From: an uncultured beta proteobacterium
Lineage (GTDB): Bacteria > Pseudomonadota > Gammaproteobacteria > Burkholderiales > Burkholderiaceae_E
Assembly (NCBI GenBank): GCA_903934295.1
Contig: CAIZNI010000054.1
Span: forward strand, 1-64,000
Direction of reading: 5' to 3'
DNA: 64,000 nucleotides
Shown here: in pieces, positions 1 through 64,000 of the stretch
Layout: every line of letters starts with the position of its first letter
Position numbering within the stretch: position 1 is the first letter of the stretch
Program-made: the position numbers and the translations under genes
Notes under the pieces: generated by a model
Databases searched by the model: none
Told to the model about the DNA's origin: nothing
Seen by the model: the letters and a program-made list of their open reading frames with translations, nothing else

Positions 1-1
1 C

Positions 2-601
2 CCCGCCCCCGCCCCCGCCCGGTCCGGCCTGGCCGGTCCCGGCGCGCCGTCACCCGGGTCGGCGGCGGCCTGGCGGGGCGCGGTCGGGCTCTACGCCGGC
101 GCTGCGCTGCTGGCGCTGGGCCTGCAGCTGCACGTGTTCGTGGTGGCGCCAGCCGTTTTTGGCAAGGAGGTTCCGGCCATCGTGCCGGCCTTGTTCTGGA
201 TCGGCTCGGCGCTGGCCTGCGGGTTGGCGATCCTGATGCAGGGCCGATGGCCGATGCACCGGCTCAGTGTCGTGTCTGCCGCTGGCGGGGCGGTCCTGCT
301 GGCTGGCTTCGGTCTGGCGGATTCCCTGCCTGTCCGGGCAGCGCTGCACGGCCTGGCCGGTCTGGCGTGGGGACTGGCGCTGTCGTCGGTCACCGCCCGG
401 GTGTTCGAGTTCGGCCGGCTCACCCGCAGCCCCGGGCTGGCCGCCGGCCTGCTGTTTTCCCTGCTGGCGCTGGCATCGCTCATGCGCCTGGCGCTGGGTG
501 CGCTCGGCGTCTGGGCGGGGATCGGACCCTTGCAGGTGCTCTGGATGGCGCTGGGGCTCTGGGCGGTGGCTGCGGCCAAGCTGCGTTCGCCGGCGCCCTG
601 A
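2..601 (+). CDS. Integral membrane protein, DUF4149-like (5' end outside window)
   Basis: The frame is open from the left edge to TGA at 599-601, so the N-terminus is missing or lies just outside; an internal GTG at 134 is probably not the true start. The visible part begins with a Pro/Ala-rich stretch, then four hydrophobic segments with a VVAPAVF motif in the first helix. Small four-helix proteins of the DUF4149/TMEM205-like type carry a similar 'PxLF' element. The protein is hydrophobic throughout with few charged residues, so it is an inner-membrane protein of unknown function. The family call is tentative. It converges on the lipoprotein gene at 696. Confidence 0.5.
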   Translation, partial: PAPAPARSGLAGPGAPSPGSAAAWRGAVGLYAGAALLALGLQLHVFVVAPAVFGKEVPAIVPALFWIGSALACGLAILMQGRWPMHRLSVVSAAGGAVLLAGFGLADSLPVRAALHGLAGLAWGLALSSVTARVFEFGRLTRSPGLAAGLLFSLLALASLMRLALGALGVWAGIGPLQVLWMALGLWAVAAAKLRSPAP

Positions 602-605
602 GCAG

Positions 606-633
606 CCAGCCCCGCGGAGGGCGGCGGGGCTGG
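606..633. terminator. GC-rich hairpin between convergent genes
   Basis: CCAGCCCCGC (606-615) pairs perfectly with GCGGGGCTGG (624-633) around an 8-base loop. It sits 5 bases after the membrane-protein stop and before the stop of the convergent lipoprotein gene. There is no T-run on either side, so it may block read-through or protect the 3' end rather than act as a classical intrinsic terminator. Confidence 0.4.
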
Positions 634-693
634 TTCGGGTTCTCGCGCGGCTGGCTCGGGTTCTCGCGCGCTTGTTCGCGCGCTTGTTCGCGC
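628..693. repeat. Two adjacent tandem duplications (21 bp x2, 12 bp x2)
   Basis: A 21-base unit beginning GGCTGGTTCGGG occurs at 628-648 and, with one change, at 649-669. It is followed directly by GCTTGTTCGCGC at 670-681 and again at 682-693. The repeats fill the spacer between two convergent genes and look like replication-slippage products. Confidence 0.75.
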
Positions 694-695
694 AT

Positions 696-1178
696 TTACT
701 GCGGCGAAACCCGGACCTGACCGCGCGAGTCGGTCAGCAGGCGCACCCGCTGACCGGCGTCGAAACGCTCTTCGCCGGCTTCCTGGACCACTGCCAGCGT
801 GCGGCCGTCGTCGGTCCGGACGGTGATTTCAAGCGCCGGACGATCGCCGCCCGCCTGTTCCAGGCGACTGCCGGCCATGCCGCCGACGACCGCTCCCAGC
901 ACCGATCCGACGATCGCACCCTTGCCCCGGCCGACATTGGAGCCGGCCACGCCGCCGACCACCGCACCGGCCATGGTGCCCACGCCCCCGCTGGGGGCGG
1001 CGTTCTCGAGCCGCACCTGGCGAACGCTCTGGATGGTGGCGGTCTGCACCTGCATCGGCTGGCGGGCGTCGCGATCGCTGTAGACGGCGCCCGAGCGGCT
1101 GGGGGCGGCGCAACCGGCCATCAGTGACACACTGGCGACGGCCAGCGCGAGCGCGGCAAGGCGATGACTGGGATTCAT
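696..1178 (-). CDS. Glycine-zipper 2TM outer-membrane lipoprotein (SlyB/PcP-like)
   Basis: 160 aa. The N-terminus is a lipoprotein signal ending in a lipobox (SLMAGC), so the mature protein begins at a lipidated cysteine. Residues about 65-105 form a glycine-zipper two-helix hairpin (repeated GAVVGG / GSVLGAVVGG patterns), the signature of SlyB/PcP lipoproteins that stabilise the outer membrane. The C-terminal part has the usual short beta-rich tail containing EITVRTDDGR. A clear AGGAGAG ribosome site precedes the ATG. The AT-rich sequence about 40 bases upstream is the likely promoter. SlyB itself is under PhoP control in enterics; nothing here shows the same. Confidence 0.85.
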   Translation of the reverse strand: MNPSHRLAALALAVASVSLMAGCAAPSRSGAVYSDRDARQPMQVQTATIQSVRQVRLENAAPSGGVGTMAGAVVGGVAGSNVGRGKGAIVGSVLGAVVGGMAGSRLEQAGGDRPALEITVRTDDGRTLAVVQEAGEERFDAGQRVRLLTDSRGQVRVSPQ

Positions 1179-1216
1179 GAGGAACTCTCCTGGATGGGCA
1201 AGACGCGGGCAATCAG

Positions 1217-1224
1217 GATAATAG
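1217..1224. promoter_or_regulatory. AT-rich divergent -10-like element
   Basis: GATAATA in an otherwise GC-rich spacer reads as GATAAT towards the VOC gene (plus) and TATTAT towards the glycine-zipper lipoprotein (minus). No convincing -35 hexamer was found on either side, so this is only a candidate shared promoter core. Confidence 0.3.
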
Positions 1225-1272
1225 AGGGCTTGAACCCGGCCGAACGTCTCGGCCCGGAACCGGAGTCGTTAC

Positions 1273-1692
1273 ATGGTGCAACATCCGTTTCATCTCGCCT
1301 TTCCCGTTCACGATCTCGCCGCCGCGCGCGCTTTTTATGGCGAGTTGCTCGGCTGCCCCGAGGGGCGCAGTTCCGACGAGTGGGTGGATTTCAATCTGTT
1401 CGGTCATCAGGTGGTGGCGCATCTGGCGCCGGACGAGACGCGGCAAGCGGCCACCAGTGCGGTCGACGGCGACAACGTGCCGGTGCGCCACTTCGGTGTG
1501 GTGTTGCCGATGGCCGAATGGGAGGCGATGGCCGAGCGCCTCACTCAGGCGGGCACCCGGTTCATCATCGAGCCGCATGTCCGCTTCAAGGGACAGGTCG
1601 GCGAGCAGGCCACCCTGTTCTTCCTGGATCCCTCGGGCAATGCCCTGGAGTTCAAGTCCTTCAAGAACATGGACTCGCTGTTCGCCCGCTAG
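1273..1692 (+). CDS. VOC (glyoxalase/dioxygenase superfamily) protein
   Basis: 139 aa with two beta-alpha-beta-beta-beta modules. The first starts [24 protein letters not shown]. The second includes [16 protein letters not shown] and ends with [16 protein letters not shown]. Potential metal ligands are His7 (HLAF), the His of RHFGV and the Glu of ALEFK, matching the usual H/H/E set. This shape fits small VOC proteins often annotated as glyoxalase-like or extradiol-dioxygenase-like; the substrate cannot be told. It stands alone, with no metabolic partner beside it, and ends before a plus-strand terminator. Confidence 0.8.
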
Positions 1693-1712
1693 CATCCGCG
1701 GACGCCGGAAAT

Positions 1713-1746
1713 AAAAACGCCCGGAACGGCTTTGACCGTCCGGGCG
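1713..1746 (-). terminator. Strong hairpin with T-run on the minus strand
   Basis: CGCCCGG (1718-1724) and ACGG (1726-1729) pair with CCGT (1736-1739) and CCGGGCG (1740-1746) around a 6-base loop, with one bulged A. On the minus strand the stem is followed by TTTTTATTTCC, the layout of an intrinsic terminator for leftward transcription. On the plus strand the bases after the stem are GAAAC, so plus-strand termination would be weak. No leftward gene is visible upstream of it. Confidence 0.6.
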
Positions 1747-1841
1747 AAACTCCCGTCACGGAGAACGCAGGAGACACAGGCAGATGATGCGGCAGCGTTC
1801 TTGACGAAAAGCTGACGCCGCGGCCGGGCGGTTTTCGTTTT

Positions 1842-1866
1842 CCGGCTGTCCGTGCCGGATTTTTTT
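1842..1866 (+). terminator. Intrinsic terminator, plus strand
   Basis: CCGGC (1842-1846), a 7-base loop, GCCGG (1854-1858), then A and seven T residues (1860-1866). This is the best rho-independent terminator in the window. It lies about 150 bases after the VOC stop and 120 bases before the Bug binding-protein start, so it could end the VOC transcript or a short RNA made in this spacer. Confidence 0.7.
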
Positions 1867-1987
1867 GCTTCCCGCTTCTCCGGCGCGCTGTCCGGGCCGG
1901 CAACCCTTCGTTACCATGACCTTTGCGCGTCCCGGCGGTCCTGCCGGCTCGCCCGGTGCCTTGCACCTTTCACTCACGGAATCCCCG

Positions 1988-2947
1988 ATGCGATCAATCC
2001 GGATCATTGCCGCTCTCCTCCTCGCCGGTGCCAGCGCCCTGGTGGCCGCACAGGGATTCCCGCAGCGCCCGATCCGGCTGGTGGTCACCTTCCCGCCCGG
2101 TGGTGCCCCCGACATCCTGGCGCGGATCCTGGCCGAGAAGGCCCAGCTCGGGCAGCCGGTGGTGGTCGAGAACGTGCCGGGTGCCGGCGGCAACATCGGT
2201 GCCGATCGCGTCGCCAAGGCGCCGCCCGACGGCTACTCGCTGGTCATGGGCACCGTGGGCACCCATTCGATCAACGGCGCCCTGTACGCCAAGATGCCGT
2301 ATGACATGGTTCGCGATTTCGCACCGGTGTCGCTGGTCGCCTCGACGCCGAATCTGCTGGTCGTCACGCCGTCGCTGCCGGTCAAGTCGGTGCCCGAACT
2401 CATCGCCTACGCGAAGGCCAATCCCGACAAGCTCTCGTTCGGCTCGCCGGGCGTGGGCAGTTCGGTTCATATCTCGGGCGAGCTGTTCAAGTCGATGGCC
2501 GGGGTCCAGATGACCCATGTGCCCTACAAGGGCCGCCAGTTCGCCATTCCGGACCTGGTGGGGGGCAGCATCCAGCTGATGTTCGACAACATGCCATCGG
2601 CGCTGCCGATGGCCCGCGAGGGCAAGATCCGGGCGCTGGCCCAGACCGGCGCGCGCCGCTCGCCGTCGGCGCCGGAAGTGCCGACGGTGGCCGAAGTCGG
2701 CCTGCCGGGTTTCGAGGCCACCTCGTGGTTCGCCCTGTTCGCGCCCGCCGGTACCCCGCGCGAGGCGGTCACGCGCCTGCTGGCCGAGACCCAGCGGGTG
2801 TTCCGGCTGCCCGACGTTCAGGAGCGGCTGCGTCAGCTGGGCCTGGATCCGATCCTCTCGGGCCCCGAGGAGCTGTCCCGGTTTCAGGCGGCGGAAATCG
2901 CCAAGTGGGCCCGGGTGGTCAAGGAATCGGGCGCCCAGGCGCAGTGA
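1988..2947 (+). CDS. TctC/Bug-family periplasmic solute-binding protein
   Basis: 319 aa. A Sec signal (RIIAALLLAGASALVAAQG) is followed by the classic Bug opening, FPQRPIRLVVTFPPGGAPDILARIL, and later ENVPGAGGNIGADRVAKAPPDGYSL. Both are hallmarks of the two-lobed Bug/TctC fold that binds carboxylates in the periplasm. An in-frame extension reaches back to 1865, but the ATG at 1988 places the signal peptide correctly. No permease genes adjoin it, which is common for Bug proteins in Burkholderiales, where dozens of orphan copies exist. The ligand is unknown. Confidence 0.9.
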   Translation: MRSIRIIAALLLAGASALVAAQGFPQRPIRLVVTFPPGGAPDILARILAEKAQLGQPVVVENVPGAGGNIGADRVAKAPPDGYSLVMGTVGTHSINGALYAKMPYDMVRDFAPVSLVASTPNLLVVTPSLPVKSVPELIAYAKANPDKLSFGSPGVGSSVHISGELFKSMAGVQMTHVPYKGRQFAIPDLVGGSIQLMFDNMPSALPMAREGKIRALAQTGARRSPSAPEVPTVAEVGLPGFEATSWFALFAPAGTPREAVTRLLAETQRVFRLPDVQERLRQLGLDPILSGPEELSRFQAAEIAKWARVVKESGAQAQ

Positions 2948-2965
2948 TCGAAACGGAGCATCACC

Positions 2966-3727
2966 ATGGACTGGATCGCTGACCCCAATGCCTGGATAGC
3001 CCTGGCCACCCTCATCGCGCTGGAGATCGTGCTGGGGATCGACAACATCATCTTCATCTCGATCCTGTGCGGGCGTCTGCCGCCCGAGCAGCGCAACCGC
3101 GCGCGCGTGCTCGGCCTGTCGCTGGCGCTGGTGATGCGCATCCTGCTGCTGCTGTCGATCGCGTGGATCATGAAGCTCACCGAACCCCTGTTCACGGTGG
3201 TCGGCAATGCCATCTCGGGGCGCGATCTGATCCTGATCGTGGGCGGGCTGTTCCTGCTGTGGAAGAGCGTGCACGAGATCCACAACTCGCTCGAGGGCGA
3301 GGAAGAAGCGGGGGTGAAGGCCGGTGCCGGCGTGACCTTCGCTTCGATCCTCGTTCAGATCGCGCTGATCGACCTGGTGTTCTCGCTGGACTCGGTGATC
3401 ACCGCGGTCGGGCTGGTCGAGGAAGTCTCGATCATGGTCATCGCGGTGCTGTTCTCGGTGGTGGTGATGATGTTCGGCGCGCGGCCGATCGGCGAGTTCG
3501 TCGATCGGCATCCGACCATCAAGATGCTGGCCCTGTCGTTTCTGGTGCTGGTCGGTCTGGTGCTGGTGGCCGAGGGTTTCGACACCCACATCCCGAAAGG
3601 CTATGTGTATTTCGCGATGGCCTTCTCGGTGGGCGTCGAGATGCTCAATCTGCGGGCGCGCGGCGTGCGCCAGGCCAGCGCGCTGCGGCTTCGCAAGGCA
3701 ATCGAGGAAGAGGCCGGCAAGCCCTGA
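2966..3727 (+). CDS. TerC family integral membrane protein
   Basis: 253 aa with about seven membrane helices. The two TerC signature helices are present, each with its conserved acidic residue: EIVLGIDNIIF near residue 22-32 and VFSLDSVITAVG near 137-148. An acidic cytoplasmic loop (SLEGEEE) lies between them. TerC proteins act in metal handling; MeeF/MeeY-type members export manganese to secreted or membrane enzymes. It follows the Bug gene by 18 bases and may be co-transcribed, but nothing links the two functions. Confidence 0.9.
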   Translation: MDWIADPNAWIALATLIALEIVLGIDNIIFISILCGRLPPEQRNRARVLGLSLALVMRILLLLSIAWIMKLTEPLFTVVGNAISGRDLILIVGGLFLLWKSVHEIHNSLEGEEEAGVKAGAGVTFASILVQIALIDLVFSLDSVITAVGLVEEVSIMVIAVLFSVVVMMFGARPIGEFVDRHPTIKMLALSFLVLVGLVLVAEGFDTHIPKGYVYFAMAFSVGVEMLNLRARGVRQASALRLRKAIEEEAGKP

Positions 3728-3743
3728 GGCGAGCGCCAGGCCC

Positions 3744-3771
3744 GGCGCTCACCAGGCGCTCACCAGGCGCT
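3744..3771. repeat. 11-bp tandem repeat after the terC stop
   Basis: GGCGCTCACCA occurs at 3744-3754 and 3755-3765, with a partial third copy (GGCGCT) at 3766-3771. It lies 16 bases after the terC stop and just before the stop of the convergent ligase gene. Confidence 0.7.
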
Positions 3772-3787
3772 TTCCGGGACCCGCCGT

Positions 3788-5347
3788 TCAGCCGACCGAG
3801 CGGGTCTTTGTCTGCCAGTAGGGCGCGCGCAGTTCGCGTTTGAGCACCTTGCCCACCGGGCTGCGCGGCAGGTTCTCGATGAAGTCGACCGATTTCGGCG
3901 CCTTCATGGACCCGATCTGCTGCCGGGCCCAGTCGATCAGCTCGGTTGCCTGCGCCTGTGCGCCGGGTTTGAGCTGCACGCAGGCCTTGACCGCCTCGCC
4001 CCACTTCTCGTCGGGCACGCCGATCACCGCGCAGTCCATTACCGCCGGGTGCTTCATCAGGGCGCTCTCCACCTCGAATGGGAAGATGTTGAAGCCGCCG
4101 GAGATGATCAGATCGCGCTTGCGGTCGGTTATGTAGAAGTAGCCGTCGTCATCGCGCCGGCCGATGTCGCCGGTGTGGTGCCAGCCGAACTGGCTGATCT
4201 CGGCGCTGGCGGCGTCATCGTCCAGATAGCCGCTCATCAGCGTCGGGCCGCGCAGCACCACCTCGCCGGTTTCCCCGGGTGCCAGCAGGCGGCCCTGCTC
4301 ATCCATGATCTCCATCGCGTCGACGATCGCGGTCGGGCGGCCGCACGACAGCAACCGGTGGCGCAGCGTCGGCTCACTGACCGCCTGCGCCACTTCGCGC
4401 GGCGACAGGAAGGTGGTGGGAAAGCCCGATTCGGTCTGCCCGAACGCCTGACAGACGACGGGTCCGAGTCGGCCCACCGCCTCGACAATCTTTTCGGGGG
4501 CGAACGGCGAGGCGGCGGCGATCAGATAGCGCAGCGACGAGAAGTCGGCGTCGGCCGCTTTCGGGTGGGCCAGCATCATGTAGATGAGGGTCGGGGGCAG
4601 GAACAGCACCGAGACCCGCCGCTGGCCGATCAGATCGATCATCGCGCCCACATCGGGAGTCGACATCATGATGGTGGTGCCGCTGAACGGACCCATGCCC
4701 AGCGCGACGAAGCCGCCGGCGTGGGTGATCGGCGCCACCGCCAGGTTCACCGGCGGTTCGTCGAAATGCAGGCAGGTGGTCCAGGCCAGGATCGAGGTGG
4801 CGATCGAGCGGTGCGAACCGATGGTGAGCTTGGAGCGGCCGGTGGTGCCACCGGTGGCACCCTGGAATCCCTGGGCGTGTTCGGGCACCTGGAAGTCGAG
4901 CGGGCCGTCATCGGTGTCGCCCAGCCACTGCGCCAGGGTCGGTGCGGTGGGGTCGGTGCCGCCGATGCACACCACCTCGCGCAGGGTGGGCACCGCTTCG
5001 CGCACCGCCGCCAGCAGTCCGGCCGCGGTTTCATGGAAGAACAGCACGTTGCATTTCCCCGCGGCGAGGATGTGCAGGATGTCGGGCAGTGCCGCGCGCA
5101 TGTTCAGGTTGCTCCAGGCCATCCCGGCCCGCAGTCCGCCCAGCATCGCCAGCAGCGCCGGGCCGGTGTTCGGGCTGAGCACCGCGAACCGGTCGCCGTT
5201 GCGCAGCCCGGCCTCGCGGAGCCGGCGCGCGATCCGGTTGGTCTGCGCGTAAGCCTCGCGATAGGTGAAATCGCCCCCCTCGCCGCTCAGTGCCAGGCGG
5301 TCGGGATGGTGGCGGAACCCGCGAAAAAAGAGGTCGGCGATGTGCAT
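3788..5347 (-). CDS. AMP-forming acyl-CoA synthetase/ligase (ANL superfamily)
   Basis: 519 aa, full length for a medium/long-chain acyl-CoA ligase. The adenylation core contains AFGQTESG (A5), WHHTGDIGRRDDDGYFYITDRKRD (A7-A8 hinge) and the C-terminal catalytic lysine in SPVGKVLKRELR. The P-loop at about residue 165 is unusual: GATGGTTGRSKL replaces the common YTSGTTGxPKG, with R-S instead of x-P before the lysine. It sits 34 bases after chaC on the same strand. The substrate (aliphatic or aromatic acid) cannot be read from the sequence. Confidence 0.85.
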   Translation of the reverse strand: MHIADLFFRGFRHHPDRLALSGEGGDFTYREAYAQTNRIARRLREAGLRNGDRFAVLSPNTGPALLAMLGGLRAGMAWSNLNMRAALPDILHILAAGKCNVLFFHETAAGLLAAVREAVPTLREVVCIGGTDPTAPTLAQWLGDTDDGPLDFQVPEHAQGFQGATGGTTGRSKLTIGSHRSIATSILAWTTCLHFDEPPVNLAVAPITHAGGFVALGMGPFSGTTIMMSTPDVGAMIDLIGQRRVSVLFLPPTLIYMMLAHPKAADADFSSLRYLIAAASPFAPEKIVEAVGRLGPVVCQAFGQTESGFPTTFLSPREVAQAVSEPTLRHRLLSCGRPTAIVDAMEIMDEQGRLLAPGETGEVVLRGPTLMSGYLDDDAASAEISQFGWHHTGDIGRRDDDGYFYITDRKRDLIISGGFNIFPFEVESALMKHPAVMDCAVIGVPDEKWGEAVKACVQLKPGAQAQATELIDWARQQIGSMKAPKSVDFIENLPRSPVGKVLKRELRAPYWQTKTRSVG

Positions 5348-5381
5348 CGGGGTCTCCTGGGGGGTGAGGGGGCGCGGCTCG

Positions 5382-5921
5382 TCAGCGGGGCGCGTCGCCC
5401 AGCCGCGCCACCAGCCGGCTCAGGCGATTGTCTTGCACGCCGCGCTCGCGCAGCGACTGGTGGGTGTTGATCGCGTAGTCCCGGTTCGGGCCGCGCTGGC
5501 CGCGGGCGCGGGTGAGCCGTGACAGTATCTCGCCCTCCGTCAGGCGCCGGAACGACGTGCTGGCCGGATTGGCCACGAAGGTGAGCGCGCGCACCTGGCG
5601 GCCGTCCGACAGCTTCACCGAGGCCAGCGTCGGCACGTAGACGCTGTTGAGCATCTCGCGCGCGTACAGGCGTTCGATGGAATCGCGGCGTGACGCCTCG
5701 GCCAGCCGGAAGGCCACACCGACGCAACTGCCCCCGCGCATGAGCCCCAGCACCACCCCGGGCTCGTCCGGTGTGCCGCGATACAGGGTGGAGTGGATGC
5801 AGAACGACCGGTGATAGCCGTGCACCCGGCCCAGTGCCGAGTGGTTGAAGTCGACCTCCGGGTTCCAGATCAGCGATCCGTACCCGAAGATCCAGTCGGC
5901 CATCAGCAGTTCGGCGGGCAT
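5382..5921 (-). CDS. ChaC-like gamma-glutamylcyclotransferase
   Basis: 179 aa. The diagnostic opening WIFGYGSLIWNPEVDF matches the YGSL substrate-binding loop of the gamma-glutamylcyclotransferase fold. The catalytic glutamate is probably in YAREMLNSVYVP. ChaC enzymes cleave glutathione to 5-oxoproline and Cys-Gly in the cytoplasm. A second possible start (MADWIFG, 5903) would remove six residues; neither has a strong ribosome site. It lies between topB and the acyl-CoA ligase on the minus strand, probably in one transcript. A pyroglutamyl peptidase gene lies far off at 38.3 kb. Confidence 0.85.
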   Translation of the reverse strand: MPAELLMADWIFGYGSLIWNPEVDFNHSALGRVHGYHRSFCIHSTLYRGTPDEPGVVLGLMRGGSCVGVAFRLAEASRRDSIERLYAREMLNSVYVPTLASVKLSDGRQVRALTFVANPASTSFRRLTEGEILSRLTRARGQRGPNRDYAINTHQSLRERGVQDNRLSRLVARLGDAPR

Positions 5922-5976
5922 GGCTTGGAGTGCGTTTGACGCCTGGCGCCGTCCCGGGCCGGTGCGGCCGCCAGCC

Positions 5977-8766
<2,790 letters not shown>

Positions 8767-8922
8767 GAAGCGTGGGGACCTGTGTTCTTGGAAAAAGGGG
8801 GCCAATCATAAGAGGCGCCGAGAACGCGATGCAAGCAGCACTGCCCTGACAAGCGTCTTTCCGGGGGATGAATTCGTCCGAGAGCCTTGTTGATAAGCAA
8901 TGGTTTCATGGGGTTCATAACG

Positions 8923-8940
8923 TAAGCAAGCGCTTACTTA
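8923..8940. promoter_or_regulatory. TetR-type operator-like palindrome
   Basis: TAAGCAAGCGCTTACTTA is an 18-base inverted repeat centred on AAGCGCTT, with a single mismatched base pair. Its shape resembles operators bound by TetR-family repressors of fatty-acid and acyl-CoA genes. It overlaps the last codons and TAA stop of dprA and lies about 160 bases upstream of topB. No regulator gene is nearby. Confidence 0.4.
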
Positions 8941-10121
8941 AAAAGTCTTTTGAAACGACCGTCGGAGAGCCGCTCCACAGCCCCCGACAGCTCCAGCGCG
9001 ACCAGTCGCTCGAGCAGTTCGGGGGCCCCGGTGGCCGGCCCGCGCGCGCCGCGGCGGTCTTGCTGCAATCGTTCGAGCAGGGTTTGCGCGTCGACTGGAT
9101 CCCACCCCAGCGCGTCCAGAACCGGGTCGTGGGTGTCGGCCGACGGCGTGCGGTTCGTGTCGGGCGGGTTCGTGTCGGGCGGGTTCGCCGTGCGGGCCGG
9201 CAAGGGGTGTGCCGCCACGGATGCCGTGACGCGATCGCCCAGCTCGGCCAGGATGTCGTCGGCCGATTCCACCAGCCGGGCGCCCTGGCGGATCAGTTCG
9301 TGGCATCCCCGGGCGGTCGGCGAGTGGATCGACCCCGGCATGGCGAAGACGTCGCGCCCGATATCGGCGGCGAGCCGGGCGGTGATGAGCGAGCCGCTGC
9401 GCAGCGCCGCTTCGACCACCAGCACCCCCAGCGACAGCCCGGCGATCAGCCGGTTGCGCCGCGGGAAGGCGCCGGGTCGCGGTTCGGTGCCGGGGGGCAG
9501 CTCGCTCAGGAGCAGCCCCTGCTCGGCGATGCGGGCGGCCAGACCCGCCTGCTGGCGGGGATAGATGCGATCGGTGCCGGTGCCCAGCACGGCCACCGTG
9601 CCCCCCGGGGTGTCCAGCGCACCGCGGTGGGCGGCCGCATCGATGCCCAGCGCCAGCCCGCTCACGATGGTGAGCCCCCGCTCGCCCAGGCAATGGGCGA
9701 AGGCCTGCGCATCGGCAATGCCGCCGCGGGTCGCCGCCCGGCTGCCCACGATGGCGAGCGTGGGCCGGGCGAGCCGGTCGACGCGGCCCTGGGCCCACAG
9801 CACCGGCGGCGGATCGGCGGTCTGCAGCAGGCGCTCGGGGTAGTCGCGGTCGATGAGGGTGAGCAGCCGGCAGCCTGGCTGCTCGGACCACGCCAGCGAG
9901 GCCTGGATCGCATGGTCACGGTCCGGATCCGGCTGCAGCAGGGCGCTTGCGCGGCGGGCGCCGATCAGCGCCGCCAGCGCGGCATGGCTGGCACCCAGGA
10001 TGTCTTCGGGAAGGCCGAAGCGGGCGAGCAGTCCGGCGGTGGCGACAGGGCCGATGCCGGGGGTCAGTGCGATGCGCAACCAGGACGCGCGCTCGGCGCG
10101 CCCGTCCGGGCCAGCGGGCAT
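8934..10121 (-). CDS. dprA: DNA-processing protein DprA
   Basis: 395 aa. The Rossmann-like DprA core runs from about residue 75 to 290, with IVGSRAATRGG, VSGLALGIDAAAHRGAL, VAVLGTGTDRIYPRQ, FPRRNRLIAGLS and VVEAALRSGSLITARLAAD. The N-terminal SAM-like region and the C-terminal winged-helix domain are both present. DprA loads RecA onto incoming single-stranded DNA in natural transformation. The linker near residue 310-330 carries a doubled NPPDT unit made by an exact 15-bp tandem repeat (9152-9181). It is the second gene of the LysM–dprA–topB run. Confidence 0.95.
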   Translation of the reverse strand: MPAGPDGRAERASWLRIALTPGIGPVATAGLLARFGLPEDILGASHAALAALIGARRASALLQPDPDRDHAIQASLAWSEQPGCRLLTLIDRDYPERLLQTADPPPVLWAQGRVDRLARPTLAIVGSRAATRGGIADAQAFAHCLGERGLTIVSGLALGIDAAAHRGALDTPGGTVAVLGTGTDRIYPRQQAGLAARIAEQGLLLSELPPGTEPRPGAFPRRNRLIAGLSLGVLVVEAALRSGSLITARLAADIGRDVFAMPGSIHSPTARGCHELIRQGARLVESADDILAELGDRVTASVAAHPLPARTANPPDTNPPDTNRTPSADTHDPVLDALGWDPVDAQTLLERLQQDRRGARGPATGAPELLERLVALELSGAVERLSDGRFKRLFK

Positions 10122-10132
10122 GAAGAAGACCT

Positions 10133-11287
10133 TTACGGATTCACGATGTCGTCCCCGACCGTGATGGCCTTGTAGGCATCGACGATCAGTCCATAAGAGA
10201 CATTGTCGAACACCCGAAACACGAGAAGTCGGCCGATCAGCTCACCCGGAAGGCTGATGCTTTCCTTGGTCTGGCGGTCCTTGACCTGGCGAGACCGCTC
10301 GCGGATGGCCAGCACGTCGCTGACCTCGATGCCCTGGCGGGCGCCCCGGTTCAGCGTGACCACGCTGTTGCGTCCGGCCTGCGAGACGCCGCGGTACACC
10401 GACACGATCCGGCCTTCCACCTTGACCTGCGGCGCCCGCGGCGCGAAGTTCAGGGTCGCCGCGCGGTCGGCCGGCACCAGACGGTCGCCATCGCCGATTT
10501 CCTCGTTGGCCGACACGATTCGCACCACCGCCGGGTCGCCGCGGCGTTCGATCCGCGCCGAGCCCAGGAGCACGGCTTCATAGGCGATCGGCAGCAGTGT
10601 GTCGGGATCCTTCAGTGCACTGGCGGTCCGGTAGATGTACCAGTCGGTCGCGGTCTGGTCTTTCAGTCCGCGGACGTAGGCGATGTCGCCCCGGCCCAGG
10701 AAAACCCGGCCTTCCTGGGTGCCGACGATGCGGGGGTCGTTCTGCTGGCCCGTCGCCTCGACGATGAGCGGCCGGTTCAGGAAGGGTTCGATGAGCGAGG
10801 CGCGGATGGTCGGGATCGCCTCGGTCGCCAGCGGCTGGCTGCGCACCCGGGGCCGCGCGACTTCGCTGGGCTCTTGCGCGGCTGCGGCGCCGGCGTCGGC
10901 GGGCGTGACATTGGCGGTGACGCCCACCGGTGCGGTCACCGGCCGACCCAGCCGCAGGCGCGGCGAGGCGCCGCTGCGATCGAGGTAGACGATGTCGCCG
11001 GGGTAGATCAGGTGCGGGTTGCGGATCTGCTCGCGGTTCAGCGCCCAGATCTCGGGCCAGCGCCAGGGCTTCTCGAGGAACTTGCCCGAGATGTCCCAGA
11101 GCGTGTCGCCCTTGACGACCACATGCTTGTCCGGCGCGTCCCGGGCGATTTCGAGCGGTGCGGCACCGGGCGGACCGGCTGTGCCGGCGGCCGGTGAGTC
11201 GGCGGCGGCGGGCGTCTGGGCCCCTGCGCCGGCACAGGCCAGGCAAAGCGCCAGTGCCAGGGTCCGCATGCTAGACTTGTTGATCAT
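10133..11287 (-). CDS. LysM-domain periplasmic protein
   Basis: 384 aa from ATG 11287; ATG 11269 (MRTLALALCLACAGAG) is an equally good start, and neither has a clear ribosome site. After a Sec signal and a short Ala/Pro linker comes one LysM domain (VVVKGDTLWDISGKFL … NPHLIYPGDIVYL, residues ~57-105) that binds peptidoglycan. The long C-terminal region (~160-384) is beta-rich with no recognised catalytic motif. This gene sits upstream of dprA in many Burkholderiales. Dedicated function is unknown; a cell-wall anchoring role is inferred. Confidence 0.85.
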   Translation of the reverse strand: MINKSSMRTLALALCLACAGAGAQTPAAADSPAAGTAGPPGAAPLEIARDAPDKHVVVKGDTLWDISGKFLEKPWRWPEIWALNREQIRNPHLIYPGDIVYLDRSGASPRLRLGRPVTAPVGVTANVTPADAGAAAAQEPSEVARPRVRSQPLATEAIPTIRASLIEPFLNRPLIVEATGQQNDPRIVGTQEGRVFLGRGDIAYVRGLKDQTATDWYIYRTASALKDPDTLLPIAYEAVLLGSARIERRGDPAVVRIVSANEEIGDGDRLVPADRAATLNFAPRAPQVKVEGRIVSVYRGVSQAGRNSVVTLNRGARQGIEVSDVLAIRERSRQVKDRQTKESISLPGELIGRLLVFRVFDNVSYGLIVDAYKAITVGDDIVNP

Positions 11288-11336
11288 GGTTTGCGGTACC
11301 GGGATGGAGTGGTCGGGTTTCGGAAATGAGGGCCTG

Positions 11337-11377
11337 TCAGGCCTCCAAATCGTTAAAATCAGGCCTCTAAATTGACA
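11337..11377. promoter_or_regulatory. AT-rich divergent promoter region with 22-bp-spaced direct repeat
   Basis: TCAGGCCTCCAAAT (11337-11350) recurs as TCAGGCCTCTAAAT (11359-11372), exactly 22 bases apart, two helical turns. The second copy runs into a perfect TTGACA (11372-11377). Downstream of it are several A/T tracts. This is the only long AT-rich stretch in the window and lies between the divergent LysM and def genes. A clean -10 at the right spacing was not found. Confidence 0.4.
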
Positions 11378-11496
11378 AATTTTCTTTAAAATCAAGGGTT
11401 TAAAGAAAACTTCTCTCTGAAGACTTTATCCCGGATTCTGACGCCAATCCCTTGGTCCCGCAAGCTCAATCCGGAATCAATGGTAGATATTCGCCG

Positions 11497-12003
11497 ATGG
11501 CCGCGCTTCCCATCCTTCGATTTCCCGACCCGCGCCTGCACACGGTGGCAAAGCCGGTCGACTGCTTTGACGAGCCGCTGCGCCAGCTCGTGCGCGACAT
11601 GGCCGAGACCATGTACACCGCGCCCGGCATCGGTCTGGCGGCCACTCAGGTCGACGTTCATCAGCAGGTCATCGTCATCGACACCTCCGACGCCCATAAC
11701 CGGCTGCAGGTGTTCATCAATCCCGAGATCATCAGCGCCAGCACTGACGCCAAGGTCTACGAAGAAGGCTGCCTGTCGGTGCCCGGCATCTATGAAGAGG
11801 TCGAGCGTCCCGACCGGGTCAGGGTTCGCGCGTTCGACGAGCACGGCCGCGAGTTCACCTACGACGCCGAAGGCCTGATGGCGGTCTGCCTGCAGCATGA
11901 AATGGATCACCTCAAGGGTCGCGTCTTCGTGCAGTACCTGTCGCGCCTGAAGCAGACCCGGATCCGCTCCCGGATGCTCAAGCAGGACCGCGAGGTCGCC
12001 TGA
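11497..12003 (+). CDS. def: Peptide deformylase
   Basis: 168 aa from ATG 11497; an in-frame TTG at 11452 would add 15 residues not expected in the family. All three deformylase motifs are intact: GIGLAATQ (44-51), EGCLS (90-94, metal ligand Cys92) and HEMDH (134-138, metal ligands His134 and His138, catalytic Glu135). The enzyme removes the formyl group from new proteins at the ribosome exit. It heads the def-fmt pair with a 121-base gap to fmt. Confidence 0.97.
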
Positions 12004-12124
12004 GCCCGGCGCAGGCGCTTCCCCGCCGGCACCGGCTGCCGGCCGATGACCGCCGCTGCCGCCGGCTGACCATGCCTGCCGCGGGCCCGGCCCGCTGCTT
12101 TCCGATCACCTGCCTGAATCCGCC

Positions 12125-13126
12125 ATGCGCCTGATATTTGCCGGGACCCCGGTTTTCGCCCGCGAAGCACTCGCCGCGCTGATCGCCGCCGGCCATGAGA
12201 TCGCGCTGGTGCTGACCCGCGCCGACAAGCCGGCCGGCCGTGGCCAGAAGATCTCGCCCAGCCCGGTCAAGCGCCTGGCGCTCGACCACGGCCTGCCGGT
12301 TTTCCAGCCAGCCAGCCTGCGCGACGAGGCGGCGCTGCGGGTCCTGGTCGAGGCCCATGCCCAGGTGATGGTGGTGGCCGCCTACGGCCTGATCCTGCCG
12401 GCGGCCGCGCTGGCGGTGCCGCCGCTGGGCTGCCTGAACATCCACGGCTCGCTGCTGCCGCGCTGGCGCGGCGCGGCGCCGATCCAGCGCGCGATCGAGG
12501 CGGGCGACAGCGTCACCGGCATCACCATCATGCAGATGGATGCCGGGCTCGACACCGGTCCGATGCTGCTGTCCGAGTCGCTGGCGATCGGTCCGTCGGA
12601 AGCCGCAGCGGCCCTGCACGATCGGCTGGCGGACCTCGGGGCGCGGTTGATCGTGCGCGCGCTGGACGAGCTGGCGGCCGCCCGCCTGCGTCCCGAACCG
12701 CAGCCGCAGACCGGCATCACCTATGCCCACAAGATCCTGAAGACGCAGTCGCGCATCGACTGGCGCGCATCGGCTCGCGAGATCGCCGACCGGATTCGCG
12801 CCTTCGATCCGTTTCCCGGCTGCACCGCCGATTTCCGCGCGACGCCGGCCGGCGGCGAACCCGAACGGCTGAAGATCTGGGCGGCGCGCCCGCTCGAGGG
12901 CGCGCCGCCCGGCCCTGGCGCTGCCGGCGCGGGATTGCCGGGCGCCATCGCTCCCGACGCCCCGGGCCGGCTGGTGGTCGGCTGCGGCAGCGGCCTGCTC
13001 GAGGTGCTCGAAGTGCAGCGTCCGGGCGGACGGCGTCTGCCGGTGGCCGACTGGTTACGGGCGGTGGCGCCCGCGCCGGGCGCCGCTTTCGTGCCGAATC
13101 CACCCGATGACGAACCGTCCGTCTGA
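12125..13126 (+). CDS. fmt: Methionyl-tRNA formyltransferase
   Basis: 333 aa. The N-terminal Rossmann formyltransferase domain starts [12 protein letters not shown]. The folate/catalytic site carries [18 protein letters not shown] (Asn, His and downstream Asp in [12 protein letters not shown]), and the C-terminal OB-fold tRNA-binding domain follows from about residue 205. An Ala/Gly/Pro-rich insert near residues 258-280 is longer than in E. coli. It formylates initiator Met-tRNA; def removes the group later, and the two genes are adjacent. Confidence 0.97.
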
Positions 13127-13232
13127 CGGTGGCGCTGTCGGCTTGCAATGATGGGCTCTTGCGCGCGACCCATGGGACCCCCATTTATCGGGCGACGGGG
13201 TTGATACCCCAATCCAGAAGGAGTTGATGGCC

Positions 13233-14084
13233 GTGTTCAACATGATGAAAACCGCAATCCTGATGGCTGCGATCACCGCCCTGTTCGGGGTGGTCGGTGC
13301 GGCCATGGGTGGCAAGACCGGCATGCTTGCCGCGCTGGGCTTCGCCCTGGTCTCGAACTTTTTCGCCTACTGGTTCTCGGACAAGATGGTGCTGCGCATG
13401 TACAACGCGCAGGAGGTCGACGAGACCACCGCGCCGCAGTTCTACGGCATGGTCCGTGAACTGGCGCAGCGGGCCGACCTGCCGATGCCGAAGGTCTACC
13501 TGATCGACGAGCAGGCGCCCAACGCCTTTGCCACCGGCCGCAATCCGGAGCACGCGGCGGTCGCGGCCACCACCGGGATCCTGCGGGTGCTGTCGGCCAG
13601 CGAACTGCGCGGCGTGATGGCCCATGAGCTCGCGCACGTCAAGCATCGCGACATCCTGATTTCCACGATCTCGGCGACCATGGCCGGTGCGATTTCGGCG
13701 GTGGCCAATTTCGCGATGCTGTTCGGCGGACGCGACAACGGAGGCCGGCCCGCCAATCCGATCGCCGGCATCCTGCTGGCCATCCTCGCGCCGCTGGCCG
13801 GCGCGCTGATCCAGATGGCGATCTCGCGGGCCCGCGAATTCGAGGCCGATCGCGGCGGCGCCGAGATCTGCGGCGACCCGGCGGCGCTGGCGAGCGCCCT
13901 GGACAAGATCCACCGCTATGCTCAGGGCATTCCGCTCGAGACCACCGAACGCCACCCGGAGACCGCACAGATGATGATCATGAACCCCTTGTCGGGCGGC
14001 GGGCTGCGTGGCCTGTTCTCGACTCACCCGGCCACCGAGGAGCGCGTGGCGCGCCTGATGGCCATGGCCGGCCGGCCGTTCTGA
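13233..14084 (+). CDS. htpX: Membrane zinc protease HtpX
   Basis: 283 aa taking GTG 13233 as start ([13 protein letters not shown]), which matches the usual family N-terminus and lies 9 bases after AGAAGGAG (13216-13223); ATG 13227 and TTG 13224 are alternatives too close to that site. Four membrane helices are visible. The active site is HELAH in [12 protein letters not shown], and the third zinc ligand is the Glu in [10 protein letters not shown]. HtpX degrades misfolded inner-membrane proteins. It follows fmt and precedes rsmB, as in other Burkholderiales. Confidence 0.95.
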
Positions 14085-14152
14085 GCCCGCTCGCCGAGCC
14101 GGGTGGCGCCAGCGCGGCGGCGGCCCCCGGGCGCGCGCCGCTGTCGCTGGAA

Positions 14153-15445
14153 ATGCGGGCGGCGGCGGCGGCGCTGGCGCAGCTCATCGAGGGGCGCGCC
14201 CTTCCCGAGGCGTTGGCCCGCGTCACCGACGAGCATCGCCTGACCGGCATCTCGCGGTCGGCGGCGCGCGACATCGCCTACGGGGCGACGCGCCGGCTGG
14301 GGACCGCGCGTGCGCTGGCGGCCCGCCTGAACAGCCGCGATCCGGCGCCCGAGGTGGCGGCGCTGCAGCTGGTCGGGCTGTCCGAGCTGCTGGTGCCGCA
14401 GCGCCGCCACGAGGCGGTGATCGTCGATCAGCTGGTGTCGGCGGCCCGTGCCGATGCGGCGCTGGCCCCGGCGGCGGCTTTCCTGAACGCCACGATGCGC
14501 CGCTTCCTGCGCGAGCGCGAGGCCCTCGAGGCACTGGTCGCCGGCGAGACCGAGGCGCGCTGGAACCACCCGGGCTGGTGGGTCGATCGGGTGCGCCAGG
14601 ATCACCCGCACCGCTGGGAGTCGGTGCTGCAGGCCGCCCAGGAGCGCCCGCCGATGACCCTGCGGGTCAACGCACGCAAGGGCACGGTCGCCGGATACCT
14701 GGCGCGGCTGCAGGCCGCCGGTCGGGCGGCGGTGGCGATCGGACCCGACGCGGTCCTGCTCGAGCAGCCCTGCGACGTCCAGGAGTTGCCCGGTTTCGAG
14801 CAGGGCGATGTGTCGATCCAGGACCTGGCCGCGCAGATGGCCGCGCGCCTGCTGGGCGCCAGCGACGGCGAGCGTGTGCTCGATGCCTGCGCAGCACCGG
14901 GCGGCAAGACGGCCCATCTGCTCGAGCTCTCCGACTGTCGTCTGACCGCCCTGGATTCCGACGCGACGCGCCTGGATCGGGTACGCGAAACCCTGGCCCG
15001 GATCGGCCGCGAAGCCGAGGTTCGGGCGGGCGACGCGGCCGACCCGAGCGGCTGGTGGGATGGCCGGCCCTACCGCCGCATCCTGCTCGATGCGCCCTGC
15101 ACCGCCTCGGGCATCGTGCGCCGCCACCCCGACGTGCGCTGGCTGCGCCGCCGTAGCGATCTCGCGACAATGGCGCGCCGGCAGTCGGAAATGCTGGCGG
15201 CGTTGTGGGGGCTGCTCGAGCCGGGTGGTACATTGCTTTTCGTGACCTGTTCGGTCTTTCGAGCCGAAGGCGAGCAGGTAATCGAGCGCTTCTGCGCGGC
15301 GCAGGGCGATGCCAAACGGTTGCCCGTGCTGTGGCGCTGGCAGGACGAGACCCGGGAGCACCGGATCAGCCACCTGCTGCCGCAGTCGACGCTGCACCGG
15401 GACCACGACGGATTCTTCTACGCTTCGCTCCTCAAACGCCCTTGA
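14153..15445 (+). CDS. rsmB: 16S rRNA (cytosine-967-C5)-methyltransferase
   Basis: 430 aa, the normal length. An N-terminal NusB-like RNA-binding domain (residues ~1-135) is followed by the SAM-dependent methyltransferase domain. The SAM motif is DACAAPGGKTAHLLEL; the two active cysteines lie in LLDAPCTASGIVRRHPD and FVTCSVF. The frame is open further upstream with no better start codon, so ATG 14153 is kept. The end overlaps the next gene by three bases. Confidence 0.95.
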   Translation: MRAAAAALAQLIEGRALPEALARVTDEHRLTGISRSAARDIAYGATRRLGTARALAARLNSRDPAPEVAALQLVGLSELLVPQRRHEAVIVDQLVSAARADAALAPAAAFLNATMRRFLREREALEALVAGETEARWNHPGWWVDRVRQDHPHRWESVLQAAQERPPMTLRVNARKGTVAGYLARLQAAGRAAVAIGPDAVLLEQPCDVQELPGFEQGDVSIQDLAAQMAARLLGASDGERVLDACAAPGGKTAHLLELSDCRLTALDSDATRLDRVRETLARIGREAEVRAGDAADPSGWWDGRPYRRILLDAPCTASGIVRRHPDVRWLRRRSDLATMARRQSEMLAALWGLLEPGGTLLFVTCSVFRAEGEQVIERFCAAQGDAKRLPVLWRWQDETREHRISHLLPQSTLHRDHDGFFYASLLKRP

Positions 15446-16032
15446 CTGCCCGCCTCATCCGGGCGCTGGCCCTGATGGCGATGGTCTGGGCGGCCCTGGC
15501 GGCCCACCCGACCCCGGCGCAAGCCGCCGATGCCATCGAGGTGCGGAGCGCCCAACTCGACCCCTCCCCCGATGGCTGGATGCTGGCGGCCGATTTCGCG
15601 ATCTCGTTGCCGCAGCGGCTCGAGGAAGCGGTCAATCGCGGGGTCATGCTCTATTTCGTGGTCGAGTTCGACGTGATCCGGCCGCGCTGGTACTGGTTCG
15701 ATGAGTCGGTGACCGCGGCCTCGCAGGCCTACCGGCTGTCGTATCACGCCCTGACCCGGCAATATCGCCTCAACCTGTCCGGTTTCGCCCAGACCTTCCC
15801 GACGCTCGCCGAAGCGCTGGTGGCGATGTCGCGGGTGCGCGGCTGGCGGGTGCTCGAGCCCGACCAGGTCCGCGTCGGCACGACCTACGATGTTCAGGTT
15901 CGCATGCGCCTGGACACTGCGCAGCTGCCCAAGCCCTTCCAGGTGACGGCGCTGACCAACCGCGAGTGGACCCTGAGTTCCGAATGGAAACGATTCCGGT
16001 TCAGCCCCGAGACCCCGAAAAACGCGCCATAA
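15442..16032 (+). CDS. DUF4390 exported protein
   Basis: 196 aa. The likely start is TTG 15442, whose last two bases form part of the rsmB TGA stop, giving tight translational coupling. From there the N-terminus is a good Sec signal (LIRALALMAMVWAALAAHPTPAQA). The mature part has the DUF4390 pattern (RSAQLDPSPDGWMLAADF, FDVIRPRWYWFDE, TNREWTLSSEWKRF). DUF4390 proteins lie next to ntrY-type kinases in Betaproteobacteria. They are predicted periplasmic and are possibly a sensing partner; no function has been shown that I know of. Confidence 0.9.
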   Translation: MTARLIRALALMAMVWAALAAHPTPAQAADAIEVRSAQLDPSPDGWMLAADFAISLPQRLEEAVNRGVMLYFVVEFDVIRPRWYWFDESVTAASQAYRLSYHALTRQYRLNLSGFAQTFPTLAEALVAMSRVRGWRVLEPDQVRVGTTYDVQVRMRLDTAQLPKPFQVTALTNREWTLSSEWKRFRFSPETPKNAP

Positions 16033-18380
16033 CCCGCGCGCTGCGGGTGGCGCTGCTCGCCTCGGTCCTGCTGGCGGTGATCCTGCTCGCGCTGCTGGCG
16101 ACGGCCAGCAGCAACACTCACCTGTTCGAAGGCCACTATCCGCTGCTGCTCGGTCTGGCCAGCGCGGTGGCGCTGCTGCTGCTCGGACTGGTGCTGGAGT
16201 TGCTGCGTCGGCTGGTCACGCGTTACCGGCGCGGGCTGTTCGGGACCCGGCTGATGGCCCGGATGGCCGGCTCCTTCGTGCTGATGACGGTGGTGCCGGT
16301 GGCGCTGGTGTTCTTCGTGGCTGTCCAGTTCGTCGGCCGTTCGATCGAGTCCTGGTTCGACGTGCCGCTGGAGCGTGCGCTCGACTCCGGCCTGAACCTG
16401 GCGCGTGCCTCGCTCGATGCGATGCTCACCGACCTGACCCAGAAGTCGCGGGTGATGGCCGCCGAACTCGCCGACACGCCGCCGGCCTCCTGGGCGCAGA
16501 CGCTGAGCCGGCTGCGCGAGCAGACCGGTGTGCAGGAGGCGGTGCTGCTGGCGGGCAACGGCCGCATCATCACCGCCAGCGGGGGCCAGTTTGCCCGGCT
16601 GGTTCCCGATCTGCCGCCGGCCGATGCGCTGCGCCAGGCGCGGCTCACCCGCCAGTTCGCCCGCATCGAGGCCGGCGAGCCGGGCACGGCCGAGCGCGGG
16701 CTCAAGCTGCGGGTGATCGTGATGGTCGCCGCCGACGGCCAGCGCGTCGACGACAGCCGCTACCTGCAACTCGTGCAGTCGGTGCCGACCGCCCTGGCCG
16801 AGAATGCCGAAGCGGTGCAGCAGGGCTTTCGCGATTTCCAGCAGCTGTCGCTGTCGCGCGGCGGTCTCAAGGCGATTTTCCGGATCACGCTCACCCTCAC
16901 TTTCCTGCTGACGGTGTTTGCGGCGGTGGCCGGTGCGTTCCTGCTGGCCGGCTGGCTCACCGGACCCCTGTCCGAGCTGGCCGCCGCCACCCGCTCGGTG
17001 GCCGAGGGCGATTTCCGGCCGGTCAAGGATTACGCCGGGCGCGACGAGCTCGGGGTGCTCACCCGATCGTTCAATGCCATGACCTATCAGCTCCAGGAGG
17101 CCCGCTCGCTGGTCGACCGCAACCAGCGCGAACTCGAGCGCGTCAATGCGCGGCTCGAGAGCGTACTGGCCAATCTGGATGCCGGGGTCATGGTCCTCGA
17201 TGCCGACCTGCGCCTGACGCTCGCCAATCCGGGCGCCGATCGCATCCTGGGTGCCCGCCTGGCGGAGCACCTCGGGATGACGCTGGCCGAACTGCCGGGT
17301 TTCGGTCCGCTGGCCGACGACATCCGGGCGGCGTTCAACGACCAGGCCGCGACCGGCTCATCGAGCTGGCAGCGCCAGTTCGTGCTCGGGCGCAGCCGCG
17401 AGGAGCAGACCGCCGACGGCAACGGCATCGGCCCGGCGCCCGATCCCAGCCGGCCGGCCGACCAGACGCTGCTGGCGCGCGGTTCGATCCTGCCCGAGCG
17501 GCAGGTCGGCCATGTGATCGTCTTCGACGACATCAGCGAGGTGATCACCGCCCAGCGCACGCTGGCGTGGACCGAGGTGGCGCGGCGCCTGGCCCATGAG
17601 ATCAAGAATCCGCTGACCCCGATCCAGCTGGCTGCCGAGCGCATGGAATTCAAGCTGCGTGACAAGCTGCAGCCGGCCGATGCCGAGATGCTGGCCCGCA
17701 ACACCCAGACGATCGTCAACCAGGTGTCGGCACTGAAGACCATGGTCGACGAGTTCCGCGACTATGCGCGCCTGCCGGCCGCGCAGCTGCAGGCGTTGCA
17801 GATCAATGACCTGATCGACGACGTCTTGCGCCTCTACGCGGCCGGCGATCCGCACGGCGCGATCCGCGCGCACCTGGCCGTCGATGCGCCGGTGGTGATG
17901 GGCGACGCCACCCAGCTGCGCCAGGTCTTCCACAACCTGATCAAGAACGCGCTGGAGGCCGGCGGCAAGGGCGCTGCACGCGACGCCGCCGCGCCCACTG
18001 CCGAGGGAGCGGATCCCCGGCGCCTGTTGGTCGATGTGGCCAGCGAGCGGGTCGCGCTGGCCGACGGCCGTGCCGCGGTCCGGGTGACGGTTCGTGATCA
18101 TGGCAGCGGTTTCACGCCGGGCATGCTCGCACGCGCCTTCGAACCCTATGTGACCAGCAAGCCGCGGGGCACCGGACTGGGGCTGGCGATCGTGCGCAAG
18201 ATCATCGATGAGCATGGCGCGCGAATCGACATCAGCAACTGGCACGATGAGACAGGGCAGGTCGCCGGGGCGCAGGTAGCGGTTCTATTTACCAAATTGC
18301 CGAAAACGGTAGACAATCCGGGGTTTGAATCGCAGGCGCAGCGCCACGGGGAATATGGCCGAAATTCTGGTGGTGGATGA
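15984..18380 (+). CDS. ntrY: NtrY-type membrane sensor histidine kinase
   Basis: 798 aa. The start ATG 15984 lies inside the DUF4390 gene (49-base overlap). Layout: two N-terminal helices (~22-80) and a third near 95-115, a periplasmic sensor of about 180 residues, a helix at ~300-325, HAMP (~325-380), PAS (~390-500), HisKA with phospho-acceptor His in AHEIKNPLTPIQLA, and HATPase_c with NLIKNALEAGGKG and GTGLGLAIVRKI. NtrY phosphorylates NtrX and has been linked to nitrogen and redox/envelope control. ntrX overlaps its end. Confidence 0.93.
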   Translation: METIPVQPRDPEKRAITRALRVALLASVLLAVILLALLATASSNTHLFEGHYPLLLGLASAVALLLLGLVLELLRRLVTRYRRGLFGTRLMARMAGSFVLMTVVPVALVFFVAVQFVGRSIESWFDVPLERALDSGLNLARASLDAMLTDLTQKSRVMAAELADTPPASWAQTLSRLREQTGVQEAVLLAGNGRIITASGGQFARLVPDLPPADALRQARLTRQFARIEAGEPGTAERGLKLRVIVMVAADGQRVDDSRYLQLVQSVPTALAENAEAVQQGFRDFQQLSLSRGGLKAIFRITLTLTFLLTVFAAVAGAFLLAGWLTGPLSELAAATRSVAEGDFRPVKDYAGRDELGVLTRSFNAMTYQLQEARSLVDRNQRELERVNARLESVLANLDAGVMVLDADLRLTLANPGADRILGARLAEHLGMTLAELPGFGPLADDIRAAFNDQAATGSSSWQRQFVLGRSREEQTADGNGIGPAPDPSRPADQTLLARGSILPERQVGHVIVFDDISEVITAQRTLAWTEVARRLAHEIKNPLTPIQLAAERMEFKLRDKLQPADAEMLARNTQTIVNQVSALKTMVDEFRDYARLPAAQLQALQINDLIDDVLRLYAAGDPHGAIRAHLAVDAPVVMGDATQLRQVFHNLIKNALEAGGKGAARDAAAPTAEGADPRRLLVDVASERVALADGRAAVRVTVRDHGSGFTPGMLARAFEPYVTSKPRGTGLGLAIVRKIIDEHGARIDISNWHDETGQVAGAQVAVLFTKLPKTVDNPGFESQAQRHGEYGRNSGGG

Positions 18381-19104
18381 CGAGATCGGCATCCGGGAAC
18401 TCCTGTCCGAAATTCTCGGCGACGAAGGCCATTCGGTGCTGCTGGCCGACAGTGCCCATCAGGCGCGCCGGCTGCGCGAGGACAACCTTCTCGATCTCGT
18501 GTTGCTCGACATCTGGATGCCGGACACCGACGGCGTCACGCTGCTCAAGGAATGGGCGTCCACCGGCAAGCTCACCATGCCGGTCATCATGATGTCCGGA
18601 CACGCCACCATCGACACCGCGGTCGAGGCGACCCGGATCGGGGCACTCGATTTCCTGGAGAAGCCGATCGCGCTGCAAAAGCTGCTGAAGGCGGTCGAGC
18701 AGGGTCTCGCTCGGGGGCGGGCAGCGCCCGCGCGCGCCGCGGTCGTGCCGGTCCAGCCGGGCTTCGGGATCGCCGGTGCGACGCTGCCCCCGACCCTGCT
18801 GCGCCCGGTCGTCAGCACCGAGACGCCCGCCACCGAGTTCCTGCCGGTGCATCAGGCGGTCCCGGGGGCTCCCGTGGCCGCAGCGCCAGGCGCGGCGATC
18901 GCGCTGCGCGAGCTGCCGATCGACCAGCCGCTGCGCGAGGCGCGCGATGCGTTCGAGCGGGCTTACTTCGAATATCACCTGTCGCGCGAGCACGGCAGCA
19001 TGACCCGGGTCGCCGAAAAAACCGGGCTCGAGCGCACCCACCTCTACCGCAAGCTCAAGCAGCTCGGCATCGACCTGTCGCGCGGCGCCTACCGCAAGAC
19101 CTGA
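18355..19104 (+). CDS. ntrX: NtrX-type response regulator lacking the AAA+ domain
   Basis: 249 aa, starting inside ntrY (26-base overlap) after ACGGGGA. The receiver domain has Asp8, Asp9, phospho-acceptor Asp52 in LLDIWMPDTDG, and Lys103 in FLEKPI. A linker of about 80 residues follows, then a Fis-type helix-turn-helix (SMTRVAEKTGLERTHLYRKL). Canonical NtrX has about 450 residues with a sigma-54-interacting AAA+ domain; that domain is absent here. This short form is known in Betaproteobacteria and implies it does not activate sigma-54 promoters in the usual way. Confidence 0.9.
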   Translation: MAEILVVDDEIGIRELLSEILGDEGHSVLLADSAHQARRLREDNLLDLVLLDIWMPDTDGVTLLKEWASTGKLTMPVIMMSGHATIDTAVEATRIGALDFLEKPIALQKLLKAVEQGLARGRAAPARAAVVPVQPGFGIAGATLPPTLLRPVVSTETPATEFLPVHQAVPGAPVAAAPGAAIALRELPIDQPLREARDAFERAYFEYHLSREHGSMTRVAEKTGLERTHLYRKLKQLGIDLSRGAYRKT

Positions 19105-19108
19105 CCGG

Positions 19109-20503
19109 ATGAAGATCATCATCCTGGGCGCTGGCCGGGTCGGCGCGTCGGTGGCCGAAAGCCTGGTCTCCGAGCAGAATGACATCACCATCATCGACAC
19201 CGATGTGGTCCAGCTGCGAGCGCTGCAGGACCGCTTCGACCTGCGCACCGTTCCCGGCAACGGCACCCACCCGACGGTGCTCGAGCAGGCCGGCGCGCAC
19301 GACGCCGACATGCTGATCGCGACAGCCGCGCGCGACGAGACCAACCTGGTCGCCTGCCAGTTGGCGGCCACCCTGTTCAACGTGCCGACCCGCATCGCGC
19401 GGATCCGCGCTCCCGAGTTCCAGGACCATCCCGAGATCACCGGCCCGGGCGGCTTTCACGTCGATCACCTGATCTGCCCCGAGCAGACGGTCTGCGACTA
19501 CATCATCAAGCTCATCGAGTTCCCCGAGGCGCTCCAGGTGCTGGAATTCGCCGGCGGGCGGGCCAGCCTGATCGCGGTGCGTGCCTATGCCGGTGGCCCG
19601 CTGGTCGAGCACCCGATCCGCGACCTGCGCAAGGCGCACCCGAACATCGACATGCGGGTCGTCGCGATCTTTCGCAACGAGAGCGCGATCGCCCCCGACG
19701 GCGACACGCTGATCGAGCCCGGCGACGAGGTGTTCCTGCTGGCGGCTTCCGAGCACATCCGCACCGCGCTGTCGGACCTGCGTCGCATGGACAAGGCGGT
19801 CCGCCGGATCATGATCGCCGGTGGCGGCAACATCGGACTGCGGCTGGCGCGCGCGCTGGGCAGCCGCTACCAGGTGAAGATCATCGAGTCCAATGCGCTG
19901 CGCTGCGAGTACCTCGCCAGCCAGCTGCCCTCGCCCACGCTGGTCCTCCACGGCGATTCCACCGACGAGGACCTGCTCGAAGACGAGAGCGTGGGCGACA
20001 TGGACCTGTTCGTGGCGCTGACCAACGACGACGAGAACAACATCATGTCCTGCATGATGGCCAAGCGAATGGGCGCGCGCCGGGTCATCTCGCTGATCAA
20101 CCGGCGTGCCTACGCCGAGCTGATGCAGGGCAGCCGCATCGACATCGCGATCGTGCCGGCGCAGACCACCATCGGCGAACTGCTCACCCATGTGCGCCGC
20201 GGCGACATGGTGGCGGTGCACTCGCTGCGCCGCGGCGCGGCCGAAGCGCTCGAGGCGGTCGCCCACGGCGACGCCAAGTCGTCCCGGGTGGTGGGCCGGC
20301 GCATCGAGGAGATCGACCTGCCCCGTGGCGCGAACATCGGCGCGATCGTGCGCGCCGGCCGCAGCGGCGGCGCCAGCGAAGTGATCATGGCCCACCACGA
20401 CACCGTCATCCAGTCCGAGGACCATGTGATCGTCTTCGTGACCAACCCGCGCATCCTGCCCAAGGTCGAGAAGCTCTTTCAGGTCGGCGTCGGCTTCTTC
20501 TGA
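19109..20503 (+). CDS. trkA: Trk potassium uptake NAD-binding subunit TrkA
   Basis: 464 aa, two RCK repeats. Each half begins with a nucleotide-binding fold: IIILGAGRVGASVAESL (residues ~3-19) and IMIAGGGNIGLRLARAL (~233-249). Each ends with a TrkA-C ligand domain. TrkA is the peripheral cytoplasmic regulator that binds NAD(H)/ATP and gates the TrkH channel. It follows ntrX by four bases. Its partner trkH is not next door but 4.3 kb away, behind a TRAP operon. Confidence 0.95.
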   Translation: MKIIILGAGRVGASVAESLVSEQNDITIIDTDVVQLRALQDRFDLRTVPGNGTHPTVLEQAGAHDADMLIATAARDETNLVACQLAATLFNVPTRIARIRAPEFQDHPEITGPGGFHVDHLICPEQTVCDYIIKLIEFPEALQVLEFAGGRASLIAVRAYAGGPLVEHPIRDLRKAHPNIDMRVVAIFRNESAIAPDGDTLIEPGDEVFLLAASEHIRTALSDLRRMDKAVRRIMIAGGGNIGLRLARALGSRYQVKIIESNALRCEYLASQLPSPTLVLHGDSTDEDLLEDESVGDMDLFVALTNDDENNIMSCMMAKRMGARRVISLINRRAYAELMQGSRIDIAIVPAQTTIGELLTHVRRGDMVAVHSLRRGAAEALEAVAHGDAKSSRVVGRRIEEIDLPRGANIGAIVRAGRSGGASEVIMAHHDTVIQSEDHVIVFVTNPRILPKVEKLFQVGVGFF

Positions 20504-20654
20504 GGCGCGCTACCGGGGTCATCCGGCGCGGCTTGCCGGCAAGTGGCCGAGCGCGCCCGGGAAAACCCTATCGTACGCACAGGTGACAGGGTCGTCGAGT
20601 GCTCTCATCATGGCGGGTTCGTTCGCCAGTCATTTCAACGGAGACACAGACAAG

Positions 20655-21788
20655 ATGACCGACACCCTCAAGCCCCAGACCCCGCCCACCCGTCGCCGCT
20701 TCATCGCCGGCGCCACCGCGGCCACCGCAGGGGCCGCCACGCTTGGCTTCCCGATGATCGCGACCGCGCAGACGATCTCGCTGCGTTTCCAGAGCACCTG
20801 GCCGCAGAAGGACATCTTCCACGAGTACGCCAACGACTTCGCCACCCGCGTCAACGAGATGGCCGGCGGCAAGGTCAAGATCGAGGTGCTGCCGGCCGGT
20901 GCGGTCGTCAAGGCCTTCGACCTGCTCGACGCGGTGAACAAGGGAACCCTGGACGGCGGCCATGGCGTGCTCGCCTACTGGTACGGCAAGAACTCGGCGA
21001 TGGCGCTCTGGGGCTCGGGCCCGGCCTTCGGCATGGACCCCAACATGGTCCTGGCCTGGCACCAGTTCGGCGGCGGCAAGCAGATGCTCGAGGAGATCTA
21101 CAAGAGCCTGAACATGGACGTCACCTCGTTCGTGTACGGGCCGATGCCGACCCAGCCGCTGGGCTGGTTCAAGAAGCCGATCGCCAAGCCCGAGGACATC
21201 AAGGGCCTGAAGTACCGCACGGTGGGCCTGTCGATCGACATCTTCACCAAGATGGGCGCCGCGGTGAACGCACTGCCCGGTGGCGAGATCGTGCCGGCGA
21301 TGGACCGGGGCCTGCTCGACGCGGCCGAGTTCAACAATGCCACCTCGGACCGCCTCCTCGGCTTCCCCGATGTCGCCAAGGTCTGCATGCTGCAGAGCTT
21401 TCACCAGTGTTCGGAAAACTTCGAGATCCTGTTCAACAAGAAGAAGTACGACGCGCTGCCCAAGGAAGTGAAGTCGATCATCGAGCACGCGGTCGAGGCC
21501 TCGTCGGCCGAGATGTCGTGGAAGGCGATCGATCGCTACTCCAAGGACTACAGCGAGATGCAGCAGAAGCAGGGCGTGAAGTTCTACAAGACGCCCGACT
21601 CGGTGCTGCGCGCCCAGCTCAAGGCCTGGGACGAGGTCACCGCGGCGAAGTCGGCCGAGAACCCGGTGTTCAAGAAGGTCCTCGAGTCGCAGCGTGCGTT
21701 CGCCCAGCGGGCGGTGCGCTGGCAGAACGACACCAACGTCGACTACAAGATGGCCTACAACCACTTCTTCGGCGCCAAGAAGGCCTGA
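20655..21788 (+). CDS. TRAP transporter substrate-binding protein DctP
   Basis: 377 aa from ATG 20655, which follows ACGGAGACACAG. The N-terminus is a Tat signal (TRRRFIAGATAATAGAATLGF), so folded export is likely. The body has the TRAP P-subunit pattern: LRFQSTWPQKDIFHEYANDF, GGKVKIEVLPAGAVVKAFD and the central PEDIKGLKYRTVG segment. The pattern fits the group annotated as mannitol/chloroaromatic-type TRAP binding proteins, whose ligands are mostly carboxylates or keto acids. It is the first gene of a complete dctP-dctQ-dctM set. Confidence 0.92.
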   Translation: MTDTLKPQTPPTRRRFIAGATAATAGAATLGFPMIATAQTISLRFQSTWPQKDIFHEYANDFATRVNEMAGGKVKIEVLPAGAVVKAFDLLDAVNKGTLDGGHGVLAYWYGKNSAMALWGSGPAFGMDPNMVLAWHQFGGGKQMLEEIYKSLNMDVTSFVYGPMPTQPLGWFKKPIAKPEDIKGLKYRTVGLSIDIFTKMGAAVNALPGGEIVPAMDRGLLDAAEFNNATSDRLLGFPDVAKVCMLQSFHQCSENFEILFNKKKYDALPKEVKSIIEHAVEASSAEMSWKAIDRYSKDYSEMQQKQGVKFYKTPDSVLRAQLKAWDEVTAAKSAENPVFKKVLESQRAFAQRAVRWQNDTNVDYKMAYNHFFGAKKA

Positions 21789-21958
21789 TCGCCTGATCGC
21801 CGGCGCCACTGCGCCGGCCTTCCGGTTCGATTCCCACGTCGGCCGTGCGCCGCCGCCTCCCGGTCCCCCTCGCGGGCGGACCGGACCGATTCCGCCCCCG
21901 ATGTCTCGCCAGCCACCCGGTTTGGCGCGCCCTCGCGGGCTTTTTCACTGCCCTCGCC

Positions 21959-22564
21959 ATGCAACGTTTCTTTCTGACCGTCGACAAGATCTCCACCCGG
22001 CTGGGCCAGCTCGCCGCGTGGAGCATCATCGCGCTGACCGCGATGATCTGCTGGGAAGTGTTCTCGCGATATGTGATGAACAAGCCCCATGCCTGGGTGT
22101 TCGACGCTCAGATCATGCTCTACGGCACGGTGTTCATGATGGCGGGTGCCTACACGCTGGCCAAGAACGGTCATGTGCGCGGCGACATCCTCTACGGCTT
22201 CTTCACCCCGCGCACCCAGGCCTTCTTCGACCTGATCCTCTACATCGTCTTCTTCATTCCCGGCATCGTCGCCCTGGCCTGGGCGGGGCTGAGCTTCGCC
22301 AGCGAGTCGTGGGCGATCAACGAGCACTCGTCGATCTCGGCCGACGGCCCGCCGATCTATCCGTTCAAGGCGGTGATCCCGGTGGCCGGCGCGCTGCTGC
22401 TGCTGCAGGGTCTGGTGGAAATCCTGCGTTGCATCGTTTGCCTGCGCACCGGCCAGTGGCCTTCGCGCGAGGAGGACGTCGAGGAGGTCGATGTCGAGAA
22501 GCTCAAGGCGATGGTCGCCCATCAGGACGCTCCCCTGAGCGCCCCGTCTGCCGGAAAGGCCTGA
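21959..22564 (+). CDS. TRAP transporter small permease DctQ
   Basis: 201 aa from ATG 21959 (MQRFFLTVDKIS). An in-frame extension to 21845 is basic and low-complexity, so it is not accepted. Four membrane helices are visible, with the DctQ marker WEVFSRYVMNKPHAWVFD in helix 2 and GHVRGDILYGFF after helix 3. The tail is acidic (EEDVEEVDVEKL). DctQ scaffolds the DctM transport domain. It lies 170 bases after dctP and 3 bases before dctM. Confidence 0.9.
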   Translation: MQRFFLTVDKISTRLGQLAAWSIIALTAMICWEVFSRYVMNKPHAWVFDAQIMLYGTVFMMAGAYTLAKNGHVRGDILYGFFTPRTQAFFDLILYIVFFIPGIVALAWAGLSFASESWAINEHSSISADGPPIYPFKAVIPVAGALLLLQGLVEILRCIVCLRTGQWPSREEDVEEVDVEKLKAMVAHQDAPLSAPSAGKA

Positions 22565-22567
22565 GCC

Positions 22568-24685
22568 ATGCGCAAGGAAATGCTGTTCGGACTGGTCATC
22601 ATGGGCCTGATCGTGGTGGGCGCCACCGCCTTCCTGCCCTGGGGCAACATGACCAACGGCCACTACGGCCTGCTGATGCTGGCGCTGGTGGTGGTCGCGA
22701 TCATGCTGGGCTTTCCCACCGCCTTCACGCTGATGGGCATGGGGATGATCTTCGCCTTCTTCGCTTATCACTCGCAGGGGCAGACCGCCGAGGGCGCGCT
22801 GCGCCAGACCCTGGACCTGATGGTCCAGCGGGCCTATGCAGTGATGGGCAACGACGTGCTGATCTCGATCCCGCTGTTCGTCTTCATGGGTTATCTGGTC
22901 GAGCGGGCCAATCTGATCGAGAAGCTGTTCCGCTCGCTGCATCTGGCGCTGGCGCGCCTGCCCGGATCGCTGGCGGTCGCCACCCTGTTCACTTGCGCGG
23001 TGTTCGCCACCGCCACCGGCATCGTCGGCGCGGTGGTCACGCTGATGGGGCTGCTGGCGTTGCCCGCCATGCTGCGCGCCGGCTACAGCCCGCAGGTCTC
23101 GGCGGGCGCGATCACCGCGGGCGGCTGTCTGGGCATCCTGATTCCGCCCTCGGTGATGCTGATCGTCTATGGCGCGACCGCCGGCGTGTCGGTGGTGCAG
23201 CTCTACGCCGGCGCTTTCTTTCCCGGCCTGATGCTGGCCGGGCTCTACATCGTCTATGTGGTGGTCCTGGCCAAGCTGCGCCCGGCGCTCATGCCCCCGC
23301 TGTCGGCGGTCGAGCGTTTCGTGCCGCTGCCCCCGGCGCTCGAGGAAGTCCAGCACACCCTGGGCGAGCGGGCGCTGCCGGCGCTGATGAAGGCGATCAA
23401 GGGCGCGCGCAACGCGCAGGTGCCGATGTCGGTCCTGTGGCGCAATCTGGTGATCACGCTGCTGCCGGCGCTGCTGTTCGCGGCCGTCATGGGCCTGGGC
23501 TGGCGCGCGGCGACCGCCCCGGCCGAGCAGGCTGACGACTCGGGTCTGGTGCAGATGGGGCTGGCCCAGGACGCCGATCGGCAGTCGCAGGCTGATCCGT
23601 CGCAGCCTCAGGCCGAAGGCGTGAGCGAACCGCCCGGCTCGCAGGAGTCGAAGGAGTCGGCGGCACCCGGTGTTCAGGAGCCGCCCGCCGCCGGTGTGCA
23701 GGAGCCGTCCGCCTCGGGTCTCCAGGAGCCGCCCGCCGCCGGCGTCAAGGAGCCGTCCGCGTCCGGCGTCCAGGAGCCGCCCGCGGCTGGGGTGAGCGAG
23801 CCGGCGACGGCCGGTGGCCTGCGCGAGCCACCCGGCGCCGCGGCGGGCGAAGCCACGGCTGCACTGCCGGGCCTTCAGTTGCCCCCGGCGGCATCGGCCG
23901 ATGCCAAGGGGGCCCAGCCGGTGGCGCGCCTGGCCACGCCGGCCTGGTTCTGGACGATGCTCGGCGTCGGCGGGGTGCTTCTGGTGGCCTTCTACGCGGT
24001 GCTGACCTTCACCCGGCTCGAAGTCTTCAAGATGCTGCTGGCGTCGTTCTTTCCGCTCGCCTTCCTGATCCTGTCGGTGCTGGGCTCGATCGTGTTCGGA
24101 CTGGCCACCCCGACCGAGGCGGCGGCGATCGGATCGATGGGCGGATTCCTGCTGGCGGCCGCGTACCGGCAGCTCAACCTGCGGGTGGTCCGGGAGTCGG
24201 TGTTTCTCACCGCCAAAACCTCGGCGATGGTCTGCTGGCTGTTCGTCGGCTCCTCGATCTTCTCGGCGGCGTTCGCCCTGCTCGGCGGCCAGGAACTGAT
24301 CGAGAACTGGGTGATGTCGCTGGGCCTGTCCAAGGTGCAGTTCCTGCTGCTCTCGCAGGCGATCATCTTCCTGCTCGGCTGGCCGCTGGAGTGGACCGAG
24401 ATCATCGTGATCTTCATGCCGATCTTCATTCCGCTGCTGGACAACTTCGGTGTCGATCCGCTGTTCTTCGGGTTGCTGGTGGCCCTGAACCTGCAGACCG
24501 CCTTCCTGTCGCCGCCGGTGGCGATGGCGGCGTTCTACCTGAAGGGGGTCGCACCGCCGCACATCACCCTGAACCAGATCTTCGCCGGCATGATCCCCTT
24601 CATGCTGATCCAGATCGTCGCGCTGGCGCTGCTCTATGCGTTTCCGGCGATCGGGCTCTGGCTGCCCCAGGTCCTGTATCGCTGA
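22568..24685 (+). CDS. TRAP transporter large permease DctM with a long repetitive loop
   Basis: 705 aa against about 430-600 for relatives. The N-terminal half has helices with LMGLLALPAMLRAGYSPQVS and AGGCLGILIPPSVMLIVYGA. The C-terminal half has LATPTEAAAIGSMGG and LNLQTAFLSPPVAMAAFYLKG, the second hairpin signature. Between them, residues ~318-458 form a hydrophilic Pro/Glu/Ala-rich segment containing six tandem 8-residue repeats of the type GVQEPPAA. Both transport-domain halves look intact, so the protein should still work, using the DctP-delivered substrate and a sodium gradient. Confidence 0.9.
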   Translation: MRKEMLFGLVIMGLIVVGATAFLPWGNMTNGHYGLLMLALVVVAIMLGFPTAFTLMGMGMIFAFFAYHSQGQTAEGALRQTLDLMVQRAYAVMGNDVLISIPLFVFMGYLVERANLIEKLFRSLHLALARLPGSLAVATLFTCAVFATATGIVGAVVTLMGLLALPAMLRAGYSPQVSAGAITAGGCLGILIPPSVMLIVYGATAGVSVVQLYAGAFFPGLMLAGLYIVYVVVLAKLRPALMPPLSAVERFVPLPPALEEVQHTLGERALPALMKAIKGARNAQVPMSVLWRNLVITLLPALLFAAVMGLGWRAATAPAEQADDSGLVQMGLAQDADRQSQADPSQPQAEGVSEPPGSQESKESAAPGVQEPPAAGVQEPSASGLQEPPAAGVKEPSASGVQEPPAAGVSEPATAGGLREPPGAAAGEATAALPGLQLPPAASADAKGAQPVARLATPAWFWTMLGVGGVLLVAFYAVLTFTRLEVFKMLLASFFPLAFLILSVLGSIVFGLATPTEAAAIGSMGGFLLAAAYRQLNLRVVRESVFLTAKTSAMVCWLFVGSSIFSAAFALLGGQELIENWVMSLGLSKVQFLLLSQAIIFLLGWPLEWTEIIVIFMPIFIPLLDNFGVDPLFFGLLVALNLQTAFLSPPVAMAAFYLKGVAPPHITLNQIFAGMIPFMLIQIVALALLYAFPAIGLWLPQVLYR
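23669..23812 (+). repeat. Six 24-bp tandem repeats inside dctM
   Basis: Units at 23669, 23693, 23717, 23741, 23765 and 23789 encode GVQEPPAA, GVQEPSAS, GLQEPPAA, GVKEPSAS, GVQEPPAA and GVSEPATA. PPAA and PSAS units alternate, so the array also has a 48-bp higher-order period. Codon-level differences show it is not a very recent expansion. A degenerate seventh unit follows. Confidence 0.9.
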
Positions 24686-24791
24686 GGCGGCCCGTCGCGC
24701 GCGGTTCGGGCGCGGGTAGAATCGGCGGCTGATCCGTCCCGGTGGCGTCCGGGACGGTCCCCGTCTGCGCGACATCCGGTCCGGTTCAACC

Positions 24792-26249
24792 ATGCAGCAG
24801 CTGCTGTCGATCGCCCATGTACTGGGCGGCCTCCTGATGGTCTTCTCGGTCACCTACCTGATGCCGGTGGTGTGGTCGCTGGCCGTTTCCGACGGCACTC
24901 ATCGCAGCTTCATCCTGTCGGGCGCCGCCACGCTCGTGGTCGGCGCCCTGCTGTTCGGCGCGACTCGGCGGCACCGGCGCGAACTGCATTCGCGCGACGG
25001 AGCGCTGCTGGTGGTGCTGGGCTGGGGCCTGATGGCCGCAGTGGCCACCGTGCCGCTGATGCTCGAGATCGAGGGCCTGAGCTTCACCGATGCCTTCTTC
25101 GAGACGATGTCGGGCCTGACCACCACCGGGGCCACCGTGCTGACGGGGCTCGACCATCTGCCGCAGGCGGTCAACCTGTGGCGCCACGCGCTGAACTGGT
25201 ACGGCGGCATGGGCATCATCGTGCTGGCGGTCGCCATCCTCCCGATCCTGGGCGTGGGCGGCATGCAGCTCTACAAGGCCGAAACGCCCGGGCCGATCAA
25301 GGAATCGAAGCTCACGCCGCGCATCACCCAGACAGCCAAGTACCTCTGGCTGCTGTATGCCGGACTGACCGTCTTGTGCATCCTGTCGCTCAAATCGCTG
25401 GGGATGACCTGGCACGAGGCGGTCTGTCACGCGTTTTCGTCGATGGCCCTGGGCGGGTTCTCGACCCGCGACGCGAGCATCGCCGGGTTCGATTCGCCGG
25501 CGATCGAGGCGGTGCTGATGCTCTTCATGATGATCGCGGTGCTCAACTTCAGCACCCACTTCGTTGCGTTGCGCCAGCGCTCGCTGCGGGTCTATGTCCG
25601 CGATCCGGAGGTTTTCGCGGTCTGGTCGCTGATCGCGGGCAGCGCGCTGATGCTGGCCTGTTTCCTCTACTGGAAAGGCACCTATCCGGATTTCCTGCTG
25701 GCGTTGCGTCACGCTGCCTTCAATACCGTGTCGATCGCCACTTCCAGCGGTTTCATGAGCGACGATTTCGACCAATGGCCGATCTTCGCGCCGATGTGGA
25801 TGCTGTTGCTGTGCACGATCGCCTCGTCGGCCGGCTCCACCGGCGGCGGCATCAAGATGATCCGTGTGCTGATCCTGCTGCGCCTGGCCGGCAACGAACT
25901 GATCCGGATGGTGCATCCGCGGGCGGTGACGCCGCTGTGCCTGTCGGGTCAGGTGGTGGACAACAAGGTGATCCTCGCGGTCATGGGCTACATGCTGCTG
26001 TGGGGCCTGACGCTGGTGGTGCTCAGTTTCCTGATGATGGCCACCGGCCTGGACCTGACCTCGGCGGTGTCGGGTGTGCTGGCCTGTCTGAACAACACCG
26101 GGCCCGGGCTCAATGAGCTGGGGCCGGCCCGCAACTACCAGGTGCTGACCGACTTCCAGACCTGGCTCTGCTCGTTCGCGATGATGGCCGGCCGCCTGGA
26201 ACTGCTCACGGTGTTCGTGCTGTTCATGCCGGCCTTCTGGCGCAAATGA
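24792..26249 (+). CDS. trkH: Trk potassium uptake transmembrane subunit TrkH
   Basis: 485 aa with four M1-P-M2 repeats of the SKT channel superfamily. The four selectivity-filter loops are recognisable: TTTGATV, ALGGFST, IATSSGF and NNTGPG. SSAGSTGGGIKM near residue 350 is the conserved intramembrane-loop region. TrkH conducts K+ under TrkA control. Upstream, TAGAAT at 24717-24722 is a possible -10, which would let trkH be expressed apart from the TRAP genes; no good -35 accompanies it. The next gene overlaps by four bases (ATGA). Confidence 0.95.
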   Translation: MQQLLSIAHVLGGLLMVFSVTYLMPVVWSLAVSDGTHRSFILSGAATLVVGALLFGATRRHRRELHSRDGALLVVLGWGLMAAVATVPLMLEIEGLSFTDAFFETMSGLTTTGATVLTGLDHLPQAVNLWRHALNWYGGMGIIVLAVAILPILGVGGMQLYKAETPGPIKESKLTPRITQTAKYLWLLYAGLTVLCILSLKSLGMTWHEAVCHAFSSMALGGFSTRDASIAGFDSPAIEAVLMLFMMIAVLNFSTHFVALRQRSLRVYVRDPEVFAVWSLIAGSALMLACFLYWKGTYPDFLLALRHAAFNTVSIATSSGFMSDDFDQWPIFAPMWMLLLCTIASSAGSTGGGIKMIRVLILLRLAGNELIRMVHPRAVTPLCLSGQVVDNKVILAVMGYMLLWGLTLVVLSFLMMATGLDLTSAVSGVLACLNNTGPGLNELGPARNYQVLTDFQTWLCSFAMMAGRLELLTVFVLFMPAFWRK

Positions 26250-27361
26250 GTCTGGCGATTCGCCCCGGCGCGGCGCTGCTCGCCGGGCCGCCCGCCGCGG
26301 GCGCCGGTGTCACGCCGATCACCCTGCTGGTTGGTGGCGGGGCCGATCTGGGCAGAGCGCTCACCCGCTGGGCGGCCCAGCGCCCGGCGGGCGAGCGCTG
26401 GGCGCTGGTGCGGTCCTCGCCACTCGAACCGGCCGGTGCCGCCGATCCCGATCTCGAGGAGGTGAGCTTTGCCGGCGGTTGCGCGTGCTGCGTGGCGGCC
26501 GCCGCGTTTTCCCTGGTGATGGCGCGCCTGCTGCGCAAAGGGCCCTGGCACCGGGTGCTGATCGAACTGTCGCCGGCGGCCGACCCGGGCGCGGTGGCCG
26601 ATGCCTTGCGCAGCGGTCCGGTCGGCCCGGCGCTGTCGGCGCTCGAGATCGTCTGTGTCGTCGAAGCGGCGGGCCTCGGACAGCCGGCGGGCGCCGCGAT
26701 GGCCGGCGCCCTGGGCGCTGCCGATCTGGTGATCGTGACCGATGCGCCAGCTGCGGGCGAGGGCGCTGCCGGCACGGATGTGCCGGCTGGCGGCGCCGGC
26801 AACGCAGACGTCTTCGAGTTTCCCGCGGACTTTCCCGGTGGTCGTCGCGGTGAGGGTCTGGCCGATCCGGCGTGCTGGCGCGGACCGCTCGCCGCGCTCG
26901 AGTGGGCGCGGCTGCGTCGCCTGATCGAGGGTGTGCGCGACCATGTCCGCTGGCGCTGGCTGTCGGGCGGCGCGGCCGCACCGATCGGCCAGCCGCTCGA
27001 GTCGGGCCGTGGGTGGGCACTGAACGATCCCCCCGGCACGCCGTCGGGTGGCGAGCGGGCGGGCTGGGTCTGGCCGGCGAGCGTCGTCTTTCAGCGGCGC
27101 GCGATCGAAGCCGCGCTGGCGGCGTTCGCGGGTCAACTGCCGGTGGCGGCGGTGCGGGCGGTCATCCGCAGTTCGCGCGATTGGCATGCTTTCTCGGCGG
27201 GACCCCTGCCCGGGGCGGGGCCCAACACCGACGCGGTGTCCTGGCAGGCCGCGCGGTCGCGGCGCGAATCGCGGATCGAATGTCTCGCGCACCCCGGCCA
27301 CCGCCTTGACCGGGCGGCGGCGCAGGCCCTCTGGCTGGCTTGCCTGCAGTCCCCCGACTGA
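26246..27361 (+). CDS. CobW/COG0523-like protein with lost GTP-binding motifs
   Basis: 371 aa, translationally coupled to trkH through an ATGA overlap. Parts of the G3E/COG0523 fold are recognisable. The metal-site motif GGCACC (Cys79, Cys81, Cys82) is intact. IELSPAADPGAVADAL aligns with the family's IETTGLADPxPV element. RAVIRSSRDWHAFSAG resembles the C-terminal domain. However, the P-loop position reads LLVGGGADLGRALTRW, without the GK(T/S) lysine, and the NKxD position reads IVTDAP. It is therefore probably unable to hydrolyse GTP. Its role may be metal binding or none. The similarity is my own alignment by eye. Confidence 0.6.
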   Translation: MSLAIRPGAALLAGPPAAGAGVTPITLLVGGGADLGRALTRWAAQRPAGERWALVRSSPLEPAGAADPDLEEVSFAGGCACCVAAAAFSLVMARLLRKGPWHRVLIELSPAADPGAVADALRSGPVGPALSALEIVCVVEAAGLGQPAGAAMAGALGAADLVIVTDAPAAGEGAAGTDVPAGGAGNADVFEFPADFPGGRRGEGLADPACWRGPLAALEWARLRRLIEGVRDHVRWRWLSGGAAAPIGQPLESGRGWALNDPPGTPSGGERAGWVWPASVVFQRRAIEAALAAFAGQLPVAAVRAVIRSSRDWHAFSAGPLPGAGPNTDAVSWQAARSRRESRIECLAHPGHRLDRAAAQALWLACLQSPD

Positions 27362-27385
27362 GGGGCCCGGGACTGAGGGGCCGGT
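27356..27385. repeat. 15-bp tandem duplication spanning a stop codon
   Basis: GACTGAGGGGCCCGG (27356-27370) is followed directly by GACTGAGGGGCCGGT (27371-27385). The first copy contains the TGA stop of the CobW-like gene. Confidence 0.7.
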
Positions 27386-27548
27386 TCGACCCCACGCCCG
27401 TCGGCGCCATCGGTGCGGCGGTCGGTGGCGCCTGATCTTGAACGGCGCGATGCCGACACCAGATAGCAGGTAACCGGATTGATTCAACGCGGCGTCTGCA
27501 TCCTGCAGAGACGGCTGCCCGGCCTGCACTCACTTCGTGGGGACTGCC

Positions 27549-27794
27549 ATGCACATGATCTACAACAGCCCGAACTACTGTGTGGTCGAATTCAAGGACG
27601 CCGAGGGCGTGTTCGGTGGTTTCGAGATCATGGACAAGTTCTCGCGCAAGGAGCTGTTCCTGGGCGGCAGTCTGGCCAGCCAGTTCCGGGACGATGTCAC
27701 CGACCTCATCGCCCGCGAACTCACCGTCGAGGAGGTCGACGACTTCCTGAGCGGTTTCGATGGCCTGATGCAGCACCCGGTGGCGCTGCACTGA
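27549..27794 (+). CDS. DUF3567 family protein
   Basis: 81 aa from ATG 27549 (MHMIYNSPNYCVVEF). The order of conserved pieces matches DUF3567: YNSPNYCVVEF, FEIMDKFSRKELFLGG, and TVEEVDDFLSGFDGLM with a terminal PVALH. These small cytoplasmic proteins are restricted to Burkholderiales and have no known function. It is monocistronic and converges on the cus remnant. Confidence 0.9.
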   Translation: MHMIYNSPNYCVVEFKDAEGVFGGFEIMDKFSRKELFLGGSLASQFRDDVTDLIARELTVEEVDDFLSGFDGLMQHPVALH

Positions 27795-27836
27795 GCCGGG
27801 TCGCCGGCGGAGATCGGCCGGGCGCAGCCGGCGCGG

Positions 27837-27947
27837 TCAGGGCATCGGCTCGATCGCGGTGACCACCAGCGCGCCGCTGCTGCGCTCGACCCGGAAGCGA
27901 ATCCGGTTGCCCGCGGCCAGTCCTTCGAGCAGCGACGCGCACGCCAT
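27837..27947 (-). pseudogene. C-terminal remnant of a CusF-type copper chaperone
   Basis: In the frame ending TGA at 27837-27839 the last 36 codons read …LLEGLAAGNRIRFRVE… and …GALVVTAIEPMP, the typical end of CusF-like periplasmic Cu/Ag-binding proteins. The upstream part, with the metal-binding Met/Trp/His residues, is missing; a stop (27951-27953) lies just before. The fragment abuts the broken cusC-type gene in another frame, so the sequence between was deleted. Confidence 0.6.
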
Positions 27948-27954
27948 CGGTCAC

Positions 27955-28317
27955 CCGGCTGGCGCGCAGCAGCGACAGCTGCGGATTGGGCAGCCGGCCG
28001 GCGCCCTCGAGATCGGCCTGTGCGATGTCCAGATCGAAGAACGCCGCCTGCAGGCCGCGGTTGTTGAGCAGGGCGATCTGCACCGCGTCATCGGCCGACA
28101 GCGGGCGGGCGAGCAGTCCGGCGAGCTCACCGGCGATCGGCTCGCGCTGCGCCGGCTCGAGGGTCCGCGCGAGCCGGCGGTCGAGGTGCTGGCGCACGAT
28201 CTGCTCGACCGGGGCGAAACCGCTGCCGGGCGCCAGGCTGGCGCAGCCGCTGGCGGCGAGCAGGACGAGACCCGTGCCGAGCCATCGGGCGACGCTGAGC
28301 CGATTCGCGGACATCAT
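27955..28317 (-). pseudogene. N-terminal remnant of a CusC/TolC-family outer-membrane efflux lipoprotein
   Basis: From ATG 28317 the first ~121 residues are a good CusC-type N-terminus. They comprise a lipobox (LLAASGC, Cys25), SADDAVQIALLNNRGLQAAF and EGAGRLPNPQLSLLRAS, the conserved start of the TolC-family repeat. Homology stops at about 27955. The frame then runs on as meaningless basic sequence to 27721, antisense to DUF3567. A full CusC has about 450 residues, so three quarters are gone, together with any cusB, cusA and the start of cusF. Confidence 0.7.
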
Positions 28318-28327
28318 CCGTCGCGCC

Positions 28328-28726
28328 TCAATGCCGATGCGCCGGCGGCGCGGCAGCGGGCCGTGCCGGCGTTGCCGGCGCGGGTTGCATCGGCGTGGCC
28401 TGCGCGGGTTGCATCGGCGTTGCCGCCTCCGGTCGTATCGGCGCCACCGCCTCGGGTCGTGCCGGCCCCACCTCGCGGGCGTAGGCGCGCCAGCCGCCGG
28501 CCTGGCGCACCCGTTCGTTGGCCTCGCGCCAGACGCCCACCGGCTGCTCGGCGTAGGGCCGATAGCCGCCAAAGGACGGGACATGCTGAAACGCCGGCAC
28601 CGGGGCGCTTGCGTCCAGCGGGTCGGGGCGTACGGCGGGCGCGGCCCCCTGGGCGAGCGGGACCAGGCACAGCAGCGCGGCGCCCAGGACGAGCCGGCGC
28701 GGGTCATGCAGCAGGGATCGGATCAT
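28328..28726 (-). CDS. Small exported protein of the lost copper-efflux operon
   Basis: 132 aa from ATG 28726. A Sec signal (LVLGAALLCLVPLAQGAAP) is followed by DPLDASAPVPAFQHVPSFGGYRPY and VGVWREANERVRQAGGWRAYARE. That arrangement is found in small periplasmic proteins encoded just before cusC-type genes in Burkholderiales. The C-terminal 40 residues are low-complexity repeats (PMQPAQAT / PMQPAPAT) ending in HRH. It sits 10 bases before the broken cusC. It may still be expressed, but its operon partners are missing. Confidence 0.6.
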   Translation of the reverse strand: MIRSLLHDPRRLVLGAALLCLVPLAQGAAPAVRPDPLDASAPVPAFQHVPSFGGYRPYAEQPVGVWREANERVRQAGGWRAYAREVGPARPEAVAPIRPEAATPMQPAQATPMQPAPATPARPAAAPPAHRH

Positions 28727-28910
28727 GTCGGCCTCGCAGGCGCTTCGCGTGGTCCCGCCCCCGGACGATGGCGGGCCGTGCGATCGGCGCGTTGGTGCAC
28801 CCGGCCAGCGGGCCGGTTCGTCGATCGATCGGTCGTCTCTACACCACCACTGCGCGCAAGCGGAACGCCGGCTCAAGCCGCCGGCTGTCGCGCCGGTGCG
28901 CTTCGGTTAG

Positions 28911-29948
<1,038 letters not shown>

Positions 29949-29967
29949 CCCGCCGCCAGGAGCATCG

Positions 29968-30774
29968 ATGACCATCATCCGGCTGTCCGACGTCAGCCTC
30001 GAGTATTTCGAACACGGCAACGGTCCGCACACCGTGGTGCTGGTCCACGGCTACCAGGCCTCGGCGCGGATCTGGCATGGCGTGCAGCAGGCGCTGCCGG
30101 CGTCGCGCTATCGCTCGATCGCGGTCAATAACCGGGGCGCGGGTGAGTCGCAGGCGCCTCCGCTCGAGAGCGACTTCACCATCCAGACCTTCGCCGCCGA
30201 CCTGTTCGAGCTGGTCGGGCGTCTGGGCCTGACCGCGTTCACCCTGGTCGGGCATTCGATGGGCGGCGCCACCGTGGCGCAGTTCGCGGTCGATCATCCG
30301 GCGCTGGTATCGGGCCTGGTGCTGCTCGATCCGGCGAGCCCGAATGGCGTGAACCTGTCGGCGCCGGAACTGGAAGCGCTGCTCGATCAGCGCATGGCGC
30401 TGCGCCGCGAGCAGCTCGCACGCGGCGGGGGCGGCGATGGCATCGATGCGCGCGGCGACGGCGGCGATGCCGAGCAGCTCGCCCAGCTGGTGCGCGACAT
30501 CGCTGCGGCACCGGAGCGGCGGCTGCGCGGCTCGATGCGCTCGATGCTGCAGCTGCGCCTGGCCGAGCGTGTGAAGACGCTGCCGATGCCGGTGCTGCTG
30601 GCCGCCGGCGACCGCGACGCGATCATTCCGCTGGAGAACATGCTGGCGACCTGGGCGATGTATCCAAAGGGAACCGGCCTGCACGTGTGGCACGGTCAGG
30701 GACATTCGCCCAATCTGGACGCGCCGGGCGAGGTCGCGGCGCTGCTGCGCCGCTTCATCGAGGGGGCGGCCTAG
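29968..30774 (+). CDS. Alpha/beta hydrolase
   Basis: 268 aa. Alpha/beta-hydrolase landmarks: oxyanion region VLVHGYQASARIW, nucleophile elbow GHSMGGATV, acid residue in AAGDRDAIIP and catalytic His in GQGHSPNLDAPG. A His/Gly/Asp-rich insert (RGGGGDGIDARGDGGD) lies in the lid region. The substrate is unknown. Its TAG stop shares the CTAG tetranucleotide with the stop of the convergent rhodanese gene, so the two genes overlap by four bases. Confidence 0.88.
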   Translation: MTIIRLSDVSLEYFEHGNGPHTVVLVHGYQASARIWHGVQQALPASRYRSIAVNNRGAGESQAPPLESDFTIQTFAADLFELVGRLGLTAFTLVGHSMGGATVAQFAVDHPALVSGLVLLDPASPNGVNLSAPELEALLDQRMALRREQLARGGGGDGIDARGDGGDAEQLAQLVRDIAAAPERRLRGSMRSMLQLRLAERVKTLPMPVLLAAGDRDAIIPLENMLATWAMYPKGTGLHVWHGQGHSPNLDAPGEVAALLRRFIEGAA

Positions 30775-31163
30775 AGCTGCTCCCAGGGCAGGCCCTCGAA
30801 GCGCCAGCCGCTGATCTCGCCGCGGTGATGGCGGTCGTTGAGCGGGCCCTCGAAGCCGTGCAGCACGTTGACCACCTGCGAAAAGCCGGCGGACTCGAGC
30901 GCCTTGCCGGCATCGACCGAGCGGTTGCCGCTGCGGCAGATGATCACCACCGGGCGGTCCACCGACTGGCCGACCAGCTTTCGCACCTCGGCGGCGAAGT
31001 GTGGATTGACCTCCCAGTCGGGCGCCTCGGCCCAGGGCACATGGACCGCGCCCTCGGGGTGGCCCACGAACAGGTATTCCGCCTCGCTGCGGCAATCGAC
31101 GAACACCGCATCGGGCTGCGTGCGCAGCAGCTCGTGCGCCTGGCGGGGGGTGAGATCGCGCAT
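30771..31163 (-). CDS. Single-domain rhodanese-like protein
   Basis: 130 aa. The rhodanese domain has VFVDCRSEAEYLFVGHPEGAVHVPW and the active loop IICRSGNRSVDAG with catalytic Cys76. The C-terminus (FEGPLNDRHHRGEISGWRF) is the tail typical of Burkholderiales and alphaproteobacterial versions. It probably carries sulfane sulfur. Its start overlaps a 23-codon open frame (TGATG), which in turn overlaps the upstream hydrolase. Confidence 0.9.
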   Translation of the reverse strand: MRDLTPRQAHELLRTQPDAVFVDCRSEAEYLFVGHPEGAVHVPWAEAPDWEVNPHFAAEVRKLVGQSVDRPVVIICRSGNRSVDAGKALESAGFSQVVNVLHGFEGPLNDRHHRGEISGWRFEGLPWEQL

Positions 31164-31234
31164 CACTTCATCATCCGTACAAGGACCAGCGAAAGGGCCG
31201 GGAAGGCCATCACCAGCGGACCGGCCACGCTCAT
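31163..31234 (-). CDS. Possible 23-aa hydrophobic peptide, coupled on both sides
   Basis: ATG at 31234 overlaps the TGA of the hydrolase gene as ATGA. Its own TGA overlaps the ATG of the rhodanese gene as TGATG. The product, starting MSVAGPLVMAFPALSLVLV and ending RMMK, is a short hydrophobic stretch with a basic end, the size of one membrane helix. It has no ribosome site of its own, so it would rely on re-initiation. It could instead be chance sequence that merely lets ribosomes pass between two genes. Confidence 0.35.
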   Translation of the reverse strand: MSVAGPLVMAFPALSLVLVRMMK

Positions 31235-32019
31235 CGGCGGGTGTCGGCCAGCAGGAAGCGCACGGTGGCGTCGAGCCAGCGCAGCGGCCGCTCCGAATGG
31301 CCGAAGTGTGCGGTCGGCAGTTCCAGGTAGGCGGCCCCCGGGATGGTGGCGGCGATTTCGCGGCCGCGCTCGGGCGGTGTCGAGGGGTCGTGGGTGCCGG
31401 CGATGACCAGCGTGGGCACGGCAATGTCGGCCAGCCCGTCGGCGATCGACATGTCGCGGATCGCCGCGCAGCAGGCGGCGTAGCCGCGCGGATCGATCGA
31501 CAGCAGCGTGCTGCGCACCGAGCCGTGGTGGGCGGTGCGTCGGGCCGCATACGCCGGCGTGAAGAAGCGCGCCAGCATCGCATCGGTGACCGCCGCCATG
31601 CCCTGTCCCAGGACCAGCGGGATGCGTTCGTCGAAGGTGCGTGGATCGACCCGCGCGCTGGTGTTCGAGAGCACCAGACGGTCGAGCCGCTGGCCGGCAT
31701 GGCGGGCCAGCCACATGCCGGTCATGCCGCCGATCGACAGACCGGCGAAGTGAAAGCGCGCCCAGCCCGCCGCATCGGCGCAGGCCAGCGCATCGCGGCC
31801 GAGCTGGGCGATCGAGTATTCACCGGGCGGCACATCGGAGGCGCCGTGACCGCGCTTGTCCAGCCGCAGAACCTGGAAGTGGCGGGTCAGTCCGGGCATC
31901 ACCGGGTCCCACATCGTGTGGTCCGAGCCCAGGGAGCTCACCATCACCAGCGGCGGGCGGCCGGCCTGGCCGTCGAGCCGCCAGTAGATCCGGGCACCGT
32001 CTGAAAGGGCAAAGGGCAT
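31231..32019 (-). CDS. Alpha/beta hydrolase, 3-oxoadipate enol-lactonase-like
   Basis: 262 aa. The layout follows PcaD-type enzymes: RIYWRLDG, VMVSSLGSDHTMWDPVMPGL, LDKRGHGASDVPPGEYSI, nucleophile elbow GLSIGGMTG, acid in IAGTHDPSTPP and catalytic His in TAHFGHSERP. PcaD hydrolyses 3-oxoadipate enol-lactone in the protocatechuate branch of the beta-ketoadipate pathway. No other pca gene is nearby, so the substrate remains uncertain. Confidence 0.8.
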   Translation of the reverse strand: MPFALSDGARIYWRLDGQAGRPPLVMVSSLGSDHTMWDPVMPGLTRHFQVLRLDKRGHGASDVPPGEYSIAQLGRDALACADAAGWARFHFAGLSIGGMTGMWLARHAGQRLDRLVLSNTSARVDPRTFDERIPLVLGQGMAAVTDAMLARFFTPAYAARRTAHHGSVRSTLLSIDPRGYAACCAAIRDMSIADGLADIAVPTLVIAGTHDPSTPPERGREIAATIPGAAYLELPTAHFGHSERPLRWLDATVRFLLADTRR

Positions 32020-32056
32020 GGCGGGGCTGCATCCTCATCCGAGACAAGCCGCCATG

Positions 32057-34357
32057 TTAGGGGAAGATCGCCTCCCGGCGCAGCAGTGTTTCGATCCAGT
32101 CGGCCGGGGCCGGTCGGCCGAACAGATAGCCCTGCATCGCGTCGCAGCCGAAATCGAGCAGCAGCCGCGCCTGGTCTTCCGACTCGACGCCGTCGGCGAT
32201 CACCGTCAGCCCCAGGCTGTGGGCCATGGCGATGGTCGCCTTGACCACCGTCGCACGGTCGGCGTCTTCGGACAGTCCGCTCACGAATGACCGGTCGATT
32301 TTCAGGTGGTCGATCGGCAGGCTCTTCAGGAACGACAGCGAGGAGTAGCCAGTGCCGAATTCATCGATCGCCAGCATCAGCCCGATCTTCTTGAGCGCGC
32401 CCAGGATCCGCGCCGCCTCGGGTGGGTTCTCCATGACCGTCGACTCGCTGATTTCGAGCTCGATCACCGAGGGCGGCAGGCGGTGCCGGGCGATGACCCG
32501 TGCCAGGTTCGCGGCCAGTGCCGGGTGGCGCAGCTGGGTGGCCGAGAGATTCACCGCGATCCGAAAGGCCGGCATCGCCGAGTCGAGCCAGATCCGGGCC
32601 TGGCGGCAGGCATGGTCGAAGACCCATTCGCCCAGCGGCACCATCAGGCCGATCTCCTCGGCGATCGGGATGAAGCGGTCCGGCGGCACCGCGCCCTCGC
32701 CCGGCAGGTTCCAGCGCAGCAGCGCCTCGGCGCCGGCGAAGCGACCGACCCGGTCGACGGTGATTTGGTAGTGCAGTTCGAAGGCGTCTTCCTTGAGCGC
32801 GGTGCGCAGCTTTTGCTCCAGCGCGATCCGGTCCAGGGCGGCGCGGTTCATCTGCGGCAGGAAGTAGCGGTAGGTGTTGCGTCCGCCCGACTTCGCCTGG
32901 TACATCGCGGCATCGGCGTGGCGCAGCAGTGTCGCGCCGTCCTCGCCGTCTTCCGGGAAGACGCTGATGCCGATCGAGGGCGTGGCCGACAGCTCGTAGC
33001 GCTCCAGGCGCACCGGCTCGCGCAGCGCCCCCAGCACCCGCTCGGCGACCGCCGTCAGGTCCTCGATTCGCTCGATCTGGGTGATCAGCAGCACGAACTC
33101 GTCGCCGCCCAGGCGCGCCAGCAGGTCGCAGGGCCGACTCACCGAGCTCAGGCGCCGGCCCACCTCGATCAGCAACTGGTCGCCGGTGCTGTGGCCCAGC
33201 GTGTCGTTGATCGTCTTGAACCGGTCCAGGTCGATGAACATCACCGCCACCCGGCCCTGGTCCCGGCGTGCATCGTCCAGTGCCTGGCCGAGCCGGTCCT
33301 CCAGCAGCGCGCGGTTGGGCAGGTCGGTGAGCGCGTCGTGCTGCGCCAGTCGCATCACCCGGGCCTCGGCCATCTTGCGCTCGGTGATGTCGCGCAGCGT
33401 CGCCAGGACGGCCCCGCGGCCGTCGATCATCGCCTGCGCGGTGCGCAGTTCCGCGGTGCGCTGATGGCCGTCGAGCGAGCGCAGGCGCACCTCGCTGCTG
33501 TCGGCCGGTTCGCCCGGCTTCCGATCGGCCGGCTCGCCGTCGTCGATCCAGATGCGCAGATGCGTGCCCAGTGCCTGCTCGCGCTGCCACACGCGCAGCA
33601 GCGCCATGGCGGCGGCGTTCAGGTCGGTGATGACCCCGTCGTGCACCACCAGCACCGCATCGGGCGACAGCGAGAAAAGGTCGCGGTAGCTCAGTTCGCG
33701 CTCGCGCAGCGTCGCGGTCACGCGCGCGTTCTCGGCCATTTCGTCGCGCAGCTTCGCGTTGGCTTCGTCCAGGGCGGCCGCGCGTTCGTCCTGCTCGCGC
33801 CAGACCTCGACCATGCGCGCGGCCAGCCGCGAGGTCTGCAGTCCGATCATCCGGGCCAGCACGACCAGCGTGGCGGCAGTCGACAGCCAGGCCAGTGGGT
33901 GCGCGAGATAGGCGGCGATATCGAAGTCGTGCCGGATCAGGCCGGCCTGCACCGCGCCCAGCGTGCCCAGCAGCATCGCCGCCCCGGCCGCGCCCACCCA
34001 GTTGCCGACTGCCGACCCGAAGGAGGCGTTGGCCAGGAAGATCATCGCCAGCAGCAGGATCACCGCCTGGCCGGCCAGGCCGTAGGTGACCAGGCTCATG
34101 GCCCCGGCGCCGCCGAACAGGGCCGTCATCAGCAGCGCGCGCCATTTCAGCGACAGGCGTCGGTGAAACAGGAAGAACCCGCACGCCAGCAAGTAGATCC
34201 CGGCGATCGCTGGACTCAGCGGCTGCTGCGACAAGGTGGCGCGCGCCAGCGCGATCACGAACAGCAGCGTGGCGAAGGCGAACAGCATCCGGATCGACGA
34301 GGCGACGACGTCCTCGCGGATCAGTTCGGTGACTTGCTGCGTTCGGGAAGGCGCCAT
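32057..34357 (-). CDS. Membrane PAS-GGDEF-EAL cyclic-di-GMP protein
   Basis: 766 aa from ATG 34357; the longer frame back to 35965 is antisense to the monooxygenase gene. Residues 20-175 form five or six membrane helices. PAS at ~220-330, GGDEF domain ~335-500 and EAL ~515-766 follow. The diguanylate cyclase site GGDEF (417-421) and the inhibitory RxxD site (R408, D411) are intact. The EAL motif is at 544-546. The DDFGTG motif reads DEFGTG (Glu666) and the EGVE motif reads DGVE (Asp722), so phosphodiesterase activity may be altered. Confidence 0.92.
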   Translation of the reverse strand: MAPSRTQQVTELIREDVVASSIRMLFAFATLLFVIALARATLSQQPLSPAIAGIYLLACGFFLFHRRLSLKWRALLMTALFGGAGAMSLVTYGLAGQAVILLLAMIFLANASFGSAVGNWVGAAGAAMLLGTLGAVQAGLIRHDFDIAAYLAHPLAWLSTAATLVVLARMIGLQTSRLAARMVEVWREQDERAAALDEANAKLRDEMAENARVTATLRERELSYRDLFSLSPDAVLVVHDGVITDLNAAAMALLRVWQREQALGTHLRIWIDDGEPADRKPGEPADSSEVRLRSLDGHQRTAELRTAQAMIDGRGAVLATLRDITERKMAEARVMRLAQHDALTDLPNRALLEDRLGQALDDARRDQGRVAVMFIDLDRFKTINDTLGHSTGDQLLIEVGRRLSSVSRPCDLLARLGGDEFVLLITQIERIEDLTAVAERVLGALREPVRLERYELSATPSIGISVFPEDGEDGATLLRHADAAMYQAKSGGRNTYRYFLPQMNRAALDRIALEQKLRTALKEDAFELHYQITVDRVGRFAGAEALLRWNLPGEGAVPPDRFIPIAEEIGLMVPLGEWVFDHACRQARIWLDSAMPAFRIAVNLSATQLRHPALAANLARVIARHRLPPSVIELEISESTVMENPPEAARILGALKKIGLMLAIDEFGTGYSSLSFLKSLPIDHLKIDRSFVSGLSEDADRATVVKATIAMAHSLGLTVIADGVESEDQARLLLDFGCDAMQGYLFGRPAPADWIETLLRREAIFP

Positions 34358-34474
34358 CGCTGCGGGACAGGGAAAATGGGGATCTCTCGCGTTATCGGCC
34401 GCCCGGCGGACTTCTTCATCCCGATCACCGGCCGTCGCGGCGCGGGCCGCCGGACGGTCGCTGCCGGCGGTTTC

Positions 34475-34576
34475 GGGCACTACAATGACTGGGTGAAGGA
34501 AATGAACGGCAAGGGCATCAACGGCAGGCAATTGCTCGACAGCGCCAAGGCGCTCATCCAGAAGAACGCGAGATAG
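34475..34576 (+). pseudogene. C-terminal fragment resembling a TRAP binding protein
   Basis: The frame ending TAG 34574-34576 reads YNDWVKEMNGKGINGRQLLD and then SAKALIQKNAR. This matches the general pattern at the C-terminus of TRAP (DctP-type) binding proteins, 'WVKExxxKGxDGxxLxxxARALI'. Upstream, nothing in this frame continues the fold. If real, only the last ~30 residues survive. A TACAAT at 34481 is a possible -10 for the monooxygenase gene that starts 3 bases after this fragment. Confidence 0.4.
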
Positions 34577-34579
34577 GCC

Positions 34580-35845
34580 ATGAAAGTACTGATCATCGGA
34601 GGGGGCATCGGCGGTCTCTCGCTGGCGCTGATGCTGCAGGCGCGCGGCGTCGCGGTGCAGATCCATGAATCCTCGGCCGAGGTCCGTCCGCTCGGGGTGG
34701 GCATCAACGTGCAGCCCAGCGCGGTGGTCGAGCTGGCCATCCTGGGCCTGCTGCCGCGCCTCGATGCCACCGGCATCCGCACCGCCGAAGTCTGCTATTT
34801 CAACCGCCACGGCCAGCGCATCTGGAGCGAGCCGCGCGGCCTGCGGGCGGGCTATCGGGTGCCGCAGTTCTCGATCCATCGCGGCGAGCTGCAGATGCTG
34901 CTGATGCGGGCTGCCGTGGAGCGCCTGGGGCCCGGGGCGGTGCGCTGTGGCCACGAGGCGGTGGCGGTCGACCCCGACCGTGGCAGTGTGACGCTGCGCG
35001 ACCGCGCGAGCGGCCAGTCGTTCGTCGAACACGCCGACGCGGTGATCTCGGCCGACGGCATCCATTCGGCGGTGCGCCGCCAGTTCTACCCCGACGAAGG
35101 GCCGCCGCAGTTTTCCGGCTGCGTGCTCTGGCGCGCCACCACCGTGGGCAAGCCCTTCCTGACCGGCGCGAGCATGGTGATGGCGGGCCACGCCGACCAG
35201 AAGCTGGTGACGTATCCGATCTCGCGTCCCCATGCCGACCGGGGCGAGTCGCTGATCAACTGGATCGCCGAGCTGCGCGTGCCTGGCGGGGCGCCGCCCA
35301 AGCACGACTGGAACAAGGAAGTGGCGCTCGAGATCTTCGCCGCCGATTTCGATCGCTGGGTCTGGGACTGGCTCGATGTGCCGGCGCTGCTGCGCGGCGC
35401 CTCGACCATCTACGAGTTCCCGATGGTCGATCGCGATCCGCTGCCGCGCTGGACCCATGGCCGGGTGACGCTGCTGGGCGATGCTGCGCACCCCATGTAC
35501 CCGATCGGCTCCAACGGCGCTTCGCAGTCGATCCTGGACGCGCGCGCGCTGGCCGACGAGATCGCCGGCACCGATGTGGCCGGCCTGCCGGCGGCGCTGC
35601 AGCGCTACGAGGCAGAGCGGCTGCCGCGCACCGCGCGCATCGTGATGGCCAATCGCGCCCAGGGGCCCGATTACGTCCTCGATGTTGCCGAGGCCCGCGC
35701 GCCCGACGGCTTTGCCGACGTGAGCGAGGTCGCCACCCGCGAGGAGCTCGAGACCATCGCCTCGGGTTACAAGCGGCTGGTCGGGCTGGACATCGAGACG
35801 GTCAATGCCAAGGCGCTGGCGGCGGGGCTGCTGGTGACGCCATGA
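34580..35845 (+). CDS. FAD-dependent monooxygenase (salicylate hydroxylase-like)
   Basis: 421 aa. The N-terminal FAD fold is VLIIGGGIGGLSLALML; the second motif includes the DG of AVISADGIHSAVRRQF; the third is LLGDAAHPMYPIGSNGASQSI. These three together define group A flavoprotein hydroxylases that use NAD(P)H and O2. Aromatic or beta-keto substrates are likely, but there is no catabolic cluster around it. The spacing of 16 bases to marC suggests a shared transcript. Confidence 0.88.
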   Translation: MKVLIIGGGIGGLSLALMLQARGVAVQIHESSAEVRPLGVGINVQPSAVVELAILGLLPRLDATGIRTAEVCYFNRHGQRIWSEPRGLRAGYRVPQFSIHRGELQMLLMRAAVERLGPGAVRCGHEAVAVDPDRGSVTLRDRASGQSFVEHADAVISADGIHSAVRRQFYPDEGPPQFSGCVLWRATTVGKPFLTGASMVMAGHADQKLVTYPISRPHADRGESLINWIAELRVPGGAPPKHDWNKEVALEIFAADFDRWVWDWLDVPALLRGASTIYEFPMVDRDPLPRWTHGRVTLLGDAAHPMYPIGSNGASQSILDARALADEIAGTDVAGLPAALQRYEAERLPRTARIVMANRAQGPDYVLDVAEARAPDGFADVSEVATREELETIASGYKRLVGLDIETVNAKALAAGLLVTP

Positions 35846-35861
35846 GTCGCGCCGGCGCTGC

Positions 35862-36515
35862 ATGACCACCCTCGCCCTGCTCAAGCTGGCGACGACCTTC
35901 TTCCTGGGCGGCTTCTTCAGCCTCGTCACCATCATCAACCCGCCCTCGGCGCTGCCGGTGTTCACCGCGCTCTCGGCGGGGCTGCCCGAGGGCGAGCAGG
36001 CGCGTCTGGCGCGTTCGGCCTCGATCTATTCGCTGAGCATCCTGGTCGTGAGCCTGTTCGCCGGCGGGCTGATCCTGACCCTGTTCGGGGTGTCCTATCC
36101 GGCGCTGCGGGTGGCCGGCGGCATCTGCGTGCTGCTGCTGGGTCACGGCATGCTGTTCGGCCGCGGCGTCGGCGCCGCCCCCGACGGTGCGGCCCATGCC
36201 AATCCGGCCTTTTTTCCGCTGGCGCTGCCCACCATCACCGGTCCGGGCACGATCGCGGTGGTGATCGGCATTTCCACCGAGATCCGCGAGTTGAAGAGCG
36301 CCCTGCAGGAGGCGGTGGCCTACGCGGCGACGATCGCCGCGATGCTGGCCGCCAGCCTGCTGATCTGGGTGGTGCTGCGCAGCGCACGGGCGATCTCGCA
36401 GCGCCTGGGCGCCGGGGGCACCGAGGTGCTCACCCGCCTGATGGGCTTTCTGCTGCTGTGCGTGGGCGTGCAGTTCATCGCCTCGGGCGTGCGCAGCTTC
36501 GTGGCGGGCGGCTGA
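35862..36515 (+). CDS. MarC family integral membrane protein
   Basis: 217 aa with six membrane helices. Family landmarks are SLVTIINPPSALPVF in helix 1 and FFPLALPTITGPGTIAVV in the middle, with RLMGFLLLCVGVQFIASGV at the end. MarC proteins have no established transport function despite the old multiple-antibiotic-resistance name. Its stop is three bases from the stop of the convergent crotonase gene. Confidence 0.92.
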   Translation: MTTLALLKLATTFFLGGFFSLVTIINPPSALPVFTALSAGLPEGEQARLARSASIYSLSILVVSLFAGGLILTLFGVSYPALRVAGGICVLLLGHGMLFGRGVGAAPDGAAHANPAFFPLALPTITGPGTIAVVIGISTEIRELKSALQEAVAYAATIAAMLAASLLIWVVLRSARAISQRLGAGGTEVLTRLMGFLLLCVGVQFIASGVRSFVAGG

Positions 36516-36518
36516 GCC

Positions 36519-37373
36519 TCAGGTCGTGCGGCGCGGTGCGCGCACCGGCAGGTCGACGAACTGCGCCGGCCGCTTGGCCGCGTTGGCCGCGATCGCTTCC
36601 ATGATCTCGTCCTTTTGCAGCATGCTGGCATTCCAGATGCCGATGTAGTCGAGTCCATCGGCGGTGGAGTGGTCGCGGGCGTAGTTGATCATCCGCTTGC
36701 AGCCATAGACGGCCAGCGGCGCCTTGGCGGCGATCTCGCGCGCGATCGCCATCACTTCCGCGAGCAGGGTGGCGTGATCGGGGAACACCCGGTTCACCAG
36801 GCCGCAGGCCTGGGCTTCGCGCGCCGGCATGCGGCGCCCGGTGTAGGCCAGCTCGCGCACGATGCCCTCCGGAATCAGCTTGACCAGCCGCGGGAAGGTG
36901 CCGACGTCGGCGGTCATGCCGATGTTGATCTCGAACACGGTGATGAAGGCGTCCTCGGTGGCGTAGCGCATGTCGCAGGCGGTGGCCAGGTCGACGCCGC
37001 CGCCGATGCAGCCGCCCTGGATCGCGGCCAGCACCGGGATCCGGCACGACTCCAGCACGCTGAAGCTGCGCTGCATGCGCTGTACCGTGTCGTAGAAGCG
37101 CGCGCCGTGCTGGCGCAGCGTCTCGGCGCGCGCCTGCGCGTCGGCGGTGATGCTGCTGTCCGAGAACATCGCGGTGTCGATGCCGGAGCTGAAGTGCGGG
37201 CCGGTCGACGAGATCACGATCACCCGGGCGCGCGCGTGGTTGTCGATGTCCTCGATGATGGCGGGCAGCTCGTCCCAGAAGGCGGGGATCATGCTGTTGC
37301 GCTTCTCGGGACGGTTGAGCACGATGTGCGCGATCTGGCGGTCGATCGTGACGTCGAAGCACTGGTGGCTCAT
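36519..37373 (-). CDS. Enoyl-CoA hydratase/isomerase (crotonase) family protein 1
   Basis: 284 aa. Crotonase features: VLNRPEKRNSMIPAFWDEL, oxyanion-hole loop FSSGIDTAMF and the second loop AIQGGCIGGGVDLATACDMRYA. The acidic residues expected for hydration (two Glu) are not both clear: the region after GGGVDL reads CDMRYATEDAFITVFEINIG. This fits delta3,5-delta2,4-dienoyl-CoA isomerase-like members as well. It is downstream of crotonase 2 on the same strand, 88 bases apart. Confidence 0.85.
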   Translation of the reverse strand: MSHQCFDVTIDRQIAHIVLNRPEKRNSMIPAFWDELPAIIEDIDNHARARVIVISSTGPHFSSGIDTAMFSDSSITADAQARAETLRQHGARFYDTVQRMQRSFSVLESCRIPVLAAIQGGCIGGGVDLATACDMRYATEDAFITVFEINIGMTADVGTFPRLVKLIPEGIVRELAYTGRRMPAREAQACGLVNRVFPDHATLLAEVMAIAREIAAKAPLAVYGCKRMINYARDHSTADGLDYIGIWNASMLQKDEIMEAIAANAAKRPAQFVDLPVRAPRRTT

Positions 37374-37461
37374 CGGGAGTCTCCTGCGGGTCGGGGGGAG
37401 GTTGGTCGCCGCGGTCCTTCGGGCCGGCCGTGGCGACCAGGGCGGACGATGATAGCGCGGC

Positions 37462-38265
37462 TCAGCGACCCTCGAAGCGCGGCGCGCGCTTCTCGGCGAA
37501 GGCCCGCATGCCCTCCTTCACATCCTCGGTCTGCAGCAGCGGCAGCAGCTGCAGGTAGACGTGATGGACGTGTTCCGGGAACGGCTCGTTCAAGCCCATG
37601 CGCATCATCCGCTTGGCGGCCTGCACTGCCAGCGGCGCGTTCGCGGCGATCTCGAGTGCGATCGCGCGGGCCCGCGCCTGTTCGTGGCCGTCGTCGACGA
37701 CCTCGTTGGCCAGGCCCCATTCGAGGCTCTCGGCGGCGCTCAGCGTGCGTCCGGTGAAGATCAGCTGCGCGGCCTTCGCCCAGCCGATCATGCGCGGCAG
37801 GTACCAGGTGCTGCCCGACTCGGGCAGCACGCCGCGCTTGCAGAAGGCCGCGGCCATCTTGGCCGAGCGGGCCATGATCCGGATGTCGCAGCCGATGGCC
37901 AGGTCCATGCCGTAGCCGGCGGCGCCGCCGTTGACCGCGCAGATCACCGGCTTTTCCATCGAGTGCAGCACGGTGGGCGGCGTGGTGCGCAGGTCCAGGG
38001 TGGTGCGCGGCGGGCCCTCGGTGCGCAGCATGCCGCGCCCCTGCGCCTGGGCGGTCACGTCGAGCCCGGCGCAGAAGGCGCGTCCGGCGCCGGTCAGGAT
38101 CACGCAGCGCACCTCGGGGTCGTTGTCGGCGCGCAGCAGCGCGCTGCCCAGCTGCTCGAGCATCGGCCGCGAGATGGTGTTCATGCGCTGCGGCGCGTTC
38201 AGCGTGATCGTCGCGATGTGCTCGGACAGTTCGTAGCGCACTTCCAGGGTGTCGTCATCGGCCAT
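37462..38265 (-). CDS. Enoyl-CoA hydratase/isomerase (crotonase) family protein 2
   Basis: 267 aa. Crotonase features: TITLNAPQRMNTISRPML, oxyanion loop FCAGLDVTAQAQG, and AVNGGAAGYGMDLAIGCDIRIM with the second oxyanion Gly. The usual ALGGG is replaced by AAGYGMD. A C-terminal RAFAEKRAPRFEGR tail is typical of the hydratases. It lies between pcp and crotonase 1, all on the minus strand. Probably acts on an acyl-CoA in fatty or aromatic acid degradation. Confidence 0.87.
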   Translation of the reverse strand: MADDDTLEVRYELSEHIATITLNAPQRMNTISRPMLEQLGSALLRADNDPEVRCVILTGAGRAFCAGLDVTAQAQGRGMLRTEGPPRTTLDLRTTPPTVLHSMEKPVICAVNGGAAGYGMDLAIGCDIRIMARSAKMAAAFCKRGVLPESGSTWYLPRMIGWAKAAQLIFTGRTLSAAESLEWGLANEVVDDGHEQARARAIALEIAANAPLAVQAAKRMMRMGLNEPFPEHVHHVYLQLLPLLQTEDVKEGMRAFAEKRAPRFEGR

Positions 38266-38339
38266 GGGATCGGTCTCGCGGGTCGGGTTTCAGGGAGGAA
38301 AGGCAGGCGCGCCGGCGGCCGTGGCACGCCGTCGGGCGG

Positions 38340-39032
38340 TCAGCTGATCGCGCCTTCGCTGGTCGTCGTTGATGCGGTCGCCACCGTCGCGCCGCCGGCC
38401 GGTGCCGTCGCGCCCGGCTCGGCGTCATCCGCCGCGGTGGTCGCCACCGCGATCCGCACGCCGGCGATCATCGTCTCCAGCGACAGGCTGGGCATGCCCG
38501 GCCAGGACGCCGCCTGCTGGGGCAGCATCGGCAGGTGGATGAAGCCGCCCCGGGTGTGCGGGTGGGCGGTGACCAGCAGGTGCGCCAGATGAAAGAACAG
38601 GTGGTTGCACACGAAGGTGCCCGCGGTCTGCGACACCGAGGCCGGCAGGCCGGCGGCGCGCATCGCGGCCACGATGTGCCGGATCGGCAGCGTCGAGAAA
38701 TAGCCGGCCGGTGCGCCGGCGATCACCGTGCGCTCGATCGGTTGGTCACCCGCGTTGTCGGGAATCGGGGCATCGTCGATGTTGATGGCCACCCGCTCCA
38801 CCGACAGGTCGGTGCGCCGCGCCGCCTGGCCCAGCGCGATCACCGCGTGCGCCGGTTCACGGGCCAGTTCGGCCGCCAGCACGCGCCCCGACTCGCCGAA
38901 GCGGCAGGGCAGCATCAGCGCCGTGACCCGCGCCGCGCCGATCGATTCGTCGTGCAGGGCGCGCGCCACTTCCCACGAGGGGTTGATCGTTTCGCCGCCG
39001 AACGGCTCGAAACCGGTGACCAGGATTCTCAT
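38340..39032 (-). CDS. pcp: Pyroglutamyl-peptidase I
   Basis: 230 aa. The peptidase C15 fold starts RILVTGFEPFGGETINPSWE. The catalytic triad is Glu79 (DLSVERVAINIDD), Cys142 (GTFVCNHLF) and His166 (GGFIHLPMLP), with normal spacing. It removes N-terminal pyroglutamate from peptides in the cytoplasm. The C-terminal tail after residue 190 is Ala/Thr-rich and longer than usual. It is divergent from the D-aminoacylase-like gene, 127 bases apart. Confidence 0.95.
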   Translation of the reverse strand: MRILVTGFEPFGGETINPSWEVARALHDESIGAARVTALMLPCRFGESGRVLAAELAREPAHAVIALGQAARRTDLSVERVAINIDDAPIPDNAGDQPIERTVIAGAPAGYFSTLPIRHIVAAMRAAGLPASVSQTAGTFVCNHLFFHLAHLLVTAHPHTRGGFIHLPMLPQQAASWPGMPSLSLETMIAGVRIAVATTAADDAEPGATAPAGGATVATASTTTSEGAIS

Positions 39033-39159
39033 CGCGGCGATTCGCGGGCGGGGTTCGACCAGGCAGGGCGCATCGGGGTGTCCTCGGCAGGCGGGTGTCG
39101 GGCGAGTTTAGCGCGCCGCCATTACACTCCGGGATCCATTCGATCCGGGAGTGCGCACG

Positions 39160-40839
39160 ATGTTTGATCTGGTGATACGGAATGCCTGGCTGCATGACGG
39201 CAGCGGCGCACCGGCGCAGCGTGGCGCGCTCGCGGTGAGCGGGGGCCGCATCGCGGCCATCGGCGCCGACCTCGGTCCCGGACGGCGCGAGATCGATGCG
39301 CAGGGCCTGGCGCTGATGCCCGGCATCATCGACGGCCACACCCACTACGACGCGCAGCTCACCTGGGATCCGTTCGCCGATCCCTCGCCCCCGCTGGGCG
39401 TGACCACCGCGGTGATCGGCAACTGCGGCTTCACCATCGCGCCCTGCCGGCCCGCCGACCGCGACCTCACCATGCGCAACCTGACCCAGGTCGAGGGCAT
39501 GTCGCTGGACGCGCTGCGCGCCGGCATCCGCTGGGATTTCGAATCGATTCCGCAGTACATGGACATGCTGCAGGCGAGCCGCCCCGGCGTGAACGTGGCG
39601 GCCTTCGCCGGCCACTCGGCGATCCGCACCTATGTGATGGGTGAGGGCGCCCATCAGCGCGTGGCCACCGACGCCGAGATCGCCCGCATGGCCGACCTGG
39701 TTCGCGAGGCGATGGCCCATGGCGCGGTCGGTTTCGCCTCGTCCACCAACGAGCCGCACAACGGCTGGAACGGCATCCCGATGCCCTCGCGGCTGGCCGA
39801 TGCGCGCGAGATGCTCGCGCTCACCCGCGCGATGGGCGAGTCGGGGCGCGGCCTGTTCATGCTGACCAAGGGCAACGTGACCCCGATGGCGCAGCTCGAG
39901 GAGATCGCCGAGCAGAGCGGACGGCCGGTGCTGATCGCCGCCATGTTCCACAACAACACCGACCCGTCGCGGGTCTTCGACGAACTGGCGCTGATGCAGG
40001 CCGCCCGCGAGCGCGGGCACGCGCTGATCCCGCAGGTGTCGGCCTGCCCGCTCACCATGGATTTCACGCTGCACTCGGCCTATCTGTTCGAGAGCATCCC
40101 GGCCTGGAAGACCGCGATCAGTCTCGAGGGCGAGCCCTTGCGCGCGCTGTACGCCAGTCCCGATTTCCGCGCGGCGGTCAAGGCCGACCTCGAGCGCCAG
40201 CAGGGGCGCGGGCTGTTCAACGGCGAGTGGCACCTGATGCAGGTGGCGCAGGCGGCACGCCCGGACAACATCGGCCTGGAAGGCCGCACCGTGCTGGAAC
40301 TGGCGACCGCGCAGGGCTGCCATCCGCTGGACTGGCTGCTCGACTTCGCGCTGTCCGAGAACCTCGACACCTATTTCACCGCGCAGCTTCGCAACACCGA
40401 TGTGCAGGCAGTGGGCCAGCTGGTCGCCGACCCGGCCACCCATGTCTCGCTCTCGGATGCGGGTGCGCACCTGACCTTCCTGTGCGATGCCGGGTTTGGC
40501 CTGCACCTGCTCGGGCACTGGGCGCGCGACCAGCAGGCGCTCAGCCTGGCGCAGGCGGTGCACAAGCTCACCGGCCACCCGGCCCGGCTGTTCGGCATCG
40601 CCGACCGCGGCCTGCTGCGCGAGGGGCTGGCCGCCGATCTGCTGCTGTTCGATCCGGCCACTGTGGGCCGCGGTCGCAACGAGCGCCGCTTCGACCTGCC
40701 GGCCGGCGCGAGCCGGCTGCGCGCCCAGGGCATCGGTGTGCACGGGGTGTGGGTGAACGGCGAGCAGGTGGTCGATGCCAACGGCCTGCTGCCCGATGCG
40801 CCGCGCGCCGGCAGCCTGCTGCGCGAGTTTCAGGCCTGA
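39160..40839 (+). CDS. N-acyl-D-amino-acid deacylase-like amidohydrolase
   Basis: 559 aa from ATG 39160. Amidohydrolase-3 layout: N-terminal beta-sandwich (FDLVIRNAWLHDGSG), metal motif GIIDGHTHYDAQ, NCGFTIAPC, the FAGHSAIRTYVMGEGA segment, catalytic Asp in SLSDAGAHLTFLCD and the C-terminal sandwich with GLAADLLLFDP. D-aminoacylases release D-amino acids from N-acyl forms. A weak -10 (TACACT, 39123-39128) precedes it. It heads a plus-strand group with a MaoC hydratase and an MFS carrier, which argues that the true substrate may be an acyl-type catabolite. Confidence 0.87.
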   Translation: MFDLVIRNAWLHDGSGAPAQRGALAVSGGRIAAIGADLGPGRREIDAQGLALMPGIIDGHTHYDAQLTWDPFADPSPPLGVTTAVIGNCGFTIAPCRPADRDLTMRNLTQVEGMSLDALRAGIRWDFESIPQYMDMLQASRPGVNVAAFAGHSAIRTYVMGEGAHQRVATDAEIARMADLVREAMAHGAVGFASSTNEPHNGWNGIPMPSRLADAREMLALTRAMGESGRGLFMLTKGNVTPMAQLEEIAEQSGRPVLIAAMFHNNTDPSRVFDELALMQAARERGHALIPQVSACPLTMDFTLHSAYLFESIPAWKTAISLEGEPLRALYASPDFRAAVKADLERQQGRGLFNGEWHLMQVAQAARPDNIGLEGRTVLELATAQGCHPLDWLLDFALSENLDTYFTAQLRNTDVQAVGQLVADPATHVSLSDAGAHLTFLCDAGFGLHLLGHWARDQQALSLAQAVHKLTGHPARLFGIADRGLLREGLAADLLLFDPATVGRGRNERRFDLPAGASRLRAQGIGVHGVWVNGEQVVDANGLLPDAPRAGSLLREFQA

Positions 40840-40906
40840 GGCGCATCCGGGCGGCCGGTGCCGCCCGACCGGTTTCTCCGATGGTCCCGTCGACAGGATT
40901 GACGAC

Positions 40907-41755
40907 ATGAACAGCCCCGATCTCGACGCCCTGCGTCCCTGGCTCGATCGCCGCGACAACGCGGCCGAAGTGCTCAGCCCGGTCCCCGCCCAGTGTCTGG
41001 CGGCCACGCTCGATCTCGATCCCGCGGCGCAGCCCGGGACGGTCCTGCCGCCCCTGTGGCAGTGGCTGCATTTCCTGGACCGCACGCCGAGCGCGCTGCT
41101 GGCCAGCGACGGCTCGCCGCGCACCCGGCTGCTGCTGCCGCCGATCGATCTGCCGCAGATCATGTGGGCCGGCGCCGAGATCGAATTCCACCAGCCGCTG
41201 CGCCTGGGCGAGCCGGCGTCGCGGCAGTCGCGGATCGCCGAGATGACCGGCAAGTCCGGCTCGCGCGGCCCGATGGTCTTTCTCACCCACGAGCACCGCA
41301 TCGAGCAGGCCGGCGCGATCGCCATCGTCGAGCGCAGCCGCGCGGTGTTTCTCGGCCCGGCCGGCACCGCGGCGGGCGCCCCCGAACCGGCACCGGCCCC
41401 CGAGCGCGAGCGCCAGTGGCCGATCGACGAGTCGCTGCTGTTCCGCTTCTCGGCGCTGACCTTCAACTCCCATCGCATCCACTACGACCTGGCTTACACC
41501 ACCGGGGTGGCCGGCTATCCGGCGCTGGTGGTGCACGGGCCGCTGCAGGCGATGCTGCTGGCCGAGACCTTCCGGCAGTGGCATCCGCAGGCCGTCGTCG
41601 AGCGGCTCGAGTTCCGGGCCCGGGCGCCGCTGTTCTGCGGCCGCCCGGCCACGGTGGGCGGCGCGGCGCGCGGTCCCGGGCGCTATGCCCTGTGGACCGT
41701 GTCGGCGGCCGGCGGCTGCTCGATGGAGTGCCTGGTCAGCTTTCGCGAGTCCTGA
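40907..41755 (+). CDS. MaoC-like dehydratase (mesaconyl/3-methylfumaryl-CoA hydratase type)
   Basis: 282 aa with two tandem hot-dog halves. The N-terminal half includes TVLPPLWQWLHFLDRTP and the C-terminal half FSALTFNSHRIHYDLAYTTG followed by GYPALVVHGPLQAMLL. The second matches the (R)-hydratase active site with catalytic Asp/His (HRIHYD). This two-domain form is typical of C4-mesaconyl- or methylfumaryl-CoA hydratases and related enzymes. It lies 67 bases after the amidohydrolase gene and before an MFS gene. Confidence 0.85.
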   Translation: MNSPDLDALRPWLDRRDNAAEVLSPVPAQCLAATLDLDPAAQPGTVLPPLWQWLHFLDRTPSALLASDGSPRTRLLLPPIDLPQIMWAGAEIEFHQPLRLGEPASRQSRIAEMTGKSGSRGPMVFLTHEHRIEQAGAIAIVERSRAVFLGPAGTAAGAPEPAPAPERERQWPIDESLLFRFSALTFNSHRIHYDLAYTTGVAGYPALVVHGPLQAMLLAETFRQWHPQAVVERLEFRARAPLFCGRPATVGGAARGPGRYALWTVSAAGGCSMECLVSFRES

Positions 41756-41770
41756 ACCGGCGCCCCGCCA

Positions 41771-41812
41771 GTCGCCCTGTTCGTCGCCCTGTCCGTCGCC
41801 CTGTCCGTCGCC
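41771..41812. repeat. 12-bp tandem repeat after the hydratase stop
   Basis: GTCGCCCTGTYC occurs at 41771-41782, 41783-41794 and 41795-41806, with a half copy (GTCGCC) at 41807-41812. It fills the spacer between the MaoC and MFS genes. Confidence 0.8.
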
Positions 41813-41850
41813 CCGCCTCCCCTTTCAGCCCTCCCACCCCCGAGTACCCG

Positions 41851-43104
41851 ATGACCACCAGCACCCCCGAGCCTCCCCGAGCCGCCGCGCCCGCGGCGGC
41901 GGCCCCCCTCATCCCCGGACGCGCCTGGTGGCCGATCACCCTGCTGGCGGCGGCGCTGCTGATGGTGACGATGGGCAGCCGCCAGTCGATGGGCCTGTTC
42001 CTCTCGCCGATCAACACCGACACCGGTCTGGGCATCGTCACCATCAGCTTCGCGATGGCCATCGGCCAATTCGTCTGGGGCGCGGTGCAGCCGGTCGCCG
42101 GTGCGATTGCCGACCGCTACGGCCCGGGCCGGGTGCTGGCCGGGGGCATCGTGATCCTGGTCATCGGCACCGCGCTCACCCCGTTCGTCACCAGCGCGTT
42201 CGGGCTGATCGTCGTGATGGGGGTGCTGACCGCGATGGGCGCCGGCGCCTGCAGTTTCTCGGTGCTGATCGGGGCGGTCTCCCAGCACGTGCCGGCGGCC
42301 AGCCGCGGCACCGCCGCGGGCGTGATCAACGCCGGCAGCTCGCTCGGGCAGTTCGTGTTCGCGCCGCTGGCCCAGCGCCTGATCTCCGGCCTGGGCTGGA
42401 TGGGCGCGATGTGGTCGATGGCGATCATCGTCCTGCTGGCCTTGCCGATCACCCGTCTGCTGCGCCGCCAGCCGATGCCGGGCGCCGCGCAGAACACCGG
42501 CTCGGGCTTGCGCACCGCGGTGCGCGAGGCCTTTCGCGACCGCAGCTACCTGCTGCTGCACGCCGGGTTTTTCACCTGCGGCTTTCACATCGCTTTCCTC
42601 GTCACCCATCTGCCCGGCGAGGTGAGCCTGTGCGGGCTGCCGGCCTCGGTGGCGGGCTGGTCGCTGGCGCTGATCGGCCTGTCGAACATCGTCGGCAGCC
42701 TGGCGGCGGGTTTCGCGGTGAACCGGGTGCGCAGCAAGTACATCCTGTTCTGGATGTACCTGTCGCGCGCGGTGCTGGTGCTGGTGTACCTGGCGGCGCC
42801 CAAGACCGAATGGACCTTCTATCTGCTGGCCATCGGACTCGGACTCACCTGGCTGAGCACGGTGCCCCCCACCGCGGGTGTGGTGGGCAAGCTGTTCGGG
42901 GTGCGCTATCTGGCCACGCTGTTCGGCATGACGCTGCTGTCGCATCAGATCGGCGGCTTTTTCGGCGCCTGGCTGGGTGGCCTGGCCATCGACCAGACGG
43001 GCAGCTATCTGTGGATGTGGTACGCGGATGCGGTGCTGGCCCTGGCGGCGGCGCTGGTGAACCTGCCGATCCGCGAAGCGAAGGTGGTCCGCGCGACCGC
43101 CTGA
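41851..43104 (+). CDS. MFS transporter, oxalate/formate-antiporter-like
   Basis: 417 aa, twelve helices, starting at ATG 41851 after a Pro/Ala-rich cytoplasmic N-terminus. MFS signature A-like loop is AGAIADRYGPGRVLAGG, and the helix 4-5 region has GAVSQHVPAASRGTAAGVINAGSSLGQ. The GSRQSMGLFLSPINTDTG opening is characteristic of the monocarboxylate/oxalate:formate antiporter-like group common in Burkholderiales. Its neighbours suggest uptake of the acid handled by the amidohydrolase and hydratase. Transcription probably ends at the hairpin just after. Confidence 0.87.
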   Translation: MTTSTPEPPRAAAPAAAAPLIPGRAWWPITLLAAALLMVTMGSRQSMGLFLSPINTDTGLGIVTISFAMAIGQFVWGAVQPVAGAIADRYGPGRVLAGGIVILVIGTALTPFVTSAFGLIVVMGVLTAMGAGACSFSVLIGAVSQHVPAASRGTAAGVINAGSSLGQFVFAPLAQRLISGLGWMGAMWSMAIIVLLALPITRLLRRQPMPGAAQNTGSGLRTAVREAFRDRSYLLLHAGFFTCGFHIAFLVTHLPGEVSLCGLPASVAGWSLALIGLSNIVGSLAAGFAVNRVRSKYILFWMYLSRAVLVLVYLAAPKTEWTFYLLAIGLGLTWLSTVPPTAGVVGKLFGVRYLATLFGMTLLSHQIGGFFGAWLGGLAIDQTGSYLWMWYADAVLALAAALVNLPIREAKVVRATA

Positions 43105-43112
43105 GCTTCATC

Positions 43113-43153
43113 GGGCGGGCAGGCCCGGTCTCGTCGACCGGACCTGCCCGCCC
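43113..43153. terminator. Long bidirectional hairpin between convergent genes
   Basis: GGGCGGGCAGG (43113-43123) pairs with CCTGCCCGCCC (43143-43153). Inside, CCGGT (43125-43129) pairs with ACCGG (43137-43141), with one C/A mismatch and a 7-base loop. The 16-pair stem lies 9 bases after the MFS stop and 16 bases before the binding-protein stop. There is no T-run, but the stem is very stable. Confidence 0.55.
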
Positions 43154-43168
43154 CCGACGGGTCTTCGT

Positions 43169-44890
43169 TCAGAAGCCCATCTTCTTCTTCAGGTCCTGGT
43201 CGACCCACATGCGGGCATGGATCGGGCCGGGACGCTCGGAACCGACGCGCAGCTCGCCGCCGTAGTTCTTGACCCACGGCCACCAGGCTGTGTAGACGTA
43301 GGGCACCGGCAGCCAGATGTAGGGCGCCTTCTCGACGATGTCGCGGGTCATGATCTTGATCATGCGCTGGCGCTTGACCTCGTCACGTTCCGCGTAGGCA
43401 GCCGCCATGCGCTTGTCCATCTCGGGATCGGACCAGCCCGACGGATTCCACAGCTGCTTGGAGACGAAGCTCTTGCGGATCGAGGTGGTCGGGTTCGTGT
43501 GGCCGTTCTGCATGAAATAACCCGGCGCGTGCGTGCGCGTGGTCATCGCCGACAGGAAGGCCCCGTACTCCATCGGCTGGATCTCGATCTTCACGCCGAC
43601 CTTCTCGAGATAGGCGGCGATCAGCGGCAGCAGATCCATGTGGTCGGGCGAGCAGGCGCACACCTGAACCTTGAAGCTGAAGCCTTTCGGGAAACCCGCC
43701 TCGGCCAGCAGCGCCTTGGCCTTCTCCGGGTTGTAGATGAACAGTTCGCGGGCGGACTCCGTCATCTGGTCGAGCGGCTCGTAGTACCCGGTGTAGTCGG
43801 GATGCATCGGGTAGGCGAACAGCTCGGCGTTGCCGTTGTAGAACGCCTTGACGATCTCCTGCTTGTTGACCGCCATGTTCAGCGCACGGCGCACCCGCAC
43901 GTCGTCGAAGGGCTTCTGGTCGACGCGCATCGCCATGAAGGTCCCGCCGGTGTTCAGCCAGCGGTTCCACTTGAGCGACGGCGCGTTCTTCTTGAGCTCA
44001 TCGACCGAGCTCCAGCGCACGCCCTCGAGCACATCGAGCTTGCCGGTGCGCAGCGCGGTGATGTAGGCCGACTCGTCCTTGATGATCCGGTACGAGATCT
44101 TGTCGGCGAACGGCAGCTTGTAGGGCTGGCCGCCGATCATCTCCTTGTCCCAGTAGATCGGGTTCTTGGTGAAGGTGACGGTGTTGCCCTGCACATAGTC
44201 GGTCAGCTGGAACGGACCGGTGCCGACGTGGTTCTTCCAGTCCTTGGCGCCGGCGTCGGCGACTTCCTTGGGCACGATGCTCGAGTAGTAGCCCCAGCCG
44301 AAGCGATAGTCCCACTCGGCGAAGTACTGCTTGAAGGTGAACAGCACCGTGTGCTTGTCGGTGGCCTCGACCTTTTCGACATGGTCGAAGAAGGTGGCGA
44401 CCTTCTTGGGGCTCTTGTCCAGGCGGGTGTAGGTGTCGACCACGTCCTGGGCGACCAGTTCGCGCGACTTCATGACGCCGGGCTTGTCCGGGAACATCAC
44501 GCCCTTGCGCAGCTTGAACTCGGCGCGCGGCGGGTTGTCGAGAAATTTCCAGCTGGCGGCGAGCTCGCCGCGGATCGCGTCGCTGGGCAGCCAGGAGTCG
44601 GCGGTGAACGGGTAGGGGCCGCCGCGGCTCTTGGATTTCGTCAGGTCGCCGGCCAGCAGCGACTCGTGCATGAGGCCGGTGTCCTGGGCGTATTTCCAGG
44701 TCCAGTCGGTGGGGTCCCACGACAGCGGCGAGAGGGTCACATAGACCATGCCGATGCTCAGGTTGCCGCCGTATTTCGGTTTCTCGGCCTGTGCGCCGGC
44801 AATGGCCGGCGCGCCGAGCAAGGCCAGCGCGGTGGCACTGGCCAGTGCCAGCCGGCGCATGGGCGCCGTCGATTTGAATCTGTTGTTCAT
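43169..44890 (-). CDS. Peptide/nickel-type ABC transporter substrate-binding protein (orphan)
   Basis: 573 aa, SBP_bac_5 family, from ATG 44890 after GGGAGGCAGAC. Sec signal RRLALASATALALLGAPAIAGAQ. The family core includes SPSWKFLDNPPRAEFKLRKGVMFPD-type features near residue 120-145, VGTGPFQLTDYVQGN, and VRRALNMAVNKQEIVKAFYNG. Ligands of such proteins range from peptides to nickel chelates and opines. No permease or ATPase genes lie beside it, so it must use a transporter encoded elsewhere or act alone. Confidence 0.9.
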   Translation of the reverse strand: MNNRFKSTAPMRRLALASATALALLGAPAIAGAQAEKPKYGGNLSIGMVYVTLSPLSWDPTDWTWKYAQDTGLMHESLLAGDLTKSKSRGGPYPFTADSWLPSDAIRGELAASWKFLDNPPRAEFKLRKGVMFPDKPGVMKSRELVAQDVVDTYTRLDKSPKKVATFFDHVEKVEATDKHTVLFTFKQYFAEWDYRFGWGYYSSIVPKEVADAGAKDWKNHVGTGPFQLTDYVQGNTVTFTKNPIYWDKEMIGGQPYKLPFADKISYRIIKDESAYITALRTGKLDVLEGVRWSSVDELKKNAPSLKWNRWLNTGGTFMAMRVDQKPFDDVRVRRALNMAVNKQEIVKAFYNGNAELFAYPMHPDYTGYYEPLDQMTESARELFIYNPEKAKALLAEAGFPKGFSFKVQVCACSPDHMDLLPLIAAYLEKVGVKIEIQPMEYGAFLSAMTTRTHAPGYFMQNGHTNPTTSIRKSFVSKQLWNPSGWSDPEMDKRMAAAYAERDEVKRQRMIKIMTRDIVEKAPYIWLPVPYVYTAWWPWVKNYGGELRVGSERPGPIHARMWVDQDLKKKMGF

Positions 44891-45150
44891 GTCTGCCTCC
44901 CTGATCGTTAGGAACACCCGCCCGGATCAATCGCTTGTCGGGTGTCTTCGTCGGGCCATCGAGCATTCGCGCAGAGCGGGAACACACTTTCCGCGAACCG
45001 GCCTGCAGTCACCTTACGCGCTCGGGTGCCGCAGTTCAATCGGCTTGGGCCCGGTGCGTTCATTTTCCGGGGTGTTGCTGGGTGAAACCTGCAGGCTTCC
45101 GGAACCCGGGGCGGCGGTGACCGCGGCCGGCCGGGATCCGCTGGTCGGGA

Positions 45151-46383
45151 TCAGCCGGCCGGGTGCGTGGCCGCGGTCTGCAGCAGAATCGACTCGAACT
45201 CGCCGATGCGGCGGTCCCAGCCGATGCCCAGTGCCGACTGCCGCGCAGCGCGGCCGAGCCGTTCGATGCGCGCCGGGTCGGTCGCCAGGGCGCACGCCAG
45301 TTCCAGCAGGCGGGCGGGCTCGTCCGGGCTGGCCAGCAGGCCGGTCTGCTCGTGGGTGAGGTGACAGCCGGCCGCCGCGCAGTCATAGGCCACCACCGCC
45401 AGACCGCTGGCCATCGCCTCGAGGGTGACATTGCCGAAGGTTTCGGTGAGGCTCGGAAACAGGAACACATCAGCCGACGCATAGTGGGCGGCGAGGTCCT
45501 CGCCGCTGCGCATGCCGGCGAAGATCGCCTCGGGAAAGCGTGCCGCCAGCGCGGTTCGGGCCGGGCCGTCGCCCACCAGCACGAGCCGTGCATCGGGCTG
45601 GCGCCGGCGCATCGCGGCGAAGGCGTCGCCCAGCATCGCCAGGTTTTTCTCGGCGGCCAGGCGCCCGACGTGGAGCACCACCGGTGCGCCGGGTGCCACA
45701 CCCCATTGCCGGCGCAGTGCCTCGCTGCGTCGCGCCGGATCGAACAGCCGGGTGTCGACGCCGCGACCCACCACCGCCAGGCGCAGGAAGCCGGCGCGCG
45801 CCAGACGGTCCTGGATCTCGCGCGTCGGCACCATCGTCACCGCGGTGCGGTTGTGGAACCGGCGCAGGTAGGCGCCGATCGGGCTCCTGAGCCAGCCCAG
45901 CCGGTAGTGCGCGCTGTAGGCATCGAAGTTGGTCCGGAAGTCGCTCGACACCGGGATGCGCAGCCGCAGCGCCGCCTGCAGGGCCGACCAGCCCAGTGGG
46001 CCTTCGGTGGCGATGTGAACCAGATCGGGCCGGTGACGCATCCAGTGAGTGGTCAGCGCGCGGCGCGCCGGCAGCCCCATGCGCAGGTTCGGATAGTTCG
46101 GGATTGCCAGCCCGCGAAACAGCAGCTCGGGCGCGTCGCCGGCGCTGCCCGCCGCGCTGGCGGTCGGCGCGTCGCCCGGCTGGCGCGGACGCAGCAGCCG
46201 CACCGTGTGACCGCGCTCGACCAGCCCGCCGACGAAGCGGGCGAGCGTGCTGGCCACGCCATTGATTTCCGGCGGATAGGTTTCGGTGACGACCGCCAGC
46301 CGAAGCGAGGCTCGGGCGGGCGCGAGTTCTTGCCAGGTGAAGGGCGCCGCCGTGTCCGTGCGGTCGGATGGTCGAAGGGTCAT
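45151..46383 (-). CDS. GT4-family glycosyltransferase (MgtA/SqdX/Agt-like)
   Basis: 410 aa; ATG 46383 follows AAGGTGG, and a GTG at 46389 is a near alternative. The N-terminal half carries VVTETYPPEINGVASTLARF, the opening of lipid-directed GT4 enzymes such as MgtA, SqdX and Agt. The donor half has VVLHVGRLAAEKNL, VLVGDGPAR, DVFLFPSLTETFGNVTLEAMASG (Ex7E motif) and LTHEQTGLLA. These enzymes add hexose or glucuronate to diacylglycerol or phosphoinositol acceptors. Divergent from the Mpo1-like gene, with a Pho-box-like repeat between them. Confidence 0.88.
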   Translation of the reverse strand: MTLRPSDRTDTAAPFTWQELAPARASLRLAVVTETYPPEINGVASTLARFVGGLVERGHTVRLLRPRQPGDAPTASAAGSAGDAPELLFRGLAIPNYPNLRMGLPARRALTTHWMRHRPDLVHIATEGPLGWSALQAALRLRIPVSSDFRTNFDAYSAHYRLGWLRSPIGAYLRRFHNRTAVTMVPTREIQDRLARAGFLRLAVVGRGVDTRLFDPARRSEALRRQWGVAPGAPVVLHVGRLAAEKNLAMLGDAFAAMRRRQPDARLVLVGDGPARTALAARFPEAIFAGMRSGEDLAAHYASADVFLFPSLTETFGNVTLEAMASGLAVVAYDCAAAGCHLTHEQTGLLASPDEPARLLELACALATDPARIERLGRAARQSALGIGWDRRIGEFESILLQTAATHPAG

Positions 46384-46428
46384 GACCACCCACCTTGCCG
46401 GATCGACGCGACGGTTTGATGAACCCGA

Positions 46429-46446
46429 TCGTCAACGAATCGTCAT
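46429..46446 (+). promoter_or_regulatory. Pho-box-like direct repeat
   Basis: TCGTCAA (46429-46435), four bases CGAA, TCGTCAT (46440-46446). The 7-4-7 layout equals the PhoB site CTGTCAT-N4-CTGTCAT, with the GTCA core kept in both halves; matches are 4/7 and 5/7. TGTAGT at 46463-46468 would serve as a -10 sixteen bases on, longer than the ten of classical Pho promoters. It points towards the Mpo1-like gene and lies 46 bases from the glycosyltransferase start. Confidence 0.4.
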
Positions 46447-46519
46447 CGGCCGGTAAGGCCGCTGTAGTGCAGCCTGCCTACGCTCGAGTGTTTACCCCCT
46501 TGTACGGCCAGGAGGCCCC

Positions 46520-47128
46520 ATGAACGACTTTGTGCAGGCGCTGCGCGTTCAGCGCTGGGACGACCACCGCTACTACCACCACAGCCGCATCAACCAGTCG
46601 CTGCACTTCGTGAGCGCGCTCAGTTTTCTGGTGGCCTATGCGGTGCTGTGGTTCGATCCGGCGATCGCCGCGCTGATCGCGTGGCTGCTCGCGATGACCA
46701 CCCGCCAGGCCGGGCATTTCTTCTTCGAGCCCCGCGGCTACGACACCGTCAACCAGGCCACCCACGAGCACAAGGAAGACATCAAGGTCGGCTACAACCT
46801 GCGCCGCAAGGTGGTGCTGATGGCCGTCTGGGCCCTGGCACCGGTGGCCCTGCTGCTGGATCCGACGCTGATGGGCCTGATCGAGCCGGCGGGCGATGCG
46901 ATCGGCACCGCGCGCCAGATCGGCATGGCCTGGCTGGTCATCGGCGTGGCGGGGCTGGTGCTGCGCACGGTGCACCTGTGCTTCATCCGCGATGTGCAGA
47001 CCGGCCTGGTCTGGATGACCAAGATCCTGACCGACCCGTTCAACGACGCGTGGCTGTATCGCCGCGCGCCGCTGCACCTGCTGCGCGGGGAACTGATCGA
47101 CCCGATGCACGCCGTGCATCGGCGCTGA
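46520..47128 (+). CDS. Small membrane protein, Mpo1/DUF962-like
   Basis: 202 aa, preceded by CAGGAGG. About four helices: ~30-60, 92-115 and 135-165 are clear. The N-terminus YYHHSRINQSLHFVSALSF and the GHFFFEPRGYD loop after helix 2 resemble DUF962 proteins, whose yeast member Mpo1 is an iron-dependent dioxygenase acting on 2-hydroxy fatty acids. Conserved histidines (HHSRIN, LHF, GHFFF, THEH) could hold a metal. The likeness is partial, so the assignment is a hypothesis. Its stop is separated by one base from that of the convergent aminomutase-like gene. Confidence 0.55.
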   Translation: MNDFVQALRVQRWDDHRYYHHSRINQSLHFVSALSFLVAYAVLWFDPAIAALIAWLLAMTTRQAGHFFFEPRGYDTVNQATHEHKEDIKVGYNLRRKVVLMAVWALAPVALLLDPTLMGLIEPAGDAIGTARQIGMAWLVIGVAGLVLRTVHLCFIRDVQTGLVWMTKILTDPFNDAWLYRRAPLHLLRGELIDPMHAVHRR

Positions 47129-47129
47129 C

Positions 47130-48779
47130 TCAGAACCGTTGGGCGACCATTTCCCGCAGGATCTGCCGGCCGATCGACTTGTTCGTGAGGGCGGGGTCGC
47201 GCCACCACCAGCCGTCGGCCTGCATGGCGCGGGCGGCGGCGACGAAGCGATCGGCGACCGTCTCGAAGTCGGCTTCGCTGAAATTCAGCGAGAAGATCAT
47301 CCGCCCGCTGCCCACCCAGCTCAGCGCGAGCCCCTGGGCACGCAGGTAGAACTGCAGCATCCAGTTGTAGCGCGAGGGCTGCGTGTAGCAGACCGTCCAG
47401 ATCGTCGACAGGTTGGCCACGCGCACCGGCAGTTCGCCGGCCGCCAGACGCGCGTTCAGGTCGGCGGCGCGCCGGTTCCAGGTGTCCTCCAGGCCGTCGT
47501 ACAGACCGGCGATCGCCGGGGTGTCCAGGCGCTCCAGGAAGACCTGCATCGCGCCCATCACATACGGGTGCGCGTTGAAGGTGCCGCGCGCAAAGCAGAT
47601 GTCGGCCGGCCGGTCGGCCCGAAAGCGGCGCATCAGGTCGGCGCGCCCGCAGACCACGCCCACCGGCAGTCCGCCGCCCAGCGTCTTGCCATAAGTGACG
47701 AGGTCGGCGCGCACACCGAAGAATTCCTGGGCGCCGCCGCGTGCCAGGCGAAAGCCCACGAACACCTCGTCGAAGATCAGCACGATGCCGCGTTCGCTGC
47801 ACACCTCGCGCAGTCGCACGAGCCAGTCGGTGTAGGCGGCCTTGTCGAAGCCCGCCTGGCGCGAACTGTCGACCAGCGACGAGTCGCCCGGGGCGTTGCG
47901 GTTGGGGTGCAGCGCCTGCAGCGGATTGACCAGCACGCAGGCGATGTCGCGCCGCCGGCGCAGCACCCGCAGCGTGCGCTCGCTCATCTCGCTCAGGGTG
48001 TAGGTCTCGTGCGGGGGCAGCGGGTTGCCCACGCCGGGCTGAACGTCCTCCCACCAGCCGTGATACGCGCCGCACAGGCGCACCAGGTGCGAGCGCCCGG
48101 TGTGGTATCGCGCCACCCGCACCGCCTGCATCACCGCTTCGGTGCCGGACATGTGGAAGGACACCTCGTCCAGGTCGGAGATCTCGCGCAGGCGCTGCAC
48201 ATTGAAGGCGAGCGCCGGGTGGTAGGCGCCCAGCACCGGACCCAGGTCCTGCACCCGCTCGCTGCCCTCGCGGATGCACTGCTTGTAGAAGTCGTGGCCG
48301 AACACGTTCACGCCATACGAACCGGTCAGGTCGATCAGCCGGTTGCCGTCCAGGTCGACCAGCGTCACGCCCTCGGAGGACTGCGCGAAGCTGCCGGCAC
48401 CCAGCCGGCGCTTGACCGTTTCGCTGAACGGAAAGGGCACGCGGTAGCGGCTGGTGAACTGCAGATCCGACAGGCCGACTTCGGTCTGCGCGGTCAGTGC
48501 GCGCGACTTCGGGAATCGCTCCTCGTACAGCGTGGCCAGCCGTTCGAAGCCGCGCCGGCGCAGGCGGGCGGTCGCGTCATCGGCGCCGTCGCAGCAGAAG
48601 AACGCGTCGTCGCCGAAGGCATAGAACGGCAGCTGCGCGGCGACGCGGCGCGACAGCCGCGAGTGTCCCGACAGCGAGCGGTGCTTGGCGCGCGAGAGTT
48701 CGATGCGCTGTTTCAGCGCGGGCAGGCTGGCGGCGATCGCGCCGGCTGCCAGTGCATACCAACCGATGGTGGCGCTCAT
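47130..48779 (-). CDS. Membrane-anchored class III PLP aminotransferase/aminomutase (HemL-like)
   Basis: 549 aa; about 120 residues longer than HemL. One N-terminal helix (residues ~5-22) and a basic/Cys-containing segment precede the catalytic part, which begins near 110. The PLP core is complete: SGTEAVMQAVRVAR, YHGWW, FDEVFVGFR with Asp337 and YGKTLGGGLPVG with Schiff-base Lys365. It resembles glutamate-1-semialdehyde aminomutase, but the membrane anchor and lipid-enzyme neighbours argue against tetrapyrrole synthesis. I infer an amino-lipid or amino-sugar role. It is divergent from psd, 53 bases apart. Confidence 0.8.
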   Translation of the reverse strand: MSATIGWYALAAGAIAASLPALKQRIELSRAKHRSLSGHSRLSRRVAAQLPFYAFGDDAFFCCDGADDATARLRRRGFERLATLYEERFPKSRALTAQTEVGLSDLQFTSRYRVPFPFSETVKRRLGAGSFAQSSEGVTLVDLDGNRLIDLTGSYGVNVFGHDFYKQCIREGSERVQDLGPVLGAYHPALAFNVQRLREISDLDEVSFHMSGTEAVMQAVRVARYHTGRSHLVRLCGAYHGWWEDVQPGVGNPLPPHETYTLSEMSERTLRVLRRRRDIACVLVNPLQALHPNRNAPGDSSLVDSSRQAGFDKAAYTDWLVRLREVCSERGIVLIFDEVFVGFRLARGGAQEFFGVRADLVTYGKTLGGGLPVGVVCGRADLMRRFRADRPADICFARGTFNAHPYVMGAMQVFLERLDTPAIAGLYDGLEDTWNRRAADLNARLAAGELPVRVANLSTIWTVCYTQPSRYNWMLQFYLRAQGLALSWVGSGRMIFSLNFSEADFETVADRFVAAARAMQADGWWWRDPALTNKSIGRQILREMVAQRF

Positions 48780-48832
48780 GGTTCATCCCGTGGTCGAAAC
48801 CATCCTGTCTAAATGACTTCCTTTACACATCC

Positions 48833-49744
48833 ATGAACACACGCCAGATCATTGCCCGCCTCGTTCGCCAGGAAGACCTCAATTTCCTGCTCACCAACCG
48901 GATTCCCCGTCTGCAGGTCACCCGGTTCATGGGCTGGTTCAGCCGGATCGAGCATCCGCTGTTGTGCCGGCTGTCGATGGCGATCTGGCGCCTGTTCACC
49001 GAGCTCGATCTCAGTGACGCGAAGAAGACCTCGTTTCGCAGCCTGCATGAGTGCTTCACCCGCGAGCTCAAGCCCGGCGCGCGCCCGCTGGATCCCGATC
49101 CGGCGGTGCTGGTGAGCCCGTGCGACGCGATCGTGGGCGCCTGCGGGCGGGTCGAGGCCGGGCAGGTGCTGCAGGCCAAGGGGTTTCCGTACACGCTGGA
49201 AGAGCTGTTCGGCACCGCCGATGGCGCGATCCCTTATCGCGACGGCAGCTATGTGACGCTGCGCCTGACGTCGGCGATGTACCACCGCTTTCATGCGCTG
49301 GCCGACGGCCGTGTCGAGCAGGTCGACTACCTGTCGGGCGACACCTGGAATGTGAATCCGATCGCGCTGCAACGCATCGAGCGTCTGTTCTGCCGCAATG
49401 AGCGCGCGGTGATCAGCCTGCGCCTGCGCGCCGGCGGGCAGACGGTCGCCCTGGTGGCGGTGGCGGCGGTGCTGGTCGCCAGCATCCGGCTGCATTGTCT
49501 GGATGTGCTGCTCAGCCTGCGCTACCGGGGGCCGCACCGGTTGCGCTGCGCAGCCGACTGCGCGCGCGGCCAGGAACTCGGCTGGTTCGAGCACGGCTCG
49601 ACCATCATCGTGTTCGCGCCGCCCGGCTTCGCGCTGTGCGACGGCGTGATCACCGGAACACGGATCCGCATGGGGCAGCGGCTGATGCACCCGCCGTCAT
49701 CAGAGCGTCACCCGCCCGCGGTCCAATCGGCATCACCCTCCTGA
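48833..49744 (+). CDS. psd: Phosphatidylserine decarboxylase (proenzyme type)
   Basis: 303 aa from ATG 48833. Self-cleavage motif GST at 255-257 (FEHGSTIIVFAPPG); Ser256 would become the pyruvoyl group. Catalytic Asp98 (SPCDAIVG) and the YHRFH histidines (151, 154) match those of E. coli Psd. The middle keeps LQAKGFPYTLEELFG and LFCRNERAV. It converts phosphatidylserine to phosphatidylethanolamine at the inner membrane. The setting suggests an accessory copy or a relative acting on another phospho-amino-lipid. The PlcP-type gene follows 28 bases on. Confidence 0.88.
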   Translation: MNTRQIIARLVRQEDLNFLLTNRIPRLQVTRFMGWFSRIEHPLLCRLSMAIWRLFTELDLSDAKKTSFRSLHECFTRELKPGARPLDPDPAVLVSPCDAIVGACGRVEAGQVLQAKGFPYTLEELFGTADGAIPYRDGSYVTLRLTSAMYHRFHALADGRVEQVDYLSGDTWNVNPIALQRIERLFCRNERAVISLRLRAGGQTVALVAVAAVLVASIRLHCLDVLLSLRYRGPHRLRCAADCARGQELGWFEHGSTIIVFAPPGFALCDGVITGTRIRMGQRLMHPPSSERHPPAVQSASPS

Positions 49745-49772
49745 CGCCGCGCGCACGCAAGGCGAGCCGCCC

Positions 49773-50642
49773 ATGCAGCAGCACCAGCACCAGCACCATC
49801 GAACGCTGTGGATCTCCGATGTGCACCTGGGCACGACCGGTTGCAAGGCCGCCTACCTGCTCGACTTCCTGCGTCACAACGACGCCGACACGCTCTACCT
49901 GGTGGGCGACATCATCGACGGCTGGCAGCTGCGCCGTGGCTGGTACTGGCATCGCTCGCACAACGACGTGGTGCAAAAGGTGCTGCGCAAGGCGCGCAAG
50001 GGCACGCGGGTGATCTTCGTGCCCGGCAACCACGACGAGTTCGCGCGCCAGTTCGCCGGCCTTTGCTTCGGCGACATCGAGGTGGTCGATGAACTCGTCC
50101 ACACCACCGCCGACGGGCGCCGGCTGTGGGTGATCCACGGCGACCAGTTCGACGGCGTGGTGCAGAACGCGAAGTGGCTCGCCTATGTGGGCGACGCGCT
50201 CTACACCGTCGCGCTGTCGCTGAACCACTGGTTCAACCGCGCGCGCTCGCGCCTGGGGTTGCGCTACTGGTCGCTGTCGCAGTACCTGAAGCAGCGGGTC
50301 AAGAACGCGGTCTCGTTCATCAGCGACTTCGAGCATGCGCTGGCCCGCGAGGCGCGCCGGCGCGGCCTGGACGGCGTGGTCTGCGGCCACATCCACAAGG
50401 CCGAGATCCGGATGATCGACGGCACGCTGTACTGCAACGACGGCGACTGGGTCGAGAGCCTGACGGCGCTGGCCGAGGCCCATGACGGCACCCTGAGCCT
50501 GATCGTCTGGGACCATCTGCTGGACGGCAGCGCGCAGCCGCTGGTGCTGCCGGCGGCGTTCGACGAGCCGGTGGTGGTGTCCGAGACCACGCCCGCGCAG
50601 GAGACGGTGGTGGCGCGCCGCGCGCGAGAGCGCGTGGTCTGA
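49773..50642 (+). CDS. PlcP-type metallophosphoesterase (LpxH-related)
   Basis: 289 aa. Calcineurin-like metal motifs in order: WISDVHLGTTGCKA, LVGDIIDGWQLRRGWYW, PGNHDEFARQF, WVIHGDQFDGVVQNAKW and GHIHKAEIRMIDG. The long form, with the HNDVVQKVLRKARKG helix and SLSQYLKQRVKNAVSF, matches the PlcP subgroup (often annotated UDP-2,3-diacylglucosamine diphosphatase) rather than compact LpxH. PlcP degrades phospholipids to diacylglycerol during phosphate starvation, feeding a GT4 glycolipid synthase; such an enzyme is encoded 3 kb away. Confidence 0.82.
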   Translation: MQQHQHQHHRTLWISDVHLGTTGCKAAYLLDFLRHNDADTLYLVGDIIDGWQLRRGWYWHRSHNDVVQKVLRKARKGTRVIFVPGNHDEFARQFAGLCFGDIEVVDELVHTTADGRRLWVIHGDQFDGVVQNAKWLAYVGDALYTVALSLNHWFNRARSRLGLRYWSLSQYLKQRVKNAVSFISDFEHALAREARRRGLDGVVCGHIHKAEIRMIDGTLYCNDGDWVESLTALAEAHDGTLSLIVWDHLLDGSAQPLVLPAAFDEPVVVSETTPAQETVVARRARERVV

Positions 50643-50722
50643 ACGGCCGGCGGGCGGGTCCGGGCCGCCGCGGTAGCCGTTCGTTGCAGTCCCCTTCGCG
50701 CCGCGCCTCCGAAACCGCTGCT

Positions 50723-51832
50723 TCAGCAGCCCCGTTCCAGCGCCGACACCGGCCCGGGCGACTGGCCGAATCGCGCGCCGATGGCCGCCGCGGCCTGGTC
50801 GAGCTGAGCGAGGGTTCCCGAGTCGACCGGCACCTGCTGGGCCCGCTCGGCGCGGGTGCGCCGTTCGATGTCGCCCGGCATCAGGATGCCGCCCAGGGCC
50901 TCGCCGTCGGCCGACAGGCGGGCCGACTGGACCCAGTCGACGAAGTGGCGTGCCTCGGCCTCGAAACCCTGGCCGCCGGCCATGCGCGCCGGGTCGAACA
51001 CGATCGCCAGCATGTTGTTCCAGACGCCGTAGCGCGCCGGCAGGTTGGCCGGATGGGTGGTTTCCCCGCCGGTGAGCGCCGCGCCCAGCAGCTCGCACAC
51101 CATCGACAGCGCGAAGCCCTTGTGACGGGCGAAGGGCACCAGCGCGCCGTGCGGGCCCTCGGGCGGCTCGAACAGCACCGCCGGGTCATCGGTGGGCTGG
51201 CCCTCGGCGTCGATGAGGCTGCCCGGGGGCACCGGCACTTTTTTGTTGTAGGCCACGCGCACCTTGCCGGCGGCGATCGCGCTGGTGGCGAAGTCGAGCA
51301 CGATCGGCCCGCCGTCGTTGCGCGGCATGCCGACGGTGAACGGGTTGGTGTTGAAACGCCCCTCGCCACCGCCGTGGGGCGCGACCATCGGGTTGCGGCT
51401 GACCGCATTGGTGAAGTGGATCGACACCAGGCCGGCGGCCACCGCCTGCTCGGCCCAGTGCCCCACGCGGCCCAGGTGGTGCGAATGACGCAGGCCCATC
51501 ACGCACACGCCGTGCTGGCGGGCGCGCGCGATCGCCAGTTCCATGGCCTGGAAGGCCACCGACTGGCCCATGCCGCGCCGGCCGTCGACCGACAGCATCG
51601 GCCCGGTGTCGGTGGTGACCGCCACCGTCTGGTTGAGCTGCAGTTCGTGGTTGAGCAGCGAGTCGACATAGCGCGGCGCCATGCCTACGCCGTGCGAGTC
51701 GTGGCCGGCGAGGTTGGCGCCGACCAGATGGTCGGCGGTCAGGGTGGCCTCGCGGTCGCTGGAGCCGGCGGCGCGGAACAGGTCGATGACCCAGCGGTGC
51801 AGGGCGGCGGTGGGGATCAGGTGACTGGCCAT
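50723..51832 (-). CDS. Malate/L-lactate dehydrogenase family oxidoreductase, copy A
   Basis: 369 aa, Ldh2/MDH2/YlbC family, a fold unlike classical MDH. Markers: LVGANLAGHDSHGVGM near residue 38-53, CVMGLRHSHHLGRVGHWAEQA with the catalytic His, FNTNPFTVGMPRNDGGPIVLDFATS and GGILMPGD. Such enzymes reduce 2-oxo acids with NAD(P)H (2,3-diketogulonate, ureidoglycolate, malate, lactate). It is the downstream member of a tandem pair that are near-identical over long stretches. It lacks any obvious partner enzyme. Confidence 0.88.
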   Translation of the reverse strand: MASHLIPTAALHRWVIDLFRAAGSSDREATLTADHLVGANLAGHDSHGVGMAPRYVDSLLNHELQLNQTVAVTTDTGPMLSVDGRRGMGQSVAFQAMELAIARARQHGVCVMGLRHSHHLGRVGHWAEQAVAAGLVSIHFTNAVSRNPMVAPHGGGEGRFNTNPFTVGMPRNDGGPIVLDFATSAIAAGKVRVAYNKKVPVPPGSLIDAEGQPTDDPAVLFEPPEGPHGALVPFARHKGFALSMVCELLGAALTGGETTHPANLPARYGVWNNMLAIVFDPARMAGGQGFEAEARHFVDWVQSARLSADGEALGGILMPGDIERRTRAERAQQVPVDSGTLAQLDQAAAAIGARFGQSPGPVSALERGC

Positions 51833-51903
51833 GGGGATCTCTCGGGAAGGGGAGTGCGCCGGTGGGATCGGCTCAGGCGCGCGGTTCGGGCGCTCGGTTC
51901 ACG

Positions 51904-51929
51904 CGCGCAGTTCACACGCGCAGTTCAGA
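51904..51929. repeat. 13-bp tandem duplication at the copy B stop
   Basis: CGCGCAGTTCACA (51904-51916) is followed by CGCGCAGTTCAGA (51917-51929), which contains the stop of dehydrogenase copy B on the minus strand (TCA at 51925-51927). Further degenerate copies of the GTTC element extend to about 51882. Confidence 0.65.
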
Positions 51930-53031
51930 CAATCTCCAGCGCCGACAACGGCCCGGGCGAATGGCCAAAGCGCGTGGCGATCGCGGCCGCGGCCTTGTCC
52001 ATCTGGGCGAGGGTTCCCGTGTCGACCGGCACCTGATGGGCGCGTTCGGCGCGGGTGTGCCGTTCGGCGTCACCCGGCATCAGGATCCCGCCCAGCGCCT
52101 CGCCGTCGGCCGACAGTCGGGCGGAGCGGACCCAGTCGACGAAGTGACGCGCCTCGGCCTCGAAGCCCTGGCCGCCGGCCATTCGCGCCGGATCGAACAC
52201 GATGGTGAGCATGTTGTTCCAGATGCCGAAGCGCTCCGGGCGCGTGTCCGGGCGCATGGTGTCGCCGCCGGTGAGCGCGGCGCCCAGCAGTTCGCACACC
52301 ATCGCCAGCGCGAAGCCCTTGTGCCGCGCGATCGGCACCAGCGCGCCGTGCGGGCCTTCGGGCGGCTCGAACATCACCGCCGGGTCATCGGTGGGCTGGC
52401 CATTGGCGTCGATGAGGCTGCCCGCCGGTACCGGCACCCGCTTGTTGTAGGCCACGCGCACCTTGCCCTGGGCGATGGCGCTGGTGGCGAAGTCGAGCAC
52501 GATCGGTCCGCCATCGTGCCGCGGCATGCCGACAGTGAAGGGGTTGGTGTTGAAACGCGCTTCGCCGCCGCCGAACGGGGCGACCAGGATGGTGCGGGTG
52601 ATGGCGTTGGTGAAGTGGATCGACACCAGGCCGGCGGCCACCGCCTGTTCGGCCCAGTGACCGACCCGGCCCAGGTGGTGCGAATGACGCAGGCCCATCA
52701 CGCACACGCCGTGCTGGCGGGCGCGCGCGATGGCCAGTTCCATGGCCTGGAAGGCCACCGACTGGCCCATGCCGCGCATGCCGTCGACCGACAGCATCGG
52801 GCCGGTGTCGGTGGTGACCGCCACCGTCTGGTTGAGCTGCAGCTCGTGGTTGAGCAGCGAGTCGACATAGCGCGGGACCATCCCCACGCCGTGCGAGTCG
52901 TGGCCGGCGAGGTTGGCGCCCACCAGGTGGTCGGCGGTGAGGGCGGCCTCGCGATCGCTGGAGCCGGCGGCGCGAAACAGGTCGGCCACCCAGCGGTGCA
53001 GGGGTTCGGTGGGAATCAGGTGATCGGCCAT
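51925..53031 (-). CDS. Malate/L-lactate dehydrogenase family oxidoreductase, copy B
   Basis: 368 aa. Same family and same motif order as copy A, with most positions identical; the segment from LNHELQLNQTVAVTTDTGPM to HSHHLGRVGHWAEQ is almost unchanged even at DNA level. Differences cluster at SRNPMVAPHGGGEG versus TRTILVAPFGGGEA and at GGETTHPANLPARY versus GGDTMRPDTRPERF, that is, around the presumed substrate pocket and a surface loop. It lies upstream of copy A with a 92-base spacer and a period of about 1.2 kb. Confidence 0.88.
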   Translation of the reverse strand: MADHLIPTEPLHRWVADLFRAAGSSDREAALTADHLVGANLAGHDSHGVGMVPRYVDSLLNHELQLNQTVAVTTDTGPMLSVDGMRGMGQSVAFQAMELAIARARQHGVCVMGLRHSHHLGRVGHWAEQAVAAGLVSIHFTNAITRTILVAPFGGGEARFNTNPFTVGMPRHDGGPIVLDFATSAIAQGKVRVAYNKRVPVPAGSLIDANGQPTDDPAVMFEPPEGPHGALVPIARHKGFALAMVCELLGAALTGGDTMRPDTRPERFGIWNNMLTIVFDPARMAGGQGFEAEARHFVDWVRSARLSADGEALGGILMPGDAERHTRAERAHQVPVDTGTLAQMDKAAAAIATRFGHSPGPLSALEIV

Positions 53032-53154
53032 GGATGACTTTCGGGAGGCGGCGTCGACGGGAGCGGCGAGCGGTCCGGCATCTTAGCCACCGTGGCTGGC
53101 CCACCGCCGGCCTGCCGTCGTGTTTTCCGGAATTCGCTTGCGGTACGCTGGGGC

Positions 53155-54351
53155 ATGCGAGGCAAGGCGCTGATCGTCGCGATGTGTCTGGGCCAGGTCG
53201 GTGGCCTGCTGCCGCATGTGGTCGTGCCGGCGGTGATGGCCAGCCACCTGATCCCGCTGTGGGGCCTTACCAACGCGCAGGCCGGCCTGCTCGCCGCGGC
53301 CTACGCCGCCGGCTACATGCTGGCGGTGCCGGTGCTCAGCTCGCTCACCGACCGCATCGATGCGCGCCGCCTGCTGCTGATCGGATCGCTGTTCAGCGCC
53401 ACCGCCACCATCGCCTTCGGCTGGCTGGCGCAGGGTCTGATCTCGGCGATGCTGCTCTGGGGCCTGGCCGGCATCGGCTTCGCGGGCGCCTACATGCCCG
53501 GTTTGCGAGCGCTCACTGACCGGCTGGACCCCGGCGATGCGTCGCGCAGCGTCACCTTCTACACCTCGAGCTTTTCCCTGGGCGTGGGCCTGTCCTTCCT
53601 GGTCTCGCAGCTGGTGGCCGATGGGCTGGGCTGGCGCTGGTCTTTCGCGATCACCGGGCTGGGGCCGCTGGTGATGGCCGCGGTTGCCGCGTCGCTCGCG
53701 CCCAAGGCGCCGGTGCCGCGGGCCGGCGCGCTGCTCGATTTCCGGCCGGTGCTGCGCAACCGTCCCGCGATGGGCTACATCCTGGGCTACGGTTTTCACT
53801 GCTTCGAGCTGTACGGGATGCGCACCTGGATCGTCGCGTTCTGGACCTTCGTCGCCGCGCGCAACGGGCCGGCGGCGCTGCTCGATCCGATCACCGTCAG
53901 CGTCCTGGTCACGCTGCTGGCAATGCCCGCGAGCATCCTGGGCAATGAATGTTCGATCCGCTTCGGGCGCCATCGGGCGGTCAGCGTGATTCAGGTCGCG
54001 TCGGCGCTGGTCGCCCTGGCGATCGGCGCGCTGGCCGGCGGCTCGCCGCTGCTGCTGTTGGCATTGGTGCTGCTTTATGCGGTCACCGTGCCGGCCGATT
54101 CCGGCTCGCTCACCGCCGGCATGAGCGCCAGCGCCGATCCGGCGCTCAAGGGCGCGACCATGGCGCTGCACTCCACCGTGGGCTTCGGTCTGTCGGCGCT
54201 GGCGGGCTGGTCGGTGGGGGTTGCCCTGGATGCGTTCGGGGGCGCCGGCTCGACCCAGGGCTGGCTGGCCGGATTCGCGGTCATGGCGTCCGGGGTCGCG
54301 CTGGGTCCGCTGGCCCTGTGGTGGTCGCGCACGGGCGTGCGGACGCGCTGA
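53155..54351 (+). CDS. MFS transporter
   Basis: 398 aa from ATG 53155 (MRGKALIVAMCLGQ). Twelve helices, signature loop SLTDRIDARRLLLIG between helices 2 and 3, and GIGFAGAYMPGLRAL in helix 4-5. The pattern resembles CynX/NarK-type small-solute carriers, but no substrate motif is specific. It is divergent from the tandem dehydrogenases (124-base gap), so it may import their substrate. Confidence 0.85.
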   Translation: MRGKALIVAMCLGQVGGLLPHVVVPAVMASHLIPLWGLTNAQAGLLAAAYAAGYMLAVPVLSSLTDRIDARRLLLIGSLFSATATIAFGWLAQGLISAMLLWGLAGIGFAGAYMPGLRALTDRLDPGDASRSVTFYTSSFSLGVGLSFLVSQLVADGLGWRWSFAITGLGPLVMAAVAASLAPKAPVPRAGALLDFRPVLRNRPAMGYILGYGFHCFELYGMRTWIVAFWTFVAARNGPAALLDPITVSVLVTLLAMPASILGNECSIRFGRHRAVSVIQVASALVALAIGALAGGSPLLLLALVLLYAVTVPADSGSLTAGMSASADPALKGATMALHSTVGFGLSALAGWSVGVALDAFGGAGSTQGWLAGFAVMASGVALGPLALWWSRTGVRTR

Positions 54352-54352
54352 C

Positions 54353-54413
54353 CCGCTGGTCCGCTGGTCCGCTGGTCCGCTGACCCGGCCCGGCCCGGCC
54401 CGGCCCGGCCCGG
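54353..54413. repeat. Compound simple-sequence repeat (8-bp and 5-bp units)
   Basis: CCGCTGGT at 54353, 54361 and 54369, with a variant CCGCTGAC at 54377, is followed by six CCCGG units from 54384 to 54413. It begins two bases after the MFS stop. No coding frame uses it. Confidence 0.85.
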
Positions 54414-54563
54414 CCTGCGCCGGTTTCGCCGTCGCCTTGATGCGGGTCAATCGCACCCGACCGCGCCTCGCCTATCCTCGGTTCAACGGGTGGTGCACCT
54501 CGCGGCGATCGCCCGGTTCGGGTCGCCGTGCGGGCGCAGGCCCGGCAACCGGAGAGGAACCCG

Positions 54564-55676
54564 ATGGAGGAGATCTGGCGGCTGGCCGATGCGTTCGGTC
54601 CGGCGAAGGTCATTCATGTCCAGGCGCCGGCGCTCGGACTGCGCGCGGTGCTGGTGGTGGACAACGTGGCCTGCGGCCCGGCGATCGGTGGCCTGCGGAT
54701 GGCGCCCGATGTGTCGACCGGCGAATGCCTGCGGCTGGCGCGCGCGATGACGCTCAAGAACGCGGCGGCGGGCCTGCCGCATGGCGGCGCCAAGTCGGTT
54801 TTGGTCGGTGATCCGCGGATGCCGCGTCCGGCCAAGGAGGCGCTGGTGCGCGCGCTCGCGCAGGCCTTGCGCCATGAACACGACTACCTCTTCGGCCCCG
54901 ACATGGGCACCGACGAAACCTGCATGGGCTGGGTGCACGACGAGATCGGCCGCGCGGTCGGCCGGCCGGCGGTGCTCGGTGGCATCCCGCTCGACGAGCT
55001 GGGCGCCACCGGCTGGGGCCTGGCGCAGGCGGCCGAGGTCGCGGCGCCGGCGTGCGGCGTGACGCTCAGCGGCGCGCGGGTTGCGATCCAGGGCTTCGGG
55101 GTGGTCGGCCGGCACGCCGCCCGCTTTCTCGCGCAGCGCGGGGCGGTGCTGGTGGCGGCCTCCGACAGCACCGGCGCGCTGATCGACGCCGGCGGCCTCG
55201 ACGTCGAGGCGCTGATCCGCCTGAAGGAGTCGGGTGCCCCGCTGCACGACCATCCGCAGGGCGAGCGTCTGGACCGCGAGGCGGTGATCGATGCCGCCTG
55301 CGACATCTGGATCCCGGCGGCCCGACCGGATGTGCTGCGCGAGGACAACGCGTCGCGCCTGCGCGCCCGGCTGGTGCTGCAGGGGGCCAACATTCCGTTC
55401 ACCGATCAGGCCGAGCGCGCGCTGGCGGCCCGCGGCGTGCTGGTGATTCCGGACTTCATCGCCAATGCGGGTGGCGTGATCTGCGCGGCGATGGAGCATG
55501 CCGGGGCGAGCCGCAGCGCGGCCTTCGAGACGATCGCCGAGAAGATCCGCGCCAACACCGAGGCGGTGCTGGCGGCGGTGCGCCGCGATGCGAGCCTGCC
55601 GCGCACCGCCGCCCTGGCGATCGCCACCGCCCGCGTGACCGAGGCGATGGGCCATCGCCGCTTCGGCCTCTTCTAG
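54564..55676 (+). CDS. Glu/Leu/Phe/Val dehydrogenase family protein
   Basis: 370 aa from ATG 54564. The N-terminal dimerisation/catalytic domain has GPAIGGLRMAP, MTLKNAAAGLPHGGAKSVL with the substrate Lys, and GPDMGTDETCMGWVHDE with the catalytic Asp. The NAD-binding domain has VAIQGFGVVGRHAARFLAQRG. VIPDFIANAGGVICAAMEH is the family's end motif. Compared with leucine dehydrogenases it fits the short branched-chain/phenylalanine type better than GdhA. It catalyses reversible oxidative deamination; the substrate is unsettled. Confidence 0.88.
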   Translation: MEEIWRLADAFGPAKVIHVQAPALGLRAVLVVDNVACGPAIGGLRMAPDVSTGECLRLARAMTLKNAAAGLPHGGAKSVLVGDPRMPRPAKEALVRALAQALRHEHDYLFGPDMGTDETCMGWVHDEIGRAVGRPAVLGGIPLDELGATGWGLAQAAEVAAPACGVTLSGARVAIQGFGVVGRHAARFLAQRGAVLVAASDSTGALIDAGGLDVEALIRLKESGAPLHDHPQGERLDREAVIDAACDIWIPAARPDVLREDNASRLRARLVLQGANIPFTDQAERALAARGVLVIPDFIANAGGVICAAMEHAGASRSAAFETIAEKIRANTEAVLAAVRRDASLPRTAALAIATARVTEAMGHRRFGLF

Positions 55677-55745
55677 CCGATGGGATCGTGGTGAAAGGCC
55701 CGCCACGCATCGGCATCCTGACCGGCGGCGGCGCGCCGGACCGAT

Positions 55746-57161
55746 TCAACGGTCGGGGTCGCCGTTCTCGCCGTCGAGAAAGCGCGCCTTCACCGAGCGG
55801 CCCTTGAGCTTGCCGGCGTTGAGCGCACGCAGCGCCGGGCGGGCGATCGCACGCTCGACCGCGACGTAGGTCGACATCTCGGTCACCTGGATCTTGCCGA
55901 TCTGCGAGCCCTGGAAACCGGCCTCGCCGGTGAGCGCGCCCAGCACGTCGCCGGGCCGGATCTTTTCCTTGCGACCGCCCAGGATCTGCACGGTCACCAT
56001 CGGCGCCGTCAGGCGCCCGCTGCCGGTGGGCGTGAGCTCGGCCAGCGGATGCCACTGCGCCTCGCTGTCCTGCATCTTCTCGATCGCCTTGATGCGGCCC
56101 ATCTCGTTGCCGCTCACCAGGTTCAGCGCCCAGCCCGCCTCGTCCATCCGGCCGGTGCGCCCGATCCGATGGATGTGGACCTCGGGGTCGGGCGTGACTT
56201 CCACATTGATCACCGCCTCGAGCTGCGCGATGTCGAGTCCGCGGGCGGCGACATCGGTGGCCACCAGCACCGAGCAGCTCCGGTTGGCGAACTGCACCAG
56301 CACCTGGTCGCGGTCGTGCTGCTCGAGATCGCCGTGCAGCTCCAGCGCCTGGAAGCCCTGCTCGCGCAGCGCGTGCGCCAGTTCATGACACTGGTGCTTG
56401 GTGTTGCAGAACGCGATGGTGCTCACCGGGCGGAAATGGTTGAGCAGCCGCGCCACCGCCTCGAGCCGCTCGTCGCGGTCGATTTCATAGAAGCGCTGGC
56501 GGATGCTGCGCGCGGCCCGCTGCTCGGGCAGCTTCACTTCCTGGGGGTTGCGCAGCAGCCGGCGCGCCAGCGTGGCGATGCCCTCGGGAAAGGTCGCCGA
56601 AAAGAGCAGGGTCTGGCGCTCCTTCGGGCAGCGCTTGGCGATCGCGTTGATGTCGTCGATGAAGCCCATGTCGAGCATCCGGTCGGCCTCGTCGAGCACC
56701 AGGGTGTTCAGGTCGCCCAGCGCGAGCGTCTCGCGCTCCAGGTGGTCGATGATCCGTCCGGGGGTGCCCACCACCACATGCGCGCCGTGCGCCAGGCTGG
56801 CGACCTGGCCGCGGATCGGCGTGCCCCCGCACAGCGTCAGCACCTTGATGTTGTCGGCGGCGCGCGCCAGCCGGCGAATCTCGACGGCCACCTGCTCGGC
56901 CAGCTCGCGGGTCGGGCACAGCACCATCGCCTGGGTGTTCCAGCGCCGCGTGTCGAGTCGCGCCAGCAGCGCCAGGCCGAAGGCCGCGGTCTTGCCGCTG
57001 CCGGTCATCGCCTGGGCGATCAGGTCGTGGCCGGCCAGCGCCAGCGGCAGCGCCGCGGCCTGGATCGGCGTCATCGACTGGTAACCGAGCTGCGCCAGGT
57101 TGGTCAGCACCTCGGGGGCGAGCGCCAGGCGCGCGAAGTCCAGATCGGCGGTCTCGCTCAT
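55746..57161 (-). CDS. dbpA: ATP-dependent RNA helicase DbpA
   Basis: 471 aa from ATG 57161. DEAD-box motifs in order: Q motif YQSMTPIQAAALPLAL, I AMTGSGKT, Ia PTRELAEQ, Ib TPGR, II DEAD, III SAT, V VATDVAARGLD and VI HRIGRTGR. The C-terminal DbpA RNA-binding domain (VTVQILGGRKEKIRPGDVLGAL to the end) directs it to hairpin 92 of 23S rRNA during large-subunit assembly. Its ATG overlaps the stop of the upstream Rieske oxygenase as ATGA, an unusual partner for a ribosome-assembly helicase. Confidence 0.95.
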   Translation of the reverse strand: MSETADLDFARLALAPEVLTNLAQLGYQSMTPIQAAALPLALAGHDLIAQAMTGSGKTAAFGLALLARLDTRRWNTQAMVLCPTRELAEQVAVEIRRLARAADNIKVLTLCGGTPIRGQVASLAHGAHVVVGTPGRIIDHLERETLALGDLNTLVLDEADRMLDMGFIDDINAIAKRCPKERQTLLFSATFPEGIATLARRLLRNPQEVKLPEQRAARSIRQRFYEIDRDERLEAVARLLNHFRPVSTIAFCNTKHQCHELAHALREQGFQALELHGDLEQHDRDQVLVQFANRSCSVLVATDVAARGLDIAQLEAVINVEVTPDPEVHIHRIGRTGRMDEAGWALNLVSGNEMGRIKAIEKMQDSEAQWHPLAELTPTGSGRLTAPMVTVQILGGRKEKIRPGDVLGALTGEAGFQGSQIGKIQVTEMSTYVAVERAIARPALRALNAGKLKGRSVKARFLDGENGDPDR

Positions 57162-58186
57162 GCTGCCCGTCCGACGGCTTCGAGGGCGACCATCCGGTCG
57201 AGCAGGCGGCGGTAGCGCACCAGCGCCGAGTCCATCGCCAGCGCCAGCATCGGCGCGTCCGGTTTCATCGCGATGATGCGCGACTGCGCGCGGATCATGT
57301 CGCGGTCCTCGTGGAAGGCGGCGAGCAGGCTGTCGAATATCAGGTCGGTGACCACGGTGTTCTCCTTCACACCGAAGTGCGATTGCTGAAAGAAATAATG
57401 GGTGGTGGTGTCGGTTTCGGGCGTGAGCGTCTGGCAGCTGTGCAACTGGACGGCGTTGCTCAGGTCGTCGGGCGCATCGCTCACCGGCCGTCCGCCCGAG
57501 CTCATCAGCAGCGTCCCCGGCACCAGGAAGTCGTAGACGAACCAGCGGTCGACCAGGGTGTCGAAGGTGCGAAACCGCTGATAGTAGGGCGGGGCCGGCA
57601 CCGCCGGCACGCGGCGCGATACCCGGATGCCGCGCGCCAGTTCCTGAACCTCGGCCACGGCCTGGGCGATCATGGTGCTGCCGCCGAGCGTCTTCTCGTG
57701 CACATAGCTCAGGTGCGAGAAGTCGAGCAGATTGTCGCAGATCAGCAGATGACTGGTGTCGTAGTGCATGTAACCCGGCCGATAGTGCCAGTTCGGGTGG
57801 TCGCAGGAAAAATTGTCGGGCAGCAGCGCCGGATCGGCCGCGGCCTCGTCGCCCATCCAGACAAACAACCATTTGTTTTTCATGACCACCGGATAGCGCC
57901 GCACCCGGGCCCGCTCGGGCACCTGCGCCATGCCGGGGATCTCGACGCAGCGCCCGCTCGCGTCGAACTTCAGCCCGTGATAGCCGCAGCGCACGCAATC
58001 GCCTTCCTTGCGGCCGGCCGACAGCGGCGCCAGGCGATGGCAGCAGCGGTCTTCCAGCGCCGCAAAACCGGCGTCGGCGGTGCGAAACACCACGATCGGT
58101 TCATTGAGGACGGTGCGGCTGAACAGTCCGTCGGCCGGGATCTCGTGATCCCAGGCGATCATGTACCAGCAGTTGCGCACGAACAT
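57158..58186 (-). CDS. Rieske non-heme iron oxygenase, VanA-like
   Basis: 342 aa. N-terminal FVRNCWYMIAWDHEIP is typical of vanillate demethylase/dicamba monooxygenase-type alpha subunits. Rieske cluster ligands: CCHRLAPLS (Cys-x-His) and CGYHGLKF (Cys-x2-His). Mononuclear iron site: DNLLDFSHLSYVH. No reductase (VanB) gene is nearby, so electrons must come from a partner elsewhere. It probably O-demethylates or hydroxylates an aromatic compound. Stop overlaps the dbpA start. Confidence 0.88.
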   Translation of the reverse strand: MFVRNCWYMIAWDHEIPADGLFSRTVLNEPIVVFRTADAGFAALEDRCCHRLAPLSAGRKEGDCVRCGYHGLKFDASGRCVEIPGMAQVPERARVRRYPVVMKNKWLFVWMGDEAAADPALLPDNFSCDHPNWHYRPGYMHYDTSHLLICDNLLDFSHLSYVHEKTLGGSTMIAQAVAEVQELARGIRVSRRVPAVPAPPYYQRFRTFDTLVDRWFVYDFLVPGTLLMSSGGRPVSDAPDDLSNAVQLHSCQTLTPETDTTTHYFFQQSHFGVKENTVVTDLIFDSLLAAFHEDRDMIRAQSRIIAMKPDAPMLALAMDSALVRYRRLLDRMVALEAVGRAA

Positions 58187-58238
58187 GGGCGGGCCTTTCG
58201 GTGGGAGGGCCTGGCCGGTGCGTCAGCCCGGCACGCGG

Positions 58239-58257
58239 TGGCCGGCGACGCCGGCCA
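58239..58257. terminator. Perfect hairpin upstream of the Rieske gene
   Basis: TGGCCGGC (58239-58246), loop GAC, GCCGGCCA (58250-58257). It lies 40 bases after the stop of the acyl-CoA synthetase gene and 53 bases before the Rieske start, both on the minus strand. There is no T-run, so it could be a weak terminator or an operator-like palindrome. Confidence 0.35.
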
Positions 58258-58296
58258 AGTCCGGCACTATAGCCGTGACGCCGCGATTCGCCCGCG

Positions 58297-59961
58297 CTAA
58301 GCCCAGACCACCGGGCCGGGCTGCGCGTACCACCGATCGAGCCCTGAGGCCACCGCCGCCTCGATGCGGGCGCGCTTGACCTTCATGGTCGGCGTCAGCA
58401 GCCCGTTGTCGATCGACCAGGGGTCGCTCACCACCACCAGCATGCGCAGCTGCTGGTAGTCGGGCAGCTGGCGGTTCACGTCGACGAGCACCTGCGCGAG
58501 TTCGGTGTTCACGCGCTCGCGCACCGCCGGGTCACCGACCTGCCCGCGCAGGTCCTCGGCCAGCACGACCATCGCGTAGGCGGCCGGGTAGCCCACGCCC
58601 GAGACCAGCGACATCTCGACGATCGGGTGCTCGTTGATCAGGTTCTCGATCGGCGCCGGTGCCACGTACTTGCCCTTGGCGGTCTTGAAGAGCTCCTTCA
58701 GGCGTCCGGTCAGCTTGAGCATGCCGTCGGCATCGCGCTCGCCCAGGTCGCCGGTGCGAAAGAAGCCGTCGGCGGTGAAGCTTTCGGCATCCAGATCCGG
58801 GCGTTTGTAGTAGCCCACCATCTGGCCCGGCGAGCGGATCAGCACCTCGTGATCGTCGGCGATCCGCACCTCGACGCCGGGAAACGGCACCCCGACATAG
58901 CCGGGCTTGCTGTGCCCGTCGCGCGACATATGCGAATAGGCGAAGTCCTCGGACATCGCGTAGCCCTCGAGCAGGTTCAGCCCGATCCGGTGGTACCAGG
59001 CGATCAGTTCGGGCGGAATCGGCGCCGAACCGCTGCCGGCCATGCGCACATGGTCCAGCCCGAGGCCGCTCAGCACCTTGCGGCGCACCAGCGTGCCCAC
59101 CAGCGGCAGGCGCAGCAGCAGATCGAGCCGGTGTGCCGGCATCTTTGCCAGCACGCCGTGCTGGAACTTCGCCCACAGGCGCGGCACCGAGATGAACAGC
59201 GTGGGCCGTGCGCGCTTCAGATCGGCGACGAAGGTGTCCAGGCTCTCGGCGAAATAGACATGGCCGCCGGCCACGAAGGTCGCGCATTCGATGAAGGCCC
59301 GCTCGAACACATGCGCCAGCGGCAGATACGAGAGGAAGCGGTCGGCGGTGGTGTAGGCCACCGTGCGGACGATGCCCTCGCAGGCCACGCTGATGCGCTC
59401 GAAGCTGTGCATCACGCCCTTGGGCTGGCCGGTCGATCCGGAGGTGTAGATCAGCATCGCGATGTCGTCGGGCGCGCGCGCCGGGCGCCCGGGCAGCGGC
59501 TCGGTGCGCGCGATGATCGTGGTCCAGCTCTCGGCCTCGCCGCGGCCCGCCAGCGGCAGCTCGATGATCGGCAGCCCGGCCGGCACGCCGGGTTTCTGGT
59601 GCGCCCAGGTGTCCAGCTTGCCCACGAACAGCAGCGACGATTCGCTGTGTTCCAGCACGTAGCGCACCGTGTCCGGTCCCTCGGTGGGGAAGATCGCCAC
59701 CGTGGTGCCCCCGGCCATCCAGATCGCCAGTTCGGCGATGAAGAAGTGGGCGCAGTTCTTCGACAGGATCGCGATTCGGGCGCCGGCCGGCAGGCCGCGC
59801 TGCTGCAGGTGGGCCGCCATGCGCCGCGCCTGATCGAGCACATCGCCCCAGGTGTGGTCGATCACCGTGCCGCCGGCCAGCGGCTGGGTCAGGTAGACGG
59901 TGTCGCGCCAGGCGACCTCGTGGTCGTAGACGTGGTCGAGGATCAGCTTGGAGGGGGACAT
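58297..59961 (-). CDS. Long-chain fatty-acid-CoA ligase (AMP-binding)
   Basis: 554 aa. P-loop MLIYTSGSTGQPKGVMHSF (residues ~170-188), YLPLAHVFERAF, LLEGYAMSED as the A5 position, FFRTGDLGERDADGMLKLTGRLKELFKTAKGKYVAP (A7-A8). The LFKTAKGKYVAP segment is diagnostic of long-chain FadD15/ACSL-like enzymes. The C-terminal lid is short. The enzyme activates fatty acids for degradation or lipid synthesis. It stands alone between the Rieske gene and tctA. Confidence 0.9.
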   Translation of the reverse strand: MSPSKLILDHVYDHEVAWRDTVYLTQPLAGGTVIDHTWGDVLDQARRMAAHLQQRGLPAGARIAILSKNCAHFFIAELAIWMAGGTTVAIFPTEGPDTVRYVLEHSESSLLFVGKLDTWAHQKPGVPAGLPIIELPLAGRGEAESWTTIIARTEPLPGRPARAPDDIAMLIYTSGSTGQPKGVMHSFERISVACEGIVRTVAYTTADRFLSYLPLAHVFERAFIECATFVAGGHVYFAESLDTFVADLKRARPTLFISVPRLWAKFQHGVLAKMPAHRLDLLLRLPLVGTLVRRKVLSGLGLDHVRMAGSGSAPIPPELIAWYHRIGLNLLEGYAMSEDFAYSHMSRDGHSKPGYVGVPFPGVEVRIADDHEVLIRSPGQMVGYYKRPDLDAESFTADGFFRTGDLGERDADGMLKLTGRLKELFKTAKGKYVAPAPIENLINEHPIVEMSLVSGVGYPAAYAMVVLAEDLRGQVGDPAVRERVNTELAQVLVDVNRQLPDYQQLRMLVVVSDPWSIDNGLLTPTMKVKRARIEAAVASGLDRWYAQPGPVVWA

Positions 59962-60150
59962 GGCTTTCCTCGCAGTCGAAGACGCTTAACGGGAAGACGT
60001 TTCACGGCAGCCGCCGGCATGGCGTGCCCGAGGGTGCAGTGTGCGCCGCGCCGGCCCGGCGGTGTTGACGATGATCAAGCGGGCAGGCCCGATCCCCGCC
60101 AGATGGCGCCCGTGGCCGCGAATCACCCCGGGCGCAACGGTCCCGGCGGC

Positions 60151-61662
60151 TTACTCGGTGAACACATCCTCGCGCTTCTTGCGGATCGCCGGCAGCAGCA
60201 CCACCGCCAGCAGCAGCGCCGCCACCGCCAGCAGCACAGCGCTGAGCGGGCGTTCCACGAAGACCACCGGATCGCCCTGCGCATAGCGCATCGCGCGGCG
60301 CAGGTTCTCTTCCATCAGCGGGCCCAGCACGAAGCCCAGCAACAGCGGCGTGGGCTCGAAGCCGAACTTCATGAGCCCGTAGCCCATCAGTCCGAAGCCG
60401 GCCGCCATCATCACCTCGAAGGTCGAGTTGTTCAGCGTGTAGACACCGATGCAGCAGAACAGCACGATCGCCGGGAACATCAGCCGGTAGGGCACGCGCA
60501 GCAGCGACACCCACATGCCGATCATCGGCAGGTTGATGATCACCAGCATCAGGTTGCCCACCCACATGCTGGCGACCATCCCCCAGAACAGGTCGGGGCG
60601 CTTGGTCATCACCTCGGGGCCGGGCTCGATGCCCTGGATGATCATCGCGCCCACCATCAGCGCCATCACCGCGTTCGAGGGGATGCCCAGCGTGAGCATC
60701 GGGATGAACGAGGTCTGGGCGGCGGCGTTGTTGGCCGACTCGGGCCCGGCCACGCCTTCGATGGCGCCCTTGCCGAAGCGCGAGGGGTCCTTGGCAATCT
60801 TCTTTTCCAGCGTGTAGGCGGCAAACGACGCCAGCACCGCGCCACCGCCGGGCAGCAGCCCCAGCACCGAGCCCAGGCCGGTGCCGCGCAGCACCGCCGG
60901 CCAGGCCTCGCGCAGCACGCTGGCCTTGGGCCACAGGCCGGTGACCTTGGTGTCGAGCACCGACCGGTCCTTTTCGGCGATGTCGAGGTTGCGCAGGATC
61001 TCGGCAATGCCGAACAGGCCCATCGCCAGCGCCACGAAGCTGATGCCGTCGGAGAGCTCGCCGATGCCGAAGGTGTAGCGCATCGCGCCGGTGTCGACGT
61101 CGGTGCCGATCAGCCCGAGCATCAGGCCGAAGAAGATCATCGCGAAGGATTTCAGCACCGAGCCGTGGGCCATCACCACCGAGGCGACCAGCCCGAGCAC
61201 CATCAGCGAGAAATACTCGGCCGGACCGAACTGCTGTGCCAGCCCCGCCAGCGGCGGTCCGGCTGCCGCGATCAGCAGCGTGCCGAAGCAGCCGGCCACG
61301 AAGGACCCGAGCGCCGCGACCGCCAGCGCGTCGCCCGCGCGGCCCTGGCGCGCCATCTGGTGGCCGTCCAGGGTGGTGACGATCGAGGAGGCTTCACCGG
61401 GCAGGTTGACCAGGATCGCGGTGGTCGATCCGCCGTACTGGCAGCCGTAGTAGATGCCCGCCAGCATGATCAGTGCGCTGGTCGGGGGCAGCTTGAAGGT
61501 GATCGGCAGCAGCATCGCGATGGTGGTGACCGGGCCGATGCCCGGCAGCACCCCGATCAGCGTGCCCAGCAGCGCGCCGATCAGGCAATAGAGCAGGTTC
61601 TGCCACGACAGGGCGACATCGAAGCCCAGCGCCAGGTTGGAGAAGAGATCAATGCTGGTCAT
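60151..61662 (-). CDS. tctA: Tripartite tricarboxylate transporter large permease TctA
   Basis: 503 aa with about twelve helices. Family markers: ALLGTLIGVLPGIGPVTTIAMLLP, AGIYYGCQYGGSTTAILVNLPGEASS, TLDGHQMARQGRAGDAL, GVAGPESANNAAAQTSFIPML and TLGIPSNAVMALMVGAM. All TctA signature segments are intact. The ATG overlaps the tctB stop as ATGA. It imports di- or tricarboxylates with TctB and the TctC-type protein encoded divergently. Confidence 0.95.
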   Translation of the reverse strand: MTSIDLFSNLALGFDVALSWQNLLYCLIGALLGTLIGVLPGIGPVTTIAMLLPITFKLPPTSALIMLAGIYYGCQYGGSTTAILVNLPGEASSIVTTLDGHQMARQGRAGDALAVAALGSFVAGCFGTLLIAAAGPPLAGLAQQFGPAEYFSLMVLGLVASVVMAHGSVLKSFAMIFFGLMLGLIGTDVDTGAMRYTFGIGELSDGISFVALAMGLFGIAEILRNLDIAEKDRSVLDTKVTGLWPKASVLREAWPAVLRGTGLGSVLGLLPGGGAVLASFAAYTLEKKIAKDPSRFGKGAIEGVAGPESANNAAAQTSFIPMLTLGIPSNAVMALMVGAMIIQGIEPGPEVMTKRPDLFWGMVASMWVGNLMLVIINLPMIGMWVSLLRVPYRLMFPAIVLFCCIGVYTLNNSTFEVMMAAGFGLMGYGLMKFGFEPTPLLLGFVLGPLMEENLRRAMRYAQGDPVVFVERPLSAVLLAVAALLLAVVLLPAIRKKREDVFTE

Positions 61663-62153
61663 GGCAGGATTCGCAGGGGCAGTTGCAGGGCGAAGGGGAA
61701 GAGCACGCAGGCAAAGCCGGCCAGGCAGACGGCCAGGAGGATCGTCTGGCGCAGGCGCTGCTGCGGCGCGGCCAGCCCGGCCAGTCCGACCGCCAGCACC
61801 GAGGAGATCAGCAGGCCGGTGCGCTCGATGGTGAGCGCGAAGACGATCAGCGAGCCCAGCACCAGCACGATCGGCTTGGCGCACCAGCGCTCCATCGCCG
61901 GCCCCCGACGCAGCAGCGCCAGCGCGCACAGCGTCACGCCGAAGCCGCCCATCACCCAGGACAGCAGGATCGGCACATAGCCCGGGCCCATCCGGTAGGC
62001 GGTGCCGACCTTCAGCGGTTGGCCGAACCACCAGCTCAGCCCGGCGCAGATCAGCAGGAACAGGCCGGCCGCGAGGTCGGTCTGGCTGCGGATCAGCGAC
62101 GGGGCCGCCGCCGTGCCGGCATCGGGCCGGCTGCTCGTTTCATTCTTGCTCAC
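61659..62153 (-). CDS. tctB: Tripartite tricarboxylate transporter small permease TctB
   Basis: 164 aa from GTG 62153, which follows CCCGGGAGAC at 8 bases. After a Ser/Ala-rich cytoplasmic start there are four helices: DLAAGLFLLICAGLSWWFG, YVPILLSWVMGGFGVTLCAL, two near 95-130 and a last at 140-160. The GTAYRMGPGYVPILLS element is the conserved TctB loop. The preceding open frame to 62822 is antisense to tctC and is not coding. Confidence 0.9.
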   Translation of the reverse strand: MSKNETSSRPDAGTAAAPSLIRSQTDLAAGLFLLICAGLSWWFGQPLKVGTAYRMGPGYVPILLSWVMGGFGVTLCALALLRRGPAMERWCAKPIVLVLGSLIVFALTIERTGLLISSVLAVGLAGLAAPQQRLRQTILLAVCLAGFACVLFPFALQLPLRILP

Positions 62154-62316
62154 GCCACTGTCTCCCGGGGCTCGATGGGTCTCACCGGGCAGCGCCGCGT
62201 GGCGGCATTTCCGGCGAGTTGTCTGTAGCATCTCACGAACCACGACCCGCCACAGGCGGGCCGTGCCAGTGCATCCGCAGGGCATTCCACAAGTGAAATC
62301 ACGGGGAGACCAATCG

Positions 62317-63306
62317 ATGAATAATAATTTCGACAGACGAAAAGCATTGATTCTTGGTGGCAGCGCGCTGGCCGCCGCAGCGGTGTCGGGGCCGAGCCTG
62401 GCGCAGTCGCTGCCCACCGGCACGATCCGCATCCTGGTCGGCTTTCCGGCCGGCGGCGGTTCCGATGTCATGGCGCGCCTGATCGCCGAAAAGCTCAAGG
62501 AGCGCACCGGCGCCAACATCATCATCGACAACCGCCCGGGCAACAGCGGCAATCTCGCCTGCGAGATGCTCAAGAACGCGCCGGCCGACGGCTCGGTGCT
62601 GATGTTCGGCACCAGCGCGACCACGGTGGCCCAGCGGGTCACCCGCAAGCAGCTGCAGTACGACGTCGAAAAGGATCTGGTGGCCATCGCGCTGGCCGGC
62701 ACCGTGTCGGTCGCGTACGTGGTGTCGGCCACGATCGGTGTGCGCACCCTGCCCGAGTACATCGAGTGGCTGAAGAAGAACCCGCGCAAGCAGAACTTCG
62801 GCACCACCGCGATGGGCAGCATGACGCATTTCTTCGGCGTGCTGATGGGCCAGTCGATCGGCGTCCCGCTGGAGCCGGTGGCTTACAAGGGGGCCGCGCC
62901 GCTGATCTCCGACCTGTCGGCCGGACACGCGTCGGCCGGCTGCGGCGGGGTGTCCGACTTCCTCACCCACCACCGCGGCGACAAGATGCGCATCATCGCG
63001 ATCTCGGCGCCCAAGCGGGTCAATGCCGCGCCCGATCTGCCCACCATCGCCGAACTCGGCCACCCCAAGCTCAGCTACGAGGGCTTCTACGGCTTCTACG
63101 GGCCGTCGCGGATGAGCGCCGGCCTGGTCGCGGCCTGGAATAAGGAGCTGCGCACGGTGCTCGATTCGCCGGACATGCGCCAGCGGCTGCTCGGCGTGGG
63201 TCTGGAGGCGGAAAGCTCCACGCCCACCGAGCTGTTCAACCGCCAGTCCAACCTGATCACGTACATGACCGCGATGATGAAGGCGGCCGGCGTCGAACCG
63301 GAATAG
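62317..63306 (+). CDS. tctC: TctC/Bug-family solute-binding protein of the tct locus
   Basis: 329 aa from ATG 62317 after ACGGGGAGAC. The N-terminus is Tat-like (DRRKALILGGSALAAAAVSGPSLAQ), unusual for Bug proteins, which are mostly Sec-exported. Binding-fold markers are IRILVGFPAGGGSDVMARLIAEKL and IDNRPGNSGNLACEMLKNAPADGS. It diverges from tctBA across a 163-base spacer, so this Bug protein very likely serves that permease. The ligand is an unknown carboxylate. Confidence 0.92.
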   Translation: MNNNFDRRKALILGGSALAAAAVSGPSLAQSLPTGTIRILVGFPAGGGSDVMARLIAEKLKERTGANIIIDNRPGNSGNLACEMLKNAPADGSVLMFGTSATTVAQRVTRKQLQYDVEKDLVAIALAGTVSVAYVVSATIGVRTLPEYIEWLKKNPRKQNFGTTAMGSMTHFFGVLMGQSIGVPLEPVAYKGAAPLISDLSAGHASAGCGGVSDFLTHHRGDKMRIIAISAPKRVNAAPDLPTIAELGHPKLSYEGFYGFYGPSRMSAGLVAAWNKELRTVLDSPDMRQRLLGVGLEAESSTPTELFNRQSNLITYMTAMMKAAGVEPE

Positions 63307-63322
63307 GTTGACGCGCCCGGGC

Positions 63323-63371
63323 CCGCGGTTCGCAAAGGACCGCGGTGCTGCGGTCTCGGTGCTGCGGTCTC
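63323..63371. repeat. Hairpin plus 14-bp tandem duplication after tctC
   Basis: CCGCGGT (63323-63329) pairs with ACCGCGG (63339-63345) around a 9-base loop. GGTGCTGCGGTCTC occurs at 63344-63357 and exactly again at 63358-63371. The element fills the space between the convergent tctC and phosphoesterase stops and may act as a weak bidirectional terminator. Confidence 0.6.
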
Positions 63372-63375
63372 GTGC

Positions 63376-64000
63376 TCAGTCGATCAGCGCCCCGCCCGGC
63401 TCATGGAAGGGGTGCGGGCCGTCGAATTCGCCGATCGCCGCCAGGTGCGTCACCACGCCGGTGGCCGGCGTGTAGGCGTGCAGCCGAAAGCCCGGGGGCT
63501 CCATCGCGAAGGCCGAGGCGGCTTGGGGCGAGAGGTCGAGGCAGACCTGGTGGGCGGGCGCCGGACTCGTCGAGGCGATGGTGCCGGCGAAACGCACGTC
63601 GATCGCGCGGTGCAGATGACCGCAGATGATGCGCTCGATGTTGTCATGGGCGGCCACCAGCCGGCGCAGGCGCTCATGGCCCGAGCGCAGGCCGATCGCG
63701 TCCATGTGCCCGATCAGGGTGGTGAACGGCGGGTGGTGCATCGCCACGATCACCGGTTCGCCGGCGCAGGCGGCCAGCTCGCGCTCGAGCCAGTCGAGCC
63801 GCACGTCGCACAGTTCGCCGTGGCTCTGCCCGGGCACGGTGGTGTCGAGCGTCAGCAGGCGGATCGCGCCGATGCGCACCGAGTACTGCAGGAAGCCGCC
63901 CGCCATCGGCGCGGCCAGCCACGGATCATCCGCGAAGCAGGCCCGCATCATCGCCGGATCGTCGTGGTTGCCGGGCATCAGGTAGACCGGCTGGCGGATC
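63376..64000 (-). CDS. CpdA-like metallophosphoesterase (5' end outside window)
   Basis: The coding frame is open to the right edge, so the N-terminal metal motifs (DxH, GD) lie outside; the ATG at 63978 is internal (…RQPVYLMPGNHDD). Visible motifs: MPGNHDD, VIVAMHHPPF and ICGHLHRAID, the last three metal-binding blocks of class III cyclic-nucleotide phosphodiesterases such as CpdA/Rv0805. It probably hydrolyses 3',5'-cAMP or a related phosphodiester. About 208 residues are present of a usual 260-280. Confidence 0.85.
   Translation of the reverse strand, partial: IRQPVYLMPGNHDDPAMMRACFADDPWLAAPMAGGFLQYSVRIGAIRLLTLDTTVPGQSHGELCDVRLDWLERELAACAGEPVIVAMHHPPFTTLIGHMDAIGLRSGHERLRRLVAAHDNIERIICGHLHRAIDVRFAGTIASTSPAPAHQVCLDLSPQAASAFAMEPPGFRLHAYTPATGVVTHLAAIGEFDGPHPFHEPGGALID

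Follow-up and report, generated by a model that had tools for sequence, protein, structure and literature searches.

A candidate phosphate-stress lipid-remodelling locus pairing an AMT-like aminotransferase with an Mpo1-like membrane protein

The locus at positions 45151–50642 of the window, the whole 64,000-nucleotide stretch analysed here, is rather likely to be a PhoB-linked membrane-lipid remodelling module for phosphate stress, built on an aminotransferase and Mpo1-like pair and a dedicated phosphatidylserine decarboxylase (Psd), with a GT4 glycosyltransferase and a PlcP-like phosphoesterase accompanying them. The inseparable pair of the module is the AMT-like PLP aminotransferase and the Mpo1-like putative iron oxygenase. 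The initial annotation had described five neighbouring lipid-type genes, and all five open reading frames were found at or close to where it had placed them:

45151–46389, minus strand: GT4 glycosyltransferase, 412 aa (Pfam GT4/GT1 domains above cut-off)
46429–46457, plus strand: Pho-box-like tandem repeating every 11 bases, in the gap that separates the divergently oriented GT4 and Mpo1-like genes (own-genome Pho-box matrix)
46520–47128, plus strand: Mpo1-like (DUF962-type) membrane protein, 202 aa (PF06127, 22.5 bits; cut-off 24)
47130–48779, minus strand: class III PLP aminotransferase, AMT/HemL-like, 549 aa, with a putative membrane helix at its N terminus (Aminotran_3, 110 bits)
48780–48832, no strand assigned: divergent HemL-like/Psd intergenic region, 53 bases (Pho-box enrichment in relatives)
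48833–49744, plus strand, ATG at 48833: cluster-type phosphatidylserine decarboxylase, the second Psd of the genome, 303 aa (TIGR00163 above cut-off)
49773–50642, plus strand: PlcP-like metallophosphoesterase, 289 aa (Metallophos domains above cut-off)

Because the GT4/Mpo1 and HemL-like/Psd pairs diverge and the Mpo1/HemL-like pair converges, the five genes are not one operon. The psd and metallophosphoesterase genes are codirectional, with a gap of 28 bases. A search against Rfam gave no match within the 64-kb window.

Protein families of the locus

The HemL-like protein scored 169.8 against the NCBIfam hemL model, far under its cut-off of 527.3, and the tree placed the family in a clade of its own, on a separate branch from HemL with support of 100/100. 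An identity as HemL, glutamate-1-semialdehyde aminomutase, was rejected on this score and on the position outside the HemL clade. By sequence profile and by fold, the closest solved relative in the PDB is the AMT domain of mycosubtilin synthase, presumably a ketoacyl aminotransferase. In the “aminomutase/aminotransferase” label given in the initial annotation, the aminomutase half finds no backing, since the protein branches apart from HemL and is most like an AMT aminotransferase domain. The stretches GGAQE-F---ADLVTYGK and GTFN-HP are common to the HemL-like protein and the mycosubtilin domain (6kfm/6kfr/6kfu), from which it differs in being encoded by a stand-alone gene, not within a PKS/NRPS, and in its N-terminal helix. 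This helix opens the predicted structure at residues 2–31 and is a putative membrane anchor. Across 37 aligned sequences, S211-G212-T213, H240, D337, K365 and T400 are invariant. The HemL-like branch also stands apart from the weakly supported branch (92/56) that six putative AMT domains form.

The Mpo1-like protein gave 22.5 and 23.3 bits against PF06127, just below the Pfam gathering score of 24, and the match is restricted to residues 16–72 of 202. Its likeness to yeast Mpo1 is this weak profile match; it differs in lying under the Pfam cut-off and in having no solved relative found, either by structure model (PDB, E ≤ 0.001) or by profile (E ≤ 5). The predicted structure is helical (pLDDT 89.5), and D15, H16, H20, N25, H29, H66 and E70 are invariant in 32 aligned sequences. 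We treat the protein as a putative membrane iron oxygenase. Yeast Mpo1 acts on 2-hydroxy fatty acids and takes part in making or degrading long-chain bases. In one genome (G091), the HemL-like and Mpo1-like proteins are fused in a single frame of 738 aa. The neighbours of this natural fusion are BtaA (a DUF3419 match of 369 bits, a family we take to be BtaA), a generic methyltransferase occupying the BtaB position, and PlcP-like, GT4 and alkaline phosphatase genes; no Psd was found near the fusion locus.

The cluster Psd scored 144 against TIGR00163 (cut-off 111.75), and its best solved relative is the E. coli PSD (PDB 6l06/7cnw). The cluster sequences form their own clade, and a second Psd elsewhere in the same genome falls in a separate clade, so the cluster psd is not the sole housekeeping copy. 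The GS cleavage motif and the catalytic D and H are present in 28/28 aligned cluster sequences, all of which keep the residues matching D90, H144, H147 and S254 of the E. coli enzyme. Against that enzyme, Y137 is replaced by R and S166 by N in 28/28, D142 by M in 27/28, and LGST becomes HGST. The housekeeping-type phosphate pocket (Y137, S166) is absent from the cluster Psd, whereas the housekeeping copy of the same genome has Y and S. Since about 15% of PSD family members carry arginine at the Y137 position (PMC7952604), phosphatidylserine may still be the substrate.

Against two LpxH models the metallophosphoesterase reached 37–42 bits (cut-offs 190 and 134). It is not the LpxH of its genome: a true LpxH lies elsewhere (C41), with 207.8 bits, above cut-off, compared with 32.7 for the window gene. 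Relatives of the window gene adjoin btaA and a btaB-like gene in three loci (L042, L162, L237); in L042, Psd, BtaA, BtaB and PlcP all lie on one strand, and in L237 the PlcP-BtaA-BtaB group is about 4.5 kb off. The contrast with LpxH and these neighbours suggest a phosphoesterase of the PlcP kind, distinct from LpxH. The window GT4 scored below the cut-off of each NCBIfam model listed (25 of 31). GT4 proteins of about 900 aa have relatives in 8 far loci; a PHP phosphoesterase domain considered for them was unsupported by Pfam (L165, L160) and by the PDB (L165).

Conservation of the module and its link to phosphate stress

Near loci were taken as the best 80 of at least 589 HemL-like relatives, which are not a random draw and many of which lie on short contigs. 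Within these best 80, Psd was encoded nearby in 79, the Mpo1-like protein in 78 and GT4 in 64 (E ≤ 1e-20), so the neighbourhood is conserved in relatives. The tight unit of five genes envisaged in the initial annotation holds for the HemL-like and Mpo1-like genes, nearly always for Psd and usually for GT4. PlcP is frequent, not core: it was near in 19 of the best 80 loci of at least 589, and in 12/40 with full flanks, and was present anywhere in the genome in 20/22 module genomes of the order sample versus 72/178 others (p 5e-6). btaA is rare in the module, nearby in 1/80 of the same best-scoring loci and matched in 5/51 module genomes, two of the five matches being weak. A gene for an LplT-like lysophospholipid flippase was nearby in 31 of these best 80 loci (of at least 589), and the one protein tested (L035) exceeded the LplT cut-off.

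The order sample comprised 200 genomes of the window's order. The HemL-like gene occurred in 22 of them, and the Mpo1-like gene in those same 22 genomes plus G336, in which the HemL-like gene is reduced to a remnant of 122 aa. One genome without an intact aminotransferase retains Psd, Mpo1-like and GT4 genes. Two Psd were found in 22/22 genomes with the HemL-like gene versus 11/178 others (Fisher p 2e-21, kinship ignored), and at least two in 26/29 module genomes beyond this sample. Psd is not a strict requirement of the module: G085, G091 and G584 each have just one, and in G085 and G091 that copy is not a cluster-type Psd. The distribution is patchy (22/200); the sample holds five further genomes from the window's family, and the module is in none of them. 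HemL-like relatives, among the matches listed, include Polynucleobacter, Variovorax, Methyloversatilis, Dechloromonas, Curvibacter and others.

A phosphate-stress role had been proposed for the locus, and it is well supported for the family. In relatives, 19/64 GT4/Mpo1 intergenic regions carry a Pho box with at least 11/14 consensus bases at spacer 4; other spacers gave 0–4 such regions, and 0/60 permuted motifs reached 19. Boxes of the same quality were found in 6/92 HemL-like/Psd regions. A few loci also carry btaA, btaB and plcP genes or an alkaline phosphatase gene. The window itself offers less. A consensus search of the 64 kb with up to 3 mismatches returned 0 sites versus 2.8 expected by chance, which speaks against the phosphate reading. 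In a second test, with an own-genome matrix anchored by a site directly before a PstS-like gene, position 46429 ranked as the 4th best window site and 46440 as the 20th. The resulting GT4/Mpo1 tandem has a p of 0.007, corrected within its region but not across the four regions tested, and is weak, with 9/14 consensus bases. The same matrix placed no Pho box inside the 53-base HemL-like/Psd gap, and the site ranked 15th overlaps the psd start (48822–48839). Taken over the family, the module is probably switched on under phosphate shortage.

Proposed pathway and alternative explanations

The module shares a PlcP-like phosphoesterase, GT4 and, in relatives, Pho boxes with the PlcP-Agt and PlcP-BtaA-BtaB loci, as far as these are covered in the accessible text of PMC4796936 and PMC9239053; the aminotransferase, the Mpo1-like protein and the second Psd are additions that this text does not mention, and the word “aminotransferase” has 0 occurrences in PMC9239053. 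No description of the combined module was found in the open-licence PMC literature, searched partly with single-part queries. We infer the oxygenase and amination chemistry, what these enzymes act on, how the steps follow one another and which product results. PlcP and a diacylglycerol-type GT4 would convert phospholipid to diacylglycerol and then to glycolipid. The Mpo1-like enzyme would oxidise a lipid, the aminotransferase would aminate the carbonyl left by this oxidation, and Psd may decarboxylate an amino-acid-headed lipid, either phosphatidylserine or a product of the module, to a primary-amine lipid. In its full form, we advance only tentatively, and with considerable doubt, a new PhoB-controlled pathway in which the Mpo1-like oxygenase and the anchored aminotransferase oxidise and aminate a membrane lipid, Psd trims it, and an undescribed amino lipid replaces or modifies phosphatidylethanolamine (PE) under phosphate stress. 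If such a lipid is made, cells would have one more enzymatic response to phosphate shortage, next to glycolipids and betaine or ornithine lipids. The proposal, if true, would also assign a role to a conserved aminotransferase family that one RefSeq record names by fold alone.

The closest solved relative of the aminotransferase, the AMT domain, and the activity of yeast Mpo1 on 2-hydroxy fatty acids would suit chemistry on the acyl chain. In that case the Mpo1-like protein would oxidise acyl chains of phospholipid, 2-hydroxy or other, and the aminotransferase would add an amino group to the resulting oxo-acyl chain, like AMT in mycosubtilin, with Psd just supplying the PE carrier. The LplT-like flippase genes are in keeping with this, but the aminotransferase falls outside the AMT clade and the PmtA- and BtaB-type methylases linked in some loci point to the head group; we consider such a route unlikely. 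Head-group recycling is less probable again. Here the aminotransferase would degrade PE or freed phosphoethanolamine, an activity we take to be ETNPPL-like, salvaging N and P during starvation, with Psd feeding it. The class III fold, the phosphate-stress setting in relatives and the nearly constant presence of a dedicated Psd agree with it, yet a lipid substrate fits better with an enzyme that has a putative membrane anchor and is found fused to a membrane protein, and that fusion locus has no Psd nearby.

Synthesis or degradation of a long-chain base, by analogy with yeast Mpo1, appears very improbable. It draws on a Sphingomonas plasmid locus (L176) with annotated genes for a class I/II PLP enzyme, an acyl carrier protein and an N-acetyltransferase about 3–12 kb off, but among the other loci compared that PLP protein has a relative in just 1, L010 (E ≤ 1e-5). 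An ordinary neighbourhood, in which a spare hemL and a housekeeping psd happen to lie among unrelated genes, would fit the RefSeq-type product names alone and deserves almost no credence given the separate clades of the HemL-like protein and cluster Psd, the matching co-occurrence of the HemL-like and Mpo1-like genes and the conserved linkage. The housekeeping readings, in which the phosphoesterase is the only LpxH, the psd the only Psd or the aminotransferase a spare HemL, were rejected on the second Psd, the separate LpxH and the separate clades.

For the preferred reading, lipid remodelling under phosphate stress, a further step may follow in a subset of loci, where PmtA-type enzymes could methylate the primary-amine lipid. 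A PmtA-like gene was nearby in 10/27 far loci and in 7/80 near loci (best 80 of at least 589), and in L176 it overlaps the Mpo1-like gene. Several of the loci with PmtA-like N-methyltransferases are alphaproteobacterial.

Composition and conservation of the locus

The five genes that the initial annotation placed in this region encode a GT4 glycosyltransferase, an Mpo1-like membrane protein, a HemL-like PLP aminotransferase, a phosphatidylserine decarboxylase (the cluster Psd) and a PlcP-like metallophosphoesterase. Reading frames and profile matches located all of them in the window at the positions proposed, except for the start of psd, which was corrected to the ATG at 48833. The genes do not form a single operon: the GT4 and Mpo1-like genes diverge across a 130-base gap, the Mpo1-like and HemL-like genes converge, the HemL-like and Psd genes diverge across a 53-base gap, and the PlcP-like gene starts 28 bases past Psd. 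After the locus, two adjacent, closely alike genes of the malate/lactate-dehydrogenase type (50723-51832 and 51925-53031, named by eye) represent an apparent tandem duplication.

The neighbourhood was found to be conserved in relatives. Among the best 80 of at least 589 HemL-like relatives (neighbour threshold E<=1e-20), the neighbours recovered were the cluster Psd (79 loci), the Mpo1-like gene (78), GT4 (64) and the PlcP-like gene (19); the corresponding counts at the 40 loci with full flanks were 40, 39, 36 and 12. An LplT-like flippase gene was located nearby in 31 of the 80 loci, the single one tested scoring 502 against a cut-off of 297. Two loci (L042 and L014) come from metagenome bins labelled Bordetella parapertussis, a label that is probably wrong.

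Across 200 sampled genomes of the window's order, which share ancestry and which the co-occurrence p-values treat as independent, the HemL-like protein was identified in 22 (E<=1e-100), and the Mpo1-like protein in the same 22 plus genome G336 (E<=1e-15). The window's own family contributed five further genomes to this sample, and the HemL-like protein was identified in none of them; a phylum-wide sample contained it in 25 of 398 genomes (E<=1e-60). In G336, the HemL-like gene is cut down to ~122 residues and the Mpo1-like gene is shortened as well, while Psd and GT4 are kept; the convergent, shortened pair (L236, 6136-7860) is apparently a decaying copy of the module.

The aminotransferase and the second decarboxylase

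The initial annotation called the PLP protein HemL-like and an aminomutase or aminotransferase. Its score is well under the NCBIfam cut-off for HemL, the glutamate-1-semialdehyde (GSA) aminomutase, and the aminomutase label finds no backing here. The family profile gave 242 bits with the ketoacyl aminotransferase (AMT) domain of mycosubtilin synthase versus 160 bits with the best GSA aminomutase, and AMT was also the top structural match (Foldseek E 4e-28) of the predicted model (pLDDT 84, pTM 0.85; low-confidence stretches 240-253 and 295-301). In a tree of 40 rows, the HemL-like proteins form a branch (100/100) apart from both sets of comparators, six putative AMT domains taken from large open frames and thirteen HemL-type proteins. 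The presumed PLP-binding positions are invariant across 37 aligned HemL-like sequences. A 30-residue helix opens the predicted model and is read here as a putative membrane anchor.

Two Psd genes were present in all 22 HemL-like-bearing genomes of the order sample, compared with 11 of the remaining 178. Among those 11, tree placement assigned the retrieved Psd of G336 to the cluster type but neither copy of G330; the other nine are not fully typed. Beyond that sample, 26 of 29 module genomes had at least two Psd genes. The exceptions, G085, G091 and G584, have a single copy, which in G085 and G091 falls outside the cluster type in the tree, so Psd is almost obligate but not strictly so. The cluster Psd forms its own clade, including the G336 copy (support 98/93, with a long-branch warning elsewhere in the tree). 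Alignment indicated that the catalytic residues described for E. coli PSD (PMC7952604) are retained, whereas at the positions of its phosphate contacts Y137 and S166 all 28 aligned cluster sequences have R and N. The cluster Psd is probably a competent decarboxylase with an altered head-group pocket, and PS may still be its substrate.

The PlcP-like gene and proposed phosphate control

Profile comparison set the metallophosphoesterase apart from LpxH, in agreement with the initial annotation; it is not the genome's LpxH. In the order sample, a PlcP-like gene was detected in 20 of 22 module genomes versus 72 of 178 others (E<=1e-40). The PlcP-like and HemL-like genes lie <=10 kb apart in 12 of these 22 module genomes, where chance placement expects 0.11, and three of these 12 matches contain an internal stop.

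Pho boxes were scored as CTGTCAT-N4-CTGTCAT, out of 14, with other spacers (0-3, 5-9) and 60 permuted motifs as controls, in which the kinship among the scored intergenic regions remains. The GT4/Mpo1 regions of relatives (n=64) had a mean top score of 10.0/14; at spacer 4, 19 reached >=11 and 7 reached >=12, compared with 0-4 and 0-1 at the other spacers. No permuted motif reached 19 regions (mean 1.2, maximum 7). The effect was weaker in the HemL/Psd regions (6/92 versus 0-2 at other spacers).

The window's own genome contains 20 sites with <=2 mismatches, versus 0 for the reversed control, and one of its two top sites directly precedes a gene whose product was recognised by eye as PstS-like. 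With a matrix built from those 20 sites and scanned across the window, site 46429 ranked 4th and the overlapping repeat 46440 ranked 20th, a tandem whose region-corrected p of 0.007 does not allow for the four regions examined. Site 49694, ahead of PlcP and within the 3' end of psd, gave p 0.014; the HemL/Psd gap gave p 0.09, although the site ranked 15th in the window overlaps the psd start. Searching the window with the bare consensus returned zero sites. The case for phosphate control is therefore good for the family and only suggestive for the window.

Fusion, BtaA/BtaB links and variant arrangements

At locus L162 of G091, a single 738-aa frame holds both HemL-like and Mpo1-like parts, 47% and 27% identical to the window genes, respectively. 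In the Mpo1-like part, the DDH, H--N---H and RQ-GH stretches are still recognisable by eye, but this part gave no Pfam match when searched alone. L162 also encodes a DUF3419 protein (369 bits), which we take to be BtaA, a methyltransferase with generic domains only in the place of BtaB, a PlcP-like protein, a GT4 and an alkaline phosphatase, the last over its cut-off. Relatives of BtaA, BtaB and PlcP are likewise joined to the module at L042 and L237. BtaA is rare, with matches in 5 of 51 module genomes, two of them weak. G085 and G091 are module genomes seemingly without a cluster Psd, and G091 has instead the BtaA/BtaB-like pair near the fusion gene (L162, 7494-8729). In G341, the cluster Psd is followed by a divergent gene (L238, 9324-10424) with weak similarity to the DUF3419 (BtaA) family.

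Published descriptions (PMC4796936, PMC9239053) report loci in which PlcP stands with Agt or with BtaA-BtaB and Pho boxes are present. The window locus is of the same kind but adds an aminotransferase, an Mpo1-like protein and a second Psd. No description of the module as a whole was found in open-licence full texts. The natural HemL-like/Mpo1-like fusion suggests, as the most economical mechanism, that the Mpo1-like protein would oxidise one lipid and the aminotransferase would aminate the same lipid; Psd would make a primary-amine lipid. The modification may lie on either the head group or the acyl chain.

Most beta loci share the window's core gene order; at L018, L021 and L026, the Mpo1-like, HemL-like and Psd genes all run in one direction. 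At L165 and L160, HemL-like, a ~900-aa protein with a C-terminal GT4 domain, Psd and Mpo1-like are all on one strand. The ~420-aa N-terminal parts of these large proteins (L165 10844-13552, L160 2344-5025) are conserved, 65% identical to each other, with no convincing Pfam match and, for L165, no credible PDB match. A PmtA-like methyltransferase was observed at 7 of the 80 near loci and at 10 of 27 more distant ones (L149-L156, L175, L176); its top NCBIfam match was phospholipid N-methyltransferase PmtA (133.7 bits, under the 390 cut-off), and at L176 its gene overlaps the Mpo1-like gene. L176, on a Sphingomonas parapaucimobilis plasmid, also encompasses an annotated class I/II PLP enzyme, an acyl carrier protein and an N-acetyltransferase close to the module (16302-25596), presumably a sphingolipid-like set.
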